Source of the DNA: Cenarchaeum symbiosum A
GTDB taxonomy: Archaea; Thermoproteota; Nitrososphaeria; Nitrososphaerales; Nitrosopumilaceae
Length of the DNA: 64,000 bases
Reading direction: 5' to 3'
Assembly (NCBI GenBank): GCA_000200715.1
Contig: DP000238.1
Coordinates: 1,598,849-1,662,848 of the forward strand
The position numbers were made by a program, and so were the translations under genes. Every line of letters begins with the position of its first letter. Within the stretch, counting starts at the first letter, position 1. Positions 1 to 64,000 of this stretch are shown piece by piece. The notes beneath the pieces are model-generated. The model worked only from the letters and a program-made list of their open reading frames with translations. It ran no database searches and was not told the DNA's origin.

Positions 1-84
1 AGGATGATCCCCCACAGGGCATTGTTAGCATCCAAGTCTGATTATGAGAAGGTTGCCGAGGACCAGTTGAAGTCGAAAAAATAA
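1..84 (+). CDS. Zinc-ribbon array protein, copy 1 (3' end only)
   Basis: This is the last 27 codons of a gene cut by the window edge, ending in TAA. The tail motif PHRALLASKSDYEKV followed by AEDQLKSKK is nearly identical to the C-termini of the copies ending at 639, 1119, 1604 and 2085, so this is another member of the same small CxxC..CxxC family. The zinc ligands lie outside the window. The DNA after its stop also resembles the spacers of the array, although it diverges more than the later spacers do from each other. Function is unknown. Confidence 0.75.
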   Translation, partial: RMIPHRALLASKSDYEKVAEDQLKSKK

Positions 85-370
85 GGCCCGCATCCATACA
101 CAAAGCATCCAGAATTTCTTTTATGCAGCGTGGCCCCCTGTCCCGGACTCGCGTATGGATGGGAATACATGCCTCCGGATCGGTATACCGCATGCGTCAC
201 TCGGGATGATGCTTGTTCCGAGTGTTCAAGACCCTTGGTCCGCGGACTGGCGGCTTGTGCCCGCGGGACGGGCGGCGTCCGGATACGGGCGGGACGCCGG
301 GTCCATCAATCCCAGGATGGGTTGCCGCCTGGCTGGTGCGGGCAGAAAGTTGCACCATAGCCGCAAAATG

Positions 371-377
371 TTAAATT
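371..377 (+). promoter_or_regulatory. TATA-like box of array copy 2
   Basis: TTAAATT within the conserved stretch CCGCAAAATGTTAAATT, centred 26 nt before the ATG at 400. The same box and spacing recur before every complete copy. Confidence 0.6.
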
Positions 378-399
378 CATGTATAGACGCCTATACTGT

Positions 400-639
400 A
401 TGCAGACAGAGGAGGCAAAGGGGGAACGAATAGCGCTGTTCCAGTGCGTAAACTGCTTTTCCTATACCGCCGTGAGGGACGATCCCCGCATGAGCATGGA
501 ATTTGACAACCTATCCACCGGACATGCCTTGATTGTACCCTGCAAGTACTGCGACGGGTTGCAACCCCACAGGGCATTGACGGCATCCAAGTCTGATTAT
601 GAAAAGGTCGCCGAGGACCAGTTGAAATCGAAAAAGTAA
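400..639 (+). CDS. Small zinc-ribbon protein, array copy 2
   Basis: A 79-residue protein with two CxxC pairs (Cys16/Cys19 in CVNC and Cys48/Cys51 in CKYC), a classic single zinc-ribbon spacing, followed by a charged helical tail ending KSKK. It has no signal peptide or membrane segment, so it is probably cytoplasmic; nucleic-acid or protein binding is only a guess. I start it at the second Met (MQTEE) rather than the in-frame ATG at 379. In copies 4 and 5 the upstream ATG runs into a stop, and the TTAAATT box at 371-377 lies 26 nt before this ATG, as expected for a leaderless archaeal transcript. It belongs to a family of at least six copies here. Confidence 0.8.
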   Translation: MQTEEAKGERIALFQCVNCFSYTAVRDDPRMSMEFDNLSTGHALIVPCKYCDGLQPHRALTASKSDYEKVAEDQLKSKK

Positions 640-850
640 GGCCCGTGCCCGCAAAGCATCCCCGGAAGCTGCTCTTATGCAGCGTGCCCCGCGATTGGCA
701 TGAAAAGGCCCCCCGGGCTTGCCCGCATCTCGGAACCGGCTTGGTTCAAGGGTGTGGTTTCAGACAGGGCAGTGCATGGTTGGCCCCCGATCAGGACCGG
801 CGTGGGCCGTGGGGAACAATTCCGAAAGTTGCGCCCATGACCGCAAAATG

Positions 851-857
851 TTAAATT
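851..857 (+). promoter_or_regulatory. TATA-like box of array copy 3
   Basis: TTAAATT 26 nt before the ATG at 880, in the same conserved context as the other copies. Confidence 0.6.
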
Positions 858-879
858 CATGTATGGTTGCTTGTATCAT

Positions 880-1119
880 ATGCAGACAGAAGGGGCAAAG
901 GAGGAGCGGGTAGCGGTGTTTCTGTGCACGAACTGTTTTTTCTATACTGGCGCAAGGGACGATCCCCGCATGAGTATAGAATTCGACAATCTGGGCAGTG
1001 AACGGGTCCTGCTTATGTACTGCAAACACTGCAACGGACCGAACCCCCACCGCGCATTGATGGCATCCAAGTCGGATTATGAGAAGGTTGTCGAGGACCA
1101 GTTGAAATCAAAAAAATAA
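880..1119 (+). CDS. Small zinc-ribbon protein, array copy 3
   Basis: A 79-residue paralogue with the same zinc-ribbon layout (CTNC at 16-19, CKHC at 48-51) and the same basic tail. It starts at the conserved MQTEG Met, 26 nt after a TTAAATT box at 851-857; an in-frame ATG at 859 is not conserved as a start in other copies. It differs from copy 2 mainly between the two CxxC pairs and just before the second pair, while the core 'RDDPRMS' and the C-terminal ASKSDYEKV helix are kept. Gene and spacer are repeated together, which points to unequal crossing-over. Function is unknown. Confidence 0.8.
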   Translation: MQTEGAKEERVAVFLCTNCFFYTGARDDPRMSIEFDNLGSERVLLMYCKHCNGPNPHRALMASKSDYEKVVEDQLKSKK

Positions 1120-1335
1120 GGCCCGTACTAGCTTGTAAAGCATCCCCGTAAGCTGCCCTTATGCGGCGTGCACCCTGATTGTCATGAAAAGGCACCCCCG
1201 GGCTTGACCGCATCCTATAACCGGCTTGGTTCAAGGGTGCGGTTTCAGATAGGGCAGTGCATGGTTGGCCCCCGATCAGGACCGGTGTGGGCCGGGGGGA
1301 ACAGTTCCGAAAGTTGCGCCCATGACCGCAAAATG

Positions 1336-1342
1336 TTAAATT
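1336..1342 (+). promoter_or_regulatory. TATA-like box of array copy 4
   Basis: TTAAATT 26 nt before the ATG at 1365. The spacing excludes the ATG at 1344, which would lie almost inside the box and is followed by a stop. Confidence 0.6.
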
Positions 1343-1364
1343 CATGCATAGGCGCCTATAGCGT

Positions 1365-1604
1365 ATGCAGGTAGAAGGGGCAAAGGAGGAGCGGGTAGCG
1401 GTGTTCCTGTGCACGAACTGTTTTTTCTATACCGCCGTAAGGGACGATCCCCGCATGAGTATAGAATATGACAATCTGCCCAGCGAGCATGACCCGTTTA
1501 TGCCCTGCAAACACTGCAACAGGTTGTACTCCCACCGGGTATTGATGGCATCCAAGTCGGATTATGAAAGGATCGTCAAGGACCAGCTAAAGTCGAAAAA
1601 ATAA
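1365..1604 (+). CDS. Small zinc-ribbon protein, array copy 4
   Basis: A 79-residue member of the array (CTNC and CKHC pairs at the family positions). This copy fixes the start for the whole family: the upstream ATG at 1344 is followed by an in-frame TAG within six codons, so only the MQVEG Met, 26 nt after the TTAAATT box at 1336-1342, can be used. Its first half is almost identical to copy 5; divergence is concentrated in the segment around residues 41-58, between the CxxC pairs and after the second pair. Function is unknown. Confidence 0.8.
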   Translation: MQVEGAKEERVAVFLCTNCFFYTAVRDDPRMSIEYDNLPSEHDPFMPCKHCNRLYSHRVLMASKSDYERIVKDQLKSKK

Positions 1605-1816
1605 GGCCCGTGCCCGCAAAGCATCCCCGTAAGATGCCCTTATGCGGCGTGCACCCTGATTGGCATGAAAAGGCTCCCCCGGGCTTGCCCGCATCCCGGA
1701 ACCGGCTTCGCGCAGGGGTGAGATTTCACACCGGGCAGTGCATGGTTGGCCCCCGATCAGGACCGGTGTGGGCCGGGGGGAACAGTTCCGAAAGTTGCGC
1801 CCATGACCGCAAAATG

Positions 1817-1823
1817 TTAAATT
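1817..1823 (+). promoter_or_regulatory. TATA-like box of array copy 5
   Basis: TTAAATT 26 nt before the ATG at 1846. Confidence 0.6.
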
Positions 1824-1845
1824 CATGCATAGGCGCCTATAGCGT

Positions 1846-2085
1846 ATGCAGGCAGAAGGGGCAAAGGAGGAGCGGGTAGCGGTGTTCCTGTGCACGAACT
1901 GTTTTTTCTATACCGCCGTAAGGGACGATCCCTACATGAGTATAGAATATGACAATCTGCCCAGCGAGCGTGTCCTGTTTATGAACTGCAAACACTGCAA
2001 CAGGCCGCACTACCACCGCGCATTGTTGGCATCCAAGTCGGATTATGAAAAGGTCGTCAAGGACCAGCTAAAGCCGAAAAAATGA
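1846..2085 (+). CDS. Small zinc-ribbon protein, array copy 5
   Basis: A 79-residue member of the array with both CxxC pairs, preceded by its own TTAAATT box at 1817-1823. It is the last copy of the uninterrupted tandem series; the sequence after its TGA stop no longer follows the usual spacer but resembles the spacer after copy 1. Copies 4 and 5 are the most alike in both gene and upstream spacer, suggesting the most recent duplication. Function is unknown. Confidence 0.8.
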   Translation: MQAEGAKEERVAVFLCTNCFFYTAVRDDPYMSIEYDNLPSERVLFMNCKHCNRPHYHRALLASKSDYEKVVKDQLKPKK

Positions 2086-2523
2086 GGAGTCGCGTATGCA
2101 CCCTAGCATGCGAATCGTCTCGGAGGTTGTTTTTATGTGGCGCGATTCCCCCGAGTCGTACTGGTGGCAGGATATGCCCCCGGATCGAGCTGCGGCATGC
2201 TCCCCCAGATGATACGTATACCGAGTATTCGTGCCCCCGCCTGTCGACGGTAGGCCCGTGCCTGTAGACGGGCGCATGATGTCAGGTATGGACAGGATGA
2301 TGGATCCATCAATCCCAAGGAGGTTTGTATCGCGCGGGATCATCGTTACCGGAATAGGTGGTCAAACTGCAGGATATGCGGCCCACCCAGGCTATGTAAT
2401 ATGAGCGGGCCTACAGGGTTGGAACTGGCATGGCCTGCGGTTAGATGTCTGCAGTTCATCCGTTGCCGGTTTTAACAGATCGGGCTCATTTTAGGCCGTA
2501 TCCGGGGCGTCAAGCTTGTGTTC
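2086..2523. other. Intergenic region with decayed spacer similarity
   Basis: No convincing gene. Parts resemble the spacer after copy 1 (shared 'GCCCCCGGATCG' type block, 'CCGAGTATTCG', and 'ATCCATCAATCCCA' near 2303), which suggests an eroded member of the array. Short ORFs on both strands here look like noise. Confidence 0.45.
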
Positions 2524-3120
2524 TTACAATGGAGGGGGATACAAATTAACTTTTATCGTACAGTCGATTACAGCCTCGCCCGAGTTTTCCTCCTTTTTTA
2601 TTTGGAAATTCATGAGTGTGCCGTAAGTCGTAACCATTTCTGTCGTGCCACGATCACCGCTACAGAGCACATCCCATGCACCAAGTGTGCCTGGTTTGGA
2701 CTTACTTGCCTGTAGAAAATACCCTATGGAACTGACAGTTGCAGGTATGGTAAATCTCAATATTATATACGATGGGCGATCATCCCCCGGTTTATTTATA
2801 TCGCGATCGGCCGTTTCTTGAAGATTACCTATTTTGATCGTCATTGACTTTGTGGGAAGCAAATCCTCAGAAGTTCCGGGTATCACAAGCTCAGCTTTTT
2901 TTGAGAGAAACATCACGCGGCATATCTTACTTATGTCCATGTAGCGCAAAACGGTGTCGCGCATAAAAATATTTACGCACGGGCAGGTCAGGGACTCGGG
3001 TTTAGACACAGGGATAAAACCATCAAAGTGGGATCTGGCAGATCGCAGGTTTGCGCCGACGAGGATCTCCCACCGTGTGAGCAGGCACCCGATCAGGCAC
3101 CCCATGGCCCCCGGCAGCAA
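2524..3120 (-). CDS. Hypothetical protein between array copies
   Basis: An opposing ORF of up to 198 codons separating array copies 5 and 6. The first ~50 residues look unnatural, so translation may begin at an internal Met such as the ATG at 3105 (MGCLIG) or the MRDTV Met further in. The rest has a plausible mix of alternating hydrophobic and polar residues, suggesting a beta-rich domain. I recognise no motif, and no clear TATA box precedes it. The stretch is less GC-rich than its surroundings, so it may be a recent insertion into the array. It could also be spurious. Confidence 0.4.
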   Translation of the reverse strand: MLPGAMGCLIGCLLTRWEILVGANLRSARSHFDGFIPVSKPESLTCPCVNIFMRDTVLRYMDISKICRVMFLSKKAELVIPGTSEDLLPTKSMTIKIGNLQETADRDINKPGDDRPSYIILRFTIPATVSSIGYFLQASKSKPGTLGAWDVLCSGDRGTTEMVTTYGTLMNFQIKKEENSGEAVIDCTIKVNLYPPPL

Positions 3121-3209
3121 GGTGCGCGTTCACAGTGCATGGATCTTTCGGCCGGATGCCGTCAAATCCGTGTGCGGCGCATACGCTCGCCGTTTATAAC
3201 CACAAAATG

Positions 3210-3216
3210 TTAAATT
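3210..3216 (+). promoter_or_regulatory. TATA-like box of array copy 6
   Basis: TTAAATT 26 nt before the ATG at 3239, embedded in the same CACAAAATG context. It shows the promoter was retained with the displaced copy. Confidence 0.6.
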
Positions 3217-3238
3217 GATGCACAGGCGCCCATACCGC

Positions 3239-3478
3239 ATGCAGACAGAAGGGCCAAGGGGTGCACGGGTACAGCTGTTCCAGTGCATGAACTGTCATTT
3301 CTACACTGCCGTAAGGGACGATCCCCGCATGAGCATCGAACTTGACAATCTGCCCAGCGGGCGTCTCCCGGTCATGCCCTGCAAACACTGCGGCGGGTTG
3401 CACCACCACCGGGTATTGATGGCATCCGAGTCGGATTTTGAAAAAGTAGCCGAGGACCAGTCAAAGCCGAAAAAATAA
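3239..3478 (+). CDS. Small zinc-ribbon protein, array copy 6 (isolated)
   Basis: A sixth paralogue of 79 residues, separated from the tandem block by about 1.1 kb that holds an opposing ORF. It keeps CMNC and CKHC at the family positions and the tail ending QSKPKK. The TTAAATT box at 3210-3216 precedes the ATG by 26 nt. Its N-terminal linker ([10 protein letters not shown]) and its lysine-to-glutamate and tyrosine-to-phenylalanine changes in the tail (ASESDFEKV) make it the most diverged full copy. Its downstream flank (3479 to about 3610) is clearly homologous to the spacers of the array, so it moved or was left behind with its spacer. Confidence 0.78.
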
Positions 3479-3610
3479 GGCCCGTGCCCGCAAGGCATGC
3501 CCGGAGGCTGCCCTTGTGCGGAGTCCGCCGATCTGCATGAAAAGGACCCCCAAGCTTGCCCGCATACGGGAGACGGCCCGGTGCAAGGGTGCGGATTTAT
3601 GCCCGGCATC
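3479..3610 (+). repeat. Orphan copy of the array spacer, abutting the rps13 promoter
   Basis: After copy 6 the sequence again shows GGCCCGTGCCCGCAA, the 'GCATGAAAAGGA' block and the 'GCTTGCCCGCAT' block in the order found in the array spacers at 640-760 and 1605-1720. The similarity fades just before the TTTTTATC box of rps13. Confidence 0.6.
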
Positions 3611-3618
3611 CGGCAGGG

Positions 3619-3626
3619 TTTTTATC
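3619..3626 (+). promoter_or_regulatory. TATA box of rps13
   Basis: TTTTTATC centred about 28 nt before the TTG at 3651. It decides the rps13 start in favour of that TTG over upstream in-frame ATGs, which precede the box. Confidence 0.6.
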
Positions 3627-3650
3627 GGGGCTTCCGGGAAGCGTCCACGC

Positions 3651-4199
3651 TTGAGCGCTCAGGAATATAAGCACATAGTGAGGATTCTCGGCAACGATCT
3701 GCCGGGGGAGAAGAAGGCCGTGGTCGGCCTGAGGCAGATACGCGGCATAGGGTACGGCTTTGCCACTGCCATACTGGACGTGCTCAAGATAGACAACAAC
3801 TCCAACATAGGCTACCTCACCGACGAGCAGGTGGCCTCGATAGAGAAGCTTCTGCAGGACCCAGCCGGCGCGGGCTTTCCCACGTGGTTCCTCAACAGGA
3901 GAAAGGACCTCGAGACCGGCGAGGACAGGCACATCTTCACCTCCGATATAGAGTTCACGGTGCGGAACGACGTGGAGAGGGAGCGCGTCTCGGGCAGCTG
4001 GAAGGGCTACCGCCACATGTTCGGGCTCAAGGTCAGGGGGCAGAGGACGCGCAATACCGGAAGAAAGGGCGGCGCCGTGGGCGTGGCCAAGGGCGGCAAG
4101 GTAATGCCGGCAAAGGGCGGTGCGGGTGCGCCGCCGCAGGAAGAGGCTGCCGGCGCGGAGCCCGCAAAGACTGATGCGCCCGAGGAAAAGAAGGCATAG
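3651..4199 (+). CDS. rps13: 30S ribosomal protein S13 (uS13)
   Basis: Small-subunit head protein contacting 16S rRNA and the 50S subunit. The 182-residue product begins (TTG start) [13 protein letters not shown] and carries the family core: the helix-two-turn-helix segment around [14 protein letters not shown] (residues ~24-37), the FLNRR/DLETGED region and the basic '[12 protein letters not shown]' tail typical of archaeal S13. After the tail it has an added Ala/Gly/Glu/Lys-rich extension of about 40 residues. An in-frame ORF runs back to 3516, but the N-terminus there is unlike the family and lies before the promoter. rps4 follows after 3 nt, the usual archaeal S13-S4 order. Confidence 0.93.
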
Positions 4200-4202
4200 A
4201 TC

Positions 4203-4820
4203 ATGGGCGATCCAAAACTTCCAAGGCGCATGTGGAGAAAGCCCAAGAGGCCGTTCAACTATGACCTGAAGATGGAGGAGCTCAGGACGCTCGGCACATT
4301 CGGGCTCAGGACCAAGAGGGAGCTCTGGAAGGCGCATACCGAGCTGTCCAGGGTGAGAAACCAGGCCCGCTCGCTGCTCGCACTGGGGCAGGAGGTCAGG
4401 GAGAGAAAGGAGCCGGTCCTGCTAAGATCGCTTGCGAGGATAGGCCTCGTGGGCAAGGACGCCTCGCTTGATGATGTTCTGAACCTGCAGGTAAACGACC
4501 TGCTCGGCAGGAGGCTGCAGACAATAGTAATGAAAAAGCTCGGCTTTAGCACCCCGTACCAGGCAAGGCAGGCGGTAGTGCACGGGCACATAACGATAAG
4601 CGACAGGGTGGTGACGATCCCATCGTATACGGTATACGTGGAGGAGGAAGGCGACATCAAGCTGACGGGCGGCTCGGCGTTTGCGACAATACTGGAAAAG
4701 TCAAAGCGTGCAGAGGCTGCGGCCAGGGAGGCGGCAGCAGAGGCCGCGGAGGCAGAACAGGCGGCGGCGCAGGCAGCTGCGCCAACGCCAGCACCGGCGG
4801 CAGCTGCTCCCAAGCAGTGA
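4203..4820 (+). CDS. rps4: 30S ribosomal protein S4 (uS4)
   Basis: Primary 16S rRNA-binding protein of the small subunit. 205 residues: an archaeal/eukaryotic-type N-terminus (MGDPKLPRRMWRKPKRPF), then the S4 RNA-binding domain around residues 103-160, including DLLGRRLQTIV and 'ARQAVVHGHITISDRVV'. The last ~45 residues are an Ala/Glu/Pro low-complexity tail, as in the neighbouring S13; such acidic alanine-rich tails on both proteins are a local oddity. It is co-transcribed with rps13. The archaeal S11 and RNA polymerase genes that often follow are absent; glmS comes next from its own promoter. Confidence 0.95.
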   Translation: MGDPKLPRRMWRKPKRPFNYDLKMEELRTLGTFGLRTKRELWKAHTELSRVRNQARSLLALGQEVRERKEPVLLRSLARIGLVGKDASLDDVLNLQVNDLLGRRLQTIVMKKLGFSTPYQARQAVVHGHITISDRVVTIPSYTVYVEEEGDIKLTGGSAFATILEKSKRAEAAAREAAAEAAEAEQAAAQAAAPTPAPAAAAPKQ

Positions 4821-4840
4821 GTTATTCCGGGGCGGATCAG

Positions 4841-4847
4841 TAAATAA
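4841..4847 (+). promoter_or_regulatory. TATA box of glmS
   Basis: TAAATAA, 28 nt before the ATG at 4872. It supports the start that puts Cys at position 2. Confidence 0.5.
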
Positions 4848-4871
4848 GGCGCAGTGGGGCCGGATCCGACG

Positions 4872-6629
4872 ATGTGTTCGATAATAGGATACCGCGGGGA
4901 CGGCCCTGCCGCCCCCGTGATAGTAAGCGGCCTCAAAAGAATGGAGTACAGGGGGTACGACAGCGTGGGGGTTGCCACGCAGACCGGCTCTGGAATATCC
5001 CTCAAAAAGGGCGTCGGACGCGTAGCGGAGGTGAACCAGTCAGCCGGCCTCGACGGGATGCCCGGCACCATAGGGATAGGCCACACGCGCTGGGCCACGC
5101 ACGGGCAGGTGACCGATGCCAACGCGCACCCGCATGCATGCAACTCGGGGGCGGTGGCGGTGGTCCACAACGGGACGATAGAGAACTTTGAGGAGCTCAA
5201 AAAGGGCCTCTCGGCGGCCGGCTACAGTTTCACAAGCGAGACCGACACCGAGGTGATAGCCAACCAGCTGCAAAAGAACTATTCTGCCGAAGAGGGCGCC
5301 GAGTCGGCCCTTCTCAAGACGCTCCCCGAGCTGCGCGGCAGGTACGCGTTTGTGGCCATGTTCGAGGACGGCACCATGGTTGCAGCCAGGCTGCACGAGC
5401 CCCTTATCGTGGGGGTGGGGGAGGACTCGTACTTTCTATCCAGCGATGTGCTCGGGTTCATAGAGAGGACGGACGACGCGATATACATCGACAACGGGTG
5501 CTTTGTGGTGGTCGATGAAAAAGGCATGCGGATAAGCAGGTTCGACGGGACCCCAGTGAGGCCGCAGATAACCAAGGTCTCAAAGGAGATAGCCGACGCG
5601 TACAAGGGCGACTATGCCCACTTTACCCTCAAGGAAATATCCGAGCAGCCAGACACAATACTGCGCTGCGGGGGCGACGGCGGGGCCGTTGAACAGATGG
5701 CCGGTGAGATCAGGCGCGCGGGAACAGCATACATAACGGGCAGCGGGACAAGCTACAATGCCGCGCTCGTCGCCCGGCATGTAATGTCAAAGTACGCAGA
5801 TACAAGGCTCGAGCCGATAATAGCAAGCGAGCTGCCCCATTCGCCGTTTTCCGCGGGCGAGGGATCCGTCTTCATTGCCGTGTCCCAGAGCGGCGAGAGC
5901 GCAGACGTGATAGATGCCGCCGCAATAGCGAGGGATTCGGGGGCCAGGATCGTCTCGATAGTCAACATGCGGACATCGTCCCTTGCGCGCGAATCAGACG
6001 TTGTAGTGGGGATGAACTGCGGGCCCGAGATTGGCGTGGCCGCTACAAAGAGCTTTACGTCGCAGCTCGGCATAATATACAAGATGGCCGACATAATAGG
6101 CGGCGGGCGCGCCGGTGCCGACTTTGCCGCGGTCTCAAAGGCGATATCGGGGATACTTTCCGACCACGCGGGGATAAAGAAGCTTGCCGGCGAGCTCAGG
6201 GATGTAACGGACATGTACGTGCTCGGCAGGGGCGTGCACTATCCAATGGCCGCCGAGGCCGCCCTAAAGCTCAAGGAGCTCACATATGTGCACGCAGAGG
6301 GCATACCGGGCGGGGAGCTCAAGCACGGCCCGCTTGCCCTGATGGGCCCCGGCGTATATGCCGTGATAATGAACCCCGCAGATTCCACCTATGAGGATAC
6401 GCTGACCGGCGCCAGGGAGATCAGGGCCAGGGGCGCCAAGATAATAGGAATCTCGGATAAAAACAGCGATGTATACGACCACTGGGTGGAGCTTCCACGG
6501 GTAGGCGAATCGTCGTACCCGCTAGTCGAGATGGTGCCCGTGCAGCTGCTGGCCTACTATCTTGCATTAGAAAAGGACACGGATCCCGACCATCCCAGAA
6601 ACCTCGCAAAGTCGGTCACTGTGCGCTGA
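4872..6629 (+). CDS. glmS: Glutamine-fructose-6-phosphate aminotransferase
   Basis: Makes glucosamine-6-phosphate from fructose-6-phosphate and glutamine, the entry to UDP-GlcNAc and surface glycans. 585 residues, full length. The N-terminal Ntn-type glutaminase domain starts MCSIIGYRG with Cys2 as nucleophile after Met removal, and contains 'GHTRWATHG' and 'HNGTIENF'. Two SIS isomerase domains follow, with SGTSYNAA and 'SQSGESADV', then the conserved 'GIPGGELKHGPLAL' and the C-terminal NLAKSVTV motif. An upstream in-frame Met at 4854 would bury the catalytic cysteine, so it is rejected. The 3' end overlaps the opposing CobT-like gene by 14 nt. Confidence 0.96.
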   Translation: MCSIIGYRGDGPAAPVIVSGLKRMEYRGYDSVGVATQTGSGISLKKGVGRVAEVNQSAGLDGMPGTIGIGHTRWATHGQVTDANAHPHACNSGAVAVVHNGTIENFEELKKGLSAAGYSFTSETDTEVIANQLQKNYSAEEGAESALLKTLPELRGRYAFVAMFEDGTMVAARLHEPLIVGVGEDSYFLSSDVLGFIERTDDAIYIDNGCFVVVDEKGMRISRFDGTPVRPQITKVSKEIADAYKGDYAHFTLKEISEQPDTILRCGGDGGAVEQMAGEIRRAGTAYITGSGTSYNAALVARHVMSKYADTRLEPIIASELPHSPFSAGEGSVFIAVSQSGESADVIDAAAIARDSGARIVSIVNMRTSSLARESDVVVGMNCGPEIGVAATKSFTSQLGIIYKMADIIGGGRAGADFAAVSKAISGILSDHAGIKKLAGELRDVTDMYVLGRGVHYPMAAEAALKLKELTYVHAEGIPGGELKHGPLALMGPGVYAVIMNPADSTYEDTLTGAREIRARGAKIIGISDKNSDVYDHWVELPRVGESSYPLVEMVPVQLLAYYLALEKDTDPDHPRNLAKSVTVR

Positions 6630-7671
6630 GCACCCGCCGGTATTCATCTTCTGCAAGCGGGAGAAACTCGCGCGGCCCTGTTCCCGTCTTGAGCATTGCT
6701 GCCGTGATGGCGCCCCCCGCGCCGGCGCCCTCTTTTGCAAACCCCTCGGAGAAGGCGCGCAGGCCAGGCTCTTTGGACTTTGATAGCAGGGGGTCGACTG
6801 AGATTACAGGCACGCCTGCCGCCCCGACCGACTCTACAAGGTCCGCTGATTCATCGTCTACAACGTATGAAGTGGTGGCCACGGCTACGCCGCCGCCTAT
6901 TCCCAGCTTTTCCCCCAGCGCGAGTACCGCCGCCATCTGCGTGCCGCCCGCCAGCAGGACCTTTGATGAGCCGCAGGCGCCGCTTGCCATCCCCGCGACT
7001 ACAGGGATCATCGGGTCGCCAAGCGAGGCTGCCACCGAGAACGGGTCTTCAGAAACGCCCCTCCTGAGCGCATTTTCCACTACATGCTCCTTGAGCTCGA
7101 CGGGATTCTCGGGCATGCTGGAGCTGACCCTAGCTTTTCTTCCAAGGCCCCTGAGCACGCCCAGCGCGGTGGTCGTCCCCCCGGGGATGCTCTCGCCTAT
7201 CACCAGACAGTCCGTCAGCGAGGAGAGCGTCCTGCCGATTATCCTGCCATAGTCTATAGCCCGGAGCAGGTCGTCGCGGGCCATGGCGGGCCCCTGCGTT
7301 ATGTTGCCGCCCCAGTGCAATCCGGTCTCCATGTAGGGCATCATGGGGGGTACCTTGCTGCCCGCGCCTATCACTACATGGGGGATGCTAGCCGATTCGA
7401 GCGCGGCCTTTGTGAGCAAAGCGGGCGTGGGCTTGCCGTCAGGGGTCATGGGGATCCCGTCTATTGACCTGCAGCGCCCATAGTGAAGAAACTCGGCGTC
7501 GGCTGGCGGCGTGTACTGGAACAGCTCAGGCGCCGCGCCGGCGGCAGTTATGCCAGGTATCTCGCACGTCTCTGTATATGATATCACCAGTGAGAACAGG
7601 AATTTGCCGCTGCCCAGTGATTCCACCAGCTCCTCCCCGCCGGGCGGGCCGTGCACCTCTATGCCTTCCAA
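6616..7671 (-). CDS. CobT-like nicotinate mononucleotide phosphoribosyltransferase (UPF0284 family)
   Basis: A 351-residue member of the archaeal family related to nicotinate-nucleotide:dimethylbenzimidazole phosphoribosyltransferase, which activates the lower ligand of cobalamin. Visible features: 'GAGSKVPPMMPY' and GGNITQGPAM, the glycine-rich 'ESIPGGTTTALGVLRGLG', and GMASGACGSSKVLLAGGTQ (about residues 228-246), matching the phosphate/nucleotide pocket of that family. Start is TTG. It follows the MBL hydrolase gene by 1 nt and ends in a 14 nt convergent overlap with glmS. Substrate is by family analogy only. Confidence 0.8.
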   Translation of the reverse strand: MEGIEVHGPPGGEELVESLGSGKFLFSLVISYTETCEIPGITAAGAAPELFQYTPPADAEFLHYGRCRSIDGIPMTPDGKPTPALLTKAALESASIPHVVIGAGSKVPPMMPYMETGLHWGGNITQGPAMARDDLLRAIDYGRIIGRTLSSLTDCLVIGESIPGGTTTALGVLRGLGRKARVSSSMPENPVELKEHVVENALRRGVSEDPFSVAASLGDPMIPVVAGMASGACGSSKVLLAGGTQMAAVLALGEKLGIGGGVAVATTSYVVDDESADLVESVGAAGVPVISVDPLLSKSKEPGLRAFSEGFAKEGAGAGGAITAAMLKTGTGPREFLPLAEDEYRRVLSAQ

Positions 7672-7672
7672 G

Positions 7673-8284
7673 TCACCCGCCCATCATTGCCACGAACTGC
7701 TCCTCGCCCACCCGCCGCATGACCGGGTTGCTCTTCTTTTCATCCCCGAGAGTGGAGACCGGCGAGGTGCCGTAGTCGTGCCCGCAATAGACGACAAGCG
7801 AATCATCGAGCCTGTACAGAACGCCAAATATGCTGCCGTACAGGTCCCTTGCGCTGCCCCCCGGCAGGTCCACCCTGCCGCACGAGCCCACAAAGAGGGT
7901 ATCGCCCGTGAATATTTTTCCGTCGCCGACAAGGCAGATGCTGTCCCTCGAGTGCCCCGGAGTGTGCAGCACGGAGAGCATGGTAGAGCCTATCCGTATC
8001 TCCGAGCCGTCCCGGACCGTTATGTCGTGCTTTAGCTCCGATTCCTCATGCTGGATGATCCGGGCGCCCGTCCGCCCGGCTATCGCCTCGTTGCCCACAG
8101 TGTGGTCAAAGTGGTGGTGCGTGTTTATCACGTATTCCGCGCTCAGGCCGTTCCGGGTGACGGTCTCCATTACGGTATCAAGGTCCCAGGACGGGTCTAT
8201 TACCGCGCACTTGCCGGTCTCCTCGTCGGATACAACATAGCAAAAGTTCTGCATCTGCCCGACGGGCAGCTGGTGCACCTTCAT
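7673..8284 (-). CDS. Metallo-beta-lactamase-fold hydrolase (glyoxalase II-like)
   Basis: About 203 residues starting MKVHQLPVGQ. It has the THHHFDH metal-binding motif, a distal histidine in 'LHTPGHSRDS', the bridging aspartate region 'IFTGDTLFVGSCGRVD', and a final His in VVYCGHDYG, so both metal sites look complete. This pattern fits hydroxyacylglutathione-hydrolase-like and persulfide-dioxygenase-like enzymes; archaea lack glutathione, so the thioester substrate is unclear. The ORF is open 65 codons further upstream, but that stretch is the shadow of the preceding gene and the ATG at 8284 overlaps its stop as ATGA. Operon with the epimerase and CobT-like genes. Confidence 0.85.
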   Translation of the reverse strand: MKVHQLPVGQMQNFCYVVSDEETGKCAVIDPSWDLDTVMETVTRNGLSAEYVINTHHHFDHTVGNEAIAGRTGARIIQHEESELKHDITVRDGSEIRIGSTMLSVLHTPGHSRDSICLVGDGKIFTGDTLFVGSCGRVDLPGGSARDLYGSIFGVLYRLDDSLVVYCGHDYGTSPVSTLGDEKKSNPVMRRVGEEQFVAMMGG

Positions 8285-8922
8285 AGGACGCCCTTCTCGG
8301 CCTCGGGCGGTATGCCTATCTTTTGGACGGTGACATCCCCGGTCAGGTCCTTTCTCTTGGGGATGCCCTCCTTCATGCGGTGGAATGTAACGGTAAAGTC
8401 CACTTTTACGCAGGGGTCTGCCGCCTCGCCGGTCTGCGGGTCCAAGCCGGAGGGCGCGTCTATTGCCATCTTTGTACATTGGATACCGTTGATGAATTTT
8501 ATCGCAGACAGGTACGGCTCGCGTATTTCGCCCGTTATTCCCGTGCCGAGGATCCCGTCTATAATGGCATCGGGCGATACAGAAGCATCAAACGAGCCGC
8601 CGCTGACGAGTTTTATCGAGGGCATCTTTTCTAGTATCGACCAGTTCCATCTTGCCTCTTCTGTTCTTATCCCGTCCGGGTTGCCCAAGAGTACCACTGT
8701 CACGTCAGCTCCGCGGCCCGCCAGGTGCCTTGCGGCCACCAGCGCGTCGCCCCCGTTGTTTCCCATGCCGGCAAATGCAAGCACTCTTGGGGCCCCTTCC
8801 AGGCGCTCGTCAAGCAGGCGTGCTGCCGCGGCTCCTGCATTCTCCATCATGAACTTTTTGAGGAACCCCATGGCGTGGCCGTTCTCTTCTATATTGTACA
8901 TCTGCTTGACGGAGATATCCAC
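8281..8922 (-). CDS. NAD(P)H-hydrate epimerase (YjeF N-terminal domain)
   Basis: Repairs the R epimer of hydrated NAD(P)H. 213 residues with family motifs 'FAGMGNNGGDALVAARHL' (nucleotide-binding loop), 'IDGILGTGITG' and AIDAPSGLDPQTG. Only the epimerase half is present; the ADP/ATP-dependent dehydratase that is often fused C-terminally is absent here and would have to be encoded elsewhere. First gene of a three-gene minus-strand operon (ATGA overlap with the MBL hydrolase). A TATA-like TTATG lies about 25-28 nt before the start. Confidence 0.88.
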   Translation of the reverse strand: MDISVKQMYNIEENGHAMGFLKKFMMENAGAAAARLLDERLEGAPRVLAFAGMGNNGGDALVAARHLAGRGADVTVVLLGNPDGIRTEEARWNWSILEKMPSIKLVSGGSFDASVSPDAIIDGILGTGITGEIREPYLSAIKFINGIQCTKMAIDAPSGLDPQTGEAADPCVKVDFTVTFHRMKEGIPKRKDLTGDVTVQKIGIPPEAEKGVL

Positions 8923-8954
8923 GGGCCTGTTGGACGGGCATCAAACATAAGCGT

Positions 8955-9284
8955 TTAGCGCGATGTACCGCCACGTTTGGGTGCGAAGATCATGCAATGC
9001 AGGCCGGCTCGCGCCTGCGGGGGATCACCCCCATGCTGGCTCGGATGTGTTCCCAACCCCATGTTGTGGAATGTAGCATGGCCGGTAAACTCTGTGGCAT
9101 TCTTGAACAGAGGGCGACCAGGTCCGTTATTGTGCCAGCCATAGATAGTATCCTGCAGGCGCTCCACGTGTGCCATCCGCCCCCAGGCCACATCTGTCTT
9201 CGTCCCGTTGTGAGCCCTTACCTTGCTGTCAATGATAACGTTTGCCTCCGTTATGGATATGAAGGCGGCATCAACATTTCCATT
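8955..9284 (-). pseudogene. Possible gene remnant lacking a good start
   Basis: A minus-strand frame is open from a TAA at 9287 to a stop at 8955 and reads like real protein, for example 'SITEANVIIDSKVRAHNG', 'RLQDTIYGWHNN' and LFKNATEFTGHATFH. No ATG, GTG or TTG lies in its first 30 codons; the first possible start is a GTG at 9191, which would remove the best part, and no TATA box precedes either point. I read this as a decayed fragment of a larger gene, or a gene with an unrecognised start. The family is not recognised. Confidence 0.4.
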
Positions 9285-9306
9285 TTAGCGGGCAGGGGTC
9301 CGGCCG

Positions 9307-10590
9307 TCAGGGCTCCGACACCCTCCCCATGAATAGAACGGCCCCGCTCTCGTCGTCCTGTATGAGGAAGAGGAACGGCCGGTCCGCCTTAAACTGCGGC
9401 GGGGGAGGCTGCACGGATACAGATGCAACAAGAGCGGCCGAAACTGCAGCCGCCTCGGTCCCCTCCTCGTTGACGTCGACAAATGCCATGTGGTCTGCCC
9501 TTCCCACAACTGCGCCGTGATATATGCCAGCCAGTGGTACATTGGGACCGGGCTCAAATATCTGGCTCACACCTAGCGCCTTCAGGTAATTGTTCAGGCT
9601 GTATTTTGTCGATGCAGTAAACTTTGGCATTGTTACATCGACTATTATCTTACTCGTGCCGTCCGTCCAGACAGCCATTTGTTCTGCCGATATGGATTCC
9701 TCCAGTTCTTTCATGCCGCCGGGCTCTGGTAGTACCACCGTCATAGACAGCCGGTCCCCCTCGTACGGCATCCTGAGCACCTGCAGCCCGTCGTATTCCG
9801 CATAGTCAAACGCACCCACGACGTTCATGTAATCCGCCTCGGCATCCCCCTCCCCGTGCCAATCGTTTTTCTCCGTATCCTCCGGCGGGAACTGCGTCTC
9901 CCACGTGCCCTTGAAGTAGACGGCGTTTACGATTACAAGTATGGGGTCGGGAAATGAGTTGGGGCCAAATATGCCCGTTATCGTCCCATTTGTCATATCA
10001 GATGTCCACTGGTTGATCCGCCGGGCGGGTTCGTCCCCGCGGTTCTCTGCAGATTCATTGTATCCGGGGTCCTCTATGGTGGCAAGATATGTGCTGCGGG
10101 CGACATTGAGGTACTCCGGCACTACGTCCCCCACAAATGGCCACAGCGAGTTTGCCAGTGCCAGCTCGGCATGCGGGTCGTCCCGGTTTATCGACGCTAT
10201 CGCATGTGCTGTCGCATTGTGGCGCGCCCGCGCGTCGGGCTCAAAGCCAAAGGCATCCTCGAGCTCTGCCACCGCATCCCCGCTGGCCCCCTCGTAGAGC
10301 AGTGAGAACGCCGTGTACATGCTCAGCGGCGAAAAGAAGATGTTCCCCTCCTCTCCCGATACCTGCCTGTAAAAGTCGGCGGCAAAGGCGTTGTTGGAAT
10401 CCGCTATCTCCCGCGGGATGACAGCGGATTCTATCTCAGATGCGCTGACCACGGGCAGGCTGGCGAGGTCCGGGGGCCCTACCTCCACGGGCGCTGGTCC
10501 TCCCTGTATTACGGATGCTGACAGTGCAGAGTATGCTACAGCCGCGGCCACAATTATCACGACTGCAGCTGCAAGGTACGCCCTCCTCAC
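9307..10590 (-). CDS. Secreted or membrane-anchored serpin
   Basis: A 427-residue serine protease inhibitor of the serpin fold. An N-terminal hydrophobic segment (residues ~5-27, AVVIIVAAAVAYSA) implies export or membrane anchoring. Serpin signatures: 'NIFFSPLSMYTAFSLL', NAVYFKGTWETQF, 'FVDVNEEGTEAAAVSAALV' and the C-terminal 'DRPFLFLIQD' plus GAVLFMGRV. The hinge EEGTEAAAV has the small residues needed for loop insertion, so it should be inhibitory rather than a storage-type serpin. By hinge counting P1 falls at Val-Ser in ASVSVQ, suggesting an elastase-like target, but this is approximate. It shares an ATGA overlap with the upstream exported protein. Confidence 0.93.
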   Translation of the reverse strand: MRRAYLAAAVVIIVAAAVAYSALSASVIQGGPAPVEVGPPDLASLPVVSASEIESAVIPREIADSNNAFAADFYRQVSGEEGNIFFSPLSMYTAFSLLYEGASGDAVAELEDAFGFEPDARARHNATAHAIASINRDDPHAELALANSLWPFVGDVVPEYLNVARSTYLATIEDPGYNESAENRGDEPARRINQWTSDMTNGTITGIFGPNSFPDPILVIVNAVYFKGTWETQFPPEDTEKNDWHGEGDAEADYMNVVGAFDYAEYDGLQVLRMPYEGDRLSMTVVLPEPGGMKELEESISAEQMAVWTDGTSKIIVDVTMPKFTASTKYSLNNYLKALGVSQIFEPGPNVPLAGIYHGAVVGRADHMAFVDVNEEGTEAAAVSAALVASVSVQPPPPQFKADRPFLFLIQDDESGAVLFMGRVSEP

Positions 10591-10997
10591 GGGACGGCCA
10601 CCGCGTATGGCTCGCGCACGGTGTCTATCCCGTCGGATGCGGTAATCCAGAATACGTGTGTGCCCCCGTCCACCGCGGATATATCTATCAGGACGGTAGC
10701 CGTGCCGTTGCCATGGTCCGATACCGAGACCACCGCCGGGGGCAGATCATCATGTATCACGCCTATACTGACGAGATCGCCGTCCAGGTCGGATGCCCGT
10801 ACCAGCAGCGATACCGCATCTGATGCCGCCTGTATCGGGCCGTACACTGCTGTACCGTTGAGGTATGCGTCAAGTTCAGGCTCTTCGTTGTCGGCGGGTT
10901 GAAGCCCCGGCGCGCCCTGGGACTGCGAATATGCAGGAATGGTGAACAGTGCGATCAATGCAAGGGTGGCCGCGGCGGCACCAACCTGCATCTTCAT
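10587..10997 (-). CDS. Small exported Ig/PKD-like protein
   Basis: 136 residues with a clear signal peptide (MKMQVGAAAATLALIALF, cleavage probably after AYSQS). After an acidic linker comes one beta-sandwich-like module of ~85 residues with 'ASDLDGDLVSI', NGTATVLIDIS and 'VFWITASDGID', resembling PKD or cadherin-like surface modules. The start lies 26 nt after a TATTTAAA box, and the stop overlaps the serpin start, so both are made from one message. A role as partner, anchor or substrate of the serpin is inference. Confidence 0.75.
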   Translation of the reverse strand: MKMQVGAAAATLALIALFTIPAYSQSQGAPGLQPADNEEPELDAYLNGTAVYGPIQAASDAVSLLVRASDLDGDLVSIGVIHDDLPPAVVSVSDHGNGTATVLIDISAVDGGTHVFWITASDGIDTVREPYAVAVP

Positions 10998-11439
10998 AAT
11001 GAAGCCGAATCTGAAGGTGTATTTAAAACTGCACAGTATCAGGTGGGATGCGTTTGTTCTAGTATTGGCGGGGTAATGCCACGGTCAGCGGCACAATACA
11101 AAGTCCAGCGAACGAAACAGGGTGCAAGGGAAGGCCCGTGAGGAACGGGCTGTCACGGGCCACCTGATTTGGGCAACCGGCCTCGGTGACGCATACGGCC
11201 CTTAACCCTGTCACAGGATCCCGTTCATGTGGAGAATCGCATAATGCAGGCACAGGGGCGGTTCAAAAAATTTGGGAGAAGATTCCCATGTAGCTATGGC
11301 TGCCCATGTTTGGATCCATGGCACCTATTTTGGATAGAGCCGGCGGCGCGGCCGGAGTAATTCCTGCCGGGCCCATGCAGGTGTTCCCTGCCCTAGTAAG
11401 TGATATAGAATAGGCGGCCACGTCTGCGGTGGGAAAGAT
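10998..11439. other. Intergenic region, no gene seen
   Basis: About 440 bp between divergent genes. It holds the minus-strand TATA box at 11020-11027 and an AT-rich GATATAGAAT stretch near 11401 that may drive the DUF262 gene. Short ORFs here have no protein-like character, and I see no tRNA. Confidence 0.5.
11020..11027 (-). promoter_or_regulatory. TATA box of the exported protein-serpin operon
   Basis: TTTAAATA on the minus strand, about 26 nt before the ATG at 10997. Confidence 0.55.
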
Positions 11440-13554
11440 ATGAAGGCGGAGATACAGTCCTTTTCAGACCTGTTCGAGGGGGCCAGGCAGATAAAGGTCC
11501 CGATATACCAGAGGGCATACAGCTGGGAGAGGGACGACTGCGAGCAGCTGTGGGAGGACGTCCTAAAGATCGCCGGTGAGCCGCGCGCGAATCACTTCAT
11601 GGGGACAATAGTGTGCTCAAGGGAGGACGGCTCCTCCGAGCTGATAAGGCGCTATACAGTAGTTGACGGGCAGCAGCGCCTGGCCACCGTCTTGCTGCTT
11701 GTGGCCGCATGGTGCAAAAAGGCCGTGGAACTGGGGGTGGATCCGTCAAGATGCAGCGAGATGGAGTATGTGTTCATCAAAAACCAGTTCAAAGAGGATA
11801 CCGACAAGTACAAGCTCGTCCTTGCCAGGGGCGACAACAACAGGTTCGTCATGCTTATGGAAGGCGAGAGGCCCGCGGCCGGGGACCAGGGGCTCATTGA
11901 CAAGGCCTATGAATTCTTTGAAAAGAAGCTGGGTGCAAAGACTGCCGACATTGATGCCGTAAGAAGGGGGATACTCGGGCTGAGGATGGCATTCATCGAG
12001 CTGGGCGATGACAAGGACATGGCGCAGGGCATCTTTGAGAGCCTCAACAGCAAGGGCAAGCCGCTGACCCAGGTCGACCTGGTAAGGAACTTTGTGCTCA
12101 TGAGTTTTGACTCTGGGGAGAGGGAGATGATATATGATACCACGTGGGCCGACATAGAGAACGAGCTGGGCAGCAGCGAGAGGTTCAACGAGTTTGTCAT
12201 ACACTACCTGGTCGCAATGACACAAACCCCTGTAAAGGCCGACCGCGCCTACCACGATTTCATGTGGCATGTAAAGATAGGGCATGCCGGGGGCGACATG
12301 AGGCGCGTGCTAGTCGAGATGAGGCGGTATGCGGGATACTACAAGAGGATGCTGGACGGAGGATTTGCCGGGCCGCGGGGCGGCGAGATAGACTCTGCAG
12401 TCAGCGGCATAAAGAGCCTCAAATCCACCACGGCGTACCCCCTGCTGCTGTGCCTGGCAGAGTGCCATTACGGGGAGGGGAATCTGGGCACGGAGGACCT
12501 GCTGGAAATATTGGGCATGCTGGAGTCGTACGTGTGCAGGAGGACGGTGTGCAACCTGCACACAAACAGGCGGATCAGGGTCTTCAACAAGCTTGCCAAA
12601 TGTGTAAAGGAAGTTGAAACCGGGCACCTTGCCAGGATACGCGGGGAATTCGGCGAGATAAACAAGATAGAATCCGAGAGGTTCCCAGACGATGACGAGT
12701 TTATGGAAAAGATGGCAATCGCCAACATATACGAATCGGCGCCCAAACTGTACATACTACGCAGGCTGGAGGAGTCCAGGGGGAGCAAGGTGCTCGGGCC
12801 CAACCACACAATAGAGCATGTGATGCCCCGCTCGCTCACGGATTGGTGGAGGGAGCACCTCGGGGAGGAGCACGAGGAGATACACCTGAGGTACCTGCAC
12901 AGGGTGGGCAACCTTACGCTTACCGCGCACAACCCGCTTCTGGGCAACGGATCGCTGCCGGAAAAGAGGGATCACGAGCACGGCTATGCAAACAGCGGGT
13001 TGAACCTGGACGAGCTTCTCGCCGATGCCAGGGAATGGCGGGCCGGTGACATAGACAGGCGCGGCCGGGTGCTCGCCCGGCAGGCCGTCAGTGTGTGGAG
13101 ATACCCCGACATTGAAAGGCCAAAGGCTGTCCCGCAGAACGGCGGGCGTGAAGAGCCCGGCGTGGAGGACTTTCTCAAAGGGAGCGCCCGGCAGGGGGTG
13201 CCCGAAGTCGATGCCCCGCGGAGGGAGCTGTTTCATGCGCTGATAGAGAGGATACCGGCGGAGCTTGAAGGCGTCAGGTTCAAGCAGAATGCAACATATG
13301 CGGAATTCAAGCTCGGGGGAAACAGGTTCTGCATGATAAAGGCGGGAAACTCAAAGCTGCTTATGATATACCATACCAAGGACGGTAGGTTTGCAAAAGA
13401 TAGAAAGTCGGTCATCTCTACAATAGAGCTCAGTGGAAAGAGAAAATTTGCGTCATCAACCGAGGGCGACTTCATATCATGGATAGAGACTGTGGAGGAT
13501 GCCGAGCTGGCAATGGGTGCGCTGCGTGCCCTGTACAAGGATCTTGCGGGATAG
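11440..13554 (+). CDS. GmrSD-like fused DUF262-DUF1524-DUF5655 protein
   Basis: 704 residues with the layout of single-chain GmrSD-type (type IV) modification-dependent restriction enzymes. The N-terminal DUF262 part has 'QRAYSWERDDCEQLW' (24-38) and the nucleotide-binding DGQQR motif (76-80), plus 'FESLNSKGKPLTQVDLVRN', the usual GmrS signature. The middle DUF1524 part (~450-530) has the HNH-type 'HTIEHVMPRSL' and 'RVGNLTLTAHNPLLGN', with the expected Asn and Lys (PEKR). A C-terminal ~100-residue domain fits DUF5655. Known relatives cleave DNA carrying glucosylated or other modified cytosines using NTP; the substrate here is unknown. It stands alone, outside the larger defence island. Confidence 0.88.
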   Translation: MKAEIQSFSDLFEGARQIKVPIYQRAYSWERDDCEQLWEDVLKIAGEPRANHFMGTIVCSREDGSSELIRRYTVVDGQQRLATVLLLVAAWCKKAVELGVDPSRCSEMEYVFIKNQFKEDTDKYKLVLARGDNNRFVMLMEGERPAAGDQGLIDKAYEFFEKKLGAKTADIDAVRRGILGLRMAFIELGDDKDMAQGIFESLNSKGKPLTQVDLVRNFVLMSFDSGEREMIYDTTWADIENELGSSERFNEFVIHYLVAMTQTPVKADRAYHDFMWHVKIGHAGGDMRRVLVEMRRYAGYYKRMLDGGFAGPRGGEIDSAVSGIKSLKSTTAYPLLLCLAECHYGEGNLGTEDLLEILGMLESYVCRRTVCNLHTNRRIRVFNKLAKCVKEVETGHLARIRGEFGEINKIESERFPDDDEFMEKMAIANIYESAPKLYILRRLEESRGSKVLGPNHTIEHVMPRSLTDWWREHLGEEHEEIHLRYLHRVGNLTLTAHNPLLGNGSLPEKRDHEHGYANSGLNLDELLADAREWRAGDIDRRGRVLARQAVSVWRYPDIERPKAVPQNGGREEPGVEDFLKGSARQGVPEVDAPRRELFHALIERIPAELEGVRFKQNATYAEFKLGGNRFCMIKAGNSKLLMIYHTKDGRFAKDRKSVISTIELSGKRKFASSTEGDFISWIETVEDAELAMGALRALYKDLAG

Positions 13555-13717
13555 GCAGAATGGCGGCCGGAAGATACCCGAACGACACATACCGAATGAC
13601 GTGGCCTGATCTGGCAAGGCTGCCACCCTCCGGAAGCCCCAATGAGCCCCGTCCTGCCCGCCGTACACGTTGCAGGGGTGCCAGCGTCCTGCCGCCCTGC
13701 AAGGGGCCTGCAAACGG

Positions 13718-13725
13718 CTTTATCC
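13718..13725 (+). promoter_or_regulatory. TATA box of the translin-like gene
   Basis: CTTTATCC, 25 nt before the ATG at 13747. It rules out the longer ORF starting at 13642. Confidence 0.5.
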
Positions 13726-13746
13726 CCGCCGCCGGGCAGACCCACC

Positions 13747-14382
13747 ATGTCACTCGACAGGACTGAGGCCTCCCTCGACAAGATCATAAAGCCACTCTCA
13801 GATGAGATCGAATCCCGCGAGTTCCTCATAAAGAACACCAGGGATGTGATCAGCATGTGCAGCAGGGCCATAATAGCGGTCCATGCAGGCGACACGGTCT
13901 CTGCTGCTGCAAAGGCAAAAGAAGCAGCCAAGCTGCTCCGCTCGCACAAAAAGAGGGCTGCCGGCGGCCTGCGGAGATACCTGGCAGTACCCGAGCAGGA
14001 GCTAGTCGAGGCGCTCTCCCTGATAGCGATAGTCGGGGGCAGGCCCGTCCCGTCCAGGGAATCACTTGGCGTCTCGGGCCCGTCGTATGTTCTCGGCCTG
14101 CTCGACTGCATAGGCGAGCTAAAGAGGCTCGCATACGACAGGATCCGCGCAGGGGACGCCGCAGGCGCGCAGGACGCCTTTCGCACAATGGAGGGCCTCT
14201 ACAACATGCTCTACCCGTTTGCGGCATTCGACAAGGTCATCAAGGAGGCCCGGAGAAAGCTCGACGTGGCAAGGATACTCATCGAGGATACAAGGGCGGC
14301 AGTCACGGAAGAGGCCAGAAGGGCGGAGCTGCTCCATGCGCTAAGGGGCTTGAGATCCATGGGTGCGGGCGATGGGATTTGA
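13747..14382 (+). CDS. Translin-family protein
   Basis: A 211-residue all-helical protein starting MSLDRTEASLD. The pattern 'LSDEIESREFLIKNTRDVI', 'SRAIIAVHAGD', 'YVLGLLDCIGELKRLAYD' and the late 'RKLDVARILIEDTRAAVTE' matches archaeal translin/TRAX-type proteins, which form octameric rings that bind and in some cases cleave RNA or single-stranded DNA. Start chosen by the TATA spacing. The last 19 nt of the gene are also the 3' end of the tRNA-Leu gene on the other strand, so the two genes are physically interlocked. Confidence 0.82.
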   Translation: MSLDRTEASLDKIIKPLSDEIESREFLIKNTRDVISMCSRAIIAVHAGDTVSAAAKAKEAAKLLRSHKKRAAGGLRRYLAVPEQELVEALSLIAIVGGRPVPSRESLGVSGPSYVLGLLDCIGELKRLAYDRIRAGDAAGAQDAFRTMEGLYNMLYPFAAFDKVIKEARRKLDVARILIEDTRAAVTEEARRAELLHALRGLRSMGAGDGI

Positions 14383-14448
14383 ACCCACGAACTCCTAAGA
14401 GACTAGCCCCTCAAGCTAGCGCCTTTGACCAGGCTGGGCTACACCCGC
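14364..14448 (-). tRNA. tRNA-Leu (anticodon GAG)
   Basis: On the minus strand the sequence starts GCGGGTGTAGCCCAGCCTGG and ends with the complementary CGCCCGC plus discriminator A. The acceptor stem is 7 bp with one G-T pair, U8 is present, the anticodon stem is CTAGC/GCTAG with loop TTGAGGG (anticodon GAG, reading CUC/CUU), and the long variable arm marks a class II tRNA. The T loop reads TTCAAAT. CCA is not encoded. The 3' end overlaps the convergent translin-like coding sequence by 19 nt. Confidence 0.93.
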
Positions 14449-14467
14449 ACCGGGCCCCCGTGCAGGG

Positions 14468-14477
14468 TTTTTATATT
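14468..14477. promoter_or_regulatory. Symmetric TATA box shared by rpoN and tRNA-Leu
   Basis: TTTTTATATT is centred 25 nt from the rpoN ATG at 14498 on one side and 25 nt from the tRNA-Leu 5' end at 14448 on the other. No other AT-rich block exists in the 49 bp gap, so one near-palindromic box appears to serve both genes. Confidence 0.55.
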
Positions 14478-14497
14478 CCTTGATTCATCGCGGCGCC

Positions 14498-14734
14498 ATG
14501 CTGGTACCCGTCAGATGCTTCACCTGTGGAAACCTCGTCGCCGACAAGTTCGGCGAGTACAAGTCGAGGGTGGAGGCAGGCGAGGCGCCAGGCAAGGTGC
14601 TAGATTCGCTCGGCATGGAGAGGTACTGCTGCAGGAGGATGCTCTTCACGTCGATAGAGACCATCCAGCAGATTATACCGTTCTACGAGGCGGTCCAAAA
14701 GAGATACCAGGAAGTCCAGTCAGAGCTGGAGTAG
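14498..14734 (+). CDS. rpoN: DNA-directed RNA polymerase subunit N (Rpb10)
   Basis: Small zinc-binding subunit needed to assemble the archaeal RNA polymerase Rpo3/Rpo11/Rpo12 platform. 78 residues starting [18 protein letters not shown], with the zinc ligands CFTC at the N-terminus and the paired YCCRRM cysteines near residue 48. In-frame codons upstream of 14498 are excluded by TATA spacing and family length. Enolase begins 1 nt after the stop, giving the conserved archaeal order rpoN-eno-rps2-memo-mvk. Confidence 0.95.
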
Positions 14735-14735
14735 C

Positions 14736-15974
14736 TTGTCCCGGATTACCTCAGTCCGCGGAAGAATTGTATACAACAGCCGCGGATCCCGGACGGTCGA
14801 GGTGGATGTCATATCCGACGGAAAATTCCTCGGCAGGGCCTGCGCCCCTTCTGGCGCCAGCGTGGGAATACACGAGGTGAGGAACTTTCCCGACGGCGGC
14901 CCCGAGGCCAGCCTTGCAGCCATAACCGGCAGCGCCGGCAGGTTCAAGGGCTTGAACCCCGGGGATTCCGGCGCCGTGCATGCTGCCGTGCGCGAAATGG
15001 ACGATACCCCGGACTATTCCATAGCGGGTGGCGCGTCGGCCTTTGCCATAACGATAGCTGCGGCCTACTCGGCTGCTGCCGCCGCCGGCGTCCCGCTGTA
15101 CAGGGTGCTCGACCCGAATGTCGAGCCGAGGTTCCCGTATCCGCTCGGCAACGTGCTCGGCGGGGGCGCCCACGCGGGGCCCGGGTCCCCGGACATACAG
15201 GAGATACTGGTCTGCGCCACCGGCCTGAGGGACATACGGGAGGCAATCGAGGCCAACCTGGCCGTGCACAAAGAGCTCGGGCTGGTACTCCGGAAGAAGG
15301 ACCGCCTCTTTGCAGGCGGCAAGGGCGACGAGGGCGGGTGGGCCCCGAGGGCCTGCAGTGCAGAAGCGCTGGAGATGGCCGCAGAGGCGTGCGAGAACCT
15401 CGGGTATGCGCTTGGAAAGGAGGTCTCGCTGGGGGTGGACTTTGCCGCCTCGACCCAGTGGGACAGGGAAAAGGGCGCATACTCTTATTCCAGGGACGGC
15501 TTTGAGAACTCGCCGGGCGAGCAGATAGACTATGCGGCGGGGATAATAGAAAAGTACAAGCTGATATACGCAGAAGATGCCGTCCACGAGGAGGAGTTTG
15601 ACGGGATGGCCGAGCTGACACGCCGGTTCCCCGGCGTCCTGGTCGCCGGCGACGACCTCACCGTTACTAGCGCCGCAATGCTCAGAAAGGCCGTCAAGAA
15701 GGGATCGTGCAATGCGGCCATACTCAAGGTAAACCAGGCGGGCAGCCTGTACGACGCGATGAAGTTTGCCGCAGAGGCCACGGCCGGCGGCATACGGCTG
15801 GTCACGTCCCACAGGTCTGGCGAGACGACAGACGCGCACGTAACCCACATAGGGATAGCGACCGGCTCTGTAATGCTCAAAGTGGGCGCAGTAGGGGGCG
15901 AGAGGGTCGCCAAGGCAAACGAGCTGATCCGCCTCTCGGAGCAGGGTTTAATACATGGCATGGCCGGGATCTAG
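14736..15974 (+). CDS. eno: Enolase
   Basis: Interconverts 2-phosphoglycerate and phosphoenolpyruvate. 412 residues from a TTG start (MSRITSVRGRIVYNSRGSRTV), full length for an archaeal enolase. N-terminal capping domain with 'APSGASVGIHE', then the barrel with metal-binding 'LGVDFAAS', 'YAEDAVHEEEFD' and VAGDDLTVT (Asp, Glu, Asp ligands) and the catalytic lysine region ILKVNQAGSL, then 'SHRSGETTDAH'. The usual bacterial ED motif before DD is relaxed (EDAVHEE), but the metal ligands are in place. Confidence 0.95.
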   Translation: MSRITSVRGRIVYNSRGSRTVEVDVISDGKFLGRACAPSGASVGIHEVRNFPDGGPEASLAAITGSAGRFKGLNPGDSGAVHAAVREMDDTPDYSIAGGASAFAITIAAAYSAAAAAGVPLYRVLDPNVEPRFPYPLGNVLGGGAHAGPGSPDIQEILVCATGLRDIREAIEANLAVHKELGLVLRKKDRLFAGGKGDEGGWAPRACSAEALEMAAEACENLGYALGKEVSLGVDFAASTQWDREKGAYSYSRDGFENSPGEQIDYAAGIIEKYKLIYAEDAVHEEEFDGMAELTRRFPGVLVAGDDLTVTSAAMLRKAVKKGSCNAAILKVNQAGSLYDAMKFAAEATAGGIRLVTSHRSGETTDAHVTHIGIATGSVMLKVGAVGGERVAKANELIRLSEQGLIHGMAGI

Positions 15975-15977
15975 AAA

Positions 15978-16604
15978 TTGAGTGTCAGGTTCCAGAGCGA
16001 TGACGAATACATGAGGAATCTCATAACCACCTCGGGGATAAGCATCGGCACCCAGGTAAAGACCAAGTTCATGAAGCAGTTCATAAGCGATACGGACCCG
16101 ACTGGCACGTACACGCTAGACCTAGAGGCCACCCAGGGCAGGATAAAAGCGGCAGCCCAGTTTATAGAGCATACGGGCGCGTCCGAGCTGATAGTCTGCT
16201 CTGGAAAGGACAGCGCGCGGGTCCCCATCAGAAAGTTCGCCGAGCTGGTCGGGTGCAAGGACATACACAAGAGGTTCATGCCGGGCACGCTGACAAACCC
16301 GGACCTGCCAAAATACATGGAGCCCAAGCTGCTCCTGGTATGCGACCCCCAGGTCGACGCGCAGGCTGTAACCGAGGCCACCAATGCGGGCATACCCGTA
16401 ATAGGGATAGCCAACAGCGACAATGTGACGTCAAGATTAGACGTGATAATACCCGCCAACAACCGCGGGCGCGGGGCGCTGGCTGCGATATTCTGGCTGC
16501 TCGCCCGGGAGGTCCTCGTGATCAGGGGCGAAGTAGACGAGACAAAGCCGATGAAGTATGAAATAGACGACTTTGAGACAAAGGATGTGCGAGAGGATGA
16601 GTAA
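15978..16604 (+). CDS. rps2: 30S ribosomal protein S2 (uS2)
   Basis: Small-subunit protein joining the body and head near S1/S8. 208 residues from a TTG start. Archaeal hallmarks: 'SGISIGTQVKTKFMKQFI', RFMPGTLTNP, 'PKLLLVCDPQVDAQAV', 'AGIPVIGIANSDN' and 'IIPANNRGRGALAAIFWLLAREV'. It sits 3 nt after eno and its stop shares one nt with the ATG of the MEMO-like gene. Confidence 0.95.
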   Translation: MSVRFQSDDEYMRNLITTSGISIGTQVKTKFMKQFISDTDPTGTYTLDLEATQGRIKAAAQFIEHTGASELIVCSGKDSARVPIRKFAELVGCKDIHKRFMPGTLTNPDLPKYMEPKLLLVCDPQVDAQAVTEATNAGIPVIGIANSDNVTSRLDVIIPANNRGRGALAAIFWLLAREVLVIRGEVDETKPMKYEIDDFETKDVREDE

Positions 16605-17425
16605 TGCGCACAAGGACGCCGGCTGCTGCCGGCAAGTTCTATCCGGCCGGCGCGGATGAGACGCGCGATACAATACGCTGGTGTGTAAACCACCCGTCCG
16701 GGCCGGGGCCCGACCCGCCCGAGCTTGACGGCGTAATAGGAATGATCTGCCCCCATGCAGGGTACAGGTATTCTGGGCCCGTCGCATGCCACGGCCTGCT
16801 ATCTATACGGCACACGAGCCCCCGGCTGTTCGTCATGGCAGGTCCCAACCACTGGGGCCTGGGCCTCGGCATTGCAGGGATTGGAGCCTGCAGGTGGATC
16901 ACGCCGGCAGGATACGTGGAGACTGACGATGCAGGATCTGTCGAGCTGGAACGCTGCGGAATAAAAGAGGACTTTTTCGCCCATTCAAAGGAGCACAGCC
17001 TCGAGGTGATAGTCCCCATGCTGCAGGAGTTTTTTGGAGAATTTGGGATACTCCCCATACTGCTCTCCGAGCAGGGTGAGGAGCAGGCCGCAAAAGTGGG
17101 CGGGGCGATGGCGCGCGCCGCAAAAGGCAGGGATTCTATGCTGATAGGCTCGTCGGACCTTACACATTACGAGTCAAATGCATTTGCGCACGAGCAGGAC
17201 GGCGCCCTGATAGAGGCGATATTATCCATGGATACTGTAAAGTTCTATGCCGTTCTCCGGGAGAGAAAGGTCAGCGCCTGCGGGTACGGCGCGATAGCTG
17301 CAACCATGGCCGCATCTATCGAGCTTGGCGCAACAAAGGGCACGCTGCTCAAGTATGCGACGAGCGGCGACATAACGGGGGACGAACAGTCGGTGGTCGG
17401 GTACTGCTCGATAGTGTTCAGTTGA
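16604..17425 (+). CDS. MEMO1 family protein
   Basis: 273 residues of the MEMO/AmmeMemoRadiSam-B fold, structurally related to non-haem iron extradiol dioxygenases. Visible: 'RTPAAAGKFYPA', the histidine-bearing 'MICPHAGYRYSGPVA', 'FVMAGPNHWGLG', 'EHSLEVIVPMLQEFFG' and 'LIGSSDLTHYE', which supply the conserved His and Asp/Cys-pocket positions; 'KVSACGYGAIA' near the C-terminus holds the conserved Cys. The exact reaction in archaea is unresolved. Its position between rps2 and mvk is common in archaea. Confidence 0.9.
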   Translation: MRTRTPAAAGKFYPAGADETRDTIRWCVNHPSGPGPDPPELDGVIGMICPHAGYRYSGPVACHGLLSIRHTSPRLFVMAGPNHWGLGLGIAGIGACRWITPAGYVETDDAGSVELERCGIKEDFFAHSKEHSLEVIVPMLQEFFGEFGILPILLSEQGEEQAAKVGGAMARAAKGRDSMLIGSSDLTHYESNAFAHEQDGALIEAILSMDTVKFYAVLRERKVSACGYGAIAATMAASIELGATKGTLLKYATSGDITGDEQSVVGYCSIVFS

Positions 17426-18360
17426 CGTCCGTGGGGTCCGCGCCGGCGAAAGTGGTTCTGCTAGGCGAGCACTTTGTAGTCCATGGGACCGGCGCCCTGC
17501 TCTGCGCCATAAACAAGAGGGTCAGGGTTACAGCAGACATACGCGGCGATACCATCAGGATACGGTCGGCCCTCGGGGACGCCGTTCTAGGGCCCGGCGA
17601 GGCACTCCCCGCGGGGCACCCGCTTGGCCCGCTGGCGCACTTGGCGGCGCGCGCCATATCCAGGTTCGGGCACAAGGGCGGGCTTGAGATTGCTGTAGAA
17701 TCAGAGATACCCCCGGGAGTGGGGCTGGGGTCGTCGTCTGCGTGCTGTGTAGCTGCGGCAGGAGCGCTCCGGGGGCTCTTTGCCGACCCCGACAGGGCCG
17801 ATTCCATGGCGGCCGCTCTAGAGGCGGAGAGGACTGCATTTGGGGCCGCCTCCGGCGCGGACAGCGCTGCTTGCACATACGGGGGGATAATAGAATACGA
17901 TTCTATCTCGGGCCACCATACAGTGGAGGGCCCTCTGCTCCGGCTGGCGGTCGCAGATTCCGGCAGGGCCCACTCGACTGCGGAAGTGGTCAGAAAGGTG
18001 GACGGGTTCCGGCGCGACAACGGTGCAGAGTTTGCCGATCTGTGCAAAAAGGTCTCGGGGCTAATCCCCAGGGCAAGGGCCGCGATAGAGGGGGGAGACC
18101 TTGAGGGCCTTGGTTCATGCATGAGCGAGAACCAGGAATGCCTGGATAGGATAGGCGTCTCGGACGGGGTGCTGCGCTCGATGGTAAGGGCGGGCGACGG
18201 CCCGAGTTATGGCGCCAAGGTTACGGGGGCGGGCGACGGCGGGTGCGTCATAGCCCTTGCCGATGAAGAGTGCATCGGGCGCGTGGTGGAATCGCTCGGG
18301 GCGGCCAGCGAGGGCAGCTTTGCAGCATCTGTCGACCCGTCCGGGCTGGATACTTTTTAA
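17422..18360 (+). CDS. mvk: Mevalonate kinase
   Basis: Phosphorylates mevalonate for archaeal lipid synthesis. 312 residues from a TTG start overlapping the upstream stop (TTGA). GHMP-kinase motifs: 'KVVLLGEHFVVHG' (motif 1), PPGVGLGSSSACC (motif 2, phosphate-binding loop) and 'GAKVTGAGDGGCVIAL' (motif 3). The catalytic Asp/Lys region lies in 'GADSAACTYGGII'. First of four consecutive isoprenoid genes. Confidence 0.94.
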   Translation: MTSVGSAPAKVVLLGEHFVVHGTGALLCAINKRVRVTADIRGDTIRIRSALGDAVLGPGEALPAGHPLGPLAHLAARAISRFGHKGGLEIAVESEIPPGVGLGSSSACCVAAAGALRGLFADPDRADSMAAALEAERTAFGAASGADSAACTYGGIIEYDSISGHHTVEGPLLRLAVADSGRAHSTAEVVRKVDGFRRDNGAEFADLCKKVSGLIPRARAAIEGGDLEGLGSCMSENQECLDRIGVSDGVLRSMVRAGDGPSYGAKVTGAGDGGCVIALADEECIGRVVESLGAASEGSFAASVDPSGLDTF

Positions 18361-18382
18361 CTGCGGGAAGGTGACGTGCGCC

Positions 18383-19129
18383 GTGATCTTGGTAAAGCTG
18401 GGCGGGTCGGTAATAACCAACAAGGAAAAGCCCCTCTCGGCGAGGACCAGGAACATGGACGGGATAGCCGCCGCCCTTGCAAAGCTGCGCGAGCCGGTGG
18501 TGGTGGTCCACGGGGGCGGCTCGTTTGGGCACTATTGGTCCGTAAAGTACGACATGCACACAAAGCCCGCCAGGTATGAAATCCGCGGGGTGGCAACTGT
18601 AAAGAACTCGATGGCCAGGCTCAACATGATGGTGCTCGATTCCCTGTTAAATGCCGGGCTGAGCCCCTATTCTGTGCCGCCTGCCTGCATCAGCCGGTCC
18701 GGCAGGCCCCTGTCTGCGGGGATAAAGGAGACAGGCGAGGAGGCGCGCGCAGGCCTTGTCCCCGTCACCTACGGGGACGCGCTCTGGGCGGGGCGCGGCA
18801 GGACTTACATACTGTCGGGCGACCGCATAATGGGAATGCTGGCTCGCGCACTCAGGCCCAGGCTGTGCATCTTTGCGATGAACGTTGACGGATTGTACGA
18901 GAGCCCCCGGACCAGAAAACTGATACCGGAGCTCGGGCGGGGCACGCCGGAGCTTGGAGAAGCAGGCATGGATGTTACAGGCGGCATGGGCCGGAAGATA
19001 GAGGAGGGGCGCAAAATAGCGCGCGGCGGGACCAAAGTGTTCCTGGTCAACGGGAAAAAGCCGCGCAGGATACTTGATGCTGCCCTCAAGGGATCGTTTG
19101 CGGGGACGATAATCAGGGGGCATAAATGA
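18383..19129 (+). CDS. ipk: Isopentenyl phosphate kinase
   Basis: Makes IPP from isopentenyl phosphate, the hallmark of the archaeal alternative mevalonate route. About 248 residues of the amino acid kinase fold: 'ILVKLGGSVITNK' at the N-terminus, then 'VVHGGGSFGHYW', which contains the His that marks IPK and binds the phosphate, 'YGDALWAG', 'LSGDRIMGMLA' and 'VTGGMGRKIEEG'. A GTG at 18383, about 27 nt after TTTTTAA, is my choice; a GTG at 18371 would add four residues. It directly follows mvk and overlaps idi by 4 nt. Confidence 0.92.
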   Translation: MILVKLGGSVITNKEKPLSARTRNMDGIAAALAKLREPVVVVHGGGSFGHYWSVKYDMHTKPARYEIRGVATVKNSMARLNMMVLDSLLNAGLSPYSVPPACISRSGRPLSAGIKETGEEARAGLVPVTYGDALWAGRGRTYILSGDRIMGMLARALRPRLCIFAMNVDGLYESPRTRKLIPELGRGTPELGEAGMDVTGGMGRKIEEGRKIARGGTKVFLVNGKKPRRILDAALKGSFAGTIIRGHK

Positions 19130-19761
19130 TGGAGATGCTGGTGCTCGTGGACAAAGATGACAGCCCGCTGGGGCTGGCAGAAAAGGTGAGCTGCCACCTC
19201 CCCCAGGGGAGGCTCCACAGGGCGTTTACCGTGCTGCTCTTCGACCCTAAAGGGCGCCTTTTGCTGGCGCGGCGGAGCGCCGGCAAGATGCTCTGGCCGG
19301 GCGACTGGGACGGGACAGTGGCGAGCCATCCCCGCGAGGGCGAGGGCTATGTAGAATCCGGGCGCAGAAGGCTCCCCGAAGAGATAGGCGCGGACTGTTC
19401 ATTGGACTATGCGTTCAAGTTTGAATACCATGTCCCGTACAAGGATATAGGCTCCGAGAACGAGGTATGCGGCACGCTCGCAGGGATATTTGACGGCCCG
19501 GATCCGGAGCCCTCTGTACAGGAGATAAGCGAGGTGCGGTGGGCGTCGGCAGAAGAGCTGGGCAAGGCCGTAACAGAGAAGCCCGCTGAATACTGCCCGT
19601 GGATGCTCATAGCGCTGTACCTGCTGCCGAGCTCGGAGCCTGCATTTTTGGCAAAGTACGCGGGGCTGCTGGAATCCTGGACCGGGGAGAATATGCGCCG
19701 CACACTTGAGGGGGCGATATCGGCGCACCTTCCTGCCAGCAGCTGGAGGCTGGTGGAATGA
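19126..19761 (+). CDS. idi: Isopentenyl-diphosphate delta-isomerase, type 1 (Nudix)
   Basis: Interconverts IPP and DMAPP. 211 residues with the type-1 IDI pattern: 'LVDKDDSPLG', 'GRLHRAFTVLLFD', 'LLLARRSAGKMLWPGDWDG', a Nudix-like 'GRRRLPEEIGA' and 'GSENEVCGTLAG' with the catalytic Glu. The position of the essential Cys of bacterial/eukaryotic enzymes (TNxxCxHP) reads GTVASHP, with Ala66 in its place. As far as I recall some halophilic archaeal relatives also read GTVASHP, so this may be a lineage feature rather than loss. Its operon position favours a real isomerase role. Confidence 0.88.
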   Translation: MMEMLVLVDKDDSPLGLAEKVSCHLPQGRLHRAFTVLLFDPKGRLLLARRSAGKMLWPGDWDGTVASHPREGEGYVESGRRRLPEEIGADCSLDYAFKFEYHVPYKDIGSENEVCGTLAGIFDGPDPEPSVQEISEVRWASAEELGKAVTEKPAEYCPWMLIALYLLPSSEPAFLAKYAGLLESWTGENMRRTLEGAISAHLPASSWRLVE

Positions 19762-20723
19762 GCGCTAGCGAGGCGGCGGCAATCAATGCTCTGCTGCGCC
19801 AGAGGCTCAGGGGCAGGCCATCCCGGCTGTATGCTGCAGCAGCCCACCTGATAGAGCACGGGGGAAAGAGGTTCCGGCCGTACATGTTAATCAAGAGCTG
19901 CCAGGCGCTGGGAGGAAAAAAGTCCGACGCCATGCCGGCTGCTACCGCAATAGAGATGATACACAACTTTACCCTGCTACACGATGATATCATGGACAAC
20001 GATTCTATCCGCCACGGCGTGCCCACCGTGCACAAAAAATTCGGGGTCCCGGTGGCTATTCTCGCAGGCGATGTGCTGTTCTCAAAGGCGTACCAGGTGA
20101 TATCGGGCCCGCGCGTGCCAGAAAAAAGGGCGGCAAGGCTGACCAGCAGATTGGCCGCGGCATGTGTCGACGTATGCGAGGGGCAGTTATACGACATGGA
20201 CATGGCGGAAGGCGCAAAGCTCCCCACAAGATCAGAGTATATCATGATGATAGGCAAAAAGACCGCGTCGCTCTTTGGGGCGGCCTGTGCGATGGGGGCG
20301 ATCTGTTCGGGGGCTGATGAAAAGGACGCAAGGCGCTTTGCTGCATTCGGGACAGGGCTCGGGGTGGCATTTCAGATAACAGACGACCTGATAGGCATAA
20401 CAGGGGATCCAAAGGTCACAAAAAAGCCCGTCGGCAATGATATCAGGGAGGGCAAAAAGTCGCTGCCAGTATTAATGGCGCTAAAAAAGGCCCGAGGCAA
20501 AGACAGGGCCGCCATACGGGCAGCCTTTGGGAATGCCCGGGCCACATCTGTGCAGCTGCGCGCGGCAGTATCTGCTGTAAAGAGCCTTGGAATAGAGGAT
20601 GATGTGCGCAGGGAGGCAGGCTCATACGCAAAAAAGGCAAGCTCTGCGCTCGACAGGTACCCCGGCAGGCACCGCGACGACCTGCTCTCGCTGCTAGACT
20701 GTGTGGTGTGGAGAAGGCTGTGA
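19758..20723 (+). CDS. Polyprenyl diphosphate synthase (GGPP synthase type)
   Basis: Chain-elongating trans-prenyltransferase, 321 residues, probably making the C20 precursor of archaeal lipids. Family motifs: 'HGGKRFRPYMLIKSCQAL', the first aspartate-rich motif HDDIMDND, 'VAILAGDVLFSKAYQ' and GKKTASLFGAACAMG. The second aspartate region is 'FQITDDLIGITGD', where the usual DDxxD reads DDLIG, as seen in several archaeal members. Overlaps idi by 4 nt and gltX by a few nt, so the run mvk-ipk-idi-synthase-gltX is one transcriptional unit. Confidence 0.93.
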   Translation: MSASEAAAINALLRQRLRGRPSRLYAAAAHLIEHGGKRFRPYMLIKSCQALGGKKSDAMPAATAIEMIHNFTLLHDDIMDNDSIRHGVPTVHKKFGVPVAILAGDVLFSKAYQVISGPRVPEKRAARLTSRLAAACVDVCEGQLYDMDMAEGAKLPTRSEYIMMIGKKTASLFGAACAMGAICSGADEKDARRFAAFGTGLGVAFQITDDLIGITGDPKVTKKPVGNDIREGKKSLPVLMALKKARGKDRAAIRAAFGNARATSVQLRAAVSAVKSLGIEDDVRREAGSYAKKASSALDRYPGRHRDDLLSLLDCVVWRRL

Positions 20724-22408
20724 GTGATATAGCAGGCGAGGCCAGAAAGATCGCCCTGCAAAATGCTGTATCCCATGGGGGCCGGGCAAGGGAGGGCGCT
20801 GTTCTAGCCGGCCTGCTTGGCGCAAGGCCCGAGCTGAGGCCAAAGGCGGGCGAGCTTATGGAGGAGATATCCGATATAGTAGCAGGGATAAACGCCATGC
20901 CGGAATCCAAACAGAGAGAAGAGCTCGGGGATGTGCCCGTAGAGCGCAAAAAGCAGGAAGGGCAGGCGCTGCCCCCCTTGGAGGGCGCCATAAAGGGCAG
21001 GGTAGTTACGCGCTTTCCGCCAGAGCCAAACGGCTACCCGCACATAGGGCACGCAAAGGCTGCAATAATCAACGAGGAATATGTAACAATGTACGGGGGG
21101 ATAAAGATCCTCAGGATGGACGATACAAACCCCGGCGCCGAAAGAATGGAGTACTATGCGGCCATAAAGGTGGGCCTCGACTGGCTGGGCATAGAGTACG
21201 ATGTGATAAAGAACACTTCTGACGACATGGACCTGCTGCTATCCAAGGGCAGGGAGCTGCTGGAATCAGGCGATGCGTATGTGTGCACCTGCAAAAGGGA
21301 TGATATGTCAAAGAACAGGCGCGCCATGGCCCCCTGCAAGTGCAGCAAAAAAGCCCAGGAGGACCACATGGAGGGCTGGGACAAGATGCATGGCAAGTTC
21401 AAGCCGGGGCAGGCCGTGGCAAGATTCAGGGGGGACATGGAATCCCAGAATACCGTAATGCGCGATCCGGTCCTGTTCAGGATAATGGAGGAGAGGCACC
21501 CTCTTTTAGGGGACAGGCACAGGGTCTGGCCGAGCTACGACATGGCAGTTGCCATCGAGGACAGCATAGACGGGGTCACGCATGCGTTCCGGTCAAAGGA
21601 ATACGAGCTGCGCAATGAACTGTACGGGGCGATACTGGGAAAGCTGGATATGCGGGCTCCCATGGTGCTAGAGTTCTCCCGCCTGGAGTTTGAGGGGATG
21701 CCCGTCTCCAAGAGGGTTATCCGGCCGCTCATCGAGGACGGAAAGATCCCGTGGTACGATGATCCGCGGCTCCCCACGCTCGAAGGCATGAAGAAAAGGG
21801 GGATAACGCCCGGGGCGATAAGGCGCTTTGTCATATCGTTGGGGCTTACAAAAGCGGACACGCTTGCCCCGTTTGGCGCCCTAGAGGCGTTCAACCGCAA
21901 GGAGATAGACGGGAACAGCACGAGATTGTTCCTGGTCGGGGATCCGCGGAGAATAGACGTGGCGGGGCTGCCGGGTACAGCCGAGCTGCCAAACCATCCC
22001 TCCGGGGACATGGGTTCGAGAAAGATAGAGACAGGCGGAGCGCTGTACCTGCCGGGAAAGGACGCTGAAGGCCTCTCAGAAGGCGGCCATATCAGGCTGA
22101 TGGGCCTGGGGGATGTGCGGATAGATTCTGCAGGCCGCGACCTTGCGGGAACATACACAGGGGATGACATATCTGCCGGATACCCGAAAATGCAGTGGGT
22201 CCCCTGTGGGGATGCCCGCAAGATCAAGGTGGTCATACCGCGGGCCCCCATAAAAGACGGCGAGTTTGATTCTTCCAGCCTTGGAATACTCGAGGGGATG
22301 GTCGAACCGCACTATTTACAAGTGGGCGACGGGCAGAGCATACAGTTTGTCAGGTTTGGATACTGTAGAAAAGAATCACAGCACATGGCGGTGTTTACCC
22401 ACGGGTAG
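20720..22408 (+). CDS. gltX: Glutamyl-tRNA synthetase (archaeal type)
   Basis: Charges tRNA-Glu, and probably tRNA-Gln for later amidation, as in most archaea. About 562 residues: an archaeal N-terminal helical extension, the class I signature 'PPEPNGYPHIGHAK' (HIGH), 'VWPSYDMAVAIEDS', 'LEFSRLEFEGMPVSKRVI' (the KMSKS equivalent) and a beta-barrel anticodon-binding C-terminus. I prefer the GTG at 20720, which overlaps the upstream stop as GTGA like neighbouring junctions; a GTG at 20708 would add four residues. Confidence 0.94.
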   Translation: MSDIAGEARKIALQNAVSHGGRAREGAVLAGLLGARPELRPKAGELMEEISDIVAGINAMPESKQREELGDVPVERKKQEGQALPPLEGAIKGRVVTRFPPEPNGYPHIGHAKAAIINEEYVTMYGGIKILRMDDTNPGAERMEYYAAIKVGLDWLGIEYDVIKNTSDDMDLLLSKGRELLESGDAYVCTCKRDDMSKNRRAMAPCKCSKKAQEDHMEGWDKMHGKFKPGQAVARFRGDMESQNTVMRDPVLFRIMEERHPLLGDRHRVWPSYDMAVAIEDSIDGVTHAFRSKEYELRNELYGAILGKLDMRAPMVLEFSRLEFEGMPVSKRVIRPLIEDGKIPWYDDPRLPTLEGMKKRGITPGAIRRFVISLGLTKADTLAPFGALEAFNRKEIDGNSTRLFLVGDPRRIDVAGLPGTAELPNHPSGDMGSRKIETGGALYLPGKDAEGLSEGGHIRLMGLGDVRIDSAGRDLAGTYTGDDISAGYPKMQWVPCGDARKIKVVIPRAPIKDGEFDSSSLGILEGMVEPHYLQVGDGQSIQFVRFGYCRKESQHMAVFTHG

Positions 22409-22414
22409 GATGCA

Positions 22415-23281
22415 ATGAAGTTTGCCCGGCTGCTAGACGGCAAGAAGGAAACCTATGGGATAGTAAAGGGGGACAGGGTCGCGAGCAGGGAGGAGATAGT
22501 CTATTCGACAGGGGTGCCGCTGCCCACACGGCTGGGCGGATTTCTATTTGAGGGCTGGCTGGCCGAGGTGAATGACAGGCTAGACGGATTGGAGTACGAG
22601 AGGGGGCTTTCAGAGTATGGTATAATGGCGCCGATAGCCGAGCCCCCAAAGATATTCTGCCTTGCATTCAATTATGCAGATCATGCGCAGGACCAGGACC
22701 GCAGCCCGCCGGATGAGCCCGTGATAGTGATGAAGCCGAGGACCGCCCTGTGCGGGAACGGCGACGACATAGTGATGCCGCCGTTTGTAAAAGAGCTAGA
22801 TTATGAGGTGGAGCTGGCGCTGATCATTGGCAAGAGATGCAGGGATGTGGACGTTATAGGGGCAAAAGAGGCCATATTCGGGTACACCATACTCAATGAT
22901 GTCTCGGCGCGGGATATCCAGTTCAGGGACGGGCAGTTTACCCGGGCAAAGGGGCTCGATACGTTTGCGCCGTGCGGGCCGTGGATAACCTCGGCCGACG
23001 AGGTGCAGGACCCGGGCAGGCTGAAAATGACCACAAAGGTAAACGGCAGGGCAAGGCAGGATTCGTCCACTTCAAAAATGCACATAAAGCCGTTTGAGAT
23101 AGTCTCCAAGCTGAGCAGCTCCATGACCCTTGAAAAGGGCGACATAATATCGACCGGGACCCCGTCGGGGGTGGCGCTCAACAACCCGGATTCAGAGTAT
23201 CTAGCCGCCGGCGACGAGATCGAGATGGAGATAGAGGGGCTCGGCGTGCTGAGAAACACGGTCCGGGGGACCAGGGAATAG
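22415..23281 (+). CDS. Fumarylacetoacetate hydrolase family protein
   Basis: 288 residues with the FAH fold: an N-terminal ~60-residue cap, then 'IFCLAFNYADHAQD', 'VIVMKPRTALCG', the metal-binding 'ELDYEVELALIIGK', 'FGYTILNDVSARDIQ' and 'DIISTGTPSGVA'. These match oxaloacetate decarboxylase / 2-hydroxyhepta-2,4-dienedioate isomerase-like members. The substrate cannot be read from the sequence. It follows gltX by 6 nt and may be part of the same transcript. Confidence 0.88.
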   Translation: MKFARLLDGKKETYGIVKGDRVASREEIVYSTGVPLPTRLGGFLFEGWLAEVNDRLDGLEYERGLSEYGIMAPIAEPPKIFCLAFNYADHAQDQDRSPPDEPVIVMKPRTALCGNGDDIVMPPFVKELDYEVELALIIGKRCRDVDVIGAKEAIFGYTILNDVSARDIQFRDGQFTRAKGLDTFAPCGPWITSADEVQDPGRLKMTTKVNGRARQDSSTSKMHIKPFEIVSKLSSSMTLEKGDIISTGTPSGVALNNPDSEYLAAGDEIEMEIEGLGVLRNTVRGTRE

Positions 23282-23367
23282 TGCCTGCCGGGGCCTGCCT
23301 TAGGCACGGATCCTGGCCCGGGGCATGGCCGCGAAAAACTATTATGAATGCCGTCCGGGGCTGTACC

Positions 23368-23400
23368 ATGGATTATACCACAGGCCCGGGCGGGGCGTAG
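23368..23400 (+). other. Possible 10-codon leader ORF before the UPF0147 gene
   Basis: ATG to TAG reads MDYTTGPGGA. Its ATG lies about 26 nt after the TATA-like ACTATTATG block, the spacing of leaderless starts elsewhere in this window, and its stop is 2 nt before the next ATG. Translational coupling is possible; it may equally be chance. Confidence 0.25.
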
Positions 23401-23402
23401 GC

Positions 23403-23672
23403 ATGGCCGGGGACGACGAGAACAGGGGCACGCTGAAGGAGGCCATATCGGTGCTCAACCAGATTACTACAAACCCGTCGACCCCCAAGACGATAAGAAA
23501 GAACATAACGGATCTTGTGGCGGACCTTGGAAGCGAAGAGTACAGGCTGGCGGTCAGGGCTGCAAACGCGATAAGCGCCCTTGATGATATAACGCAGGAT
23601 CCCAACATGCCCTCGTTCATCAGGGTCTCCCTCTGGCAGGCCGTATCAAAGCTCGAGGGGATAAGGGAATGA
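23403..23672 (+). CDS. UPF0147 family protein
   Basis: An 89-residue archaeal conserved protein (MAGDDENRGTLKEAISVL, then 'ITTNPSTPKTIRKNITD', 'RAANAISALDDITQDPNMPS', 'RVSLWQAVSKLEGI'), predicted all-helical. Function is unknown; it is broadly conserved in archaea. A TATA-like block at 23335-23345 would put transcription start near 23365, leaving a short leader that contains a 10-codon mini-ORF (23368-23400) ending 2 nt before this ATG. Confidence 0.9.
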   Translation: MAGDDENRGTLKEAISVLNQITTNPSTPKTIRKNITDLVADLGSEEYRLAVRAANAISALDDITQDPNMPSFIRVSLWQAVSKLEGIRE

Positions 23673-23682
23673 GCACCCCCCC

Positions 23683-24429
23683 TTGAGGCTCGAGGAATAC
23701 CTGGGGACGCTGCCCCGGGGGATAATGTCCGGCGAGGATGTGCAGTTGCCCGACAGGGCGTACAGGGAGATACTACAATTAGCAGAAGTGGGCCCTGATG
23801 ATGTGTTTTATCACCTGGGATCCGGGGATGGAAGGGCAGTGAATATGGCCGCGGCAGAGTTTGGCGCAAGGGCAGTAGGGATAGAGATGGATAACGGCAA
23901 GTGTTCTGCCGCAGGGGAACATGGCGGGCCCCGCACGGAGTTTCGGAACCAGGATGTAAGGGATGCAGACATATCCGATGCGACGGTGATACTGTTCTGG
24001 TTTGCAGATGAAGAAGTGATATCATCGATGATGCCAAAGTTCGGGCTGTTGCAGGATGGGTGCAAGGTGGCCACGCTATGGGGCCCGCTGCCAGGGTATA
24101 TGCCGTACAAGGTGAGGTTTCCGTTTGTCATAAACAGGGCACCCTTTGAGGCGGCCCCGGGCCTTGGGGAGCAGCTGCTGGCCGTATTCGGGGTAAAGTG
24201 CATAGACTTTGTGACCGCGTGGGAGCACTCTGAAAGGTACACAAAGGCGATAGAGCTGGCAGACGCCGAGAACAACCGGTTCGTGACAATACTCCAGACG
24301 GTGGTCACCTGGATAAACGCCAGCAACCTCGGGGTAGCCTGCGGGGAGGGGGTGCCGGATTCGATTAGCACCTACATGGGGATATTGAGGAACTTTTACG
24401 GAATAGAGACAAAGCACCTGCTGGACTGA
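23683..24429 (+). CDS. SAM-dependent methyltransferase-like protein
   Basis: 248 residues from a TTG start. A class I Rossmann methyltransferase core is visible: motif I 'VFYHLGSGDGRAVNMAA' (residues ~46-62), an acidic residue after the next strand in AVGIEMDN, and a motif IV-like 'DATVILFWFADEEV'. The N-terminal 'SGEDVQLPDRAYREIL' resembles DOT1-like/tRNA-type proteins. The C-terminal half is unlike common families. Substrate unknown. Confidence 0.65.
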   Translation: MRLEEYLGTLPRGIMSGEDVQLPDRAYREILQLAEVGPDDVFYHLGSGDGRAVNMAAAEFGARAVGIEMDNGKCSAAGEHGGPRTEFRNQDVRDADISDATVILFWFADEEVISSMMPKFGLLQDGCKVATLWGPLPGYMPYKVRFPFVINRAPFEAAPGLGEQLLAVFGVKCIDFVTAWEHSERYTKAIELADAENNRFVTILQTVVTWINASNLGVACGEGVPDSISTYMGILRNFYGIETKHLLD

Positions 24430-24432
24430 ATG

Positions 24433-24440
24433 TTTTTATC
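24433..24440 (+). promoter_or_regulatory. TATA box of the 24463 gene
   Basis: TTTTTATC, 26 nt before the ATG at 24463. It excludes the upstream in-frame ATG at 24430. Confidence 0.55.
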
Positions 24441-24462
24441 CGGTGCCGTGTATCAGGCGGCC

Positions 24463-24807
24463 ATGGGCAGGATAAACATCAATGTGTCGTCGGTAGACTA
24501 TGACCAGACCAGCAGGGATCTCGCCTCTGTCCTGGGCCGCCTGGAGGCGATGGTCCATGTAGAAGACGGGTTCAAGATGACCGATTCCGAGTATGCCTTT
24601 GGATGGCACTTTTTTGTCGTAAGCGTGGATACGGAAATTGTGGAGAAGCTGGCGTCCCAGATGGGCCCCGACTTTGAGAAGCTGCAGGGCAAGGGCATAG
24701 AGAAAAAGTTCCTCACGTGGCTTTCCGACAGGCTGGGCAGCAGCGGCCCCCGGTTCAAGCTCGCCATCAAGGAAGAGATGGAATCAAGCAAGTACGGGAT
24801 ATTTTAG
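24463..24807 (+). CDS. Hypothetical protein, thaumarchaeal type
   Basis: 114 residues (MGRININVSSVDYDQTSRD...). No recognised motif, signal peptide or membrane segment. The pattern of alternating strands and two amphipathic helices ('ASVLGRLEAMVHVED', 'EKLASQMGPDFEKLQ') suggests a compact cytoplasmic alpha/beta protein. It has its own TATA box and ends directly against the 3' end of the opposing tRNA-His gene. Confidence 0.7.
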   Translation: MGRININVSSVDYDQTSRDLASVLGRLEAMVHVEDGFKMTDSEYAFGWHFFVVSVDTEIVEKLASQMGPDFEKLQGKGIEKKFLTWLSDRLGSSGPRFKLAIKEEMESSKYGIF

Positions 24808-24808
24808 G

Positions 24809-24881
24809 GGCCTCCGGGGGGAATCGAACACCCGTCCGGGGATCCACAGTCCCCTATACTAGCCACTATACGACGGAGGCC
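24809..24881 (-). tRNA. tRNA-His (anticodon GTG)
   Basis: On the minus strand the acceptor GCCTCCG pairs with CGGAGGC. The extra 5' G (position -1) is encoded opposite discriminator C73, the identity pair of tRNA-His. U8 is present, the D loop contains TGGCTAG, the anticodon stem GGGGA/TCCCC holds loop CTGTGGA (anticodon GTG), and the T loop is TTCGATT. One T-stem position is mismatched. CCA is not encoded. A TATA-like TATAATTC block lies ~25 bp upstream near 24905. Confidence 0.93.
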
Positions 24882-24991
24882 ACGCACGGGCGGGGCCCCC
24901 ATGGGGTATAATTCTTTTATCAATGAGGAGGCCTGCGGGTGGATTCCGGCAGGGGGCATGCCGTAGGTTTATTACTTTGTTAGTGGCGCTC

Positions 24992-25084
24992 ATGTCTGTG
25001 AATGCAAAGTCCTGGTGGATACTCATGGGGATAGTCGCGGTCGGCATGTACATTGCAAGCTACAACCTGCTGCCGTTCCACTAG
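24992..25084 (+). CDS. 30-residue single-pass membrane protein
   Basis: A very small gene from ATG to TAG: MSVNAKSWWILMGIVAVGMY then IASYNLLPFH. Residues ~8-27 form one strongly hydrophobic helix with flanking polar ends. A TTTATTA box at 24968-24974 lies ~21 nt before the ATG, matching the leaderless pattern of neighbours. Base use is codon-like (third-position G/C). Such proteins are often subunits or regulators of membrane complexes, but nothing here says which. Confidence 0.55.
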   Translation: MSVNAKSWWILMGIVAVGMYIASYNLLPFH

Positions 25085-25188
25085 GGACGTTTCCGCGGCG
25101 TCATATTGACATCCCTATCGCATGATTTTCATGGGTTAGTGGCAGGAGCCGGGCCGACCGGCAGGAGAAGAAACAAAACAAGCCGGCA

Positions 25189-26616
25189 TTGGAGGACATT
25201 CGAATGAGGCTGCTGGTTCCGGATAACTCGGTACTGTGGACATCATCGGGGCTTTGCCTTGGGAGGGACTTGACATATGGCACGGAGATCTATACCGTGG
25301 ATGCCGATGACAACCTGCACCTGCATCCCATAATGGAGGAGCCCGACGATCCGGAAGAATTCAGGACCTGCACCATGCTAACAAAAGCCGGCACCCACAC
25401 ATCAATACCGGTATACAGGATAGGCGGGGGCGCCGGAGCACCTGTCATAGGACAGGTAAATGAAGAAGATATCATCGAGCCCGTGGAAGACAAGCATGTA
25501 AGAAGCTTCATAGCTGCACAAAACGAAGCTGCGGCGGGGCTTGCCGAGAGAGCCCCACTGTCCGCCATTGGGGCCTATTACCTGGGAAGATCGGGGCTGA
25601 AGCCCAACAAGGAGGCCCTCTATTTTGCAAGCAGCAGCATGGAGTCGGCTGCGCGTTTGGCCAGAGAGATGCAAGATAATCTAGTGCCAGAATTTGGTGG
25701 AGAGGTATCTATTATGCAGGGAATAGTAAGGCTAGGTTATGGAAAACAGGAGGCACGACACATTACTTTGTACAGGTCCGACCGCCTCTACAAACTCCGC
25801 TGCAGGATTAATCTTAGAGAGGGCAAAATCAGCAGTGCGGTGTACGCATGGGGCATGGGCATACTCTACCAGTTCCTGCGCGGTTTGTTTGAATCAGGAC
25901 TCGAGTACCACTTGGATGCGTTTACTAGAGGGGCCGGAGGTGAGAGATATGCAGTGCTGAATGTTCCCTGGAACTCACCCACTAGAAATCTACTCCAGTC
26001 GTCGTGTCATTTGTGGAAGAAGTACAGACTTTCCATGTTCAAGACCAAGCACCAGAGAAGCGTGGGGGAAGTGAAAGTTGAGCCGTACTCGGCAGGCGAC
26101 AGCGACTGGACTGTGCTGGAAATAAAGCGGCACGTGGCGAGATGTCACGAAATAGAGGTTCCCGATGAACATTCCGTCATCATCGACAACATGATCGTGA
26201 GACCCGTGAAGCTTACAGAGGACATACTAGATGAGATCACCTCTGACTGGGAGGACAAACAGGAACAAGGGCAGGATCTCGCCGTACTAAGAAGGAAGAT
26301 TAATTCTGTAGCGGCACTGGATACAATAGTCAAGCCAATCCGGGAGGCTGTCCATGGAAAGAGTGGTATACATACGGTGGGAATAATAAAGAACGTTAGC
26401 AAGGCCATAGAATCCAGCACCAGATATGGACTTACAAAATACGCCTTCGTTATTCTACGCGATGATACCGGGGAGGTCAAGATGAAACTGTGGGGCGAGC
26501 TGGCTGATAATGTCGCCGAGGGGGACATACTAGAGATCTCGGGAGCCTATACCAGAAACGGCATACTCAATAATTCCATGGATGGGCATGCCGTGGTAAT
26601 AGATCCCGATAAGTGA
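25189..26616 (+). CDS. Intein-derived domain fused to an RPA-like OB fold
   Basis: 475 residues. The C-terminal ~80 residues (about 396-470) form an RPA/aspartyl-tRNA-synthetase-type OB fold ('TVGIIKNVSKAIESS', 'FVILRDDTGEVKMKLWGE', 'DILEISGAYTRNG'), so single-stranded nucleic acid binding is likely. The first ~340 residues follow the order of an intein: a Hint-like start ('PDNSVLWTSSGLCLG', 'LTYGTEIYTVDADDN', residues 11-42), LAGLIDADG-like helices 'SAIGAYYLGRSGL' (125-137) and 'FLRGLFESGLEY' (229-240), then Hint block F/G ('ARCHEIEVPDEHSVII', 317-332). The nucleophilic Cys1, the terminal His-Asn and the LAGLIDADG acidic residues are missing, so it should neither splice nor cut. Start could be the Met6 codon (ATGAGGCTG). 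The 3' end faces the DISARM-like operon. Confidence 0.7.
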   Translation: MEDIRMRLLVPDNSVLWTSSGLCLGRDLTYGTEIYTVDADDNLHLHPIMEEPDDPEEFRTCTMLTKAGTHTSIPVYRIGGGAGAPVIGQVNEEDIIEPVEDKHVRSFIAAQNEAAAGLAERAPLSAIGAYYLGRSGLKPNKEALYFASSSMESAARLAREMQDNLVPEFGGEVSIMQGIVRLGYGKQEARHITLYRSDRLYKLRCRINLREGKISSAVYAWGMGILYQFLRGLFESGLEYHLDAFTRGAGGERYAVLNVPWNSPTRNLLQSSCHLWKKYRLSMFKTKHQRSVGEVKVEPYSAGDSDWTVLEIKRHVARCHEIEVPDEHSVIIDNMIVRPVKLTEDILDEITSDWEDKQEQGQDLAVLRRKINSVAALDTIVKPIREAVHGKSGIHTVGIIKNVSKAIESSTRYGLTKYAFVILRDDTGEVKMKLWGELADNVAEGDILEISGAYTRNGILNNSMDGHAVVIDPDK

Positions 26617-26752
26617 GACGAAATCGTTATCTTCCTGTCATAAGCGTGCAATGTGGAAACTACCCTGTTATGCAGAGTAACGATTTCTAATCGACGGGGT
26701 TTGATCAGTGTTGTAGTTTGGTTGTACATCGATCCGAAGGTCCGTATCAAGT
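26617..26752. other. Convergent spacer with a 10 bp inverted repeat
   Basis: GAAATCGTTA at 26620-26629 and its exact complement TAACGATTTC at 26678-26687 enclose 48 nt between two convergent genes. It may be a terminator for both, a small RNA, or the edge scar of the island. Confidence 0.4.
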
Positions 26753-28597
26753 CTATATTCCGTGATATTCCCGGAATTCCTGATAGCCAAGCTTGACCGC
26801 ATCGTTATTGTACATGAATATATTATCCTCAACCGTTACTATTGTACAGCGGTTGCCCTCTCTGCCACCGAATTCCTCTCCACGAAGACCCCTGCCGACC
26901 ATCTGTTGATAAGCCACAACACTGGTAGTTGGCCTAGCAATTACCACCATGTCTATCTTGGGCGAATCGAACCCGGTCGATAGCACATTATAATTACACA
27001 TTACTTGAATTTTGCTATCATCAGGACCGTTGAAAATATCCACGAACATCTTTCTTACAGAGTGTCGGGTTTCTGATGTGATGCACACGCTTCCCACATC
27101 TTCTTCTTCTAAAATCCGTGCCATGGCATTGGACTGAGACACATTTGGTCCGAAATAGAGAATTTTTTTATTATTACGGGCCTCCTTTAGTACATAATCT
27201 TTGATGAGGCGGTTCCGTTCTGCCATTATGGCCACACCTCTCATCCATTTGTCATTACCTCGTTTCAAATAAGCCGAATTTTCCATATCCAGCTTGACAT
27301 CACCCACTCCGATAGAGACAAATTCTGCATCTGCAAGATACTTCCATTGTGTGAGTTTTTTCCTCATATAATCCATATTCTGCCAGTTGTCATCAAAGGA
27401 TACTCCCCTCTCAGCAGAAGGACTGAACTTCTGGCACGGATATACTGTGTTATTTCGATACATGTTGTGTAATTTTCTGGTCCCCCCTGGTTCTTTCCGT
27501 TCCGGGGTCGCCGATAGGCCGATAAGTGGAATTCTGGAATCATTCTCTGTCTCTGACCCTGACCGTGAAAGGCCAAGATGCTCCAGCACCTCAACGTATG
27601 ATGGTGCAATCGAATGGTGTGCTTCGTCGATTATAATGGTGGATAAATTCTCACGAAGTGAATCCAGTTTTTCACTAGAGGCACTGAGCTTTTGAATGCT
27701 TGCCACAATTATGCCATGTTCATCATATACAGGTAAATCATTATCACCCCATGTGCGGTAGATATTTAGAATTCCGCCCTTGCCATATCTTTCCCAGATC
27801 TGCTTAAAACATACAACAGCTTGCTCGCACACTTCTTGCGTATCAGCAATCCAGAGTATGTTTTTGTCCGGTCCGGACTGGTTAAGCAGAGCAACGGCAG
27901 CCTCCACCACCATTCTAGTCTTCCCCGATCCCGTAGGCAAGGACACAATTGCCCTCCCGCCCCTACTTTGCAGGATCTGCAGTACTTGAGCCCGCATGTT
28001 CAACTGGAAGTTCTTAAGCGGTTTGATCTCTGATATTGGTATAACTTCTTCCGTTCTAGACGGCCTTGGATCACTGGGCAAACCAGAAAAGATAGACGAT
28101 ATGCGCAAAGCCCGTACAAACTCCCTTGCATACCGGCGTCCCGGACGCCAAGAATGTGCTCTGTGGTCCATAAGTTTTCTATGGTATTTTTTTGATTCTG
28201 TTACCCTATCCTCAAAAAATGCCCTTTTGATTCCGTCGTGTTCTTCTTCACTTACATTGATTGCACTGTGGTAAATACTATGTATATCGTCATACCTTTC
28301 CGTAGCAAGTAATTTGTTCAGTATCTCATCTCTTAACTTAATACCCATGCTCCCCTCAAAGATCTCTGTACCGAACATGTTGACAAGGACCTGTGGGAGT
28401 TTGGAGTTTTCTATTTCTCTCGCAGCCTCATCTATATTGGTTGCAAGTATACTTTCCAGTCCCGGTGATCTGTCCTCTAGATGTTCACGTAGGAACTTGG
28501 CCGCATCTCTATCATTGCCTGAATTAAAAATCTCGCTTAGGACCTTTCCAGCAATCTTCTTTTCTTCCTTAGTTGGCACAAGCCTCCTTTCAACCAT
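26753..28597 (-). CDS. DEAH-box SF2 helicase of the DISARM-like operon
   Basis: 614 residues. After a helical N-terminal domain of ~190 residues comes a two-lobed SF2 helicase: Walker A PTGSGKT (221-227), DEAH (324-327), motif III LSATPER (361-367) and motif VI 'QMVGRGLRG'. It resembles the helicase part of type III/type I restriction subunits and XPB-like proteins, but no nuclease motif is visible. It is the last gene of the operon; its ATG shares 1 nt with the stop of the PLD gene. Canonical class 2 DISARM does not have this gene, so it may be the local replacement for an accessory subunit. Confidence 0.88.
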   Translation of the reverse strand: MVERRLVPTKEEKKIAGKVLSEIFNSGNDRDAAKFLREHLEDRSPGLESILATNIDEAAREIENSKLPQVLVNMFGTEIFEGSMGIKLRDEILNKLLATERYDDIHSIYHSAINVSEEEHDGIKRAFFEDRVTESKKYHRKLMDHRAHSWRPGRRYAREFVRALRISSIFSGLPSDPRPSRTEEVIPISEIKPLKNFQLNMRAQVLQILQSRGGRAIVSLPTGSGKTRMVVEAAVALLNQSGPDKNILWIADTQEVCEQAVVCFKQIWERYGKGGILNIYRTWGDNDLPVYDEHGIIVASIQKLSASSEKLDSLRENLSTIIIDEAHHSIAPSYVEVLEHLGLSRSGSETENDSRIPLIGLSATPERKEPGGTRKLHNMYRNNTVYPCQKFSPSAERGVSFDDNWQNMDYMRKKLTQWKYLADAEFVSIGVGDVKLDMENSAYLKRGNDKWMRGVAIMAERNRLIKDYVLKEARNNKKILYFGPNVSQSNAMARILEEEDVGSVCITSETRHSVRKMFVDIFNGPDDSKIQVMCNYNVLSTGFDSPKIDMVVIARPTTSVVAYQQMVGRGLRGEEFGGREGNRCTIVTVEDNIFMYNNDAVKLGYQEFREYHGI

Positions 28598-29364
28598 TAT
28601 TTATCAATCCTAACAAAGTATTCTTCCTTGATCATACCGTCAATTAGATCTGCCATACGTCCCGCCGCAGGACCACGCACAAGAAGACCCAATTCAAAAT
28701 TGACTTCGGTCCCCAGCCCAGTAAGATTTGCTGAGCCCACCAGCATCTCTCGCCTGCCCACTACTATGACCTTTGCGTGCATCTTATATTTTCCATAATC
28801 TTTTTCTTTCCGGGCATATATTGTAGGACGCATGAGCTTTCCCTTCGGAAAGCACTTGCTCAGTTCTCTATCGTTGACGCTACTGCTATCCACCACCAAG
28901 TCCACCAAGATACCTGTCTTAAGACATGAATTGAGCTCTTGTATTATGCTTGCTGCTCCGTGGGTAATACGGTAACCCACTATCAACACTCTTTCACCTC
29001 TCTTTGCAGATTTTAGTAGTTCCACTATGACCGGCTCAGTATTACGAGTGCCAGAACTTGTGCTGCTTGGACCGGTCCAAATAATTTCAGTGCCGCTGGA
29101 TTCTGCCAATGCGAGGGTCTTTGTAGAATTCCATGCTGTCAACACCGAGTAAACTAATTCATCGTCAATCATTGGATCTGATATAATCCTCACCAGGCGT
29201 TCTGCTTTATCTCCGTAAATACCGGCTACCTCTCCAATATTATACCTAGTCATCTCAGCACCAGAATCCCATGCTGACAGGAGTTTTTGGATTGCAGGTT
29301 GGGGCAGATCATGTACTGCACCAAGAATTCTGTCTGCAGTGCTCCTTAGGTGAACCGTGTCCAT
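28597..29364 (-). CDS. drmC: PLD-domain protein, DrmC-like
   Basis: 255 residues of the phospholipase D superfamily with one HKD half-site: HAK at 196-198 (KMHAKVIVVGRREMLVG) followed by SAN at 211-213 and Asn/Glu in 'NFELGLLV'. A single half-site implies dimerisation to build the active site. The N-terminal ~80 residues are helical, as in DrmC. Position after a DUF1998 gene and DrmA-like helicase matches DISARM drmC; in characterised DISARM DrmC is dispensable or partly so. It overlaps drmB by 19 nt, which suggests translational coupling. Confidence 0.88.
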   Translation of the reverse strand: MDTVHLRSTADRILGAVHDLPQPAIQKLLSAWDSGAEMTRYNIGEVAGIYGDKAERLVRIISDPMIDDELVYSVLTAWNSTKTLALAESSGTEIIWTGPSSTSSGTRNTEPVIVELLKSAKRGERVLIVGYRITHGAASIIQELNSCLKTGILVDLVVDSSSVNDRELSKCFPKGKLMRPTIYARKEKDYGKYKMHAKVIVVGRREMLVGSANLTGLGTEVNFELGLLVRGPAAGRMADLIDGMIKEEYFVRIDK

Positions 29365-31142
29365 TTTTTGAAGAATCCGGCCTCGTCGGACCTAAGAGTT
29401 TTCACCACAAGTTCCCTGTCAAGTAGATTGTTCATGGATTCACAGCACGTTTCTGGGAGTAGTGTGCATGCATGACAAGCTGCACCCACCATCCGTGGCA
29501 TCTTCTTGGCCTCCTGCATCGAGCATAATGGATCGCACGAACATGTAGCTGAACCGTCTAATCCGTCTTCCAATATTCTCCATATCCGGTTACTATTCCT
29601 GTTACCCAGACCTGTGAGACCACCCAGAGAACCGTCACTGCTAGAGGATGCAGTGTAGATGAGTATTCCTGCCATGTCCTTGTCACAGTAGATCCTTTCT
29701 TTAAGCGATGCGGTGGTATACCCGGCATTACGTGCTATACTTCTGATTATCATATGTGAAAGTGTGTGGAGAAATATGTATTTTGGACTGTACTGGACAT
29801 CCTCTAGTTTCAAATTATCAATGTTGGGGATTGTCATGAGATCGCTAAATCTGTCCCGCACAACCTCAGTCCGCTGCCAGTCCTCCATCGCATTATTTTG
29901 AAAGCTCATGAAAATTCCCTCCCCAATATTTTCAGAGACTGGTAGCCATTCAATTCTCCCTTTTCCAACCGGAGATACCCGTCTCTCGTTAGGATCAAAT
30001 GGTTCCAGTCTCGTAAAACCAGTTACAGCGGATACTATTCTAATGCTCTTGGCCAGTACTCCCCTTTTCACAAGCGCAAGGGATGCAGGTTTATTTTCCA
30101 GTGTTTCAATCTGTAACACACCTTCAGTTATCCTATCCCCCGAGTCAAGCGCACCAAACTCAATCCGCCGTATATCCATCTTATCATCGAGTTTTTCTAT
30201 CAAGCCTATTCTTTCTTTCACATCTTTTGAAGTCCAGCGGCCCTCGGGATTGTCGGTTGTTTTTAGTCTGAACTGAACTTCAAGCCACACATCGAAGTTT
30301 TTAGTATTGTTACGAGTAGAAATTATCTCTCTATTTTGGTAGATCATCTGCGCTAATTCATCCCCAAAGCGCGGAATTGTAACTGCTCTGCGTATAAGCG
30401 GAAAATACATGTTCGTGGCTCCCTTGAAAATGCCCTGCATGACAACCTGTCCCTTATCACTAGTACAGTCTCCACCTGCATCATCTAGCCAAGGCCTGCG
30501 CCCAGAGCAGTATACCTTTATTCCCCGCAAGCCATTTTTAGATAGTGAACCGCCCATGCTCCTCGAAGCACCGCAGGAATGATTCCTACATTCCAAGATA
30601 GTAGAATCCAGAGATAGTGACTTGTAGTTATTAATTAGATAAAGCTGCGCCTTATTTTCAGGACATTTGTTTCGTTCTTCTTCGGTCCTATGAGCCCAAC
30701 GGTACCATGGAAATTCATCGAGATGTCCGTTTGCACATACTGCCACATATCTAACTGGGAAGATCTTAGAAGGCGCGATATGCTCCTTACTTGTGCATTC
30801 TATAGAGATACATTTCGTTTTCAACCCTCTCTCATTTCTCTTCTGTAGCTTCTTGCAGCTGGAACAATATCCCCATATTGGAAAACTTTTAACAGGTATC
30901 TGCCCTGGATGGTCTGGATCTTGATGTGATGATATTGATACTAATTGTGTAAGATCTTTCAGGGTATTTTTTCTAATCTCCCGTAGCAGTAATTCCTCTG
31001 TTATGGGATGAAACTCCTCACTCTTCCATCGATTGAGCCCCATTATTATCATGGAATCAATCTGGTTGTCATAGATGGATCCGGGTCCAAATACTCCAGT
31101 AACCTGACTAGGGCGAATTTGGTTGGACAGTGGATAAGTCAT
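29346..31142 (-). CDS. drmB: DUF1998 protein, DrmB-like
   Basis: 598 residues. The DUF1998 signature is at the C-terminal side: LHTLSHMIIRSIA (458-470), 'MAGILIYTASSSSDGSLGGL' and a cysteine cluster 'CSCDPLC' followed by 'CHACTLLPETCC'. An earlier pair (CSSC near residue 94) may bind zinc too. In DISARM, DrmB works with the DrmA helicase as the core complex that senses and acts on incoming DNA. It is sandwiched between drmA (stop/start abut) and drmC (19 nt overlap). Amino-terminus 'LSNQIRPSQVTGVFGPGS' is typical of DrmB-like proteins. Confidence 0.9.
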   Translation of the reverse strand: MTYPLSNQIRPSQVTGVFGPGSIYDNQIDSMIIMGLNRWKSEEFHPITEELLLREIRKNTLKDLTQLVSISSHQDPDHPGQIPVKSFPIWGYCSSCKKLQKRNERGLKTKCISIECTSKEHIAPSKIFPVRYVAVCANGHLDEFPWYRWAHRTEEERNKCPENKAQLYLINNYKSLSLDSTILECRNHSCGASRSMGGSLSKNGLRGIKVYCSGRRPWLDDAGGDCTSDKGQVVMQGIFKGATNMYFPLIRRAVTIPRFGDELAQMIYQNREIISTRNNTKNFDVWLEVQFRLKTTDNPEGRWTSKDVKERIGLIEKLDDKMDIRRIEFGALDSGDRITEGVLQIETLENKPASLALVKRGVLAKSIRIVSAVTGFTRLEPFDPNERRVSPVGKGRIEWLPVSENIGEGIFMSFQNNAMEDWQRTEVVRDRFSDLMTIPNIDNLKLEDVQYSPKYIFLHTLSHMIIRSIARNAGYTTASLKERIYCDKDMAGILIYTASSSSDGSLGGLTGLGNRNSNRIWRILEDGLDGSATCSCDPLCSMQEAKKMPRMVGAACHACTLLPETCCESMNNLLDRELVVKTLRSDEAGFFKKWTRFT

Positions 31143-34100
31143 TTAATTATCGTACCTCAATAGAAGGTGTCTTTCCACATCTCTCAGTGACTCGGGCGTG
31201 CTTATCGGAAACATGTCGGTGCCCTGCCTTCCGGCTTTTGCAAATTCAACAATCAGGGGGGTATCAGAACTTTTTTTCCAACGGGTATAGCACACCGCTC
31301 CCATTTTATTACGGATAAGCTTAACCCATTCCTCCTTGAATACATCCAGCATACTCTTGAAGTCTTTGTATACGGGTGAATCTTCATGTGTTTGTTCAAT
31401 TGATTTGAACCGTTCCAAGATAAACTTAGTGGCTTCCGCACCGTCCTCTATTCTAAATCTGCTTGCATCCTTATTTTTAGCCAATGTTTCAACAGATAAA
31501 CGCATCATTGTCATGAATACTGGACGAAGGCCGCGTCTACAGGCAGGAGGGGAGAACGGAGTCAGTGTGGTCGGTTCAACTTGTTTTTGCATGGTATTGT
31601 GGAATCCATTGAAGTTCTCATAATGTGAAAGATCCCTGACCTTATGTGGATTGAATAGGGTAAAAACGCAACCAGGTGAGTCTTTTTTTCTGCCTATCCT
31701 TCCAGCTACCTGTATGTATTCAGTAACCGATTTAGGTTGGCCCACGATTGTCAATAACGAAAGTCGATTTATATCAATTCCAACAGAAATCATGCTTGTT
31801 GCAAGAAGTACAGATATTTCCTCGCCAGTTCCTAAGGGTTTTTCAATTTTAGCCCTTATGGTGTTTATTTCTCTCTGGGTCCTCCTTCCGGTCAGTTCTT
31901 CTATACCATTACCGGGAGTTCCAATGTCTCGTCTTTTATCCCCATTGCCATACTCATGTTCCGCTAGAAATCCCAGATTCGTATTTACATCGTCTTCAAT
32001 TAATCTATTTGAGCCCCCTAATTCCCTGTTGCTGTTATAATATCCAACTAGTGTCCAATAAGGGTCCACCAACTCGGACGAAGAGCCTGATCTGAGTGAT
32101 GAATGTACAGTGTGTAATAGAACGGAATAGAGTTTAGCCAACGAGTACTTGGTAGATTTATGTGAGAATGATACGCCTACAAAAATTTTGCCGGGACCGC
32201 TGCCAACTCCCCACCAAGACAGAGAATGATCTCTATTTATTCCCGGAGGGGGGAACGTTTGTACTGTGGATAAGTCGAAGAGTCTACGTATTTGCTCGGT
32301 TGCCCCTCTAGCAGTGGCTGTTGCAGCAATTACTTTCGGCCGTAAATTGTTTTTATCGCGAGTAAGAAAATCCACTGCGGTTTCGTACAATCCAACCATT
32401 GTACCGAGAGGGCCAGATATGAGGTGGAGCTCATCTTGGATTATTAAGTCAGGTGGAAATATTTCATCAACATCTCGAATGAATTCCCCTGTATGATGTC
32501 TTGTATCAGCACAATACTTGGGTGTTTCTTTAGACTGGAAACCGTGTAAATCACATTTTTTATATGGACGGCCAAGAATATTGGCTATGGTGCTCTTGAA
32601 GGGCATCCGAGCAAATTTATCGACGGTAGCAATGATCATGGAGGGACAACGAGCATACACATCTGTATCCACGGTTACTAATGGAAGTACCCTAGAGGGG
32701 TCAAATTTGTTATCGGTAAACTTGCAACCACTAGTATCATTTGTACAGCGCACCATAGTCCACTTTGTACCATCTGCATCGTATCGATAGTTGTTCGGTC
32801 CTACCTTATGACCGCACCATGGACAGTAATATGTCTGCCAAGGGGACCCCCTTTCTAGATGTTCGTCCTGGCTATTGCTTAGAGTGCGGAGGGCCTTTGA
32901 TGAATCCTCGTGGTCGTTAGGCGTCAGGCTGCCACCTACCCACAACCCGAGAAGGAATGGATCCTTGCCCAACCCTGTTATACTCCGGTCCCTCCGCAAC
33001 ACCTCCAATGCACATACCAGTGTTGAGGCCCTTTCAAACTGCTGGAGTGTCAGTAACCTTAGCGTGTATCGCATTATGACAGAAACGCCCAACCCATCCT
33101 CAATTCCTCCCCTTAACCGTCTTAGAATCATGACAAATGCAGCCGCCCCTAAATATGCCTCGGTTTTACCACCCCCTGTGGGAAACCAAATAAGATCGGC
33201 AATAGAGTTATCCTTGTGTTTTTTTGATACGAGTCCACTCAACGACATCAATATGAAAGCAATCTGAAATGGGTACCATTTCACATCTCCTGGGGCTGGT
33301 TTTGGCCATGGAAATTTAGATTTGGGATTTTTAAATTTATTTAGCGCATATTTGAAATGTATTTTCTGATAAAGCATTGCTCTATTGGTAAGTATGAATG
33401 ACTTAAGTATTATTTTACTTGTATCATCCTTGCCCTCGACGAGTAATTTAAGACCGGCAGACATCCTGTTCAGGACCCTGGTACATTCATCCATGTTTTT
33501 TTTTGCGATTGTTCTATACCTGTTGGTAATGGACTCATTTTCACCTTCCGACATGTTATCTACGCTCTGAGTAAATTCTTTTTCTACTATTTTATTCTGT
33601 TTTGTGATCCATCGTTTGTACTTATCAATCAGAGGAGACAGTATAGCTTCAATTTTCTTCTGATTATTTTCATGATCTTCTAGATTGCCAACCCAACCTA
33701 GTGCATACATGTCAACATCTTCAGGCTTATCTACATCGTCAATTTTTGCAAAAGTTTCATGAAATATGGGCATGAATGTGGTTCTAACATAAACAGGTGG
33801 GTTCTGCTTATCCCATTCAGCAGCACAACCATAACCAATTCCAAAGGTTTTTTTATCTCTATAAATTAATTCGAGTTTCTCCTCTTCATAGTTATCTGAA
33901 AATGGATTATCATAAACCGGCTTAAATGTATTATTTTCCAATGATCGAAGCTCTATCAACGGCTGAAATATACAGTTCTCTTCGTTGTGAACTTTAGTCT
34001 CAGCATAGCTGCTACCAGATCTATCCCAACTAATCCATTCCGTGTTGTTCTCCAAAAATATGTTTAGAGTGGAATTTTTATCATTTTTCCACCATATCTT

Positions 34101-34553
34101 CGCTTCAGTTTGTCCCTCTTCTGGTATTCTGATCTCACCTTCATCTTGTGTAAGGTCAATTTGGAATAAGTTGTTTTTATCTAGTGGGCGCCTAGTCCAA
34201 TTACCATCCTCATTGCGTACATATTTGGCATAATTTACAACTGCTTGAATCCGACTTGTTCCATCTTTCAAACGTACCCTAAGGCCCATAGAACTAGGCC
34301 TAAAGAAAGCGGTAGATTGCTGATCTATGTTTGGATCCTCGTCCTCCTTGTCAGCCTCATCCCCCTTTTCCATATCCAATTCATCTAGGGCTGCGCTTTT
34401 TGGAAATAGTATTCCAGACGCATACATATCCAGCGGCCTATTTCCCGCTGTGAGTGTCTCATTGACGCTACCAGGGCCCACAAAGAACCGGTGTGCCTCT
34501 TCCACCAGCCCCGTGTTAATCTTTTCAGCGGACACTTGTTGCCACCCTTTCAA
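31143..34553 (-). CDS. drmA: DrmA-like SF2 helicase
   Basis: 1136 residues. A ~420-residue N-terminal region precedes the helicase core: Walker A PTGGGKTEAYLG (458-469), 'MRYTLRLLTLQQFERA', DELH (707-710), 'VIAATATARG' (motif III) and VAGRIGRKK (motif VI). Between the first motifs is a zinc-like insert with CPWC (577-580) and further Cys. This long helicase preceding a DUF1998 gene is the diagnostic DrmA arrangement. DrmA-DrmB loading on DNA ends is the core of DISARM. Its start overlaps the GHKL gene by 29 nt. Confidence 0.9.
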   Translation of the reverse strand: MKGWQQVSAEKINTGLVEEAHRFFVGPGSVNETLTAGNRPLDMYASGILFPKSAALDELDMEKGDEADKEDEDPNIDQQSTAFFRPSSMGLRVRLKDGTSRIQAVVNYAKYVRNEDGNWTRRPLDKNNLFQIDLTQDEGEIRIPEEGQTEAKIWWKNDKNSTLNIFLENNTEWISWDRSGSSYAETKVHNEENCIFQPLIELRSLENNTFKPVYDNPFSDNYEEEKLELIYRDKKTFGIGYGCAAEWDKQNPPVYVRTTFMPIFHETFAKIDDVDKPEDVDMYALGWVGNLEDHENNQKKIEAILSPLIDKYKRWITKQNKIVEKEFTQSVDNMSEGENESITNRYRTIAKKNMDECTRVLNRMSAGLKLLVEGKDDTSKIILKSFILTNRAMLYQKIHFKYALNKFKNPKSKFPWPKPAPGDVKWYPFQIAFILMSLSGLVSKKHKDNSIADLIWFPTGGGKTEAYLGAAAFVMILRRLRGGIEDGLGVSVIMRYTLRLLTLQQFERASTLVCALEVLRRDRSITGLGKDPFLLGLWVGGSLTPNDHEDSSKALRTLSNSQDEHLERGSPWQTYYCPWCGHKVGPNNYRYDADGTKWTMVRCTNDTSGCKFTDNKFDPSRVLPLVTVDTDVYARCPSMIIATVDKFARMPFKSTIANILGRPYKKCDLHGFQSKETPKYCADTRHHTGEFIRDVDEIFPPDLIIQDELHLISGPLGTMVGLYETAVDFLTRDKNNLRPKVIAATATARGATEQIRRLFDLSTVQTFPPPGINRDHSLSWWGVGSGPGKIFVGVSFSHKSTKYSLAKLYSVLLHTVHSSLRSGSSSELVDPYWTLVGYYNSNRELGGSNRLIEDDVNTNLGFLAEHEYGNGDKRRDIGTPGNGIEELTGRRTQREINTIRAKIEKPLGTGEEISVLLATSMISVGIDINRLSLLTIVGQPKSVTEYIQVAGRIGRKKDSPGCVFTLFNPHKVRDLSHYENFNGFHNTMQKQVEPTTLTPFSPPACRRGLRPVFMTMMRLSVETLAKNKDASRFRIEDGAEATKFILERFKSIEQTHEDSPVYKDFKSMLDVFKEEWVKLIRNKMGAVCYTRWKKSSDTPLIVEFAKAGRQGTDMFPISTPESLRDVERHLLLRYDN

Positions 34554-36720
34554 TATTTGGGAAGGTAAGCCTGATCAATGCACCGCCGTCGACAGATATG
34601 GCTTCCGCCTTCCCCTCATAATGCTCCATGATCTTTCGTACTATGTATAGTCCCAAACCATGACCGTGTAATTGCCTGTTGTCTTGCAAATGACCAAATT
34701 TGAACGGCTCAAAGATCTCCTCCAGTTTAGACTCCGGTATGCCCCTGCCTGTATCTGCAAAATCTATGTGTAGGTTATGATTATGATGCCAGTAATGGAG
34801 TGTAATCTCTTTTTTGTCGGTAGTCGATTTTTCTATTGACTCTATTGAATTCATGTATAGGTGCGTGAGTATTGAATCTAAATCAATTGGATCTAACTTT
34901 ACCACGAGCTGACTTTTAGCTTCTCTATTGTGGGGATTGGACGAATCAGTCTTAATCACTATGCTCAAATCCCTGCACTTGTCTTCAAATCCCTTGGCCA
35001 CTGACTGCCAACATTCTAATATGTTGACTTGTTCAAATGATTTATCACTTACAATGGATTTTGATATATGATCGGTCATAACAGACACAAACTTCATGAA
35101 ATGTAGCATCCTGGCTTGGTTGTCCTCCATCTGATCCAGCATTTCCTTTGTCCTAGTAGTTTCATCTTCTGTGAGACCTCCGCTACGAGACAAAATTGCT
35201 TCACGTATCTGGGCTCCCTCATTTAATAGATCCATATTGGCTTCTAGAGGATCAGTCACGTGTCGCGCCATAAATGATGCGGCAATCCCCAAGGTAATCA
35301 AGTTTTTTTCATAGCTCTTTATCTCATCTGTTTCCGTTGTTAATATTTCCGCTTTTTCTTGCAGGACGTCTATTACATTGAGAAGCCCGTCGCTGGATAA
35401 TTTTATTTGTCGCTTTTCATCGGGGCTATTCCCACGGGTATTGTTTTTTATGTTAACCACCATTTGCTTGGCTGTTTCTGGATCCGGTTCTTTGTCATCT
35501 ATTTTTAATTTTTTAATTTCTTCCTCTTTCCAATGCTTCATATACTCGGCAAAAATATTTATCATAATACGCATAATCTTCTGTAAATCATCGAATTCTT
35601 TATTGTCATCCAGTGTTTCCCTGTGTGCTGCAGGCTTAATCATAGGATTGTTTGACTTGGTAAGGTGCACTATCCCATAAATTTGCTTCAGGCCTATCCT
35701 GCTTGTCTCTTGTCTTGCACGTGCTTCCAACGTCAACCAGTCTTTTTCACCCCCGTATGGTCTCAGCCATACCCCGTCTCTATAGATGTAAATACCATGA
35801 TTGTACTTTAGAAACTCCTCCATTTTCTTAATTCCAATCTTATGATTGTAATACTGTTCAATATCCGTGGTTTTGCGCTTACCGGGAGCACGAGGAAAAT
35901 GATAAATATCCACAGAAAATGGCCCTATATTGGTGACAGGGCAGCTATCTGCTACATCCTGTTTTTTCCACTCGTTTTGTTTTGCAACTGACTGCATTAT
36001 GTCTACGAACAAATGATTTCCATCAAATACAGAGCGCATCTTGAAAGGCGCATTATTAATTATCTCCTCGCGTAGTTTTACATCATTTCTTCCAACTATC
36101 TCTCCTTTTTCATCTCCATCACTTATTCTGATCTTAATATCATCAAAATTTTTCTTTGAAATAAAAGTGCTGATCTCACTCTTAAGTTTGTTTATTTTCT
36201 TTGAATCCCATGTAGATTTTAGCTTTTTCAAATTTAATCGTACGCCGTTATTGAGATTGGCAGTGTCGGTGATCTTCCTCTCGAACTTTACTTCATTAAC
36301 AGTGATGCCGGGTTTTTCAAATGCGGACCAATCAAATTCCATCCATACCAGTTTGCCATTTTTTACTGCATTTAGTTCTGTCACTGTGCCTAATCTCTGG
36401 CATGCTAGCCTACCAATACCCATTTCACCCCAAACAGCTTTACCGTCACTCGTCTTTGTATCCCGTAGACGAGAATCAGTTCCAATAACCATCCACTTAG
36501 TTTCTATGTCTTCATTAGACATCCCATCCCCGTCGTCACTAATTTCTATCTCAGTAGATCCATATCGTAAATTCTTAAATTTAATTAGAACGTTTTTGGC
36601 ATTTGCGTCACGAGAATTCTTGATCAGTTCAAACATAGCTGTGAAGTCAGAGGTAATAGACTTGCTGCCAAAGTAGTCCATTGTTCTTGCATCAAAAGTG
36701 AATCCAATACTATCAGTCAA
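34525..36720 (-). CDS. Protein with two GHKL ATPase domains
   Basis: 731 residues with an unusual double layout. N-terminal GHL-type ATPase (Hsp90/MutL/MORC-like): N-box ELIKNSRDAN (31-40), G1 DDGDGM (62-67), G2 'GEMGIGRLA' (98-106), then a transducer-like domain with 'YIYRDGVWLRPYGG' and a conserved-type Lys in 'QIYGIVHLTKS'. Middle helices (~445-560) include 'LGIAASFMARHVTDPL' (477-492), a degenerate histidine-kinase DHp helix in which the phospho-acceptor position is Arg. C-terminal histidine-kinase ATPase: N-box HLYMNSIESI (620-629), DTGRG (656-660), GHGLGL (686-691). GHL ATPases of this kind occur beside restriction-modification genes in bacteria. Co-transcribed with drmA. Confidence 0.87.
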   Translation of the reverse strand: MTDSIGFTFDARTMDYFGSKSITSDFTAMFELIKNSRDANAKNVLIKFKNLRYGSTEIEISDDGDGMSNEDIETKWMVIGTDSRLRDTKTSDGKAVWGEMGIGRLACQRLGTVTELNAVKNGKLVWMEFDWSAFEKPGITVNEVKFERKITDTANLNNGVRLNLKKLKSTWDSKKINKLKSEISTFISKKNFDDIKIRISDGDEKGEIVGRNDVKLREEIINNAPFKMRSVFDGNHLFVDIMQSVAKQNEWKKQDVADSCPVTNIGPFSVDIYHFPRAPGKRKTTDIEQYYNHKIGIKKMEEFLKYNHGIYIYRDGVWLRPYGGEKDWLTLEARARQETSRIGLKQIYGIVHLTKSNNPMIKPAAHRETLDDNKEFDDLQKIMRIMINIFAEYMKHWKEEEIKKLKIDDKEPDPETAKQMVVNIKNNTRGNSPDEKRQIKLSSDGLLNVIDVLQEKAEILTTETDEIKSYEKNLITLGIAASFMARHVTDPLEANMDLLNEGAQIREAILSRSGGLTEDETTRTKEMLDQMEDNQARMLHFMKFVSVMTDHISKSIVSDKSFEQVNILECWQSVAKGFEDKCRDLSIVIKTDSSNPHNREAKSQLVVKLDPIDLDSILTHLYMNSIESIEKSTTDKKEITLHYWHHNHNLHIDFADTGRGIPESKLEEIFEPFKFGHLQDNRQLHGHGLGLYIVRKIMEHYEGKAEAISVDGGALIRLTFPNIERVATSVR

Positions 36721-36812
36721 ATGAGTGCTCGCCTCCGTAAAATAACGCTTGTGCGATCATTCGATCGTGAAAATATGCTCCAAGAGGGGGACAGTGCATT
36801 ATGCAAACCACG

Positions 36813-37790
36813 TCACCGCGCATACTCCATAAGGGTAATGCGGCGTCTCCCGTTGATCATTGTTTTAGTTATTTCTTTTGCGATGGAACTGACCACTGGA
36901 ACCACAACCGCATTTCCAAATTGGCGGTACGCCTGAGTATCCGACACGGGTATCTTGAAACGCCGGGGAAAGCCCATAAGCCGTGCACATTCTCTAGGAG
37001 TAAGCATTCGCGGAATACGGCGCCGACCGCGATTAATAAGAATCTCTGAACCATCTTTGTAGTACCTCCTGCTTAACGTCCTAGTCACACCATCCGGGTC
37101 AGCAATTCCGTAGCCGAATCCTGCCCCCCTAGCACGGCATGCCTCCTTATGCCGCTTCAAGGCAGCCCACACTCCGGGTGTCAACACATATTCGCTACCG
37201 GGATCAGGCTCTAATATGTCCCTCAATCTAGGCTTGGCATTCTTCATTTTGGGGAACTCGAACTCCACCTCACGGTCAAACCCTACGATGAATAACCTCT
37301 CCCGGTGTTGCGGCACAACTGTCTTTGCGTCAATTATGGCATGTTTTACATCATAACCCACATCATGCAGCCGCCTTAGCATCACTTTGAAGGTCCTGCC
37401 ACCATCATGTGATTGGAGGTGTTTTACATTCTCTAAAAGAAATCCACGGGGGCGCTTCTCCCTGAGTATATTTAATATGTTGTCAAAGAGTCTCCCCTCC
37501 GGAGAGTCAAAGCCAGATGGCTGGCCCAGACTGTTTCTTTTGACTACACCTGCCAATGAAAATGGCTGACAAGGAAAACCCGCGGCAAGAACATCATGAT
37601 TAGGTATGCTCCCCGCATCCACCTCAGTAATATCTTTGTCGGTGACCGGTTCAAAATTTGCTTCATATGTCTTTCTTGCAGGTTCGTTTATCTCACAAGA
37701 ATACACGCATCTACCCCCTGCTCTTTCTAATCCAATCCTCATGCCACCAATGCCGCAGAATAGATCGATAAACCGGATTTCTTTGCCCAT
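36813..37790 (-). CDS. DNA (cytosine-5) methyltransferase, DrmMII-like
   Basis: 325 residues, complete m5C methylase: motif I 'FIDLFCGIGGMRIGL' (7-21), motif IV GFPCQPFS with catalytic Cys74, motif VI ENVKHL (120-125), motif VIII 'PQHRERLFIVGF' and motif X 'FGNAVVVPVV'. The target-recognition region is about residues 195-270. In class 2 DISARM such a methylase marks host DNA as self. It is the first gene of the minus-strand operon, 92 nt before the GHKL gene, and divergent from vsr across 52 bp. The recognition site cannot be read from the sequence. Confidence 0.93.
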   Translation of the reverse strand: MGKEIRFIDLFCGIGGMRIGLERAGGRCVYSCEINEPARKTYEANFEPVTDKDITEVDAGSIPNHDVLAAGFPCQPFSLAGVVKRNSLGQPSGFDSPEGRLFDNILNILREKRPRGFLLENVKHLQSHDGGRTFKVMLRRLHDVGYDVKHAIIDAKTVVPQHRERLFIVGFDREVEFEFPKMKNAKPRLRDILEPDPGSEYVLTPGVWAALKRHKEACRARGAGFGYGIADPDGVTRTLSRRYYKDGSEILINRGRRRIPRMLTPRECARLMGFPRRFKIPVSDTQAYRQFGNAVVVPVVSSIAKEITKTMINGRRRITLMEYAR

Positions 37791-37842
37791 ATCAAGTGCT
37801 ACTCATTGATAATTAATTAATATTACTATGCTACCCTAATTT
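37791..37842. promoter_or_regulatory. Divergent AT-rich promoter region between methylase and vsr
   Basis: 52 bp containing AATTAATTAATATTA (37811-37825), close to palindromic, centred ~25-30 nt from both start codons. It probably drives both the methylase operon and vsr, allowing coordinated expression. Confidence 0.5.
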
Positions 37843-38325
37843 TTGGAATCAATGACAGATGTATTTACGCCTGAAAAACGGTCATGGGTGATGTCCCGTA
37901 TAAGAAGCAAAGGTACCGGCATCGATATTAAAATGAAGGAGATCCTCACTCACACGGGGATCAAATTTGAAATGTATCCTCAAATACCTGGAAATCCGGA
38001 CTTTGCAAGCCGTCGGCTGGGGATTACGGTGTTCTGTGATGGTGATTTTTGGCACGGATATGACTACCGAAGGGGAAAAATTCCCAAGAAACAGTTCTGG
38101 AGGAACAAGATAGAATGTAACATGGAACGTGATCTATATGTATCAGGGATGCTACGCAGTAACGGATGGTCGGTTCTCCGGTTCTGGGAGCATGACATAG
38201 ACGGCAATCCGGACAAGTGCTCCGGGAAGATACAAAGAAAGATCAGGGAGAGGTCGGCTAGGCGCGGATCTAAACAGTCAGGCCGGGGATCCGGCCGGCG
38301 GGCAGCAAGGCATGATTCCCGATAG
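37843..38325 (+). CDS. vsr: Vsr-type very-short-patch repair endonuclease
   Basis: Up to 160 residues; start is TTG 37843 or ATG 37852. Vsr nicks 5' of T in T:G mismatches left when 5-methylcytosine deaminates. Family features: 'SWVMSRIRSKGT', the catalytic Asp53 in GNPDF, 'FCDGDFWHGYD' with His71, 'FWRNKIECNMERD' and 'NGWSVLRFWEHDI'. The zinc-binding cysteines of the E. coli enzyme (CFWHHHHC) are replaced (DFWHGYDY), as in many restriction-linked Vsr proteins. Placement beside an m5C methylase fits its repair role; a nicking role in defence is also possible. Confidence 0.9.
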   Translation: MESMTDVFTPEKRSWVMSRIRSKGTGIDIKMKEILTHTGIKFEMYPQIPGNPDFASRRLGITVFCDGDFWHGYDYRRGKIPKKQFWRNKIECNMERDLYVSGMLRSNGWSVLRFWEHDIDGNPDKCSGKIQRKIRERSARRGSKQSGRGSGRRAARHDSR

Positions 38326-38332
38326 TCCTTGG

Positions 38333-38374
38333 CTGTCCTGCGGCCGCGCCGGCCTGCCGCCGGCTGCAGGACAG
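38333..38374. repeat. GC-rich hairpin at the island edge
   Basis: CTGTCCTGC (38333-38341) pairs with GCAGGACAG (38366-38374), extended inward by a G-T and four G-C pairs, giving about 14 bp around a 14 nt loop. It lies 8 nt after vsr and could be its terminator or an end of the inserted block. No partner copy was seen at the other edge. Confidence 0.45.
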
Positions 38375-38433
38375 GGGGATTCTGCACGGCCGCAAGCCGC
38401 GGCACGCACCATCCCCTGAAGACGGAGCAAGGC

Positions 38434-38443
38434 CATCTTTAAA
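38434..38443 (+). promoter_or_regulatory. TATA box of the CorA-like gene
   Basis: CTTTAAATCA, about 30 nt before the ATG at 38470. Confidence 0.45.
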
Positions 38444-38469
38444 TCAGCATAATTGACAGGCAACACAAG

Positions 38470-39474
38470 ATGAAGGGGGAATTCATAGCCAGAAAGCTCC
38501 GCCACGCCAAAAAGGCCGCAGGAGAGTCGGCATCGGGCGGAAGGGCGACGGTCACCACCGGCGGGGGGTTTACCTGGACCGACCTGCAGAACCCCGGCAG
38601 GCAGCACATGATGGAGCTGGCAAAGGAATACAACCTCAACATGCTCAACGTAGAGGACTGCCTTACAAAGTTCGAGCTCCCCAAGCTCGACGTCTACCCT
38701 GAGCACGTATTTCTCATACTCCACTTTCCGCCCCTCAAGTCCACCATGATGCCAAGGCACAGCCAGCTCTCCATATTCATGGGGAAAGACTTTCTGATAA
38801 CCGTACACCAGGGGGACCTCTCCCCGCTGGTGGAGCTGGTAGACGCGTGCAGCAACGGCGCCGACCCGGAGAGAAAGGACCGCGCCCTGCGCGGCTCCAC
38901 TGCCGTTTTGCTCCACGAGATACTCGACGCGCTAGTCGACGACCTGCTGCACACGCTCCGCAAGATAATGGCAAACCTCGAAGAGATAGAGGAGGTCGTC
39001 TTTGACGACAGGAGGTCGGCGGCAAGAAAGATCTCGCTTCTCCGCAGGGAGATCACCATGCTCAGGAGGATAGTCGGTCCGCTCAAGAGGATAGTGCTCG
39101 ATACGGCAAAGCAGGTCAACAGGTCATTTGCCACCGAAGACCTCACCCTCTACTTTGATGACGTGATAGACCACATAGACAAGGTGGTCGAGACCCTGGA
39201 GGAATCCAGGGAGACCATGGAGATCTACAAGGATACCGACTTTATGCTTAGCACAGAAAAGACCAACAAGGTGCTGGCCATCCTGACGATAATATTCACC
39301 CTTGCGATCCCCGCCACCGTGCTAGGCACATTCTACGGCATGAACATCAACCTTCCCGGGGGCCCCGAGGAGCCCGGCACGTATGCCATCTTTACCACCG
39401 TGATACTGGCATCGCTGATACCGGCAGCTGTAATGTTCGCATACTTCAAGAGGCTCGGCTGGCTCAACAACTAG
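38470..39474 (+). CDS. corA: CorA-family divalent metal transporter
   Basis: 334 residues. A cytoplasmic alpha/beta funnel domain (about 1-230) is followed by the long pore helix and two membrane segments near the C-terminus ('LAILTIIFTLAIPATVLGTF' and 'FTTVILASLIPAAVMFAYF'), joined by the GMN signature (YGMNINLPGG). This is the pentameric Mg2+/Co2+ channel family. The acidic loop after GMN (PEEPGT) could attract the ion. TATA-driven single gene just outside the defence island; base use returns to the GC-rich norm here. Confidence 0.92.
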   Translation: MKGEFIARKLRHAKKAAGESASGGRATVTTGGGFTWTDLQNPGRQHMMELAKEYNLNMLNVEDCLTKFELPKLDVYPEHVFLILHFPPLKSTMMPRHSQLSIFMGKDFLITVHQGDLSPLVELVDACSNGADPERKDRALRGSTAVLLHEILDALVDDLLHTLRKIMANLEEIEEVVFDDRRSAARKISLLRREITMLRRIVGPLKRIVLDTAKQVNRSFATEDLTLYFDDVIDHIDKVVETLEESRETMEIYKDTDFMLSTEKTNKVLAILTIIFTLAIPATVLGTFYGMNINLPGGPEEPGTYAIFTTVILASLIPAAVMFAYFKRLGWLNN

Positions 39475-39617
39475 GCCCCCGGGTTGTTCCCGGCAGCACA
39501 AGATGCCTGTCCCAATGGGATCCCCCAGACCTTTGTCACTCTGCCGCTGAAATGCGGCGACATACTGTCAAGTCATGAATATGCCTGATCTGTGCGGAAT
39601 GCTATACGCCTGTCCGG

Positions 39618-42386
39618 TTATTCGGGGCAGCCGTCATCGTCCATGTCCCCGTCATAGTCTTCTGCGTTAAAGGGGCATACATCCAGGTCGTCTATCACCC
39701 CGTCAAGATCCCCGTCAGGCGCAAAGCGCTGCTGTTCCGGCACGATATCGGGGCAGCCGTCGCCGTCCCTGTAATCGTTCCAGGTCTCTGCGTTGTCGGG
39801 GCAGCGGTCTATGTCATCGGGTATCGTGTCAAGGTCAGAATCAGGGACTATCCTGCTTGGGGCCTCCGAGGGCTGTACATCGGGGCAGCCGTCGCGGTCA
39901 AGGTAGCCATTGAGGGTCTCCGGCTCGTCCATGCACTGGTCCCACCTGTCATCCACGCCGTCATTGTCCGCGTCGGGGAATGAAAACTCGGCAGTCTGGC
40001 CAGGCACTGAATCGGGGCAGCCGTCATCGTCAAGATACCTGTTGTATTTCTCGGGCATGGTGGGGCACTGGTCCACATCATCGGGAACGCCGTCCTGGTC
40101 CCTGTCGGTGGATGCCAGCCCGCTGTCGGGGCAGCCGTCCATGTCCTGGAAGCCGTTGATCGTCTCCGCCCGGGTGGGGCACGTATCAAGCAGATCGTTT
40201 AGCCCGTCTCCATCTGTATCAGAGACCCTGCCCCCGTTGCTCACAAAGTCGGGGCAGCCGTCCTCGTCCTGGAAGCGGTTGTACCTCTCCGGGCTCTCCT
40301 TGCACTCGTCTTTATCATCGGGGATCCCGTCGCCGTCAAAGTCGCCAAACGTCTCATATTCCTCAAGGTCGGGGCAGCCGTCATCATCCTGAAAGCGGTT
40401 GTACCTCTCGCCTGCCAGGGGGCAGAGGTCGTCCTCGTCTGGTATGCCGTCAGAATCAAGGTCAGAGGGCATCCCGCCTGTGACGCCCCGTATGTCTATG
40501 CAGCCGTCATGGTCAAGGTATCCGTTAAAGTTCTCGCGCTCGCCCAGGCACTGGTCCCACCTGTCATCCACGCCGTCCTCGTCAGCATCTGGAAAGTTGA
40601 ACTGCATGGACTGGACGGTCACGGTATCCGGGCAGCCGTCTGTATCCTCAAAGCGGTTGAACTTTTCGGGCTGGTTGGGGCACTCGTCAAAGTCCCCGGC
40701 TATGCCGTCGCCATCGGGGTCTGTAATATCGTCAAATGTATCGGGGCAGCCGTCGAGGTCCAGTATCCCGTTTATCACCTCGGGCTGGCCGGGGCAAAGG
40801 TCCGTAAAGTCGTTGATCCCGTCGCCGTCCGTGTCAGCGGTAGCAGACTGGGTCGAGATGGTGTCTGGGCAGCCGTCTGTATCCTCGAACTTGTTATAGG
40901 TCTCGCTTGATAGCATGCACCTGTCCACATTGTCCGGTATGCCGTCAAGGTCCGCATCGCCCATGGATTCGAGTATCAGCACGTCTGGGCATCCGTCCTC
41001 GTCCCTGAACCCGTTGAACCTCTCGGCTACTGTCGGGCACTGGTCTGCATCATCTGGAATGGTATCAAAGTCGGTATCAAGCGGGGCAGAGGCCATGTTC
41101 CCTCTCACGTCGGGGCAGCCGTCATCGTCAAGGTACGCGTTATAGTTCTCCTGCTCGTCGATACACTGGTCCCACCTGTCGTCTATGCCGTCGCCGTCGG
41201 TATCATCGAATACAAAGTTCGGCTCTTGGATCAGAACTGTGTCGGGGCAGCCATCGCTATCCTGGAACATGTTGAACTTTTCTGGCTCGTTGGGGCACTC
41301 GTCGAGCATGCCGGCTATGCCGTCGCCGTCAGGGTCTGTAATGTCGTCAAACCTGTCTGGGCAGCCGTCAAGGTCCAGGACCCCGTTTATCACCTCTGGC
41401 TGTCCGGGGCATAGGTCTATCACGTCGATTATGCCGTCGCCGTCTGTGTCGGCTGTGACCCTTTCAGATGCCACATTGTCTGGGCAGCCATCCTCGTCTT
41501 GAAACTTGTTGTAGGTCTCGGGCGCAAAGGGGCATTCGTCAAGGTGGTCCCTTATGCTGTCGGAATCAGAATCGCCCATGGATACAAAGTTGGGCGTATC
41601 TGGGCAGCCGTCTTCGTCTTCAAACTTGTTAAAGTTCTCGCGCTCGGTGGGGCATGCGTCTGCCGTGTCCGGTATGGTGTCAAAGTCTGTATCCATTGCG
41701 CCTGTTGCATCGTTGGCCTCCACGTCGGGGCAGCCGTCCCAGTCAAGGTATCCGTTAAAGTTCTCCCGGACATCTGTGCACTGGTCCCACCTGTCGTCTA
41801 TGCCGTCGCCGTCGCCGTCAGGGAATCTATAGGTCGAAGATACCTCAGGTGCAGTGTCGGGGCAGCCGTCCGTATCCTGGAATAAATTATAGGTCTCTTG
41901 TTCAAACTCGCAAGAATCGGCCGTATCGGGGACGCCGTCCTGGTCTGAATCGATGGCCATCATTTCATCATCGGGGCAGCCGTCAAGGTCTAGCAGGCCA
42001 TTGAAGGTCTCTGGCTGGCCGGGGCAGAGATCAGCTGTATCTATGAAGCCGTCATCGTCGCTGTCATGTGTTACCCTCTCGCCGCCAGGGGGAGAATCGG
42101 GGCAGCCGTCGCCATCAAGGAACCTGTTGTAGATCTCCTTTACCAGCGGGCAGTCATCCTGATGGTCCTGGACCCCGTCAAAGTCCGTATCATACCAGGG
42201 GACAAAGTCCGACGGGCATCCGTCTGGTTCCCCCTCATAGTCCTCTCGGACAAACGGGCATTGGTCGACCTCGTCCAGTATCCCGTCGCTGTCAAGGTCG
42301 CCCTCGGCCGCAAAGGTGGTCATGGGGGCGGTGGTCATGGTTCCCACCATGAACAGCAGCATACCCAGCGCATAGCCCCTTCTCAT
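39618..42386 (-). CDS. Secreted thrombospondin type-3 repeat protein (large)
   Basis: 922 residues: a signal peptide (about 1-27, ending TTFAAEG), then 22 consecutive calcium-binding modules each closing with DGCPD or a close variant, with DxDxDGxxD loops and a second Cys in forms such as DECP. This is the thrombospondin type-3 / OmpA-linker repeat class, a stiff rod held by Ca2+ and disulphides. A higher-order period of ~205 residues is visible from four DDRWDQC modules (first near 197, second near 402). No membrane anchor or sorting motif is present at the C-terminus (ends DDDGCPE). It likely forms part of the cell surface or is released. Confidence 0.9.
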   Translation of the reverse strand: MRRGYALGMLLFMVGTMTTAPMTTFAAEGDLDSDGILDEVDQCPFVREDYEGEPDGCPSDFVPWYDTDFDGVQDHQDDCPLVKEIYNRFLDGDGCPDSPPGGERVTHDSDDDGFIDTADLCPGQPETFNGLLDLDGCPDDEMMAIDSDQDGVPDTADSCEFEQETYNLFQDTDGCPDTAPEVSSTYRFPDGDGDGIDDRWDQCTDVRENFNGYLDWDGCPDVEANDATGAMDTDFDTIPDTADACPTERENFNKFEDEDGCPDTPNFVSMGDSDSDSIRDHLDECPFAPETYNKFQDEDGCPDNVASERVTADTDGDGIIDVIDLCPGQPEVINGVLDLDGCPDRFDDITDPDGDGIAGMLDECPNEPEKFNMFQDSDGCPDTVLIQEPNFVFDDTDGDGIDDRWDQCIDEQENYNAYLDDDGCPDVRGNMASAPLDTDFDTIPDDADQCPTVAERFNGFRDEDGCPDVLILESMGDADLDGIPDNVDRCMLSSETYNKFEDTDGCPDTISTQSATADTDGDGINDFTDLCPGQPEVINGILDLDGCPDTFDDITDPDGDGIAGDFDECPNQPEKFNRFEDTDGCPDTVTVQSMQFNFPDADEDGVDDRWDQCLGERENFNGYLDHDGCIDIRGVTGGMPSDLDSDGIPDEDDLCPLAGERYNRFQDDDGCPDLEEYETFGDFDGDGIPDDKDECKESPERYNRFQDEDGCPDFVSNGGRVSDTDGDGLNDLLDTCPTRAETINGFQDMDGCPDSGLASTDRDQDGVPDDVDQCPTMPEKYNRYLDDDGCPDSVPGQTAEFSFPDADNDGVDDRWDQCMDEPETLNGYLDRDGCPDVQPSEAPSRIVPDSDLDTIPDDIDRCPDNAETWNDYRDGDGCPDIVPEQQRFAPDGDLDGVIDDLDVCPFNAEDYDGDMDDDGCPE

Positions 42387-42721
42387 TACACGGCTGGTTT
42401 TTTCCCGGAGTTATTAAACGTCACGCATGAAGTCTGTGCGCAAACGGTGTGTTTTCTCTGAAAACCTGTCCTGCCAAAGTGATCCAACGAGCCCTCCCGG
42501 CCCCCGATCCACCCCCTCAAAACCGGCCAGATGCAGGGGCCTGTCCCGTCCAAGATTCCCTGCAGACGGGCCGGCTGTTCCCGCAGATCCCGGGCTGCGG
42601 TAGAATGCCACGGTCAGCAATCGTTGTAGGTCAAAGTCCGCCGGGTGCAGCCTGCCGGCCATATTGTATCCTGACTTGGAAGAATAATGATGCGGATCAG
42701 GGCCAGCTGGAATCATGGGCC
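42387..42721. other. Intergenic region between the TSP3 genes
   Basis: About 335 bp. Apart from the TATA box at 42411-42419 I see no gene, tRNA or repeat. Confidence 0.5.
42411..42419 (-). promoter_or_regulatory. TATA box of the large TSP3 gene
   Basis: GTTTAATAA on the minus strand, ~28 nt before the ATG at 42386. A very similar TTATTAAA lies before the second TSP3 gene, and TTATTAAG before the 45637 start. Confidence 0.55.
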
Positions 42722-44557
42722 TTACGGCACGTCTGGGCAGCCGTCGTCATCCATGTACTTGTTGAACGTCTCCGGATCAAACGGGCATGCATCCAGCCTG
42801 TCCGGGATGCCATCCATGTCCCGGTCCGCCTCCACCTGGTAGTCGTCTGGGCAGCCGTCATCATCTAGCACGCCGTTAAAGGTCTCGGGCTGGGCTGGGC
42901 ACAAATCGTTGAGGTCCGATATCCCGTCCCCGTCGGTATCAGCCGTTGTACTCTGCCTGGATACTGAATCCGGGCAGCCGTCTCCATCAAGGAACCTGTT
43001 GTACGTCTCGGGCTCCAAGGGGCACCTGTCCAGCGAGTCCGGTATCGTATCAGAGTCCGCGTCTGCTTCTATGGAGTATTCCGGTATGTCGGGGCAGCCG
43101 TCGTGGTCCATCAGGCCGTTGTATCTCTCGGGCTCGTTGGGGCACAAATCATACGGGAGGGGGACGCCGTCCATGTCGGCATCAAAGGAGGATATTCCAT
43201 CTGGGCAGCCGTCGTTGTCCAGCTGCCTGTTCCACGTCTCGGGCTCGCTGGGGCACAGGTCTATCGCATCCTGTATGCCGTCGCCGTCGGCGTCAGGCAG
43301 CGTATCATCGGGGCAGCCGTCGGTATCAAGGTACCCGTTGTACGACTCGGCCTCCAGGGCGCACCTGTCCGCTATGTCCGGTATTCCGTCAAAGTCTGCA
43401 TCGGACAGGGATCCCGCAGAGACGCTGTCGGGGCAGCCGTCTGCATCCTGGAACCTGTTGTACGTCTCGGGCGCAAACATGCACCGATCATCCCCGTCGG
43501 GCACGCCGTCGGCGTCGGCATCGCCCAGTTTTGCAGTATCAGGGCAGCCGTCGCCGTCGGAAAATCCGTTGAATGTCTCGGGCTGGCTTGGGCACAAATC
43601 AACATGGTCCGATATGCCGTCGCCGTCAGTATCGGGCACAGAGCCCACAAACACCTCGGAATCGGGGCAGCCGTCGGTATCGTCGACCATGTTGTATACC
43701 TCGGGGGAGAGCACGCACTCGTCTGCAGAATCTGGGATCCCGTCCCGGTCTGAATCAAGGTCTGTATGATAGGGCGGTATGTCCGGGCAGCCGTCGTCAT
43801 CCTGGTAGTTGTTGTACCTCTCGGGCTGTGTAGGGCAGTTGTCCGCCCCGTCGTGGATCCCGTCAGAATCGCTGTCGGCAGCAAAGACCTCGTCGGGGCA
43901 GCCGTCTCCATCCTGGAACCTGTTCCACGTCTCCTTGGCATCGGGGCACAAGTCGTCCGTGTCGTCCACGCCGTCCCTGTCATTGTCCGTAAAGCGAGGG
44001 GTATCTGGGCAGCCGTCGGCATCCTCAAATCCGTTTAATGTCTCGGGCTCGAGGGCGCACCTGTCCGCTATGTCGGCTATCCCGTCGTCGTCCGCGTCGG
44101 GGAGCAGCTGCGCGACTAGTATGTCGGGGCAGCCGTCGTCATCCTCAAATCCGTTGAATGTCTCGGGGGTGGTCCTGCACCGGTCCTCGCTGTCCGGCAC
44201 ACCGTCGCCGTCGGCATCCCCGGACTTTGTATCATCGGGGCAGCCGTCCTGGTCGTCGAGTCCGTTGAAGGTCTCCGGCTGGCTGGGGCAGGAATCCACA
44301 TAGTCGGATATGCCGTCCCCGTCCGTATCGGGCGTGTCGGATTCTCTGCTCACCGTGTCGGGGCAGCCGTCGGCATCCTCAAACTTGTTGTAGGTCTCCT
44401 CTGCGCGCGGGCACTCGTCGAGCCTGTCGGGTATCCCGTCGCCGTCGGCATCCGGGTTCGCCTGTGCATACGCCGAGTGCACGGGCACACCACTTAGTAC
44501 CGATACCAGTAGGAGCGCCAGGCCCGCCGTATATCTATTCTTCAACGCCCAAGCCAT
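42722..44557 (-). CDS. Secreted thrombospondin type-3 repeat protein (small)
   Basis: 611 residues with a signal peptide (hydrophobic LALLLVSVLSGV, cleavage near AYAQA) and 15 DGCPD-type calcium-binding modules filling the whole mature chain. It is a tandem paralogue of the upstream 922-residue protein, in the same orientation and with a similar promoter box, but lacks the DDRWDQC super-repeat. No anchor is visible. The coding DNA is strongly repetitive (recurring GGGGCAGCCGTC on the plus strand), which makes both genes prone to length change by recombination. Confidence 0.9.
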   Translation of the reverse strand: MAWALKNRYTAGLALLLVSVLSGVPVHSAYAQANPDADGDGIPDRLDECPRAEETYNKFEDADGCPDTVSRESDTPDTDGDGISDYVDSCPSQPETFNGLDDQDGCPDDTKSGDADGDGVPDSEDRCRTTPETFNGFEDDDGCPDILVAQLLPDADDDGIADIADRCALEPETLNGFEDADGCPDTPRFTDNDRDGVDDTDDLCPDAKETWNRFQDGDGCPDEVFAADSDSDGIHDGADNCPTQPERYNNYQDDDGCPDIPPYHTDLDSDRDGIPDSADECVLSPEVYNMVDDTDGCPDSEVFVGSVPDTDGDGISDHVDLCPSQPETFNGFSDGDGCPDTAKLGDADADGVPDGDDRCMFAPETYNRFQDADGCPDSVSAGSLSDADFDGIPDIADRCALEAESYNGYLDTDGCPDDTLPDADGDGIQDAIDLCPSEPETWNRQLDNDGCPDGISSFDADMDGVPLPYDLCPNEPERYNGLMDHDGCPDIPEYSIEADADSDTIPDSLDRCPLEPETYNRFLDGDGCPDSVSRQSTTADTDGDGISDLNDLCPAQPETFNGVLDDDGCPDDYQVEADRDMDGIPDRLDACPFDPETFNKYMDDDGCPDVP

Positions 44558-45007
44558 ATCCCCATTGGCATGTTATTAAATCTGACCCTAGGAGTCTGCC
44601 GATTTCGGATAAAACGGCCGGAAAACTCTCAGTCGGAACGATATGGCCGCCCATGCCTTGGTCCGGCGGGGCTTTCTAGCGGGCCCGTCCCCACAGCCCC
44701 GGGCATTGCCTGTGAGACTTGGGCGATCGGTGGCAGGGCATCCCGGCACGGGGAGACGGGTCCGACTGCATCCAAGCTCCTGCCAATCCCGGGCTTTCCG
44801 TATGGACCGCCTCTTACTGCAGGTCCTGCAGGGCGTTTCCGTGGCCCCGTTCCCCCTCATAATACAGGACCCAAGGCGGATCACAGTGGCTACACTGTCA
44901 AGCGGATAGACACCCCTGCATTTCTGCCAGGATGCGGCTACTAACGAGGGGATTGATTTTCCAAGCCATTGATGGACAGGTTTGACAGCACTAGTACCGT
45001 AGTATTC
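44558..45007. other. Intergenic region, no gene seen
   Basis: About 450 bp between two minus-strand genes. Short ORFs exist on both strands, but none has protein-like composition or a promoter at the right spacing. Confidence 0.45.
44571..44580 (-). promoter_or_regulatory. TATA box of the small TSP3 gene
   Basis: TTTAATAACA on the minus strand, ~18-23 nt before the ATG at 44557. Confidence 0.45.
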
Positions 45008-45637
45008 TCAAGTATCAGGCGTTGCTATGTTGAACGTATATGTGACATCAAGCACGCCGCCCTCGCTAAGGTCAACGCCCTCCAGCGGGACCGCTGCAAA
45101 CTGCATGGCCCTGTCAGGATTGTTACAGTGCTTGTCATTTTCCTCAGGATCCGGTATGCTGCATATTACAAGGCCGCCCAAGCTGCTGCCGCGTCCCGGT
45201 TCGGTTACAAGCTCATCTATTGTGTTCACGCCGGTTATCCAGGTGCCTTTCATCTCGACAATCCCCGTTCCTGAATCATATTCAATGTTGGAATCGGCCA
45301 CACAGTTGCCGTCCACGTTGAACGGTGTCAGCCTGGTGGTGATCTCGCCCTCGGTCAGGGCATCGAACGCACGCTGGGCATAAAGGCACATGCTGTCAAC
45401 CCGCGTATCATCGACTGAACGCTCGCCCGTCTTGAAGACGGATTTTATGATATAATCCTCCCCGCTGTCCAGCAGCCTGTTATGGACTGTCTGCGAGCTC
45501 AATGTTTCGCCACTGGCACCCTTCTGCACAACTTCGGCCATGCCATAGAACTGCATGCCCGTCTCGTCTGAACCGGCAGGGATGAGCGCCAGCATTCCAA
45601 GGATGGTGGCGCCAACAAGGCCCGCGTATGCTAACAT
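45008..45637 (-). CDS. Exported protein of unknown function
   Basis: 209 residues. An N-terminal hydrophobic segment (LAYAGLVGATILGMLALIPA, residues 2-21) indicates a signal or anchor. The mature part has 'MQFYGMAEVV' and 'TVHNRLLDSGEDYII', a pattern I associate with a recurrent thaumarchaeal family of predicted envelope proteins, and three Cys. The rest appears beta-rich. It has its own TTATTAAG box 26 nt upstream. Its placement between large surface proteins suggests an envelope role; no more can be said. Confidence 0.7.
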   Translation of the reverse strand: MLAYAGLVGATILGMLALIPAGSDETGMQFYGMAEVVQKGASGETLSSQTVHNRLLDSGEDYIIKSVFKTGERSVDDTRVDSMCLYAQRAFDALTEGEITTRLTPFNVDGNCVADSNIEYDSGTGIVEMKGTWITGVNTIDELVTEPGRGSSLGGLVICSIPDPEENDKHCNNPDRAMQFAAVPLEGVDLSEGGVLDVTYTFNIATPDT

Positions 45638-45658
45638 ATACTGCCCATACCTCCGTGA

Positions 45659-45667
45659 TTTATTAAG
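45659..45667 (-). promoter_or_regulatory. TATA box of the 45637 gene
   Basis: CTTAATAAA on the minus strand, centred 26 nt before the ATG at 45637. Confidence 0.5.
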
Positions 45668-45688
45668 TTTGAGCTCTTTTCAGACATT

Positions 45689-48600
45689 TTACGGCTCAAT
45701 CTCCGGCATTGCTTCCTTTATCGACTCAGGTTCCTGTACCTCGGACTCTGGTTCTTGAACAGGCTCCTGGGCGGGCGGCGCAGGCGGCGGAGCTGGCGCC
45801 TTTGGGGGCTCAGGTACGGTCTCGGGCTCGAGGTTTACCTGCGTGGGCCCTGCAGGCTCCTCGACGGTCTCTTCGGGCGGAGCTGGTGTAGTCTCCTCTA
45901 CGGTCTCTTCAGGTGGGGCTGGCGTGTTCTCGACGGGATCGGTCTCGGGGGCTGGCGGAGTGGTCTCCGTTGCAGGCTCTTCCGGCGCCACAGGTTCTGC
46001 TGGCAGCTCAGGTTCCGGATCTATCGGTTCAGGCCCCACAGGAACTATGGTCTCTGGAACGGGTGGTTCCGGTTTTTCAGGTTCGGCCGGCTCCTCGTCT
46101 GATATCTGTGGTTCAACTTCAGGGATAGTCTGGTTTACTTCCGGTACAGGCTGTGGCGTAGTTTCCGGCCGGGTCTCATTTACGGGGACTGTGGGCTCTG
46201 GCAGGGACGGTGCGGGCGGCAGCTCCGGCTCGGTCATATTGACTGGGACAACATCGACTGGCGCGGTCACATCAGGCTCTGATGCAGGCGGCAGTTCAGG
46301 TGTAGTCATATTGACAGGAGGAACATCGGGGGGCGCTGTAACGTTGGGCTGGACCACCGGTGCTTCGGGCAGGGTCGGCAGCTCTGGCTCGGTCATATTG
46401 ACTGGGACAACATCGACTGGCGCGGTCACATTAGGCTCTGATGCAGGCGGCAGTTCAGGTGTAGTCATATTGACAGGAGGAACATCGGGGGGCGCTGTAA
46501 CGTTGGGCTGGACCACCGGTCCTTCGGGCAGGGGAGGTGCGGGTGGCAGCTCGGGTGTACTAATGTTGATGGGAGTCAAGTCGACGGGTGCAGTTACCTC
46601 TGGCGGTTCTGTGGTGGGCGCGGTCAGATTAGACTCTGGTTCGGGTACATTTTCAGGCTCCGGATCAGGGGTGGATTCCGGTGTTGCCCCGGGAACAGTC
46701 TCTGATGTAGATTCCTCTACGGTGGATTTGCCTGTGGAGATATCTTCAGGTTCCTCCACGGGGACGTCCTCAACGGCATTCCCGGCAACGTTCTTGATAG
46801 TATGCTCGGAAATGTCAACCGTATCCACTACACTCTTCATTACCATCATCTTGATATCGCCGTCTGCCGTGACCATATACGGCTCACTGGACAATGGTGC
46901 TACAAACGAGGTCGTACCGCCTGCGACATCAATCACATCGCCTACGACCTTCGAGACCACAGGAGGGCCGTCCTCGTCATGGCCATCCGGACCATCTAAA
47001 TTGCCTGATGTGGACGGGGTTGGCTCCACCCTTACAGTATCAGCTATTGGGAACGTCAGGGCGCCGTCATTTTCATATTCAAGCAGTTCTACTGTAGGTT
47101 CTGGTATGTTAACATCATCACATCTGTTTACAACCGTGGTTGTATAATCCCTGTATGTGAATTCTTTTACTCTCTGTTCAAGCCATACGACATATCGCCT
47201 ATTATTGTCGTCCGAACATTCGAGGGAGAACGAGGTTGAAAACTCCCCGTCTTCTGCCGGTCTTAGCAAGTCCCTGTGGATGTATGAGCCGTCAAGTGTT
47301 ACAAAGAGATGCACTGCCCTGTCCGTCATGGTTGTTTCCCCCTCTACGTATATGTCCGTGTTTGACATTTTTCCTACATCTGCTTCCATGCTGTGTGTCG
47401 CTGGAGCGTCTGATGAGAGTGTTGTTACGGTGTTGTCCTCTGCCGTCAGGTTTTCTCCTGTTGAATACACTGCCGTTTGTAGTAACCGTACTGGCTGGCT
47501 ACCCTGTACGAAGTCTATCCGGTATGTGCCGTTTTCAATTACATCTGCATCAAGTCTGATGTTCTTTCTAAATATGCCGTCTGAATTGATGCTTATTGGT
47601 GTTGCTGCCACAAATGTCTTGTCAGGTCCGAGCACTCCCACTGTTACGGTGCCAAGTTTCGGTTCGTGTGTAAAGCCGTCAATCCTGATGAGTGTCCCGT
47701 TTGCCTCAGTCTGGGTGCGTACATCCATGCCGTATCTGTGATCTCCATCCGGTATTGTATATGGCTTAGGCCATGTTTCAGGCTCTGCAACAGGATTGTT
47801 ATCCTCACACGCATTTACTGTTACGTATGTGCGCTCATCATAATAAAATTCAGCGAGATGTTTATACAAAGCTATCCGATAATATTTGTCATATGTTGAA
47901 CATGTAAGATGTGCTATAGTTGAAAATTCTCCATTTTGATTGGCTCTTACATATTCATAATATTCTCTATCACCAGATGGAAATCCTACTGAAAGTCCTA
48001 ATGATTGATCAATTATTGTTGTATTTCCATGTATATGTATTGCAGTTTCGTTTAACATGTCGAATTTAGCTACAAGTTCATGTCTTAAAGGTGGTTCAAA
48101 AGTAAGTGTTGAAGCAGAAGAGTCACCTGTTAGATTTCCTGCCGAACCACGTATAGCCATTGTCATAAAACGTGATGGGTCTATATCAAGCTGCCTTATA
48201 GAAACGCGATAATGGCCATCACGAATATCATCGTCTCTTGTTAGCAATATTCCTTCTTTAAACATTCCATCTGAATCAACATTTATTCGATATACGATTT
48301 GCTTTCTATCAGGAACAAATATGTTAATCACAACAGAGTTATGTTCTGACTCTGGAGTAAATCCTTCAACTACAACAATATTGCCATTTGCTTGCACACG
48401 TGAATGCATTCCATATCTATGTTCTCCTTCGGGTATTGTATATGGTTTGTACCATGATCCTGCTTCAACATCTCTAATAATTCGAGGTCCATTATCACAT
48501 GCATCTATTGTTACAGATGTACTTCTATTATGGTAAAAGTCATCAATGTAATGATATGCCGTTATTTCGTAATATTTGTCTATTGATAAACATGGAAGAT

Positions 48601-49255
48601 ATTTTGTATATGAAAATTCTCCATTTATATCAACTATTATCTCATCTAGAAATTGTATGTTATCTATAGGAGATATTGTTGAAAGTATTAATGGATAATC
48701 TGTTACTGTTGTATTGCCATGAATATGTATTGCCCTATAATTTAATTCATCAAAATTTACTGTCAATTTTACTGGTAATACAGAATTTAATGTCGAAGAA
48801 ATCGTATCCTCATTCGACAAAAGTCCTCCAGACGCACCCACATACACATCAATATAATTACCAGAATCCATCTCCGGATGTGTTATGTTGATATGATATG
48901 CGCCATCCACAATATCCGTTAGCAATATCTCCTCCGAGAACACCCCCTCTGAATTGACAGGAACTTGTGATGTTAGAAGCCCCACCCCGTTGGGGTCCTC
49001 CAGACCGATATTGACGCTCGAATATGATTCAGGTGTAAACCCGTTGATTACAATCATTGTCCCCTTTGCCTGGATATACGCATGCAGTCCAACGTGGTGA
49101 TCCCCCTCTGGAACCACATAGGGCTTGGGCCATGGCTCATTATCCGGATCCACGGAAATGTCCTCTTCGACAGTCTGCGCATCGGCATATGGTAGTGCAA
49201 AAAGCGGCAGAAATAGGACTGCCAGAATGGCTCTATTCATCACAAAATACACCAT
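45689..49255 (-). CDS. Giant exported surface protein with beta modules and Pro-rich tail
   Basis: 1188 residues. Signal peptide at the N-terminus (ILAVLFLPLFALPYADA). Three large modules of ~240 residues follow, each opening with a variant of WPKPYTIPEGDHRYGMH and containing 'FTPES' type strands and a 'IHGNTT' block; they look like repeated Ig-like/S-layer-type beta domains. After about residue 760 the chain changes to a long Pro/Glu/Thr/Val tail with repeats such as PVNMTEPELP and 'VTAPVDV', likely extended and glycosylated (many NxT sites). There is no C-terminal anchor. The DNA for modules 1-2 (about 47800-48900) is strikingly AT-rich while the tail is GC-rich. Confidence 0.85.
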   Translation of the reverse strand: MVYFVMNRAILAVLFLPLFALPYADAQTVEEDISVDPDNEPWPKPYVVPEGDHHVGLHAYIQAKGTMIVINGFTPESYSSVNIGLEDPNGVGLLTSQVPVNSEGVFSEEILLTDIVDGAYHINITHPEMDSGNYIDVYVGASGGLLSNEDTISSTLNSVLPVKLTVNFDELNYRAIHIHGNTTVTDYPLILSTISPIDNIQFLDEIIVDINGEFSYTKYLPCLSIDKYYEITAYHYIDDFYHNRSTSVTIDACDNGPRIIRDVEAGSWYKPYTIPEGEHRYGMHSRVQANGNIVVVEGFTPESEHNSVVINIFVPDRKQIVYRINVDSDGMFKEGILLTRDDDIRDGHYRVSIRQLDIDPSRFMTMAIRGSAGNLTGDSSASTLTFEPPLRHELVAKFDMLNETAIHIHGNTTIIDQSLGLSVGFPSGDREYYEYVRANQNGEFSTIAHLTCSTYDKYYRIALYKHLAEFYYDERTYVTVNACEDNNPVAEPETWPKPYTIPDGDHRYGMDVRTQTEANGTLIRIDGFTHEPKLGTVTVGVLGPDKTFVAATPISINSDGIFRKNIRLDADVIENGTYRIDFVQGSQPVRLLQTAVYSTGENLTAEDNTVTTLSSDAPATHSMEADVGKMSNTDIYVEGETTMTDRAVHLFVTLDGSYIHRDLLRPAEDGEFSTSFSLECSDDNNRRYVVWLEQRVKEFTYRDYTTTVVNRCDDVNIPEPTVELLEYENDGALTFPIADTVRVEPTPSTSGNLDGPDGHDEDGPPVVSKVVGDVIDVAGGTTSFVAPLSSEPYMVTADGDIKMMVMKSVVDTVDISEHTIKNVAGNAVEDVPVEEPEDISTGKSTVEESTSETVPGATPESTPDPEPENVPEPESNLTAPTTEPPEVTAPVDLTPINISTPELPPAPPLPEGPVVQPNVTAPPDVPPVNMTTPELPPASEPNVTAPVDVVPVNMTEPELPTLPEAPVVQPNVTAPPDVPPVNMTTPELPPASEPDVTAPVDVVPVNMTEPELPPAPSLPEPTVPVNETRPETTPQPVPEVNQTIPEVEPQISDEEPAEPEKPEPPVPETIVPVGPEPIDPEPELPAEPVAPEEPATETTPPAPETDPVENTPAPPEETVEETTPAPPEETVEEPAGPTQVNLEPETVPEPPKAPAPPPAPPAQEPVQEPESEVQEPESIKEAMPEIEP
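46220..46537. repeat. Tandem 159 bp repeat inside the surface-protein gene
   Basis: The block beginning near CGGTCATATTGACTGGGACA at 46231 recurs at 46390 with only a few base differences over its length, so the period is 159 bp (53 codons). It encodes the PVNMTEPELP...PPVNMTTPELPPAS unit. Near-identity at silent sites implies very recent duplication. Confidence 0.8.
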
Positions 49256-49508
49256 TTTCCATCATGTAGGGCCTGTCCATGTCCGATATAACGCGCAGCA
49301 TTGTATAAAAATATAAATCACCCAGGGCGTAATAATTACAATAAAGGCCTCAAATGCAAGGTTTGCTAGTAACAAATTCTCCATTATGCCCACAAATTAG
49401 GACAATTTTCATTTTACGGTGGATGGTTTGGAGATCCATGTTCCCAGAGGTAGACAAGCGTGCACCAGATACTAGATGGAAACACGGGCATGTCATCTCA
49501 ACAGTCTA

Positions 49509-50081
49509 CTAGGAAGCCGGTCCCGCAGCCGCGCCACGCTCCCCGAACCAGGCCGCAAATGAAGAGAGGGCCCTGTACCTGTGCGATACGGCATCCTTGC
49601 CGTCCATCTCGGCAAAGGTGGTAGCCCCGCCCTCGGGTACAAACACCGGGTCGTACCCCCATCCCTTTCCGCGCTGATCCCCCGCTATCTCGCCCCTGAC
49701 CTCGCCCGCAAAGACGGCACCTCCTGTATCATCACGGTATGCCACCGCAGACCGGAAGGCGGCCCCCCTCTCGGATCCCACCAGCCGGAGTATCCCTTCG
49801 TTGCCTATCGTCCCCTGCACATACGCCGAGTACGGGCCGGGAAAGCCCCCCAGACAGTCTATGTACAGCCCGTCGTCTTCTGCCAGCACCGGGTGCCTGC
49901 ACAGATCAAACGCGGCGCGCGCCTTGTGCTCCGCTATCTCTTCAAGGCTGTCCGATTGTACCTCCGGCAGGCGCGCCTCATAATACCCAGCCTTTATTCC
50001 GAGACTGTCCAGTATCCTCCCCGCCTCAGAATACTTGTTCTTGTTCGACGAGGCAAACAGTACATCATACGACTGTTGCAT
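49509..50081 (-). CDS. XTP/dITP pyrophosphatase (HAM1/RdgB family)
   Basis: Removes deaminated purine nucleotides from the pool. 190 residues: 'VLFASSNKNKYSEAGRIL' (the S/TxNxxK substrate motif), 'LAEDDGLYIDCLGGFPGPYSA' with the catalytic Asp pair, and GKGWGYDPVFVP with 'HRYRAL' near the end. All expected. A GGGGGAGA stretch just before the ATG could act as a ribosome binding site. The start lies 17 nt inside the bud32 gene, so the two are co-expressed. Confidence 0.93.
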   Translation of the reverse strand: MQQSYDVLFASSNKNKYSEAGRILDSLGIKAGYYEARLPEVQSDSLEEIAEHKARAAFDLCRHPVLAEDDGLYIDCLGGFPGPYSAYVQGTIGNEGILRLVGSERGAAFRSAVAYRDDTGGAVFAGEVRGEIAGDQRGKGWGYDPVFVPEGGATTFAEMDGKDAVSHRYRALSSFAAWFGERGAAAGPAS

Positions 50082-50700
50082 ATCTCCCCCTTGCCTCTAT
50101 CTCGGCTACCAGCGAGGTGATCCTCCCCAGGCGCGCCGCCCCGACCGCCGACCCATACCCCGAGAGAAACCCCTTCCAAGCCTTCTCCATCTCGCGAACA
50201 TGCGCGCTGTTCAAGATCTCCTTAAACAACCTCAGGTCCACAGCATGGTCCTCCGGCTTGTCCGTCCTGGCCGACAGCCCAAAGTCTATCGCGTAGAGTG
50301 TTCCGCCGGAGCGGATAAAGTTCGACGTGGTAAGATCCCCGTGCATTATCCCATTCTTGTGCAATGTGCCAGCCATCCTGCCTATCTGTTCAGCGAGCCG
50401 CACCAGAGCTGCCCCCGAGAAGGAGCTGACGGGCCTGCCGCGTACATGCTGCATGGTGATGCTGCATTCCACAGTATCCACGAAAAATACCACCGGCACC
50501 GGCACACCGGCGGACCTTGCCTGCCGGATTATCTCCGCCTCGCGCACGGTCCTCCTCTTCCGCAGCCTGGCGTCAAGGTCCGCGTTTCTGTACCCGCGGG
50601 CCCTCCTTATCTTTAGCACGGCGGCCCTCGAGCCCCACTCGGTCAGGTAGATGTCCCCCTCGGCGCCCCTGCTGAGCAGCCTCACGGGGCATGGCGGCAT
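50065..50700 (-). CDS. bud32: KEOPS kinase/ATPase Bud32
   Basis: Small RIO-like kinase of the KEOPS complex, which with Kae1 makes threonylcarbamoyladenosine in tRNA. 211 residues from the ATG at 50700: 'LLSRGAEGDIYLTEWG' (glycine-rich loop), the Lys in AVLKIRRARGYR, 'RKRRTVREAEII', catalytic 'IMHGDLTTSNFI' and metal-binding AIDFGLS. The ORF is open 107 codons further, but that part overlaps the divergent 50792 gene and is not kinase-like. kae1 lies close by, on the same strand, separated by the small opposing gene. Confidence 0.93.
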   Translation of the reverse strand: MPPCPVRLLSRGAEGDIYLTEWGSRAAVLKIRRARGYRNADLDARLRKRRTVREAEIIRQARSAGVPVPVVFFVDTVECSITMQHVRGRPVSSFSGAALVRLAEQIGRMAGTLHKNGIMHGDLTTSNFIRSGGTLYAIDFGLSARTDKPEDHAVDLRLFKEILNSAHVREMEKAWKGFLSGYGSAVGAARLGRITSLVAEIEARGRYATVV

Positions 50701-50765
50701 AGGCAGCAATTTAGAGGTTGTTTTGGGATCAGGCAGCAGGCGGGCCCCCTGTCCACCCCTAGTAG

Positions 50766-50774
50766 GATTATAAT
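50766..50774 (+). promoter_or_regulatory. TATA box of the 50792 gene
   Basis: GATTATAAT, 22 nt before the ATG at 50792 and 28 nt before the ATG at 50798. Confidence 0.5.
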
Positions 50775-50791
50775 CATGTAGGGTATGCCGC

Positions 50792-51124
50792 ATGAACATG
50801 GAAGGCGAGAAGAAGCTCAAGCAGGAGGACTGCAGTGAGGACAAGCTGGGCCCCGGCATCCTGACGCTCACCACCAAGAGGCTGGCATTCGACAAGACAA
50901 GGGGCCGGATCATGGACTTTAAAAAACAGATAGACGAGACCATAATCAACATGCCCCTCGGGGACGTCTCCAAGGTCTGGAAGGAGGGCCGGTTGATGAA
51001 AAAGGTCTGCTTTACGGGCACGAGCCTCGGGAAAGAGGAGACCTACAAGTTCGGCGTATTTGGCAGCGGCGGCTGGCTGGAGGCCATCCAGGACGCAATA
51101 GAGGATCTAGAGGACGATGACTAG
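50792..51124 (+). CDS. Small PH/GRAM-like domain protein
   Basis: 110 residues (start ATG 50792 or 50798). The pattern 'GPGILTLTTKRLAFDKTRG', hydrophobic strands every ~10 residues, 'GDVSKVWKEGRLMKKVCF' and a C-terminal helix 'GGWLEAIQDAIEDLEDDD' fit a single pleckstrin-homology-like (bacterial PH/GRAM) domain. Function unknown. It is transcribed between, and opposite to, two KEOPS genes; its last 4 nt overlap the kae1 stop region. Confidence 0.7.
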   Translation: MNMEGEKKLKQEDCSEDKLGPGILTLTTKRLAFDKTRGRIMDFKKQIDETIINMPLGDVSKVWKEGRLMKKVCFTGTSLGKEETYKFGVFGSGGWLEAIQDAIEDLEDDD

Positions 51125-52104
51125 TACCCTACATCTACAGTATCAAGCCGCCACGACTGTCTAACGAACGTATCAGCCAGGGGTGCGCCGTCCTTTATCG
51201 ACGCCTCGAGCAATCCAGTGCATGCTATCTGCGCCCCGCAATCGCCTGAATATACCGGCGGGACCACAAACAGCCTGCAGCGCTGCCTCCCGCAGGCGCC
51301 CTCCAGCATCCCTGCAAGCCTCTTGTTTGCAGCCACGCCGCCCACCACCATGAGCTCCCGCTTGCGCGTAAACGAGAGCGCCCGCTCTACAGCTTCTGCC
51401 ACCATGGCAAATGCAGTCTCCTGTAAAGAATAGCTTGCAGTCTCCTTGCCGCGCCGGGCTGCAGTCTTTGCCGCGGATAAAAGCCCCGAGAATGAAACGT
51501 CATTGCCTTTTACAGAATACGGCAGATCAGTATATTCCGACGACTCTGCTGCAAGCTCTTCGACCTGCCTTCCGCAGGGCGATGGAAACCCAAGCGACCT
51601 GCCGAACTGGTCCAGCAGCTGCCCCAGCGTTATGTCCAGCGTCTCGCCAAAGACCCTCCACCTGCCGCCCACAAACGCAAGCAGCATGGTGTGCCCCCCA
51701 GATACCAGCAGGACCAGCGGGTCTTGTGCCCCCGTGAGGAGCTTTCCCAGCTCGATATGCCCTATCGCATGATTTACAGGATATATCGGAATCCCGTGGT
51801 ACGAAGAGAGTGCGCGCGCTACTACAGCGCCCACCCTAAGGCATGGCCCAAGGCCGGGCCCCGCGGCATACGCGATAGCTCCAAGCTCCCCGGCGGAGGC
51901 ATCCGCTTTTTGCAGCGACTCGGCTAGCACCTGCGGCGCATGCTCCGCATGATGGCGCGACGCCTCCCTCGGATGTATCCCCTCGCCGTCGGGAGGTCTG
52001 TATATGCTCCGTATATCCGATTTTATCTCGGCCTTTCTGCCTTTTCCCTTCAGTACAGAACATGAGAAAGTGTGCGCCGTGCTCTCTATTCCTAGACAGA
52101 GCAG
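51121..52104 (-). CDS. kae1: tRNA threonylcarbamoyladenosine synthase Kae1 (unusual start)
   Basis: Transfers threonylcarbamoyl to A37 of tRNA. The frame must begin near 52104 because the N-terminal family motif 'LGIESTAHTFSCSVL' and 'DGEGIHPREASRHHAEH' are encoded upstream of 51930, the first ATG/GTG/TTG. No ATG, GTG or TTG is available before LCLGIEST; CTG at 52104 or ATA at 52110 are the candidates. Downstream motifs are normal: 'YAAGPGLGPCLRVG', metal-binding 'NHAIGHIELG', 'LLVSGGHTMLL', 'PYSVKGNDVSFSGLL', 'VVGGVAANKRLA' and 'YSGDCGAQIA'. Length with CTG is 327 residues, usual for the family. It directly follows the YchF-like gene. Confidence 0.9.
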   Translation of the reverse strand: MLCLGIESTAHTFSCSVLKGKGRKAEIKSDIRSIYRPPDGEGIHPREASRHHAEHAPQVLAESLQKADASAGELGAIAYAAGPGLGPCLRVGAVVARALSSYHGIPIYPVNHAIGHIELGKLLTGAQDPLVLLVSGGHTMLLAFVGGRWRVFGETLDITLGQLLDQFGRSLGFPSPCGRQVEELAAESSEYTDLPYSVKGNDVSFSGLLSAAKTAARRGKETASYSLQETAFAMVAEAVERALSFTRKRELMVVGGVAANKRLAGMLEGACGRQRCRLFVVPPVYSGDCGAQIACTGLLEASIKDGAPLADTFVRQSWRLDTVDVGY

Positions 52105-52106
52105 CC

Positions 52107-53294
52107 CTATCCCCTCCCTGCCGTAGAGACCACCTTGATTACATCCCCGTGCTTTAACTCGTGGTCTGCGCCTATCCTCTGCCTTGTCTTGCAGTCGATC
52201 GCGTGCAGAAACCCTTTTTCTATATCCGTGTGTATTGTCCCCGCAAGCTGCCTCGCCGTGGATCCCGCGGGGAGCAATCTAGCGTCGGGGAGCACCTCGC
52301 CGTCCTTGTTGCAGAACCTCCCCTCATCCTCGACAGGGTACACCACCATTAGCCCCAGCAGCTCAAAGACTGCCGCGTTGATAGCCTCCTGTATCCCTGT
52401 AGTCCCTATCTTTTCAAAGACGGACCCGACAAGGTCGAGCGCCTTTTGCTGTGGGGGCGACACCGCAGTGCCCTCTTTTACCGCAAAGCCGTCAGAGCCC
52501 GGCACATACTCGACGAGCCCAGCACCTGCAGCCTTTCTCAGCAGCAGCTCAGCTTCTGCGCTGCACGGAACGGCGCGGCCCTCTATCTTGGATACTATAT
52601 CCAGGTCGCCGCACAGGTCCGCCTTGTTGGCTGCAACAATTATGGGCTTTGTGCGCCTGCGAAGAGCCCGCGCAAACCCCGATATGTCCCCAGAATCCCA
52701 GTCAGACGGCTTTTTTGCGGAAAGGCCCGACTCCAGCAGGACAGCCCGGACGTCGGCCTCGGTAGTGCCAAGGCCGCTAAAGCGCCTGGCTATGCCTTCC
52801 CCGAGATCGGCCGCCTTGAGCAGGGCCTCCCTGGAGACCTTCGCCCACTCCCTCTCCAGTATCTGTACAAACCACATCTCAAACTCTTCTTGCACAAACC
52901 TGACATCCTCCATCGGGTCGTGCGTCCCCGCGGGAACAGGCTGGCCCTGCAAGTCGGTCGTCCCCGCAATATCCACTACATGGATGAGCACTTCTGCCTG
53001 CCTTGCATCATCCAAGAACCGGTTCCCAAGGCCCTTGCCCTCGTGGGCCCCCGGGACCAGCCCCGCCACATCGATCAGCCCGACAGGCACAAAGCGCGTG
53101 CCCCCGATGCAGAACTTTGTCTCGTGCTGGACGCCAAGCACCTTGCAGGCGCACTCGGTCCGGGCATAGGCGACCCCCACGTTGGGCTCTATAGTGGTAA
53201 ACGGAAAGTTTCCCACCTGGACGGGCGTCTCAGTTGCCGCAGAAAAGAAGGTCGACTTGCCCACGTTTGCCTTGCCCAGCAGGCCTATCTGCAT
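52107..53294 (-). CDS. YchF/OLA1-type GTPase (archaeal)
   Basis: 395 residues. P-loop GTPase of the Obg-HflX group: G1 GLLGKANVGKST (4-15), switch region 'GNFPFTTIEPNVG', G3 'LIDVAGLVPGA', G4 NKAD, and a helical insert 'MEDVRFVQEEFEMWFV'. The C-terminal TGS domain covers about 315-390 ('EGRFCNKDGEVLPDARLL', 'TARQLAGTIHTDIEKGFLHAI'). Family members associate with ribosomes and can prefer ATP; the G4 NKAD here does not decide it. Upstream of kae1 on the same strand. Confidence 0.93.
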   Translation of the reverse strand: MQIGLLGKANVGKSTFFSAATETPVQVGNFPFTTIEPNVGVAYARTECACKVLGVQHETKFCIGGTRFVPVGLIDVAGLVPGAHEGKGLGNRFLDDARQAEVLIHVVDIAGTTDLQGQPVPAGTHDPMEDVRFVQEEFEMWFVQILEREWAKVSREALLKAADLGEGIARRFSGLGTTEADVRAVLLESGLSAKKPSDWDSGDISGFARALRRRTKPIIVAANKADLCGDLDIVSKIEGRAVPCSAEAELLLRKAAGAGLVEYVPGSDGFAVKEGTAVSPPQQKALDLVGSVFEKIGTTGIQEAINAAVFELLGLMVVYPVEDEGRFCNKDGEVLPDARLLPAGSTARQLAGTIHTDIEKGFLHAIDCKTRQRIGADHELKHGDVIKVVSTAGRG

Positions 53295-53341
53295 GACAAA
53301 TCACGGCCCGCTTCGCATATTAGTTTTGCAGAGACCAACAA

Positions 53342-53349
53342 CATTTAAC
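53342..53349 (+). promoter_or_regulatory. TATA box of the AK6-like gene
   Basis: CATTTAAC, centred 27 nt before the TTG at 53373. Confidence 0.5.
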
Positions 53350-53372
53350 CCGACCCGGGGCTATTCTGTACA

Positions 53373-53918
53373 TTGTCGCTGGCCATTACGGGCAGCCCGG
53401 GCACGGGCAAGCACACCCTGGCAGGCAGGCTGGCGGGCCAGCTCGGCCTTGAACTCGTGGACATAACAGAGGCCGCAGCAGAAGCAGGGGTGACAGAGTG
53501 CTCCGGTGGTATCCTGGAAGTGGACACAGAGGCTCTTCGGACCGTGTTAAAGCCGAGGCTGGGCGGGGACTCTCTTCTCGTGGGCCATCTGGCGCCCTAT
53601 GTGATGGACGGCTCTCTAGTAGGGAGGATCATCATACTCCGGCGCAGCCCCTACAGTTTGGCCCGCATATACGACGAGCGCGGATACAATGAGGAGAAGT
53701 CAAGGGAAAACCTCGGAAGCGAGATCCTCGGAACAATAGCGCACGACGCGTTTATTCTGGGCGGGGCAAAAGCTATCCAGATAGACACCACAGACAGAAC
53801 AATCGAGGAGACAGTAGGGCGCGCCCGGGATATAGCAGAGGGCCGTGGCCGCAGCGATGAAGTAGACTGGCTCTCGATAGTGCGCGACAAGGGGGACCTT
53901 GGGAGGTTCTTCCCATGA
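53373..53918 (+). CDS. AK6/Fap7-type adenylate kinase
   Basis: 181 residues from a TTG start. P-loop 'ITGSPGTGKHTLAGRLA' (5-21), 'ELVDITEAAAEAG', 'LVGHLAPYVMDG' and 'IILRRSPYSLARIYDERGY' followed by 'SRENLGSEILGTIAHDAF', the pattern of archaeal broad-specificity NMP kinases related to eukaryotic AK6/Fap7, which also act in small-subunit rRNA maturation. The dual role is by homology. It is followed, after 13 nt, by the TGT gene. Confidence 0.88.
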   Translation: MSLAITGSPGTGKHTLAGRLAGQLGLELVDITEAAAEAGVTECSGGILEVDTEALRTVLKPRLGGDSLLVGHLAPYVMDGSLVGRIIILRRSPYSLARIYDERGYNEEKSRENLGSEILGTIAHDAFILGGAKAIQIDTTDRTIEETVGRARDIAEGRGRSDEVDWLSIVRDKGDLGRFFP

Positions 53919-53925
53919 TGGAGGG
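53919..53925 (+). promoter_or_regulatory. Shine-Dalgarno-like site of tgtA
   Basis: TGGAGGG, about 7 nt before the ATG at 53932. It marks this internal operon gene as SD-led, in contrast to the many leaderless genes, and decides the start against the in-frame ATG at 53899. Confidence 0.5.
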
Positions 53926-53931
53926 AACAAT

Positions 53932-55458
53932 ATGACATTCGAGATATTCAAGTGCGACCTTGGCGGCAGGATAGGCTCTATACAGACTAGCCGCGGCACA
54001 GTAGAGACCCCCGCGTTTGTCCCGGTGATACACCCCGTAAGGCAGGGGATCCCTGCTGCAAAGATCCAAGACATGGGATTCAACCTGGTCATCACCAACG
54101 CGTACATAGCCATGAAGAACCACGGAGAAGAGGCCGTCCGCAGGGGCATCCACGGGATAATCGGCTTTGACGGCCCCGTAATGACCGACTCCGGCGGATA
54201 CCAGGTGCTCGAATACGGGGACGTAGATACAGACCCCGCAGCAATGGCCCGCTTCGAGGAGGGCATAGGCTCGGACATTGCAGTCCCGCTGGACCGCCCT
54301 ACAGGAATAGGCCTGTCTAGAAAGCGCGCAGGCGAGCTCGTCCGGCATACGCTCCGGGTCTCAAAGGAGACGCTCGAGAATAGCTCCGGCGGCCCGCTCT
54401 GGGCTGGCCCCATACAGGGCAGCGAGCATCTCGATCTTGTCAGAAGCTCTGCAAAGGCGCTCACAGGATACGGCTTTCGCATGATGGCGCTAGGCAGCCC
54501 CGTCGAGTTTATGGAATCGTACGAGTACGGGCCGCTTGCCGGCATGATAGCAGCAGCAAGAGAATCAATCCCCGATTCTGTCCCCCTCCACCTGTTTGGC
54601 GCGGGGCACCCGCTGACCATCCCGCTGGCTATCTCCTTGGGCTGCGACACGTTCGATTCTGCCTCGTACATTCTCTACGCTAGACAGGGCAGGTACATCA
54701 CCGAAGACGGAACCAGGCGCATAAAGGAGATGGGATACCTGTCGTGCAGCTGCGAAGTATGCTCAAAGTATACTGCGCCCGAGCTTGCAGGGGCCAAGGA
54801 TAAAGAGAGAATAGACGGGATAGCCCTGCACAACCTGCACGCGATAAAGTCAGAAGTGGACCGCGTAAAAGAGGCCATCCACGAGGGCCGCCTCTGGGAG
54901 TATACCATGAAAAAGATGAGGGCGCACCCGAGGCTATTTGAATCGGCCAGAATACTGGAGCAAAACGGCGCACGCTTTATCCGGACCACCCCGCGGTTCA
55001 AATCAAGGGCGGTATTCCTGTTCGGTCCAGAAGACCAGTACAGGCCCGAGGTAATCTCCTACCATAACATGGCCCGTGAGTATACGACGAGAAAAAAGAT
55101 CCTCTGTATCACAAGGGACGCGCAGATAAAGCCTGCCTACCTCTCCCCCCAGTATTCAACGCTAAAGGCGCGCTTTATAGATCCCGGCAAGGTCCAGTTC
55201 TGCCAGTACAACCCAGTACTTGGTATCATCCCCGTCGAGATCTCTGACATATTTCCCGCAGCCCACTATGTATACGGCGGAAGAGCAGAACCCGGAGATT
55301 TTGCCGAGTTTGCGATAACATGGGATGCGTTCCTTGCCAGGAACAAGTTCGCAGAGATCCACTATGAAAAGACAGACCCGTTCATCTCCCATTTCATCAA
55401 GAGGGCAAAGGGCGCGCGCAGGCTTGCCCTGAAAAGTAGAAAAAGAAAAAATACCTGA
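53932..55458 (+). CDS. tgtA: tRNA-guanine(15) transglycosylase (archaeosine synthesis)
   Basis: Exchanges guanine 15 of archaeal tRNAs for preQ0, the first step to archaeosine. 508 residues: 'GRIGSIQTSRGTVETPAFVPVIHP', catalytic 'MTDSGGYQVLEYG', 'WAGPIQGSEHLDLV', 'ALGSPVEFMESYEYG', 'PLHLFGAGHP', and the zinc site 'CSCEVCSKYTAPEL' with a following His. Family members such as the Pyrococcus enzyme are ~580 residues with a C-terminal PUA domain; this chain ends in a basic tail (LKSRKRKNT) and seems to lack PUA, which may be a separate protein. Confidence 0.94.
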   Translation: MTFEIFKCDLGGRIGSIQTSRGTVETPAFVPVIHPVRQGIPAAKIQDMGFNLVITNAYIAMKNHGEEAVRRGIHGIIGFDGPVMTDSGGYQVLEYGDVDTDPAAMARFEEGIGSDIAVPLDRPTGIGLSRKRAGELVRHTLRVSKETLENSSGGPLWAGPIQGSEHLDLVRSSAKALTGYGFRMMALGSPVEFMESYEYGPLAGMIAAARESIPDSVPLHLFGAGHPLTIPLAISLGCDTFDSASYILYARQGRYITEDGTRRIKEMGYLSCSCEVCSKYTAPELAGAKDKERIDGIALHNLHAIKSEVDRVKEAIHEGRLWEYTMKKMRAHPRLFESARILEQNGARFIRTTPRFKSRAVFLFGPEDQYRPEVISYHNMAREYTTRKKILCITRDAQIKPAYLSPQYSTLKARFIDPGKVQFCQYNPVLGIIPVEISDIFPAAHYVYGGRAEPGDFAEFAITWDAFLARNKFAEIHYEKTDPFISHFIKRAKGARRLALKSRKRKNT

Positions 55459-55464
55459 TTACGC

Positions 55465-55767
55465 CTAAAGTCCGGCGTCTTCTGCCCAACCCTTGACGAA
55501 GATACCGTTCTTGTGTAGAGGTACGGGCTGGCCGGCAGTATAGTTCATTGGTCTCATCCAGAAGATTGCCTTTGTTGGGCAGACTCCGATGCACGCACCA
55601 TCAGTGATGCATCTCTCTGGGTAAAAGACGAATGCTTTGCCTCTCTTCCAGCCCTCTACGGGCTTTACACGAAGAACGTCAGGTCCTAGGGTTGTACAGA
55701 TCTCGACACACAGGGCGCATCCAATGCACCGCTGCTCGTCAATGTCTGGAAGTATTGCTATTGGCAT
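55465..55767 (-). CDS. Two-cluster ferredoxin
   Basis: 100 residues. First site CIGCALCVEICTTLGP gives four Cys of a [4Fe-4S] cluster. The second, CITDGACIGVCP, has Asp where the second cysteine of a normal motif would be, the pattern of Sulfolobus-type ferredoxins whose cluster is often [3Fe-4S]. The C-terminal ~30 residues ('MRPMNYTAGQPVPLHKNG') are an extension. Likely an electron carrier for 2-oxoacid oxidoreductases or similar enzymes. TATTTAAA at 55793-55800 is its promoter. Confidence 0.9.
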   Translation of the reverse strand: MPIAILPDIDEQRCIGCALCVEICTTLGPDVLRVKPVEGWKRGKAFVFYPERCITDGACIGVCPTKAIFWMRPMNYTAGQPVPLHKNGIFVKGWAEDAGL

Positions 55768-55792
55768 TACAACGACCTGAATGCCCGGTTGG

Positions 55793-55800
55793 TATTTAAA
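55793..55800 (-). promoter_or_regulatory. TATA box of the ferredoxin gene
   Basis: TTTAAATA on the minus strand, ~29 nt before the ATG at 55767. Confidence 0.5.
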
Positions 55801-55981
55801 CTATTATGGATCTGCATAACGCGGTTATTTTCTAGGCACGGGAGTACACGCACCGGCGCCTGATCGCAGTGAACAGGGATGAACCAGTGCAGATCGCCCC
55901 GGGATCCCCGCACCGGAAACACCCGCCGCAGGGCATGGCGCATCCGGATAAAAAAATGAAAAAACTAACGCCTGTATAGGG

Positions 55982-56206
55982 TTATTTCTTTTCCCTCTCC
56001 CTCATTGCCTCGATCTGACCGGAGGTTACCCAGTCAAGGAGCTCGGCAGAGGTGGGGTTTAGCTCGGATTTCTGAGCCATCATGTTTGCGACCCAAATCC
56101 AGTTTATCTGATTCAACAGTGGCTTGTTGTTCTCGTCACCGGCGCGTACCTTTGCTACAAATGCCGGATCCTGGGTATTCAGCCACTCCTGATATGTGCG
56201 TCCCAT
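55982..56206 (-). CDS. Small hypothetical protein
   Basis: 74 residues starting MGRTYQEWLNTQDPAFVAKV. Rich in polar helices and tryptophans (EW, NWIWVANMM, LLDWV). No known motif, signal or membrane segment. The start is fixed by TAATTAAA at 56229-56236, about 26 nt upstream; the ORF is open further, but that part overlaps the divergent RNase gene. Likely a conserved thaumarchaeal protein, but I do not recognise the family. Confidence 0.65.
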   Translation of the reverse strand: MGRTYQEWLNTQDPAFVAKVRAGDENNKPLLNQINWIWVANMMAQKSELNPTSAELLDWVTSGQIEAMREREKK

Positions 56207-56228
56207 GAAATGGAAAGTATCGATATGG

Positions 56229-56236
56229 TAATTAAA
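56229..56236 (-). promoter_or_regulatory. TATA box of the 56206 gene
   Basis: TTTAATTA on the minus strand, centred 26 nt before the ATG. Confidence 0.5.
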
Positions 56237-56316
56237 GCTTTTGAAGATTATGCGATCTGCGGAACGATCAGCGCGAATAAAGAGGATTATAAGGTGGCGA
56301 TCGGGCCGTACAATCC

Positions 56317-57582
56317 TTGAATGTAAAGGTGCTGGGCGCAGCAGGCGAAGTGGGGCGATCCGGCTTCCTGGTGGGCTGCAACGGCACAAACCTGCTCCTC
56401 GACTATGGGATAATGTTCGGAAGGAGGGGCGATCCGCCAAAGTACCCCGTACACGTCAAGCCGAGGGACGTGGATTCCATAATAATCACGCACGCCCACC
56501 TCGACCACTCTGGGAACGTCCCGTCCATGTACATCAGCGGGAATGTGGACACCTATGCCACTGCCCCCACTCTCGAGCTGAGCAAGCTGCTGATCGAGGA
56601 TATGCTCAAGATAAAGAGCAATGTCCACATATTCGACCTGCCTGAGGTGAACAGCATGATGAGGAGCTCGATAAAGATCGGGTTCAAGGAGAAGGTCAAG
56701 CGGGGTGATGCCACCTTTGAGCTCAGGGAGTCAGGCCACGTGATAGGCGGGGGGACGGTCCTCGTCGAATCCGAGGGACGAAAGCTCTTCTACACGGGGG
56801 ACATCCATGTCAGGGGCTCGAGGATGCTCCGGGAGGCTGACCTTGACGTGGGCGAGATTGACATGCTGATTACAGAGAGCACATACTCCCAGACAAACCA
56901 GATGCCCAGGCAGGAATCCGAGGGCAACCTCATCGAGTTTGCCAACGAGGTCATGGACAGAAAGGGCACTCTTTTCATACCGTCGTTTTCCGTAGAGCGC
57001 TCGCAGGAGGTCGCGTGTGTACTCAGGAATGCGAATTTTGGGCACAAGATAATCATGGACGGGATGGCCCTCAAGGTAAACGACATAATGCTCCGCCACC
57101 CGGAATACCTGAGGGACAGCAAGGTCTTTTCAGACGCGATAAACAGGTCGGTATCGATTAGGAGCCATTACGAGCGGGAGCGTGCGCTCGGCGAGCCCTG
57201 CGTGGTAATATCCCCAGCCGGAATGCTGGTGGGCGGCAACGCCATATTCTACCTGCAAAAATTGGCAATGGACGCGAGAAACGGCATAGCGCTTGTATCG
57301 TACCAGGGCGAGGGGACGCCGGGCAAGAAGCTGCTAGAGACCGGCAAGATTGTCAGCCGCGGCAAAGAGATGAGCGTTGCAGCAGAGGTAAAACAGTTCC
57401 AGTTTTCCGGCCACTCCGACCGGACGGAGCTCTTCGAGATGATAAAGTCGATAAAGGGGGATCCCGAGGTGCTGACAGTGCATGGAGACCGCGAGTCCTG
57501 CTCAAAGTTTGCCGAGGAGATCACCGAGGCTACAGGCTTCAAGGCGCACGCCGCGCAAGAAAGCGAAGTTGTCACGGTCTGA
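56317..57582 (+). CDS. Beta-CASP metallo-beta-lactamase ribonuclease
   Basis: 421 residues from a TTG start. MBL core with 'THAHLDHSG' (motif 2), 'ESGHVIGGGTVLVES' and 'FYTGDIHVRGSR', then the beta-CASP insert ('TYSQTNQMPRQESEG', 'LFIPSFSVERSQEV', 'VISPAGMLVGGN') and the final 'FQFSGHSDRTEL'. This is the archaeal aCPSF2/RNase J-like group, acting in RNA 3'-end processing or 5'-exonuclease decay. It lacks the N-terminal KH domains of aCPSF1. A GATTATAAGG box near 56284 precedes it. It overlaps the OGG gene by 14 nt. Confidence 0.9.
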   Translation: MNVKVLGAAGEVGRSGFLVGCNGTNLLLDYGIMFGRRGDPPKYPVHVKPRDVDSIIITHAHLDHSGNVPSMYISGNVDTYATAPTLELSKLLIEDMLKIKSNVHIFDLPEVNSMMRSSIKIGFKEKVKRGDATFELRESGHVIGGGTVLVESEGRKLFYTGDIHVRGSRMLREADLDVGEIDMLITESTYSQTNQMPRQESEGNLIEFANEVMDRKGTLFIPSFSVERSQEVACVLRNANFGHKIIMDGMALKVNDIMLRHPEYLRDSKVFSDAINRSVSIRSHYERERALGEPCVVISPAGMLVGGNAIFYLQKLAMDARNGIALVSYQGEGTPGKKLLETGKIVSRGKEMSVAAEVKQFQFSGHSDRTELFEMIKSIKGDPEVLTVHGDRESCSKFAEEITEATGFKAHAAQESEVVTV

Positions 57583-58480
57583 GCCGCTGGAGTGGACTGG
57601 CGCAGACCAGACCGTAAACAGCGGCCAGGTATTCCTCTGGGAGAAGAGGGGCTCCTCATGGTACGGGATAGACGGGAACAACATAATCAGGATCAGTCCC
57701 GAGCCGTTCGGGATATCGTCAAAGACGGGCGACTGGGGGAGGTACTTTCGGAACGGGGACGACCTTGGGGGGATAATAGATGATATATCAGGCGACAAAA
57801 CAGTGGCAAAGGCGGTAAAAAAGTACCCGGGCCTGCGGCTGCTCAGGCAGGATCCCTTCCAGTGCTGCATCTCGTTTATGGCATCGTCGAATTCTAGCAT
57901 ACCGTGCATCAGGGACCGCCTCAGGAGGATCTGCTCTACATTTGGCAAAAAGACAAAATTCCGGGGCGAGGAGTTCCGTGTCTTTCCGCGCCCGCGGGAC
58001 CTGGCTTCTGCGAGCAGGGCGGAGCTGCTCAGCTGCGGCCTCGGGTACCGTGTGGGGTTCATAAAAGACGCGTCGGCAGAAGCAGCCGGGGGCGGCCTTG
58101 ACCTTGCCTCCCTGAGAAGATCCGGATACCAAAAGGCCATGGAAGCGCTGATCGCCGTGCCCGGTATAGGCGGCAAGATAGCCGACTGTGTAATGCTATT
58201 CTCGCTCGATAAGCTCGAGGCGTTTCCGATAGACAGGTGGACGATGCGCATACTGGAGAGATACTATTCACGAGCAGTCCCGCTCCCCCCCGGAACGCTT
58301 ACTCCAAAAAAGTATGCAGAGCTGCATGACAAAGTGGTGGAATACTTTGGGCCATACGCCGGGTACGCGCAACAGTTCTTGTTCAAGATGGAGAGGGACC
58401 TGGGCGGGGGCAGATGGCTGCAGGACCGCGACAGCGGGCCTACCCCAGGCCAGTCCACGGGCTCGAGCCGTCGCCGGTGA
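57569..58480 (+). CDS. ogg: 8-oxoguanine DNA glycosylase (OGG1 type)
   Basis: Base-excision repair enzyme for 8-oxoguanine. 303 residues from a TTG inside the end of the RNase gene. 'GQVFLWEKRGSSWYGI' and 'DPFQCCISFMASSNSSI' match the OGG1 N-terminal and helix region; the helix-hairpin-helix GPD part is 'VPGIGGKIADCVMLF' with catalytic Lys203 and 'EAFPIDRWTMR' with Asp222. The last 41 nt overlap the opposing IMPase-like gene, and the final ~15 residues are probably non-essential. Confidence 0.9.
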   Translation: MSRSEPLEWTGADQTVNSGQVFLWEKRGSSWYGIDGNNIIRISPEPFGISSKTGDWGRYFRNGDDLGGIIDDISGDKTVAKAVKKYPGLRLLRQDPFQCCISFMASSNSSIPCIRDRLRRICSTFGKKTKFRGEEFRVFPRPRDLASASRAELLSCGLGYRVGFIKDASAEAAGGGLDLASLRRSGYQKAMEALIAVPGIGGKIADCVMLFSLDKLEAFPIDRWTMRILERYYSRAVPLPPGTLTPKKYAELHDKVVEYFGPYAGYAQQFLFKMERDLGGGRWLQDRDSGPTPGQSTGSSRRR

Positions 58481-59261
58481 GCACAGTATCGAGGACCGCC
58501 CTGTCTGATGCTGCAGCAAACGAGAGCCTCACAGAATAATCAAGGGCAGAATCCAGCTCTTTCAGGTTCTCGTCTAATACTATCCCCCCGGCCTCCCTGA
58601 CAAGGAGGCACCCGGCTGCCGCATCCTGGATTCTTATCTTGCCCCGAAAGTCGATGAATACATCCATGAGCCCTGCCGCCAAGAGAGCCATCTCGAGGGC
58701 GTTAGCTCCGAGGTGCCTTGTATGGTTGTGATTCCCGTATACATGCTGGAGCCTGCCCATGAGCTCAGGCCCCGCGCCCGACGTGTTGATGCCGACTATC
58801 CTGTACGGGAGCCCGCCCCTGTGCACCTGCATCGGGGAGCCGTTGCAAAACGCCCCTCTTCCCTTTGACGCCCAGTAGGTGTCCCCTGCGGATAGGTCGG
58901 CCACCACGCCATCAGTTATGGTGCTGAGCCTGTTATCTTCTGCAAACGCAAGCGAGCAGCAGAAAAACGGCAGCCCCCGCACCGCGTTGGCAGACCCGTC
59001 TATCGCGTCCATTATGACAAAGCCGCGGGGGTCATCCCCTATCTGTATACGTCCGCACTCTTCTCCAAGAACGGTGCACTCGACGCCGCTGCCCCTTAGA
59101 TAATCCAGGACCGCCTCTTCTGCCACCATGTCAATCCTCCGAGATACGTCGCCGCCTGCCCCCCTGCCAAAGTCGCCTGCCGCGCGCTCGGTCCCTGGCA
59201 TCCCCTTTATGGCCTCGCCGACCAGCCGCGACGCCTCCTTTAGGTGCTCCAGCATTGACAT
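58440..59261 (-). CDS. Inositol monophosphatase / archaeal FBPase family protein
   Basis: 273 residues of the lithium-sensitive phosphatase family. Metal-binding motifs: GEECG (Glu), 'IMDAIDGSANAVRGLPFF' (a DxIDGSxN variant) and 'RIQDAAAGCLLVREAGG'. Archaeal relatives dephosphorylate inositol-1-phosphate and often fructose-1,6-bisphosphate. 'DAID' instead of 'DPID' is a common archaeal variant. TTAAATT at 59283-59289 on the minus strand is its promoter, 25 nt upstream. Confidence 0.88.
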   Translation of the reverse strand: MSMLEHLKEASRLVGEAIKGMPGTERAAGDFGRGAGGDVSRRIDMVAEEAVLDYLRGSGVECTVLGEECGRIQIGDDPRGFVIMDAIDGSANAVRGLPFFCCSLAFAEDNRLSTITDGVVADLSAGDTYWASKGRGAFCNGSPMQVHRGGLPYRIVGINTSGAGPELMGRLQHVYGNHNHTRHLGANALEMALLAAGLMDVFIDFRGKIRIQDAAAGCLLVREAGGIVLDENLKELDSALDYSVRLSFAAASDRAVLDTVLTGDGSSPWTGLG

Positions 59262-59282
59262 GCAGCGGCCCCGGCGGATCGT

Positions 59283-59289
59283 AATTTAA
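59283..59289 (-). promoter_or_regulatory. TATA box of the IMPase-like gene
   Basis: AATTTAA/TTAAATT, 25 nt before the start at 59261 on the minus strand. Confidence 0.55.
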
Positions 59290-59320
59290 GTGGAATATCG
59301 GGTGCTGCCGCTTGAAGGCA

Positions 59321-59330
59321 TAAATAATTA
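59321..59330 (+). promoter_or_regulatory. TATA box of the 59349 gene
   Basis: TAAATAATTA, 25 nt before the ATG at 59349. It favours that ATG over the GTG at 59346. Confidence 0.55.
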
Positions 59331-59348
59331 GCGTGGAGTCATCGCGTG

Positions 59349-60473
59349 ATGACCGGCAAGGACTCCTCGCTGAGCTCAAAGGAGGCGCTGATGGGGACAA
59401 AGCCCGGCAGGGAGATCCTCAAGCAGGGGCTCTTCAAGTCGGCAGGATACCGATTATACTCCAAATACAAGGACGAGTATGAGGCAGAGTTTCCCGCGTT
59501 TCGGCGCCGCTTTGCAGAGGGCCTGTTAGAACAGATCAAGTCGGATCCGGATCCCGCTGAAACACAGAAGATATTTGCCAGGGAGGTGGGGTCGGATATC
59601 ATGGCGCTCGGCTCATCAGAAGCGGAAGCCGCCAAGGCAAGGCTGGGGGATCCCACAGTATTGAAGGACCGCGTGGACAGGATAACTGACTCGAACTTTG
59701 TAAAGATGACGTTTCCGGTGTTTAGCGCCCTGTACGATGCGGCAGCAAGCATAGACGGCAGGGACGATCCAGGGCTCAGGCGCGACCTCGTAGAGGGCCA
59801 CATAATTGCCATCGACCTCAGCGAGCCCATGGACAGGATAATGGACAGGGACGAGGACATAGAGTATCTAGACGACTACCGGCTGATGAACCCCTACATA
59901 CTGAACATGGCGCGGGCCAAGATAGCCCGGGGAGGCAAGGAGGTGCTGCGGGTCTTCGAGGAGGGATTCAGGGAGGCAAGGGAGGGGCAGCGCCTGGACG
60001 TGGAGCTCAAGTCGAGGCCTACAGGGATAACCGGGGAAGAGATGGAGGAATCCTACAAAAAGTACCGCTCGGTAATGGGGACTGCCGGGCGCAACATGGC
60101 CCTGGACAACAGCCGGCTCGGCGAGGCCTTCTATACGGGGATGGCAGGCGCTGCAGAAGGCGTGGGATGCGGCAACGAGATCGAGGATTCCATAAGGGAT
60201 GCGGCAGTCAAGGTGCCGTCGTGGCCCCTCTACTATGCATTATCCTCGGGCAGCGTCCGGAGGGGCTTTGAGCTGGCCATGGAGAGGGGCAGGCAGTACC
60301 TCCGGGACGCAAGGCTCGGCATGGGGATGCTGCCCGAAGGATTCGAGTACAGGGACTTTCTAGAGTTTCTATTCCTGTCGGTAGAGCATTACAACGAGCA
60401 CTGGTACGGCCGGCTGCAAAAGTCCGGCCTGTGGGACAAGCTGGAGGCGGGGCTCCCGGTGGCCGGGCCATGA
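59349..60473 (+). CDS. Hypothetical protein upstream of rfcL
   Basis: About 374 residues, almost entirely helical and highly charged, with no signal or membrane segment. Recognisable local patterns such as 'GREILKQGLFKSAGYRLY' and 'EGFEYRDFLEFLFLSVEHYNEHWY' did not lead me to a known family. It shares a 4 nt ATGA overlap with rfcL, so a link to replication or repair is plausible but only contextual. Confidence 0.75.
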   Translation: MTGKDSSLSSKEALMGTKPGREILKQGLFKSAGYRLYSKYKDEYEAEFPAFRRRFAEGLLEQIKSDPDPAETQKIFAREVGSDIMALGSSEAEAAKARLGDPTVLKDRVDRITDSNFVKMTFPVFSALYDAAASIDGRDDPGLRRDLVEGHIIAIDLSEPMDRIMDRDEDIEYLDDYRLMNPYILNMARAKIARGGKEVLRVFEEGFREAREGQRLDVELKSRPTGITGEEMEESYKKYRSVMGTAGRNMALDNSRLGEAFYTGMAGAAEGVGCGNEIEDSIRDAAVKVPSWPLYYALSSGSVRRGFELAMERGRQYLRDARLGMGMLPEGFEYRDFLEFLFLSVEHYNEHWYGRLQKSGLWDKLEAGLPVAGP

Positions 60474-61630
60474 TGTGGTCAGAAAAGCACAGGCCCCGGG
60501 ACATACCGTCCATGGTGGGAAACGAAGAGGCCCGTGCCGCCCTCTCCGGGTGGTTCTCCAAGTGGAAAAAGGGCACAAAGCCTGTCCTGCTGGTGGGCCC
60601 GCCCGGAACAGGCAAGACGACAGTGGCCAACCTGGCGGCCAAGGCCCACGGGTATGACGTCATAAGCCTCAACGCAAGCGATGCCCGGAGCAAGTCCAGG
60701 ATAAACGAGGTGCTCTCCCCCGTGCTGGGCAACGTCAGCGTCCTTGGCAGCCCCATGATATTCATCGATGAGGTAGACGGCATACACGGCCGCTCCGACT
60801 TTGGGGGCGCCGAGGCGCTCATAAAGATACTCAAAGAGCCCGCTGTCCCGATAGTCCTTGCCGCCAACTCTGACGCATCGCCAAAGATGAAGTCGATAAA
60901 AAAGACCTCCAAGCTGATACCGTTCAGGCCCCTTCCGCCAAGGCTCATGCGGGTATACCTGAGAAAGGTCCTGTCTGAAGAGGGCGCGTCGCTCTCCCCC
61001 GGCGCGGAGATAAAGGTGATCAGCGAATCGCGCGGGGACATACGGTCCATGCTGAACCTTGCGCAGTCGCTGGCCGGCGGCTTTGATCCCCCCACGGAAA
61101 AATCATTTGAAAAATTAGACGTAGAGGCCGGGATAAACGCATTCTTCAAGGCAAAGACCCCGGAGGAGGCAAGGGCCGTCCTGTATGCAATGCAGATAGA
61201 CCCCCGGGAAAAGATAGGCGCGTTTTATTCGAGCGTGATTACAAGCTCCCTGCCTGCAGGCGAGATGAGCCGGGTGCTCAGGGTGATCTCGGATGCCGAT
61301 GTATTATACGGCAGGATAAGGAGGACCCAGCAGTGGAGGCTGCTCCGCTATCTTGACGGGATACTTGCCGGCGCCTTCAGCCCGGAGATGAAGGTTAGGT
61401 ATACCCAGTACAACCTGCCGTGGCCGCTGCTCAACAGGCTCCGCTGGGACGGCAAGTCCCTGGGCGAGGTGTTCGGGGTGATGGGCGGGATAATGCACAC
61501 CTCGAGGAGCGCCTTTGGGACGTTCTACTTTCCGTACATGCTGCAATGTATAAAAAACAAAAAGTTCGATCCCGGCCTTGAGGAAGGTCATGCCGAGGTG
61601 CTTGAAAAGGAGGTAGCGAGGCTGGGATGA
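60470..61630 (+). CDS. rfcL: Replication factor C large subunit
   Basis: Clamp-loader AAA+ subunit. 386 residues: 'WSEKHRPRDIPSMVGNEEA', Walker A GPPGTGKTTVANL, 'VISLNASDARSKSRINEV', Walker B FIDEVDGI, sensor 1 'IVLAANSDAS' and sensor 2 region 'ISESRGDIRSMLNLAQSL', then the collar domain. Many archaeal RfcL proteins continue into a charged tail with a PCNA-binding box; this one stops at EVLEKEVARLG with no such box. Flanked by ATGA overlaps on both sides. Confidence 0.93.
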   Translation: MMWSEKHRPRDIPSMVGNEEARAALSGWFSKWKKGTKPVLLVGPPGTGKTTVANLAAKAHGYDVISLNASDARSKSRINEVLSPVLGNVSVLGSPMIFIDEVDGIHGRSDFGGAEALIKILKEPAVPIVLAANSDASPKMKSIKKTSKLIPFRPLPPRLMRVYLRKVLSEEGASLSPGAEIKVISESRGDIRSMLNLAQSLAGGFDPPTEKSFEKLDVEAGINAFFKAKTPEEARAVLYAMQIDPREKIGAFYSSVITSSLPAGEMSRVLRVISDADVLYGRIRRTQQWRLLRYLDGILAGAFSPEMKVRYTQYNLPWPLLNRLRWDGKSLGEVFGVMGGIMHTSRSAFGTFYFPYMLQCIKNKKFDPGLEEGHAEVLEKEVARLG

Positions 61631-61944
61631 GCTGGATCAGGATGAAGATGAAGTATCCCGGAAAATGCGTGGTATGCGGCAAGCCCGTGGCCGCCAACGA
61701 GCAGGGGTTCTGGCAAAAGGACAAGGGCGTAAAGCACGAGGCCTGCGGGGAGGCAAAGGAGCTCTCCTGCATAATATGCGGAGGCCCGGCAGGATGCCCC
61801 GAGTGCGAGTTCAGGGAGGACTGCGACCTTGATGCCGTCTCCCAGCTGTGCGTCTGCGGGGGGTGCATGGGCAAGGGCGACGTGTATTCACTGTACCGGG
61901 AGGCGGCAGGATCCAAGTTTCCACTGCTAAATCTTAAAATTTAG
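61627..61944 (+). CDS. Cysteine-rich zinc-binding protein
   Basis: 105 residues with 11 or so cysteines: CVVCGKPV near the N-terminus, then CIICGGPAGCPEC, 'FREDCD' and 'LCVCGGC'. This suggests two or three zinc ribbons or knuckles. Co-translated with rfcL (4 nt overlap). The family is not recognised; a replication or transcription accessory role is contextual only. Confidence 0.75.
   Translation: MSWIRMKMKYPGKCVVCGKPVAANEQGFWQKDKGVKHEACGEAKELSCIICGGPAGCPECEFREDCDLDAVSQLCVCGGCMGKGDVYSLYREAAGSKFPLLNLKI
61933..61943 (+). promoter_or_regulatory. TATA box of the 61964 gene
   Basis: CTTAAAATTTA, ~26 nt before the TTG at 61964; it lies inside the end of the upstream gene. Confidence 0.5.
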
Positions 61945-61963
61945 CCCCCCGGGGGGATGGCCA

Positions 61964-62692
61964 TTGTCAGAGAACAAGCCTGAGGGTTCCACTGAGCCTG
62001 AGGCAAAGGCCGCTGAGGGTTCCGCAGAGCCCGGGAGCGCCGCAGAGCCTGAGGCAAAGGCAGCAGATCCCGGGAGCGCCGCAAAGGCCGCAGAGCCTGA
62101 GGGTTCCGCAGATCCCGGGGCAAAGTCAGGCTCGGCGCGCGAGGCAGCAGAGATAGCAGAAAAGGAGGCAAAGGCCGCTGCCGCCAGGATGGAGGCCGCG
62201 AGGGAGGCGGCTGACGCGGAGATCGAATCAGAATACCAGGGCATTGCAAAGGGGCTCAAAGTGGATAAAGAATCAGAGACCTTTACCGACAAGAGGAGCG
62301 GGGAGACCATATTCAACCGCGTGCTGGGTGAGCCGGAGTTCTGGCTGGACAAGGGGGACCGCGTGCCGACAGTCCCCGTGCTCAGCGACGAGCAGAAGGC
62401 GGAGATATCGAGAAGGGTCGAGGTGCCGACCGACCAGACTCCCCGGTACGAGCCAAAGCATGTATTGAGCAAGGAGTTTGCCGGCACATCAAACTATGAG
62501 ATGGGGCTCGGCGAGGTCAGGGAGGAGGCCGAGCAGAAGCTGCAAAGATTATCGGATTCTGGCGCCGGCGGCGACGCCATCCGCAGGGCCGAGGAAGACC
62601 TGAGAAAGCTCGACTGCATGTACGAGAACTACCACCTGGGAATGAACGTCTTCAGGACTGCAAAGGGCGGAAGGGACAGGGCCAAGAAATAG
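61964..62692 (+). CDS. Hypothetical protein with Ala/Glu/Pro repeat N-terminus
   Basis: 242 residues from a TTG. Residues 1-50 are low-complexity repeats of GSAEPEAKAA type; 51-90 form an Ala/Glu coiled-coil-like helix; the rest is a conserved-looking domain ('DKRSGETIFNRVLGEPEF', 'VPVLSDEQKAEISRRVEVP', 'LDCMYENYHLGMNVFRTA'). No known family. It directly precedes hemA by 8 nt. Composition of the N-terminus recalls the tails of S13 and S4 in this window. Confidence 0.72.
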   Translation: MSENKPEGSTEPEAKAAEGSAEPGSAAEPEAKAADPGSAAKAAEPEGSADPGAKSGSAREAAEIAEKEAKAAAARMEAAREAADAEIESEYQGIAKGLKVDKESETFTDKRSGETIFNRVLGEPEFWLDKGDRVPTVPVLSDEQKAEISRRVEVPTDQTPRYEPKHVLSKEFAGTSNYEMGLGEVREEAEQKLQRLSDSGAGGDAIRRAEEDLRKLDCMYENYHLGMNVFRTAKGGRDRAKK

Positions 62693-62700
62693 GTGCCCCC

Positions 62701-63771
62701 ATGGCGGAAAACAATTTTGACATAATATGCGCGCGGATCACCTACAAGACGGTCCCCCTGTACAAGCTTGCGCGCTTTTCATTCAAGGATGTGCCGGCGG
62801 CGCTTGCCGAGTTCAAAAAGATCCCCGGCATCTCCGAGGTTTTGATACTGCAGACCGGCAGCCGCGTCGAGGTCTTCATGGTGGTTCCAAGGGAATCCGA
62901 TGCGCCCGACGTGCGGAGTTCCGCGGGGCAGGGGCTGACAATCAAGCAGATAGAGGATATATGGATAGGGCTCACCGAGCCCGACCAGTACGACCTTGAC
63001 CACTTTGACCAGACGCTCGGGGTGTACAGGAATGCAGAAGCGTGCGTCCACCTGCTGAGGCTGGCAGCGGGCCTCGAATCGGTGGTGGTGGGCAAGTCGG
63101 AGATCCACGACGAGATAAGGTCCGCCGAGGCGGCAGCAAAAGAGGCGGGCGCCTCGGGGGAGGTGCTCGGGCTGCTGTTCGATACGGCCCTCCGGATAGG
63201 ATCCAGGATAAGGGAGTCGACGGGGATAGGCGAGGACATACAGACCATAGGGGACATAGCCGTCAGGATGGCAGAAGAGGGCGCCGGCATGGCCGGCAAG
63301 AAGATCCTGTTGATGGGGACCGGCAGCACGGCCGCGCTTGTGGCCAAGGCGATGGAGGCAGGCGGGCATGCATTCGAGGTGACCAGCAAGGAGGCCGTAC
63401 GGGCCGAGGGCTTTTCAAGCATCCTCGGGGGGACGCCCGTCGGGTTCACGGATGTAATGGCCGACTTTGGCAGGTTTGACATCGTCTTTGTGGCCACTAC
63501 AGCCGACTATCACGTGCTGACGGAATCCGTGATCGGGCGCGGCATGAAGGACAAAAAGACAGGCACCATGATCCTTGACATATCCCAGCCAAGGGCGGTC
63601 AACGAGGACATATCCGGGCTCCCGGGCGTCAAGCTCATGTTCAGGGACCATATAGCTGAACACGAGATGGAGGGCCTCAGGGCCCGCATGGCGAAGATGC
63701 CGGCGGCAGACGCCATGGTGGCCAAGGAGGCGCCGGTCCTGGGCGCCATGATGGCCATGCACCGGGGCTAG
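62701..63771 (+). CDS. hemA: Glutamyl-tRNA reductase homologue with altered active site
   Basis: 356 residues aligned along the whole GluTR family: N-terminal catalytic domain, helix 'DQTLGVYRNAEACVHLLRL', NADPH domain 'KKILLMGTGSTAALVAKAM' (about 200-218) and a dimerisation tail. GluTR begins haem/corrin synthesis by reducing Glu-tRNA through a thioester on a Cys in TCNR. Here that motif reads TGSR (52-55), so the nucleophile is Gly53, and the GExQI motif reads GKSEI (131-135). Either the enzyme is inactive or repurposed, or another copy supplies the activity. The gene is otherwise intact. Confidence 0.85.
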   Translation: MAENNFDIICARITYKTVPLYKLARFSFKDVPAALAEFKKIPGISEVLILQTGSRVEVFMVVPRESDAPDVRSSAGQGLTIKQIEDIWIGLTEPDQYDLDHFDQTLGVYRNAEACVHLLRLAAGLESVVVGKSEIHDEIRSAEAAAKEAGASGEVLGLLFDTALRIGSRIRESTGIGEDIQTIGDIAVRMAEEGAGMAGKKILLMGTGSTAALVAKAMEAGGHAFEVTSKEAVRAEGFSSILGGTPVGFTDVMADFGRFDIVFVATTADYHVLTESVIGRGMKDKKTGTMILDISQPRAVNEDISGLPGVKLMFRDHIAEHEMEGLRARMAKMPAADAMVAKEAPVLGAMMAMHRG

Positions 63772-63807
63772 CCGGGAATGGCACCTGCCCGCGGGGGATT
63801 CTCAACG

Positions 63808-63822
63808 TTTTTATTTTATATT
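63808..63822 (+). promoter_or_regulatory. TATA box of the DUF1059 gene
   Basis: A TTTTTATTTTATATT block ending 16 nt before the ATG at 63838; its TTTTAT core is ~25 nt away. Confidence 0.5.
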
Positions 63823-63837
63823 CCTAGAATGCCCCCG

Positions 63838-64000
63838 ATGACAAAACTGCGGTGCGCCGACTATGGCTTCGAGTGCGAGTTTGTTGCAGAAGGCGAGGTG
63901 GATTCTGTGGTGGATACGTTCGGAACGCACATGGAAGAGGAGCACGGCATCGGCTACAACAGGGAGGCCCTGATGCAGGTAATACTCCGCCAAAAGAACG
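63838..64000 (+). CDS. DUF1059 family protein (3' end outside window)
   Basis: The first 54 residues read MTKLRCADYGFECEFVAEGE..., with 'HMEEEHG', matching DUF1059: a small ~60-residue protein with two Cys and a His-bearing helix, perhaps metal binding. The start at the second ATG is chosen by TATA spacing; ATG 63829 would add three residues. Only a few residues should be missing. Function unknown. Confidence 0.8.
   Translation, partial: MTKLRCADYGFECEFVAEGEVDSVVDTFGTHMEEEHGIGYNREALMQVILRQKN

What the first reader, a model, noticed from the sequence alone, without database searches (positions are those of the whole stretch)
26753..38325. DISARM-like defence locus with a double-GHKL ATPase, extra helicase and Vsr
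Seen: minus-strand operon m5C methylase, two-domain GHKL ATPase, DrmA-like helicase (DELH), DUF1998 DrmB, single-HKD DrmC and a DEAH helicase, mostly with overlapping reading frames, plus a divergent vsr. Known: class 2 DISARM is DrmMII with DrmA, DrmB, DrmC and DrmE, and restricts phage DNA while methylating self. Inference: this archaeal operon keeps the core and replaces DrmE by a GHKL ATPase and a second helicase, with Vsr to repair or to nick. I know of no described system with exactly this set.
Basis: partly seen in the sequence, partly recalled or inferred. Interest (0 to 1): 0.92.

Follow-up and report, generated by a model that had tools for sequence, protein, structure and literature searches.

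The report
DISARM variant with MORC-like ATPase
An archaeon carries a horizontally acquired antiviral (DISARM-type) operon in which the usual DrmE gene is missing and a MORC-like clamp ATPase plus an extra helicase sit in the operon instead, and nearly the same gene set recurs in unrelated Chloroflexota bacteria, so it looks like a real, undescribed DISARM subtype rather than an accident.

Summary
Window 26753-38325 holds, on the minus strand, an m5C methylase (DrmMII), a two-GHKL ATPase, DrmA, DrmB, DrmC and a RadD/ResIII-type helicase, with a divergent vsr. The genes overlap or abut, and a sharp low-GC block (about 42-48% against 55-62% around it) encloses them. DrmE is absent here and in the whole genome.

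The core is known: PADLOC already holds near-self DrmC and DrmMII profiles, so this is a DISARM. The new part is the gene set. In 82 of 88 full-length relatives, the two-GHKL protein is followed by a response-regulator-like gene. In only two is it followed by drmA: this window and a Chloroflexota genome. Chloroflexota genomes G492 and G628 carry methylase + glycosylase + the same helicase type + DrmB + DrmA, with the two-GHKL gene about 20 bp upstream of drmA; G799 carries a partial set. This genome has no REC domain at all, and the phospho-acceptor His of the ATPase is Arg. The ATPase half folds like MORC (Z 25.5).

Best reading: a DISARM variant in which a MORC-type DNA clamp replaces DrmE. 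Function is untested. Vsr most likely repairs m5C deamination.

The parts
26753..28597 (-). RadD/ResIII-type SF2 helicase (DEAH), 614 aa; last gene of the operon
   Evidence: PF04851 84 bits, PF00271 51 bits; NF053632 RadD 104 bits, far below its cut-off of 720; 34% identity to the helicase of Chloroflexota DISARM locus L199
28597..29364 (-). DrmC, PLD-like nuclease candidate with a single HKD motif degenerated to HxK(x4)G; overlaps the helicase by 1 nt
   Evidence: PDLC02615 508 bits, NF038319 111 bits; alignment A3
29346..31142 (-). DrmB (OB/DUF1998-MZB partner of DrmA); overlaps drmC by 19 nt
   Evidence: NF038324 468 bits, cut-off 240; PF09369
31143..34553 (-). DrmA, YprA-family SF2 helicase (TGGGKT, DELH); overlaps the GHKL gene by 29 nt
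   Evidence: PDLC02575 727 bits, NF038325 895 bits; profile of this family finds the solved DrmA 7s9v at 1257 bits
34525..36720 (-). Two-GHKL ATPase: residues 8-403 MORC-like ATPase clamp (GHKL + S5), 433-557 DHp-like helical hairpin, 560-724 histidine-kinase catalytic fold; Arg486 in place of the phospho-acceptor His
   Evidence: PF13589 79 bits, PF02518 90 bits; AlphaFold model and PDB comparison; H-box column
36813..37790 (-). DrmMII, m5C DNA methylase (PCQ and ENV motifs); first gene of the operon
   Evidence: PDLC02653 666 bits, PF00145 283 bits
37843..38325 (+). Vsr-type mismatch endonuclease, divergent from DrmMII across 52 bp
   Evidence: PF03852 68 bits; aligns to E. coli Vsr 1cw0
26500..38000 (.). 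Low-GC block (mostly 0.38-0.50, one 500-bp bin 0.35) that encloses the operon; flanks 0.55-0.60 (slope at 25.0-26.5 kb); reads as one acquired unit
   Evidence: composition profiles

Best explanation
This is a horizontally acquired DISARM-type restriction system of a variant kind. Shown by sequence: the DrmMII-DrmA-DrmB-DrmC core is present, DrmE is absent, and its place between methylase and drmA holds a two-GHKL ATPase whose N-terminal half has the MORC clamp fold, with a RadD-like helicase at the end of the operon. Nearly the same set, with the ATPase gene directly upstream of drmA, recurs in Chloroflexota. Inferred mechanism: DrmMII marks host DNA with 5-methylcytosine; Vsr repairs the T:G mismatches that this mark produces by deamination; DrmAB loads on unmethylated single-stranded or 5'-overhang DNA of incoming replicons (as shown for Serratia DrmAB, PMC9142583). 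The MORC-type ATPase dimerises on ATP and closes as a clamp or loop-trapping motor on that DNA. It couples DrmAB to the second helicase, so that invading DNA is unwound, compacted or stalled; DrmC may cut but need not. The histidine-kinase half no longer signals by phosphotransfer in this archaeon and probably serves as a second ATP-dependent dimerisation module. Steps involving the ATPase and the second helicase are inference.
For: DISARM profiles. Overlapping genes inside one low-GC block. No DrmE_C in the genome. Of 88 distinct full-length two-GHKL proteins, 80 are followed by a REC-like gene by motif and 2 more by REC profile (L057, L058); only the window and G628 are followed by drmA (the motif's background rate in unrelated ORFs was 18%). 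Chloroflexota G492 and G628: DrmMII, HhH-GPD glycosylase, RadD-like helicase, DrmB, DrmA, two-GHKL about 20 bp upstream of drmA, nothing between; G799: DrmMII, helicase, DrmB, DrmA to the contig end. The window helicase groups with these and with that of another DISARM locus, L051, apart from MORC-PLD-linked helicases (90/82). One DrmA clade of the four RadD-bearing loci is not rejected (p-AU 0.238). No REC domain in the genome, while the same search rang in 12 of 14 control genomes; Arg at the His column (77 of 85 relatives with a residue there have His). MORC3/MORC4/MORC2 best by Z at residues 8-403. RadD-like helicases elsewhere sit beside MORC-type GHKL and PLD genes, which supports a helicase-GHKL functional link.
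Against: Only a few loci show the arrangement, and all bacterial ones come from one Chloroflexota class. In G492 the ATPase gene is cut by the contig end, and in G628 the locus is split over two contigs. No plasmid among 72,556 has GHKL joined to drmA. DrmC is absent from the Chloroflexota loci and has a degenerate HKD motif here. The Chloroflexota ATPases keep the His-Glu box, so loss of kinase chemistry is not a rule of the variant. The two ATPases are only about 25% identical, and the trees have long branches. Nothing has been tested in cells.
Confidence: 0.66

Rival explanations
1. Two neighbouring systems: an m5C methylase-Vsr-two-GHKL restriction-modification module (paraMORC/HEF_HK type) that happens to abut a DISARM core, each working alone.
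For: The Dcm-Vsr-two-GHKL-REC module is common without DISARM in the same phylum and in viral contigs. DISARM loci sit beside separate GHKL modules in L034, L189 and L209.
Against: Here the GHKL and drmA genes overlap by 29 nt, the REC gene of the module is gone, and the genome has no REC at all. The same replacement of REC by drmA occurs in Chloroflexota.
Confidence: 0.18
2. An ordinary DISARM of mixed class, with GHKL and helicase as dispensable accessories, as many DISARM loci carry variable extra genes.
For: DISARM loci surveyed here are highly modular: SNF2, UvrD, NERD-UvrD or no extra helicase; DrmE, PifA-like or other genes.
Against: The combination RadD-like helicase plus two-GHKL plus DrmA recurs in archaeon and Chloroflexota, and the helicases of these loci group together.
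Confidence: 0.1
3. The two-GHKL protein is a sensor kinase that signals infection by phosphotransfer, as proposed for the HEF_HK/Response_reg_2 pairs.
For: HATPase_c and DHp-like fold; relatives pair with REC-like genes.
Against: No REC domain in the genome and Arg in place of the phospho-acceptor His.
Confidence: 0.03
4. A decaying locus: formerly functional, now losing activity.
For: DrmC HKD motif changed to HKG; H-box His lost.
Against: All frames are open, overlaps are kept, and Walker, DExH, methylase and both GHKL motif sets are intact.
Confidence: 0.03

Closest known systems
DISARM class 2 (DrmMII, DrmA, DrmB, DrmC, DrmE)
   Same: DrmMII, DrmA, DrmB and DrmC by profile, as one operon; PADLOC holds near-self DrmC and DrmMII profiles
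   Different: No DrmE; a two-GHKL ATPase in its place; an added RadD-like helicase and Vsr
HEF_HK / Response_reg_2 two-component-like systems with C5 methylase and Vsr (PMC8011034); paraMORC R-M systems (PMC2292703)
   Same: Same two-GHKL architecture, same DNA partners (m5C methylase, Vsr)
   Different: The REC-like partner is missing and drmA occupies its slot; the phospho-acceptor His is Arg; no Pfam HEF_HK match was reported
Helicase-MORC-PLD cassettes linked to phosphorothioation genes (loci L061, L237-L241, L331 here), and PbeABCD (PMC6459918)
   Same: Related ResIII/RadD-like helicase beside a GHKL ATPase and a PLD protein; PbeA profile 46 bits
   Different: They use phosphorothioation genes, not m5C; their GHKL is single-domain MORC; no DrmA or DrmB
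BbrUII/HgiDII-type GHKL restriction enzymes beside or inside class 1 DISARM (L075, L189, L034)
   Same: GHKL ATPase next to DISARM genes; in L075 directly upstream of drmA
   Different: Different GHKL subfamily; class 1 operon with DrmD and DrmMI

Membership tests
DISARM | DrmA helicase and DrmB (DUF1998) as separate adjacent genes | tested here: met
DISARM | Associated DNA methylase (DrmMI or DrmMII) | tested here: met
   DrmMII PDLC02653 666 bits
DISARM | PLD-like DrmC | tested here: met
   PDLC02615 508 bits; HKD motif degenerate, HxK(x4)G
DISARM class 2 | DrmE | tested here: not met
   No DrmE_C or DrmE match in the operon; none in the genome; the same Pfam model does find DrmE in L052
DISARM class 1 | DrmD (SNF2 helicase) and DrmMI | tested here: not met
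   No such match among the seven proteins
DISARM | Anti-phage activity with self-protecting methylation | not testable with these tools
   Needs expression and phage challenge
HEF_HK/Response_reg_2 system | HATPase_c_3 plus C-terminal HK-like HATPase_c in one protein | tested here: met
HEF_HK/Response_reg_2 system | Conserved H-box His | tested here: not met
   Arg486; 77 of 85 relatives have His
HEF_HK/Response_reg_2 system | Adjacent REC-like gene | tested here: not met
   Next gene is drmA; no PF00072 in the genome
HEF_HK/Response_reg_2 system | Match to the Pfam HEF_HK model | tested here: inconclusive
   No hit, but the archaeal relative with a REC gene (L042) and the Chloroflexota protein gave none either
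MORC/paraMORC ATPases | GHKL plus S5 ATPase module | tested here: met
   MORC3 5ix2 Z 25.5 over 301 residues; MORC4 and MORC2 follow; Hsp90-type also high
RadD helicase (equivalog) | NCBIfam RadD model above cut-off | tested here: not met
   104 bits against 720
PbeABCD phosphorothioation defence | Phosphorothioation (dnd) genes at the locus | tested here: not met
   None among the operon's genes; a PAPS-reductase-like gene lies at another place in the genome

The most novel reading that the evidence does not exclude
A third kind of DISARM in which a MORC-type ATP clamp, taken from a two-component-like restriction system whose response regulator was replaced by DrmAB, and a RadD-like helicase form the effector in place of DrmE. 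It would be shared by archaea and Chloroflexota and link DISARM mechanistically to MORC chromatin compaction ATPases.
Probability: 0.4. Interest if true: 0.75.

Novelty: new variant of a known kind. Interest (0 to 1): 0.6.

Why it matters
It is still unclear how DISARM stops phages after DrmAB loads, since DrmC is dispensable in tested systems (PMC9142583). A variant that recruits a MORC-type clamp points to DNA trapping or compaction rather than cutting, and this can be tested directly. It would also give a prokaryotic setting in which a relative of eukaryotic MORC silencing ATPases works with DNA methylation and helicases, as Iyer and colleagues predicted in general terms (PMC2292703).

Tried and rejected
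(1) DrmE hidden in the GHKL or helicase protein: no DrmE_C match. (2) A REC partner elsewhere in the genome: none by PF00072. (3) GHKL-drmA joins on plasmids with two concatenated tblastn queries: none. (4) DrmA in phage records: none. (5) genome-contig scan with the ATPase: one relative only, L002, with a REC-like gene. (6) Closest viral relative of the helicase, L243: not DISARM in the part held; instead a 1568-aa protein with a ResIII helicase at its C-terminus and, by motif reading only (Pfam gave no GHKL match), a Hsp90/Sacsin-like GHKL start. (7) Repeats that might mark the ends of the island: only chance-level pairs; a tRNA-His gene lies about 1.9 kb outside the operon. (8) My first reading that the ATPase keeps the H-box His with Glu changed to Val was wrong: in the alignment Arg486 is at the His column and the His is one residue later. 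(9) Literature: no held paper joins DISARM with paraMORC, or 'DISARM system' with GHKL; 'DrmA' with 'MORC' gave only unrelated papers, and the one Cenarchaeum-DISARM hit is a chance word. The original DISARM paper (PMC5739279) is not held.
Full report
OBSERVATION. PADLOC, Pfam and NCBIfam identify DrmMII, a protein with HATPase_c_3 and HATPase_c, DrmA, DrmB, DrmC, a ResIII/DEAD helicase and Vsr. GHKL and drmA overlap by 29 nt, drmA and drmB abut, drmB and drmC overlap by 19 nt, drmC and the helicase by 1 nt; vsr is divergent by 52 bp. GC falls from 55-62% to about 42-48% between about 26.5 and 38.0 kb, so the operon reads as one acquired block. The vsr 3' end lies at its edge. The contig is 2,045,086 bases; from memory this is the size of the Cenarchaeum symbiosum A genome, an identification I did not test.

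WHAT IS ALREADY KNOWN. The DISARM core is not a discovery. PADLOC profile PDLC02615 scores 508 bits over 218 residues against this DrmC (self score 555 over 255 residues), and the DrmMII profile scores 666 (self 746). Such profiles most likely come from this or a nearly identical locus. DrmE is missing: no match among the operon's proteins or in the genome, although the same Pfam model finds DrmE in G184, a genome of the same phylum.

THE ATPASE. The two-GHKL protein belongs to a family described in bacteria as HK-like proteins with HATPase_c_3 (HEF_HK; PMC8011034) and related to the paraMORCs (PMC2292703). I collected 88 distinct full-length relatives, the window's own protein included. In 80 the next gene starts with a REC-like motif, and in two more (L057, L058) it matches a REC profile. 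Two run into a contig end and two have neither. In exactly two cases, the window and Chloroflexota genome G628, the next gene is drmA. The motif alone occurs in 18% of unrelated ORFs, so the count is far above chance. The genome has no PF00072 domain anywhere, while the same search rings in 12 of 14 control genomes. At the phospho-acceptor column 77 of 85 relatives have His; the window has Arg486. The AlphaFold model (mean pLDDT 76.5, 25 sequences) shows an N-terminal GHKL+S5 module whose best structural relatives are MORC3, MORC4 and MORC2 (Z 22-25.5 over about 300 residues; Hsp90 types follow at 21-22), a long helical hairpin, and a histidine-kinase catalytic domain. So this half is a MORC/Hsp90-class ATP clamp; function is inferred from the fold.

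RECURRENCE. In 400 Chloroflexota genomes, 46 have a strong DrmA. I read 36 loci. In G492 the end of a contig holds the C-terminal 362 aa of a two-GHKL protein 20 bp upstream of drmA, then drmB, then convergently a RadD-like helicase, an HhH-GPD glycosylase and DrmMII. A class-wide search with that helicase found orthologues in G628 (87%), G799 and G805 (79%). G628 has the full 735-aa two-GHKL protein 18 bp upstream of drmA at one contig end, and the rest of drmA, drmB, helicase, glycosylase and DrmMII on another; that the two ends join is inference. G799 has DrmMII, helicase, drmB and drmA up to the contig end; G805 looks like a remnant. Identities to the window are 34% for DrmA and helicase and about 25% for the ATPase. 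The window helicase groups with these, with the DISARM helicase of G319 and with a Bacillus one (90/82), apart from helicases of MORC-PLD cassettes. Holding the four RadD-bearing DrmA proteins as one clade is not rejected (p-AU 0.238); long branches limit both statements.

OTHER LINKS. RadD-like helicases elsewhere lie directly beside a single-domain MORC-type GHKL gene and a PLD gene in Mesorhizobium, Planktothrix, Treponema, Trichormus, Hymenobacter and Roseobacter plasmids, mostly near PAPS-reductase or dnd genes, and in this same archaeon at another place. GHKL genes of the BbrUII/HgiDII restriction-enzyme type are next to DISARM in L034 and L189, and directly upstream of drmA in L075. So GHKL ATPases have joined DISARM more than once.

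VSR. Vsr or an HhH-GPD glycosylase accompanies m5C methylases in this survey with and without DISARM; in L209 the glycosylase domain is fused to the methylase. The simplest role is repair of deaminated 5-methylcytosine, not restriction.

MECHANISM. For Serratia DISARM, DrmAB binds single-stranded and 5'-overhang DNA, its ATPase is stimulated by unmethylated and reduced by methylated DNA, and DrmC is dispensable (PMC9142583). I infer that here the MORC-type clamp joins DrmAB on such DNA and, with the RadD-like helicase, traps or remodels it. Homology, gene order, absence of DrmE and REC, and recurrence are shown; every functional step of the ATPase and the second helicase is inferred.

LIMITS. 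Two phyla were surveyed in depth; most bacterial loci are fragmentary; no functional data exist. Three held-library searches for DISARM with MORC/GHKL-type terms found no relevant paper, but most subscription papers, including the original DISARM paper, are not held.

Noticed in passing
G000:C1:592000-597000 (L331:5338-10613): Same genome carries a second, different cassette: PAPS-reductase-like gene, RadD-like helicase, MORC-type GHKL and a convergent PLD-like gene, as in phosphorothioation-linked cassettes of bacteria.
   Followed up: partly
L243:6632-11338: Viral-contig protein of 1568 aa with a ResIII helicase 33% identical to the window helicase at its C-terminus and, by motif reading only, a Hsp90/Sacsin-like GHKL domain at its N-terminus.
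   Followed up: partly
L199:3043-3753, L056:6601-7275, L209:4241-6175: DISARM m5C methylases are accompanied by, or fused to, an HhH-GPD glycosylase where other loci have Vsr: apparent non-homologous replacement of one repair function by another.
   Followed up: partly
L051:1554-14153 (G319, same family): A related DISARM has DrmA-DrmB-DrmC followed by a 1382-aa RadD-like helicase with HNH-repeat extension, next to an N6/N4 methylase and an MvaI/BcnI-type restriction enzyme.
   Followed up: partly
L075:1-11541: Viral contig with class 1 DISARM in which a PifA-like gene and a BbrUII/HgiDII-type GHKL restriction enzyme lie between DrmMI and drmA.
   Followed up: no
window 39618-44557 and 45689-49255: Very large secreted-looking proteins: two with repeated D-x-D-x-D-G (thrombospondin type 3-like) motifs, and a proline/threonine-rich protein in a separate dip of GC.
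   Followed up: no
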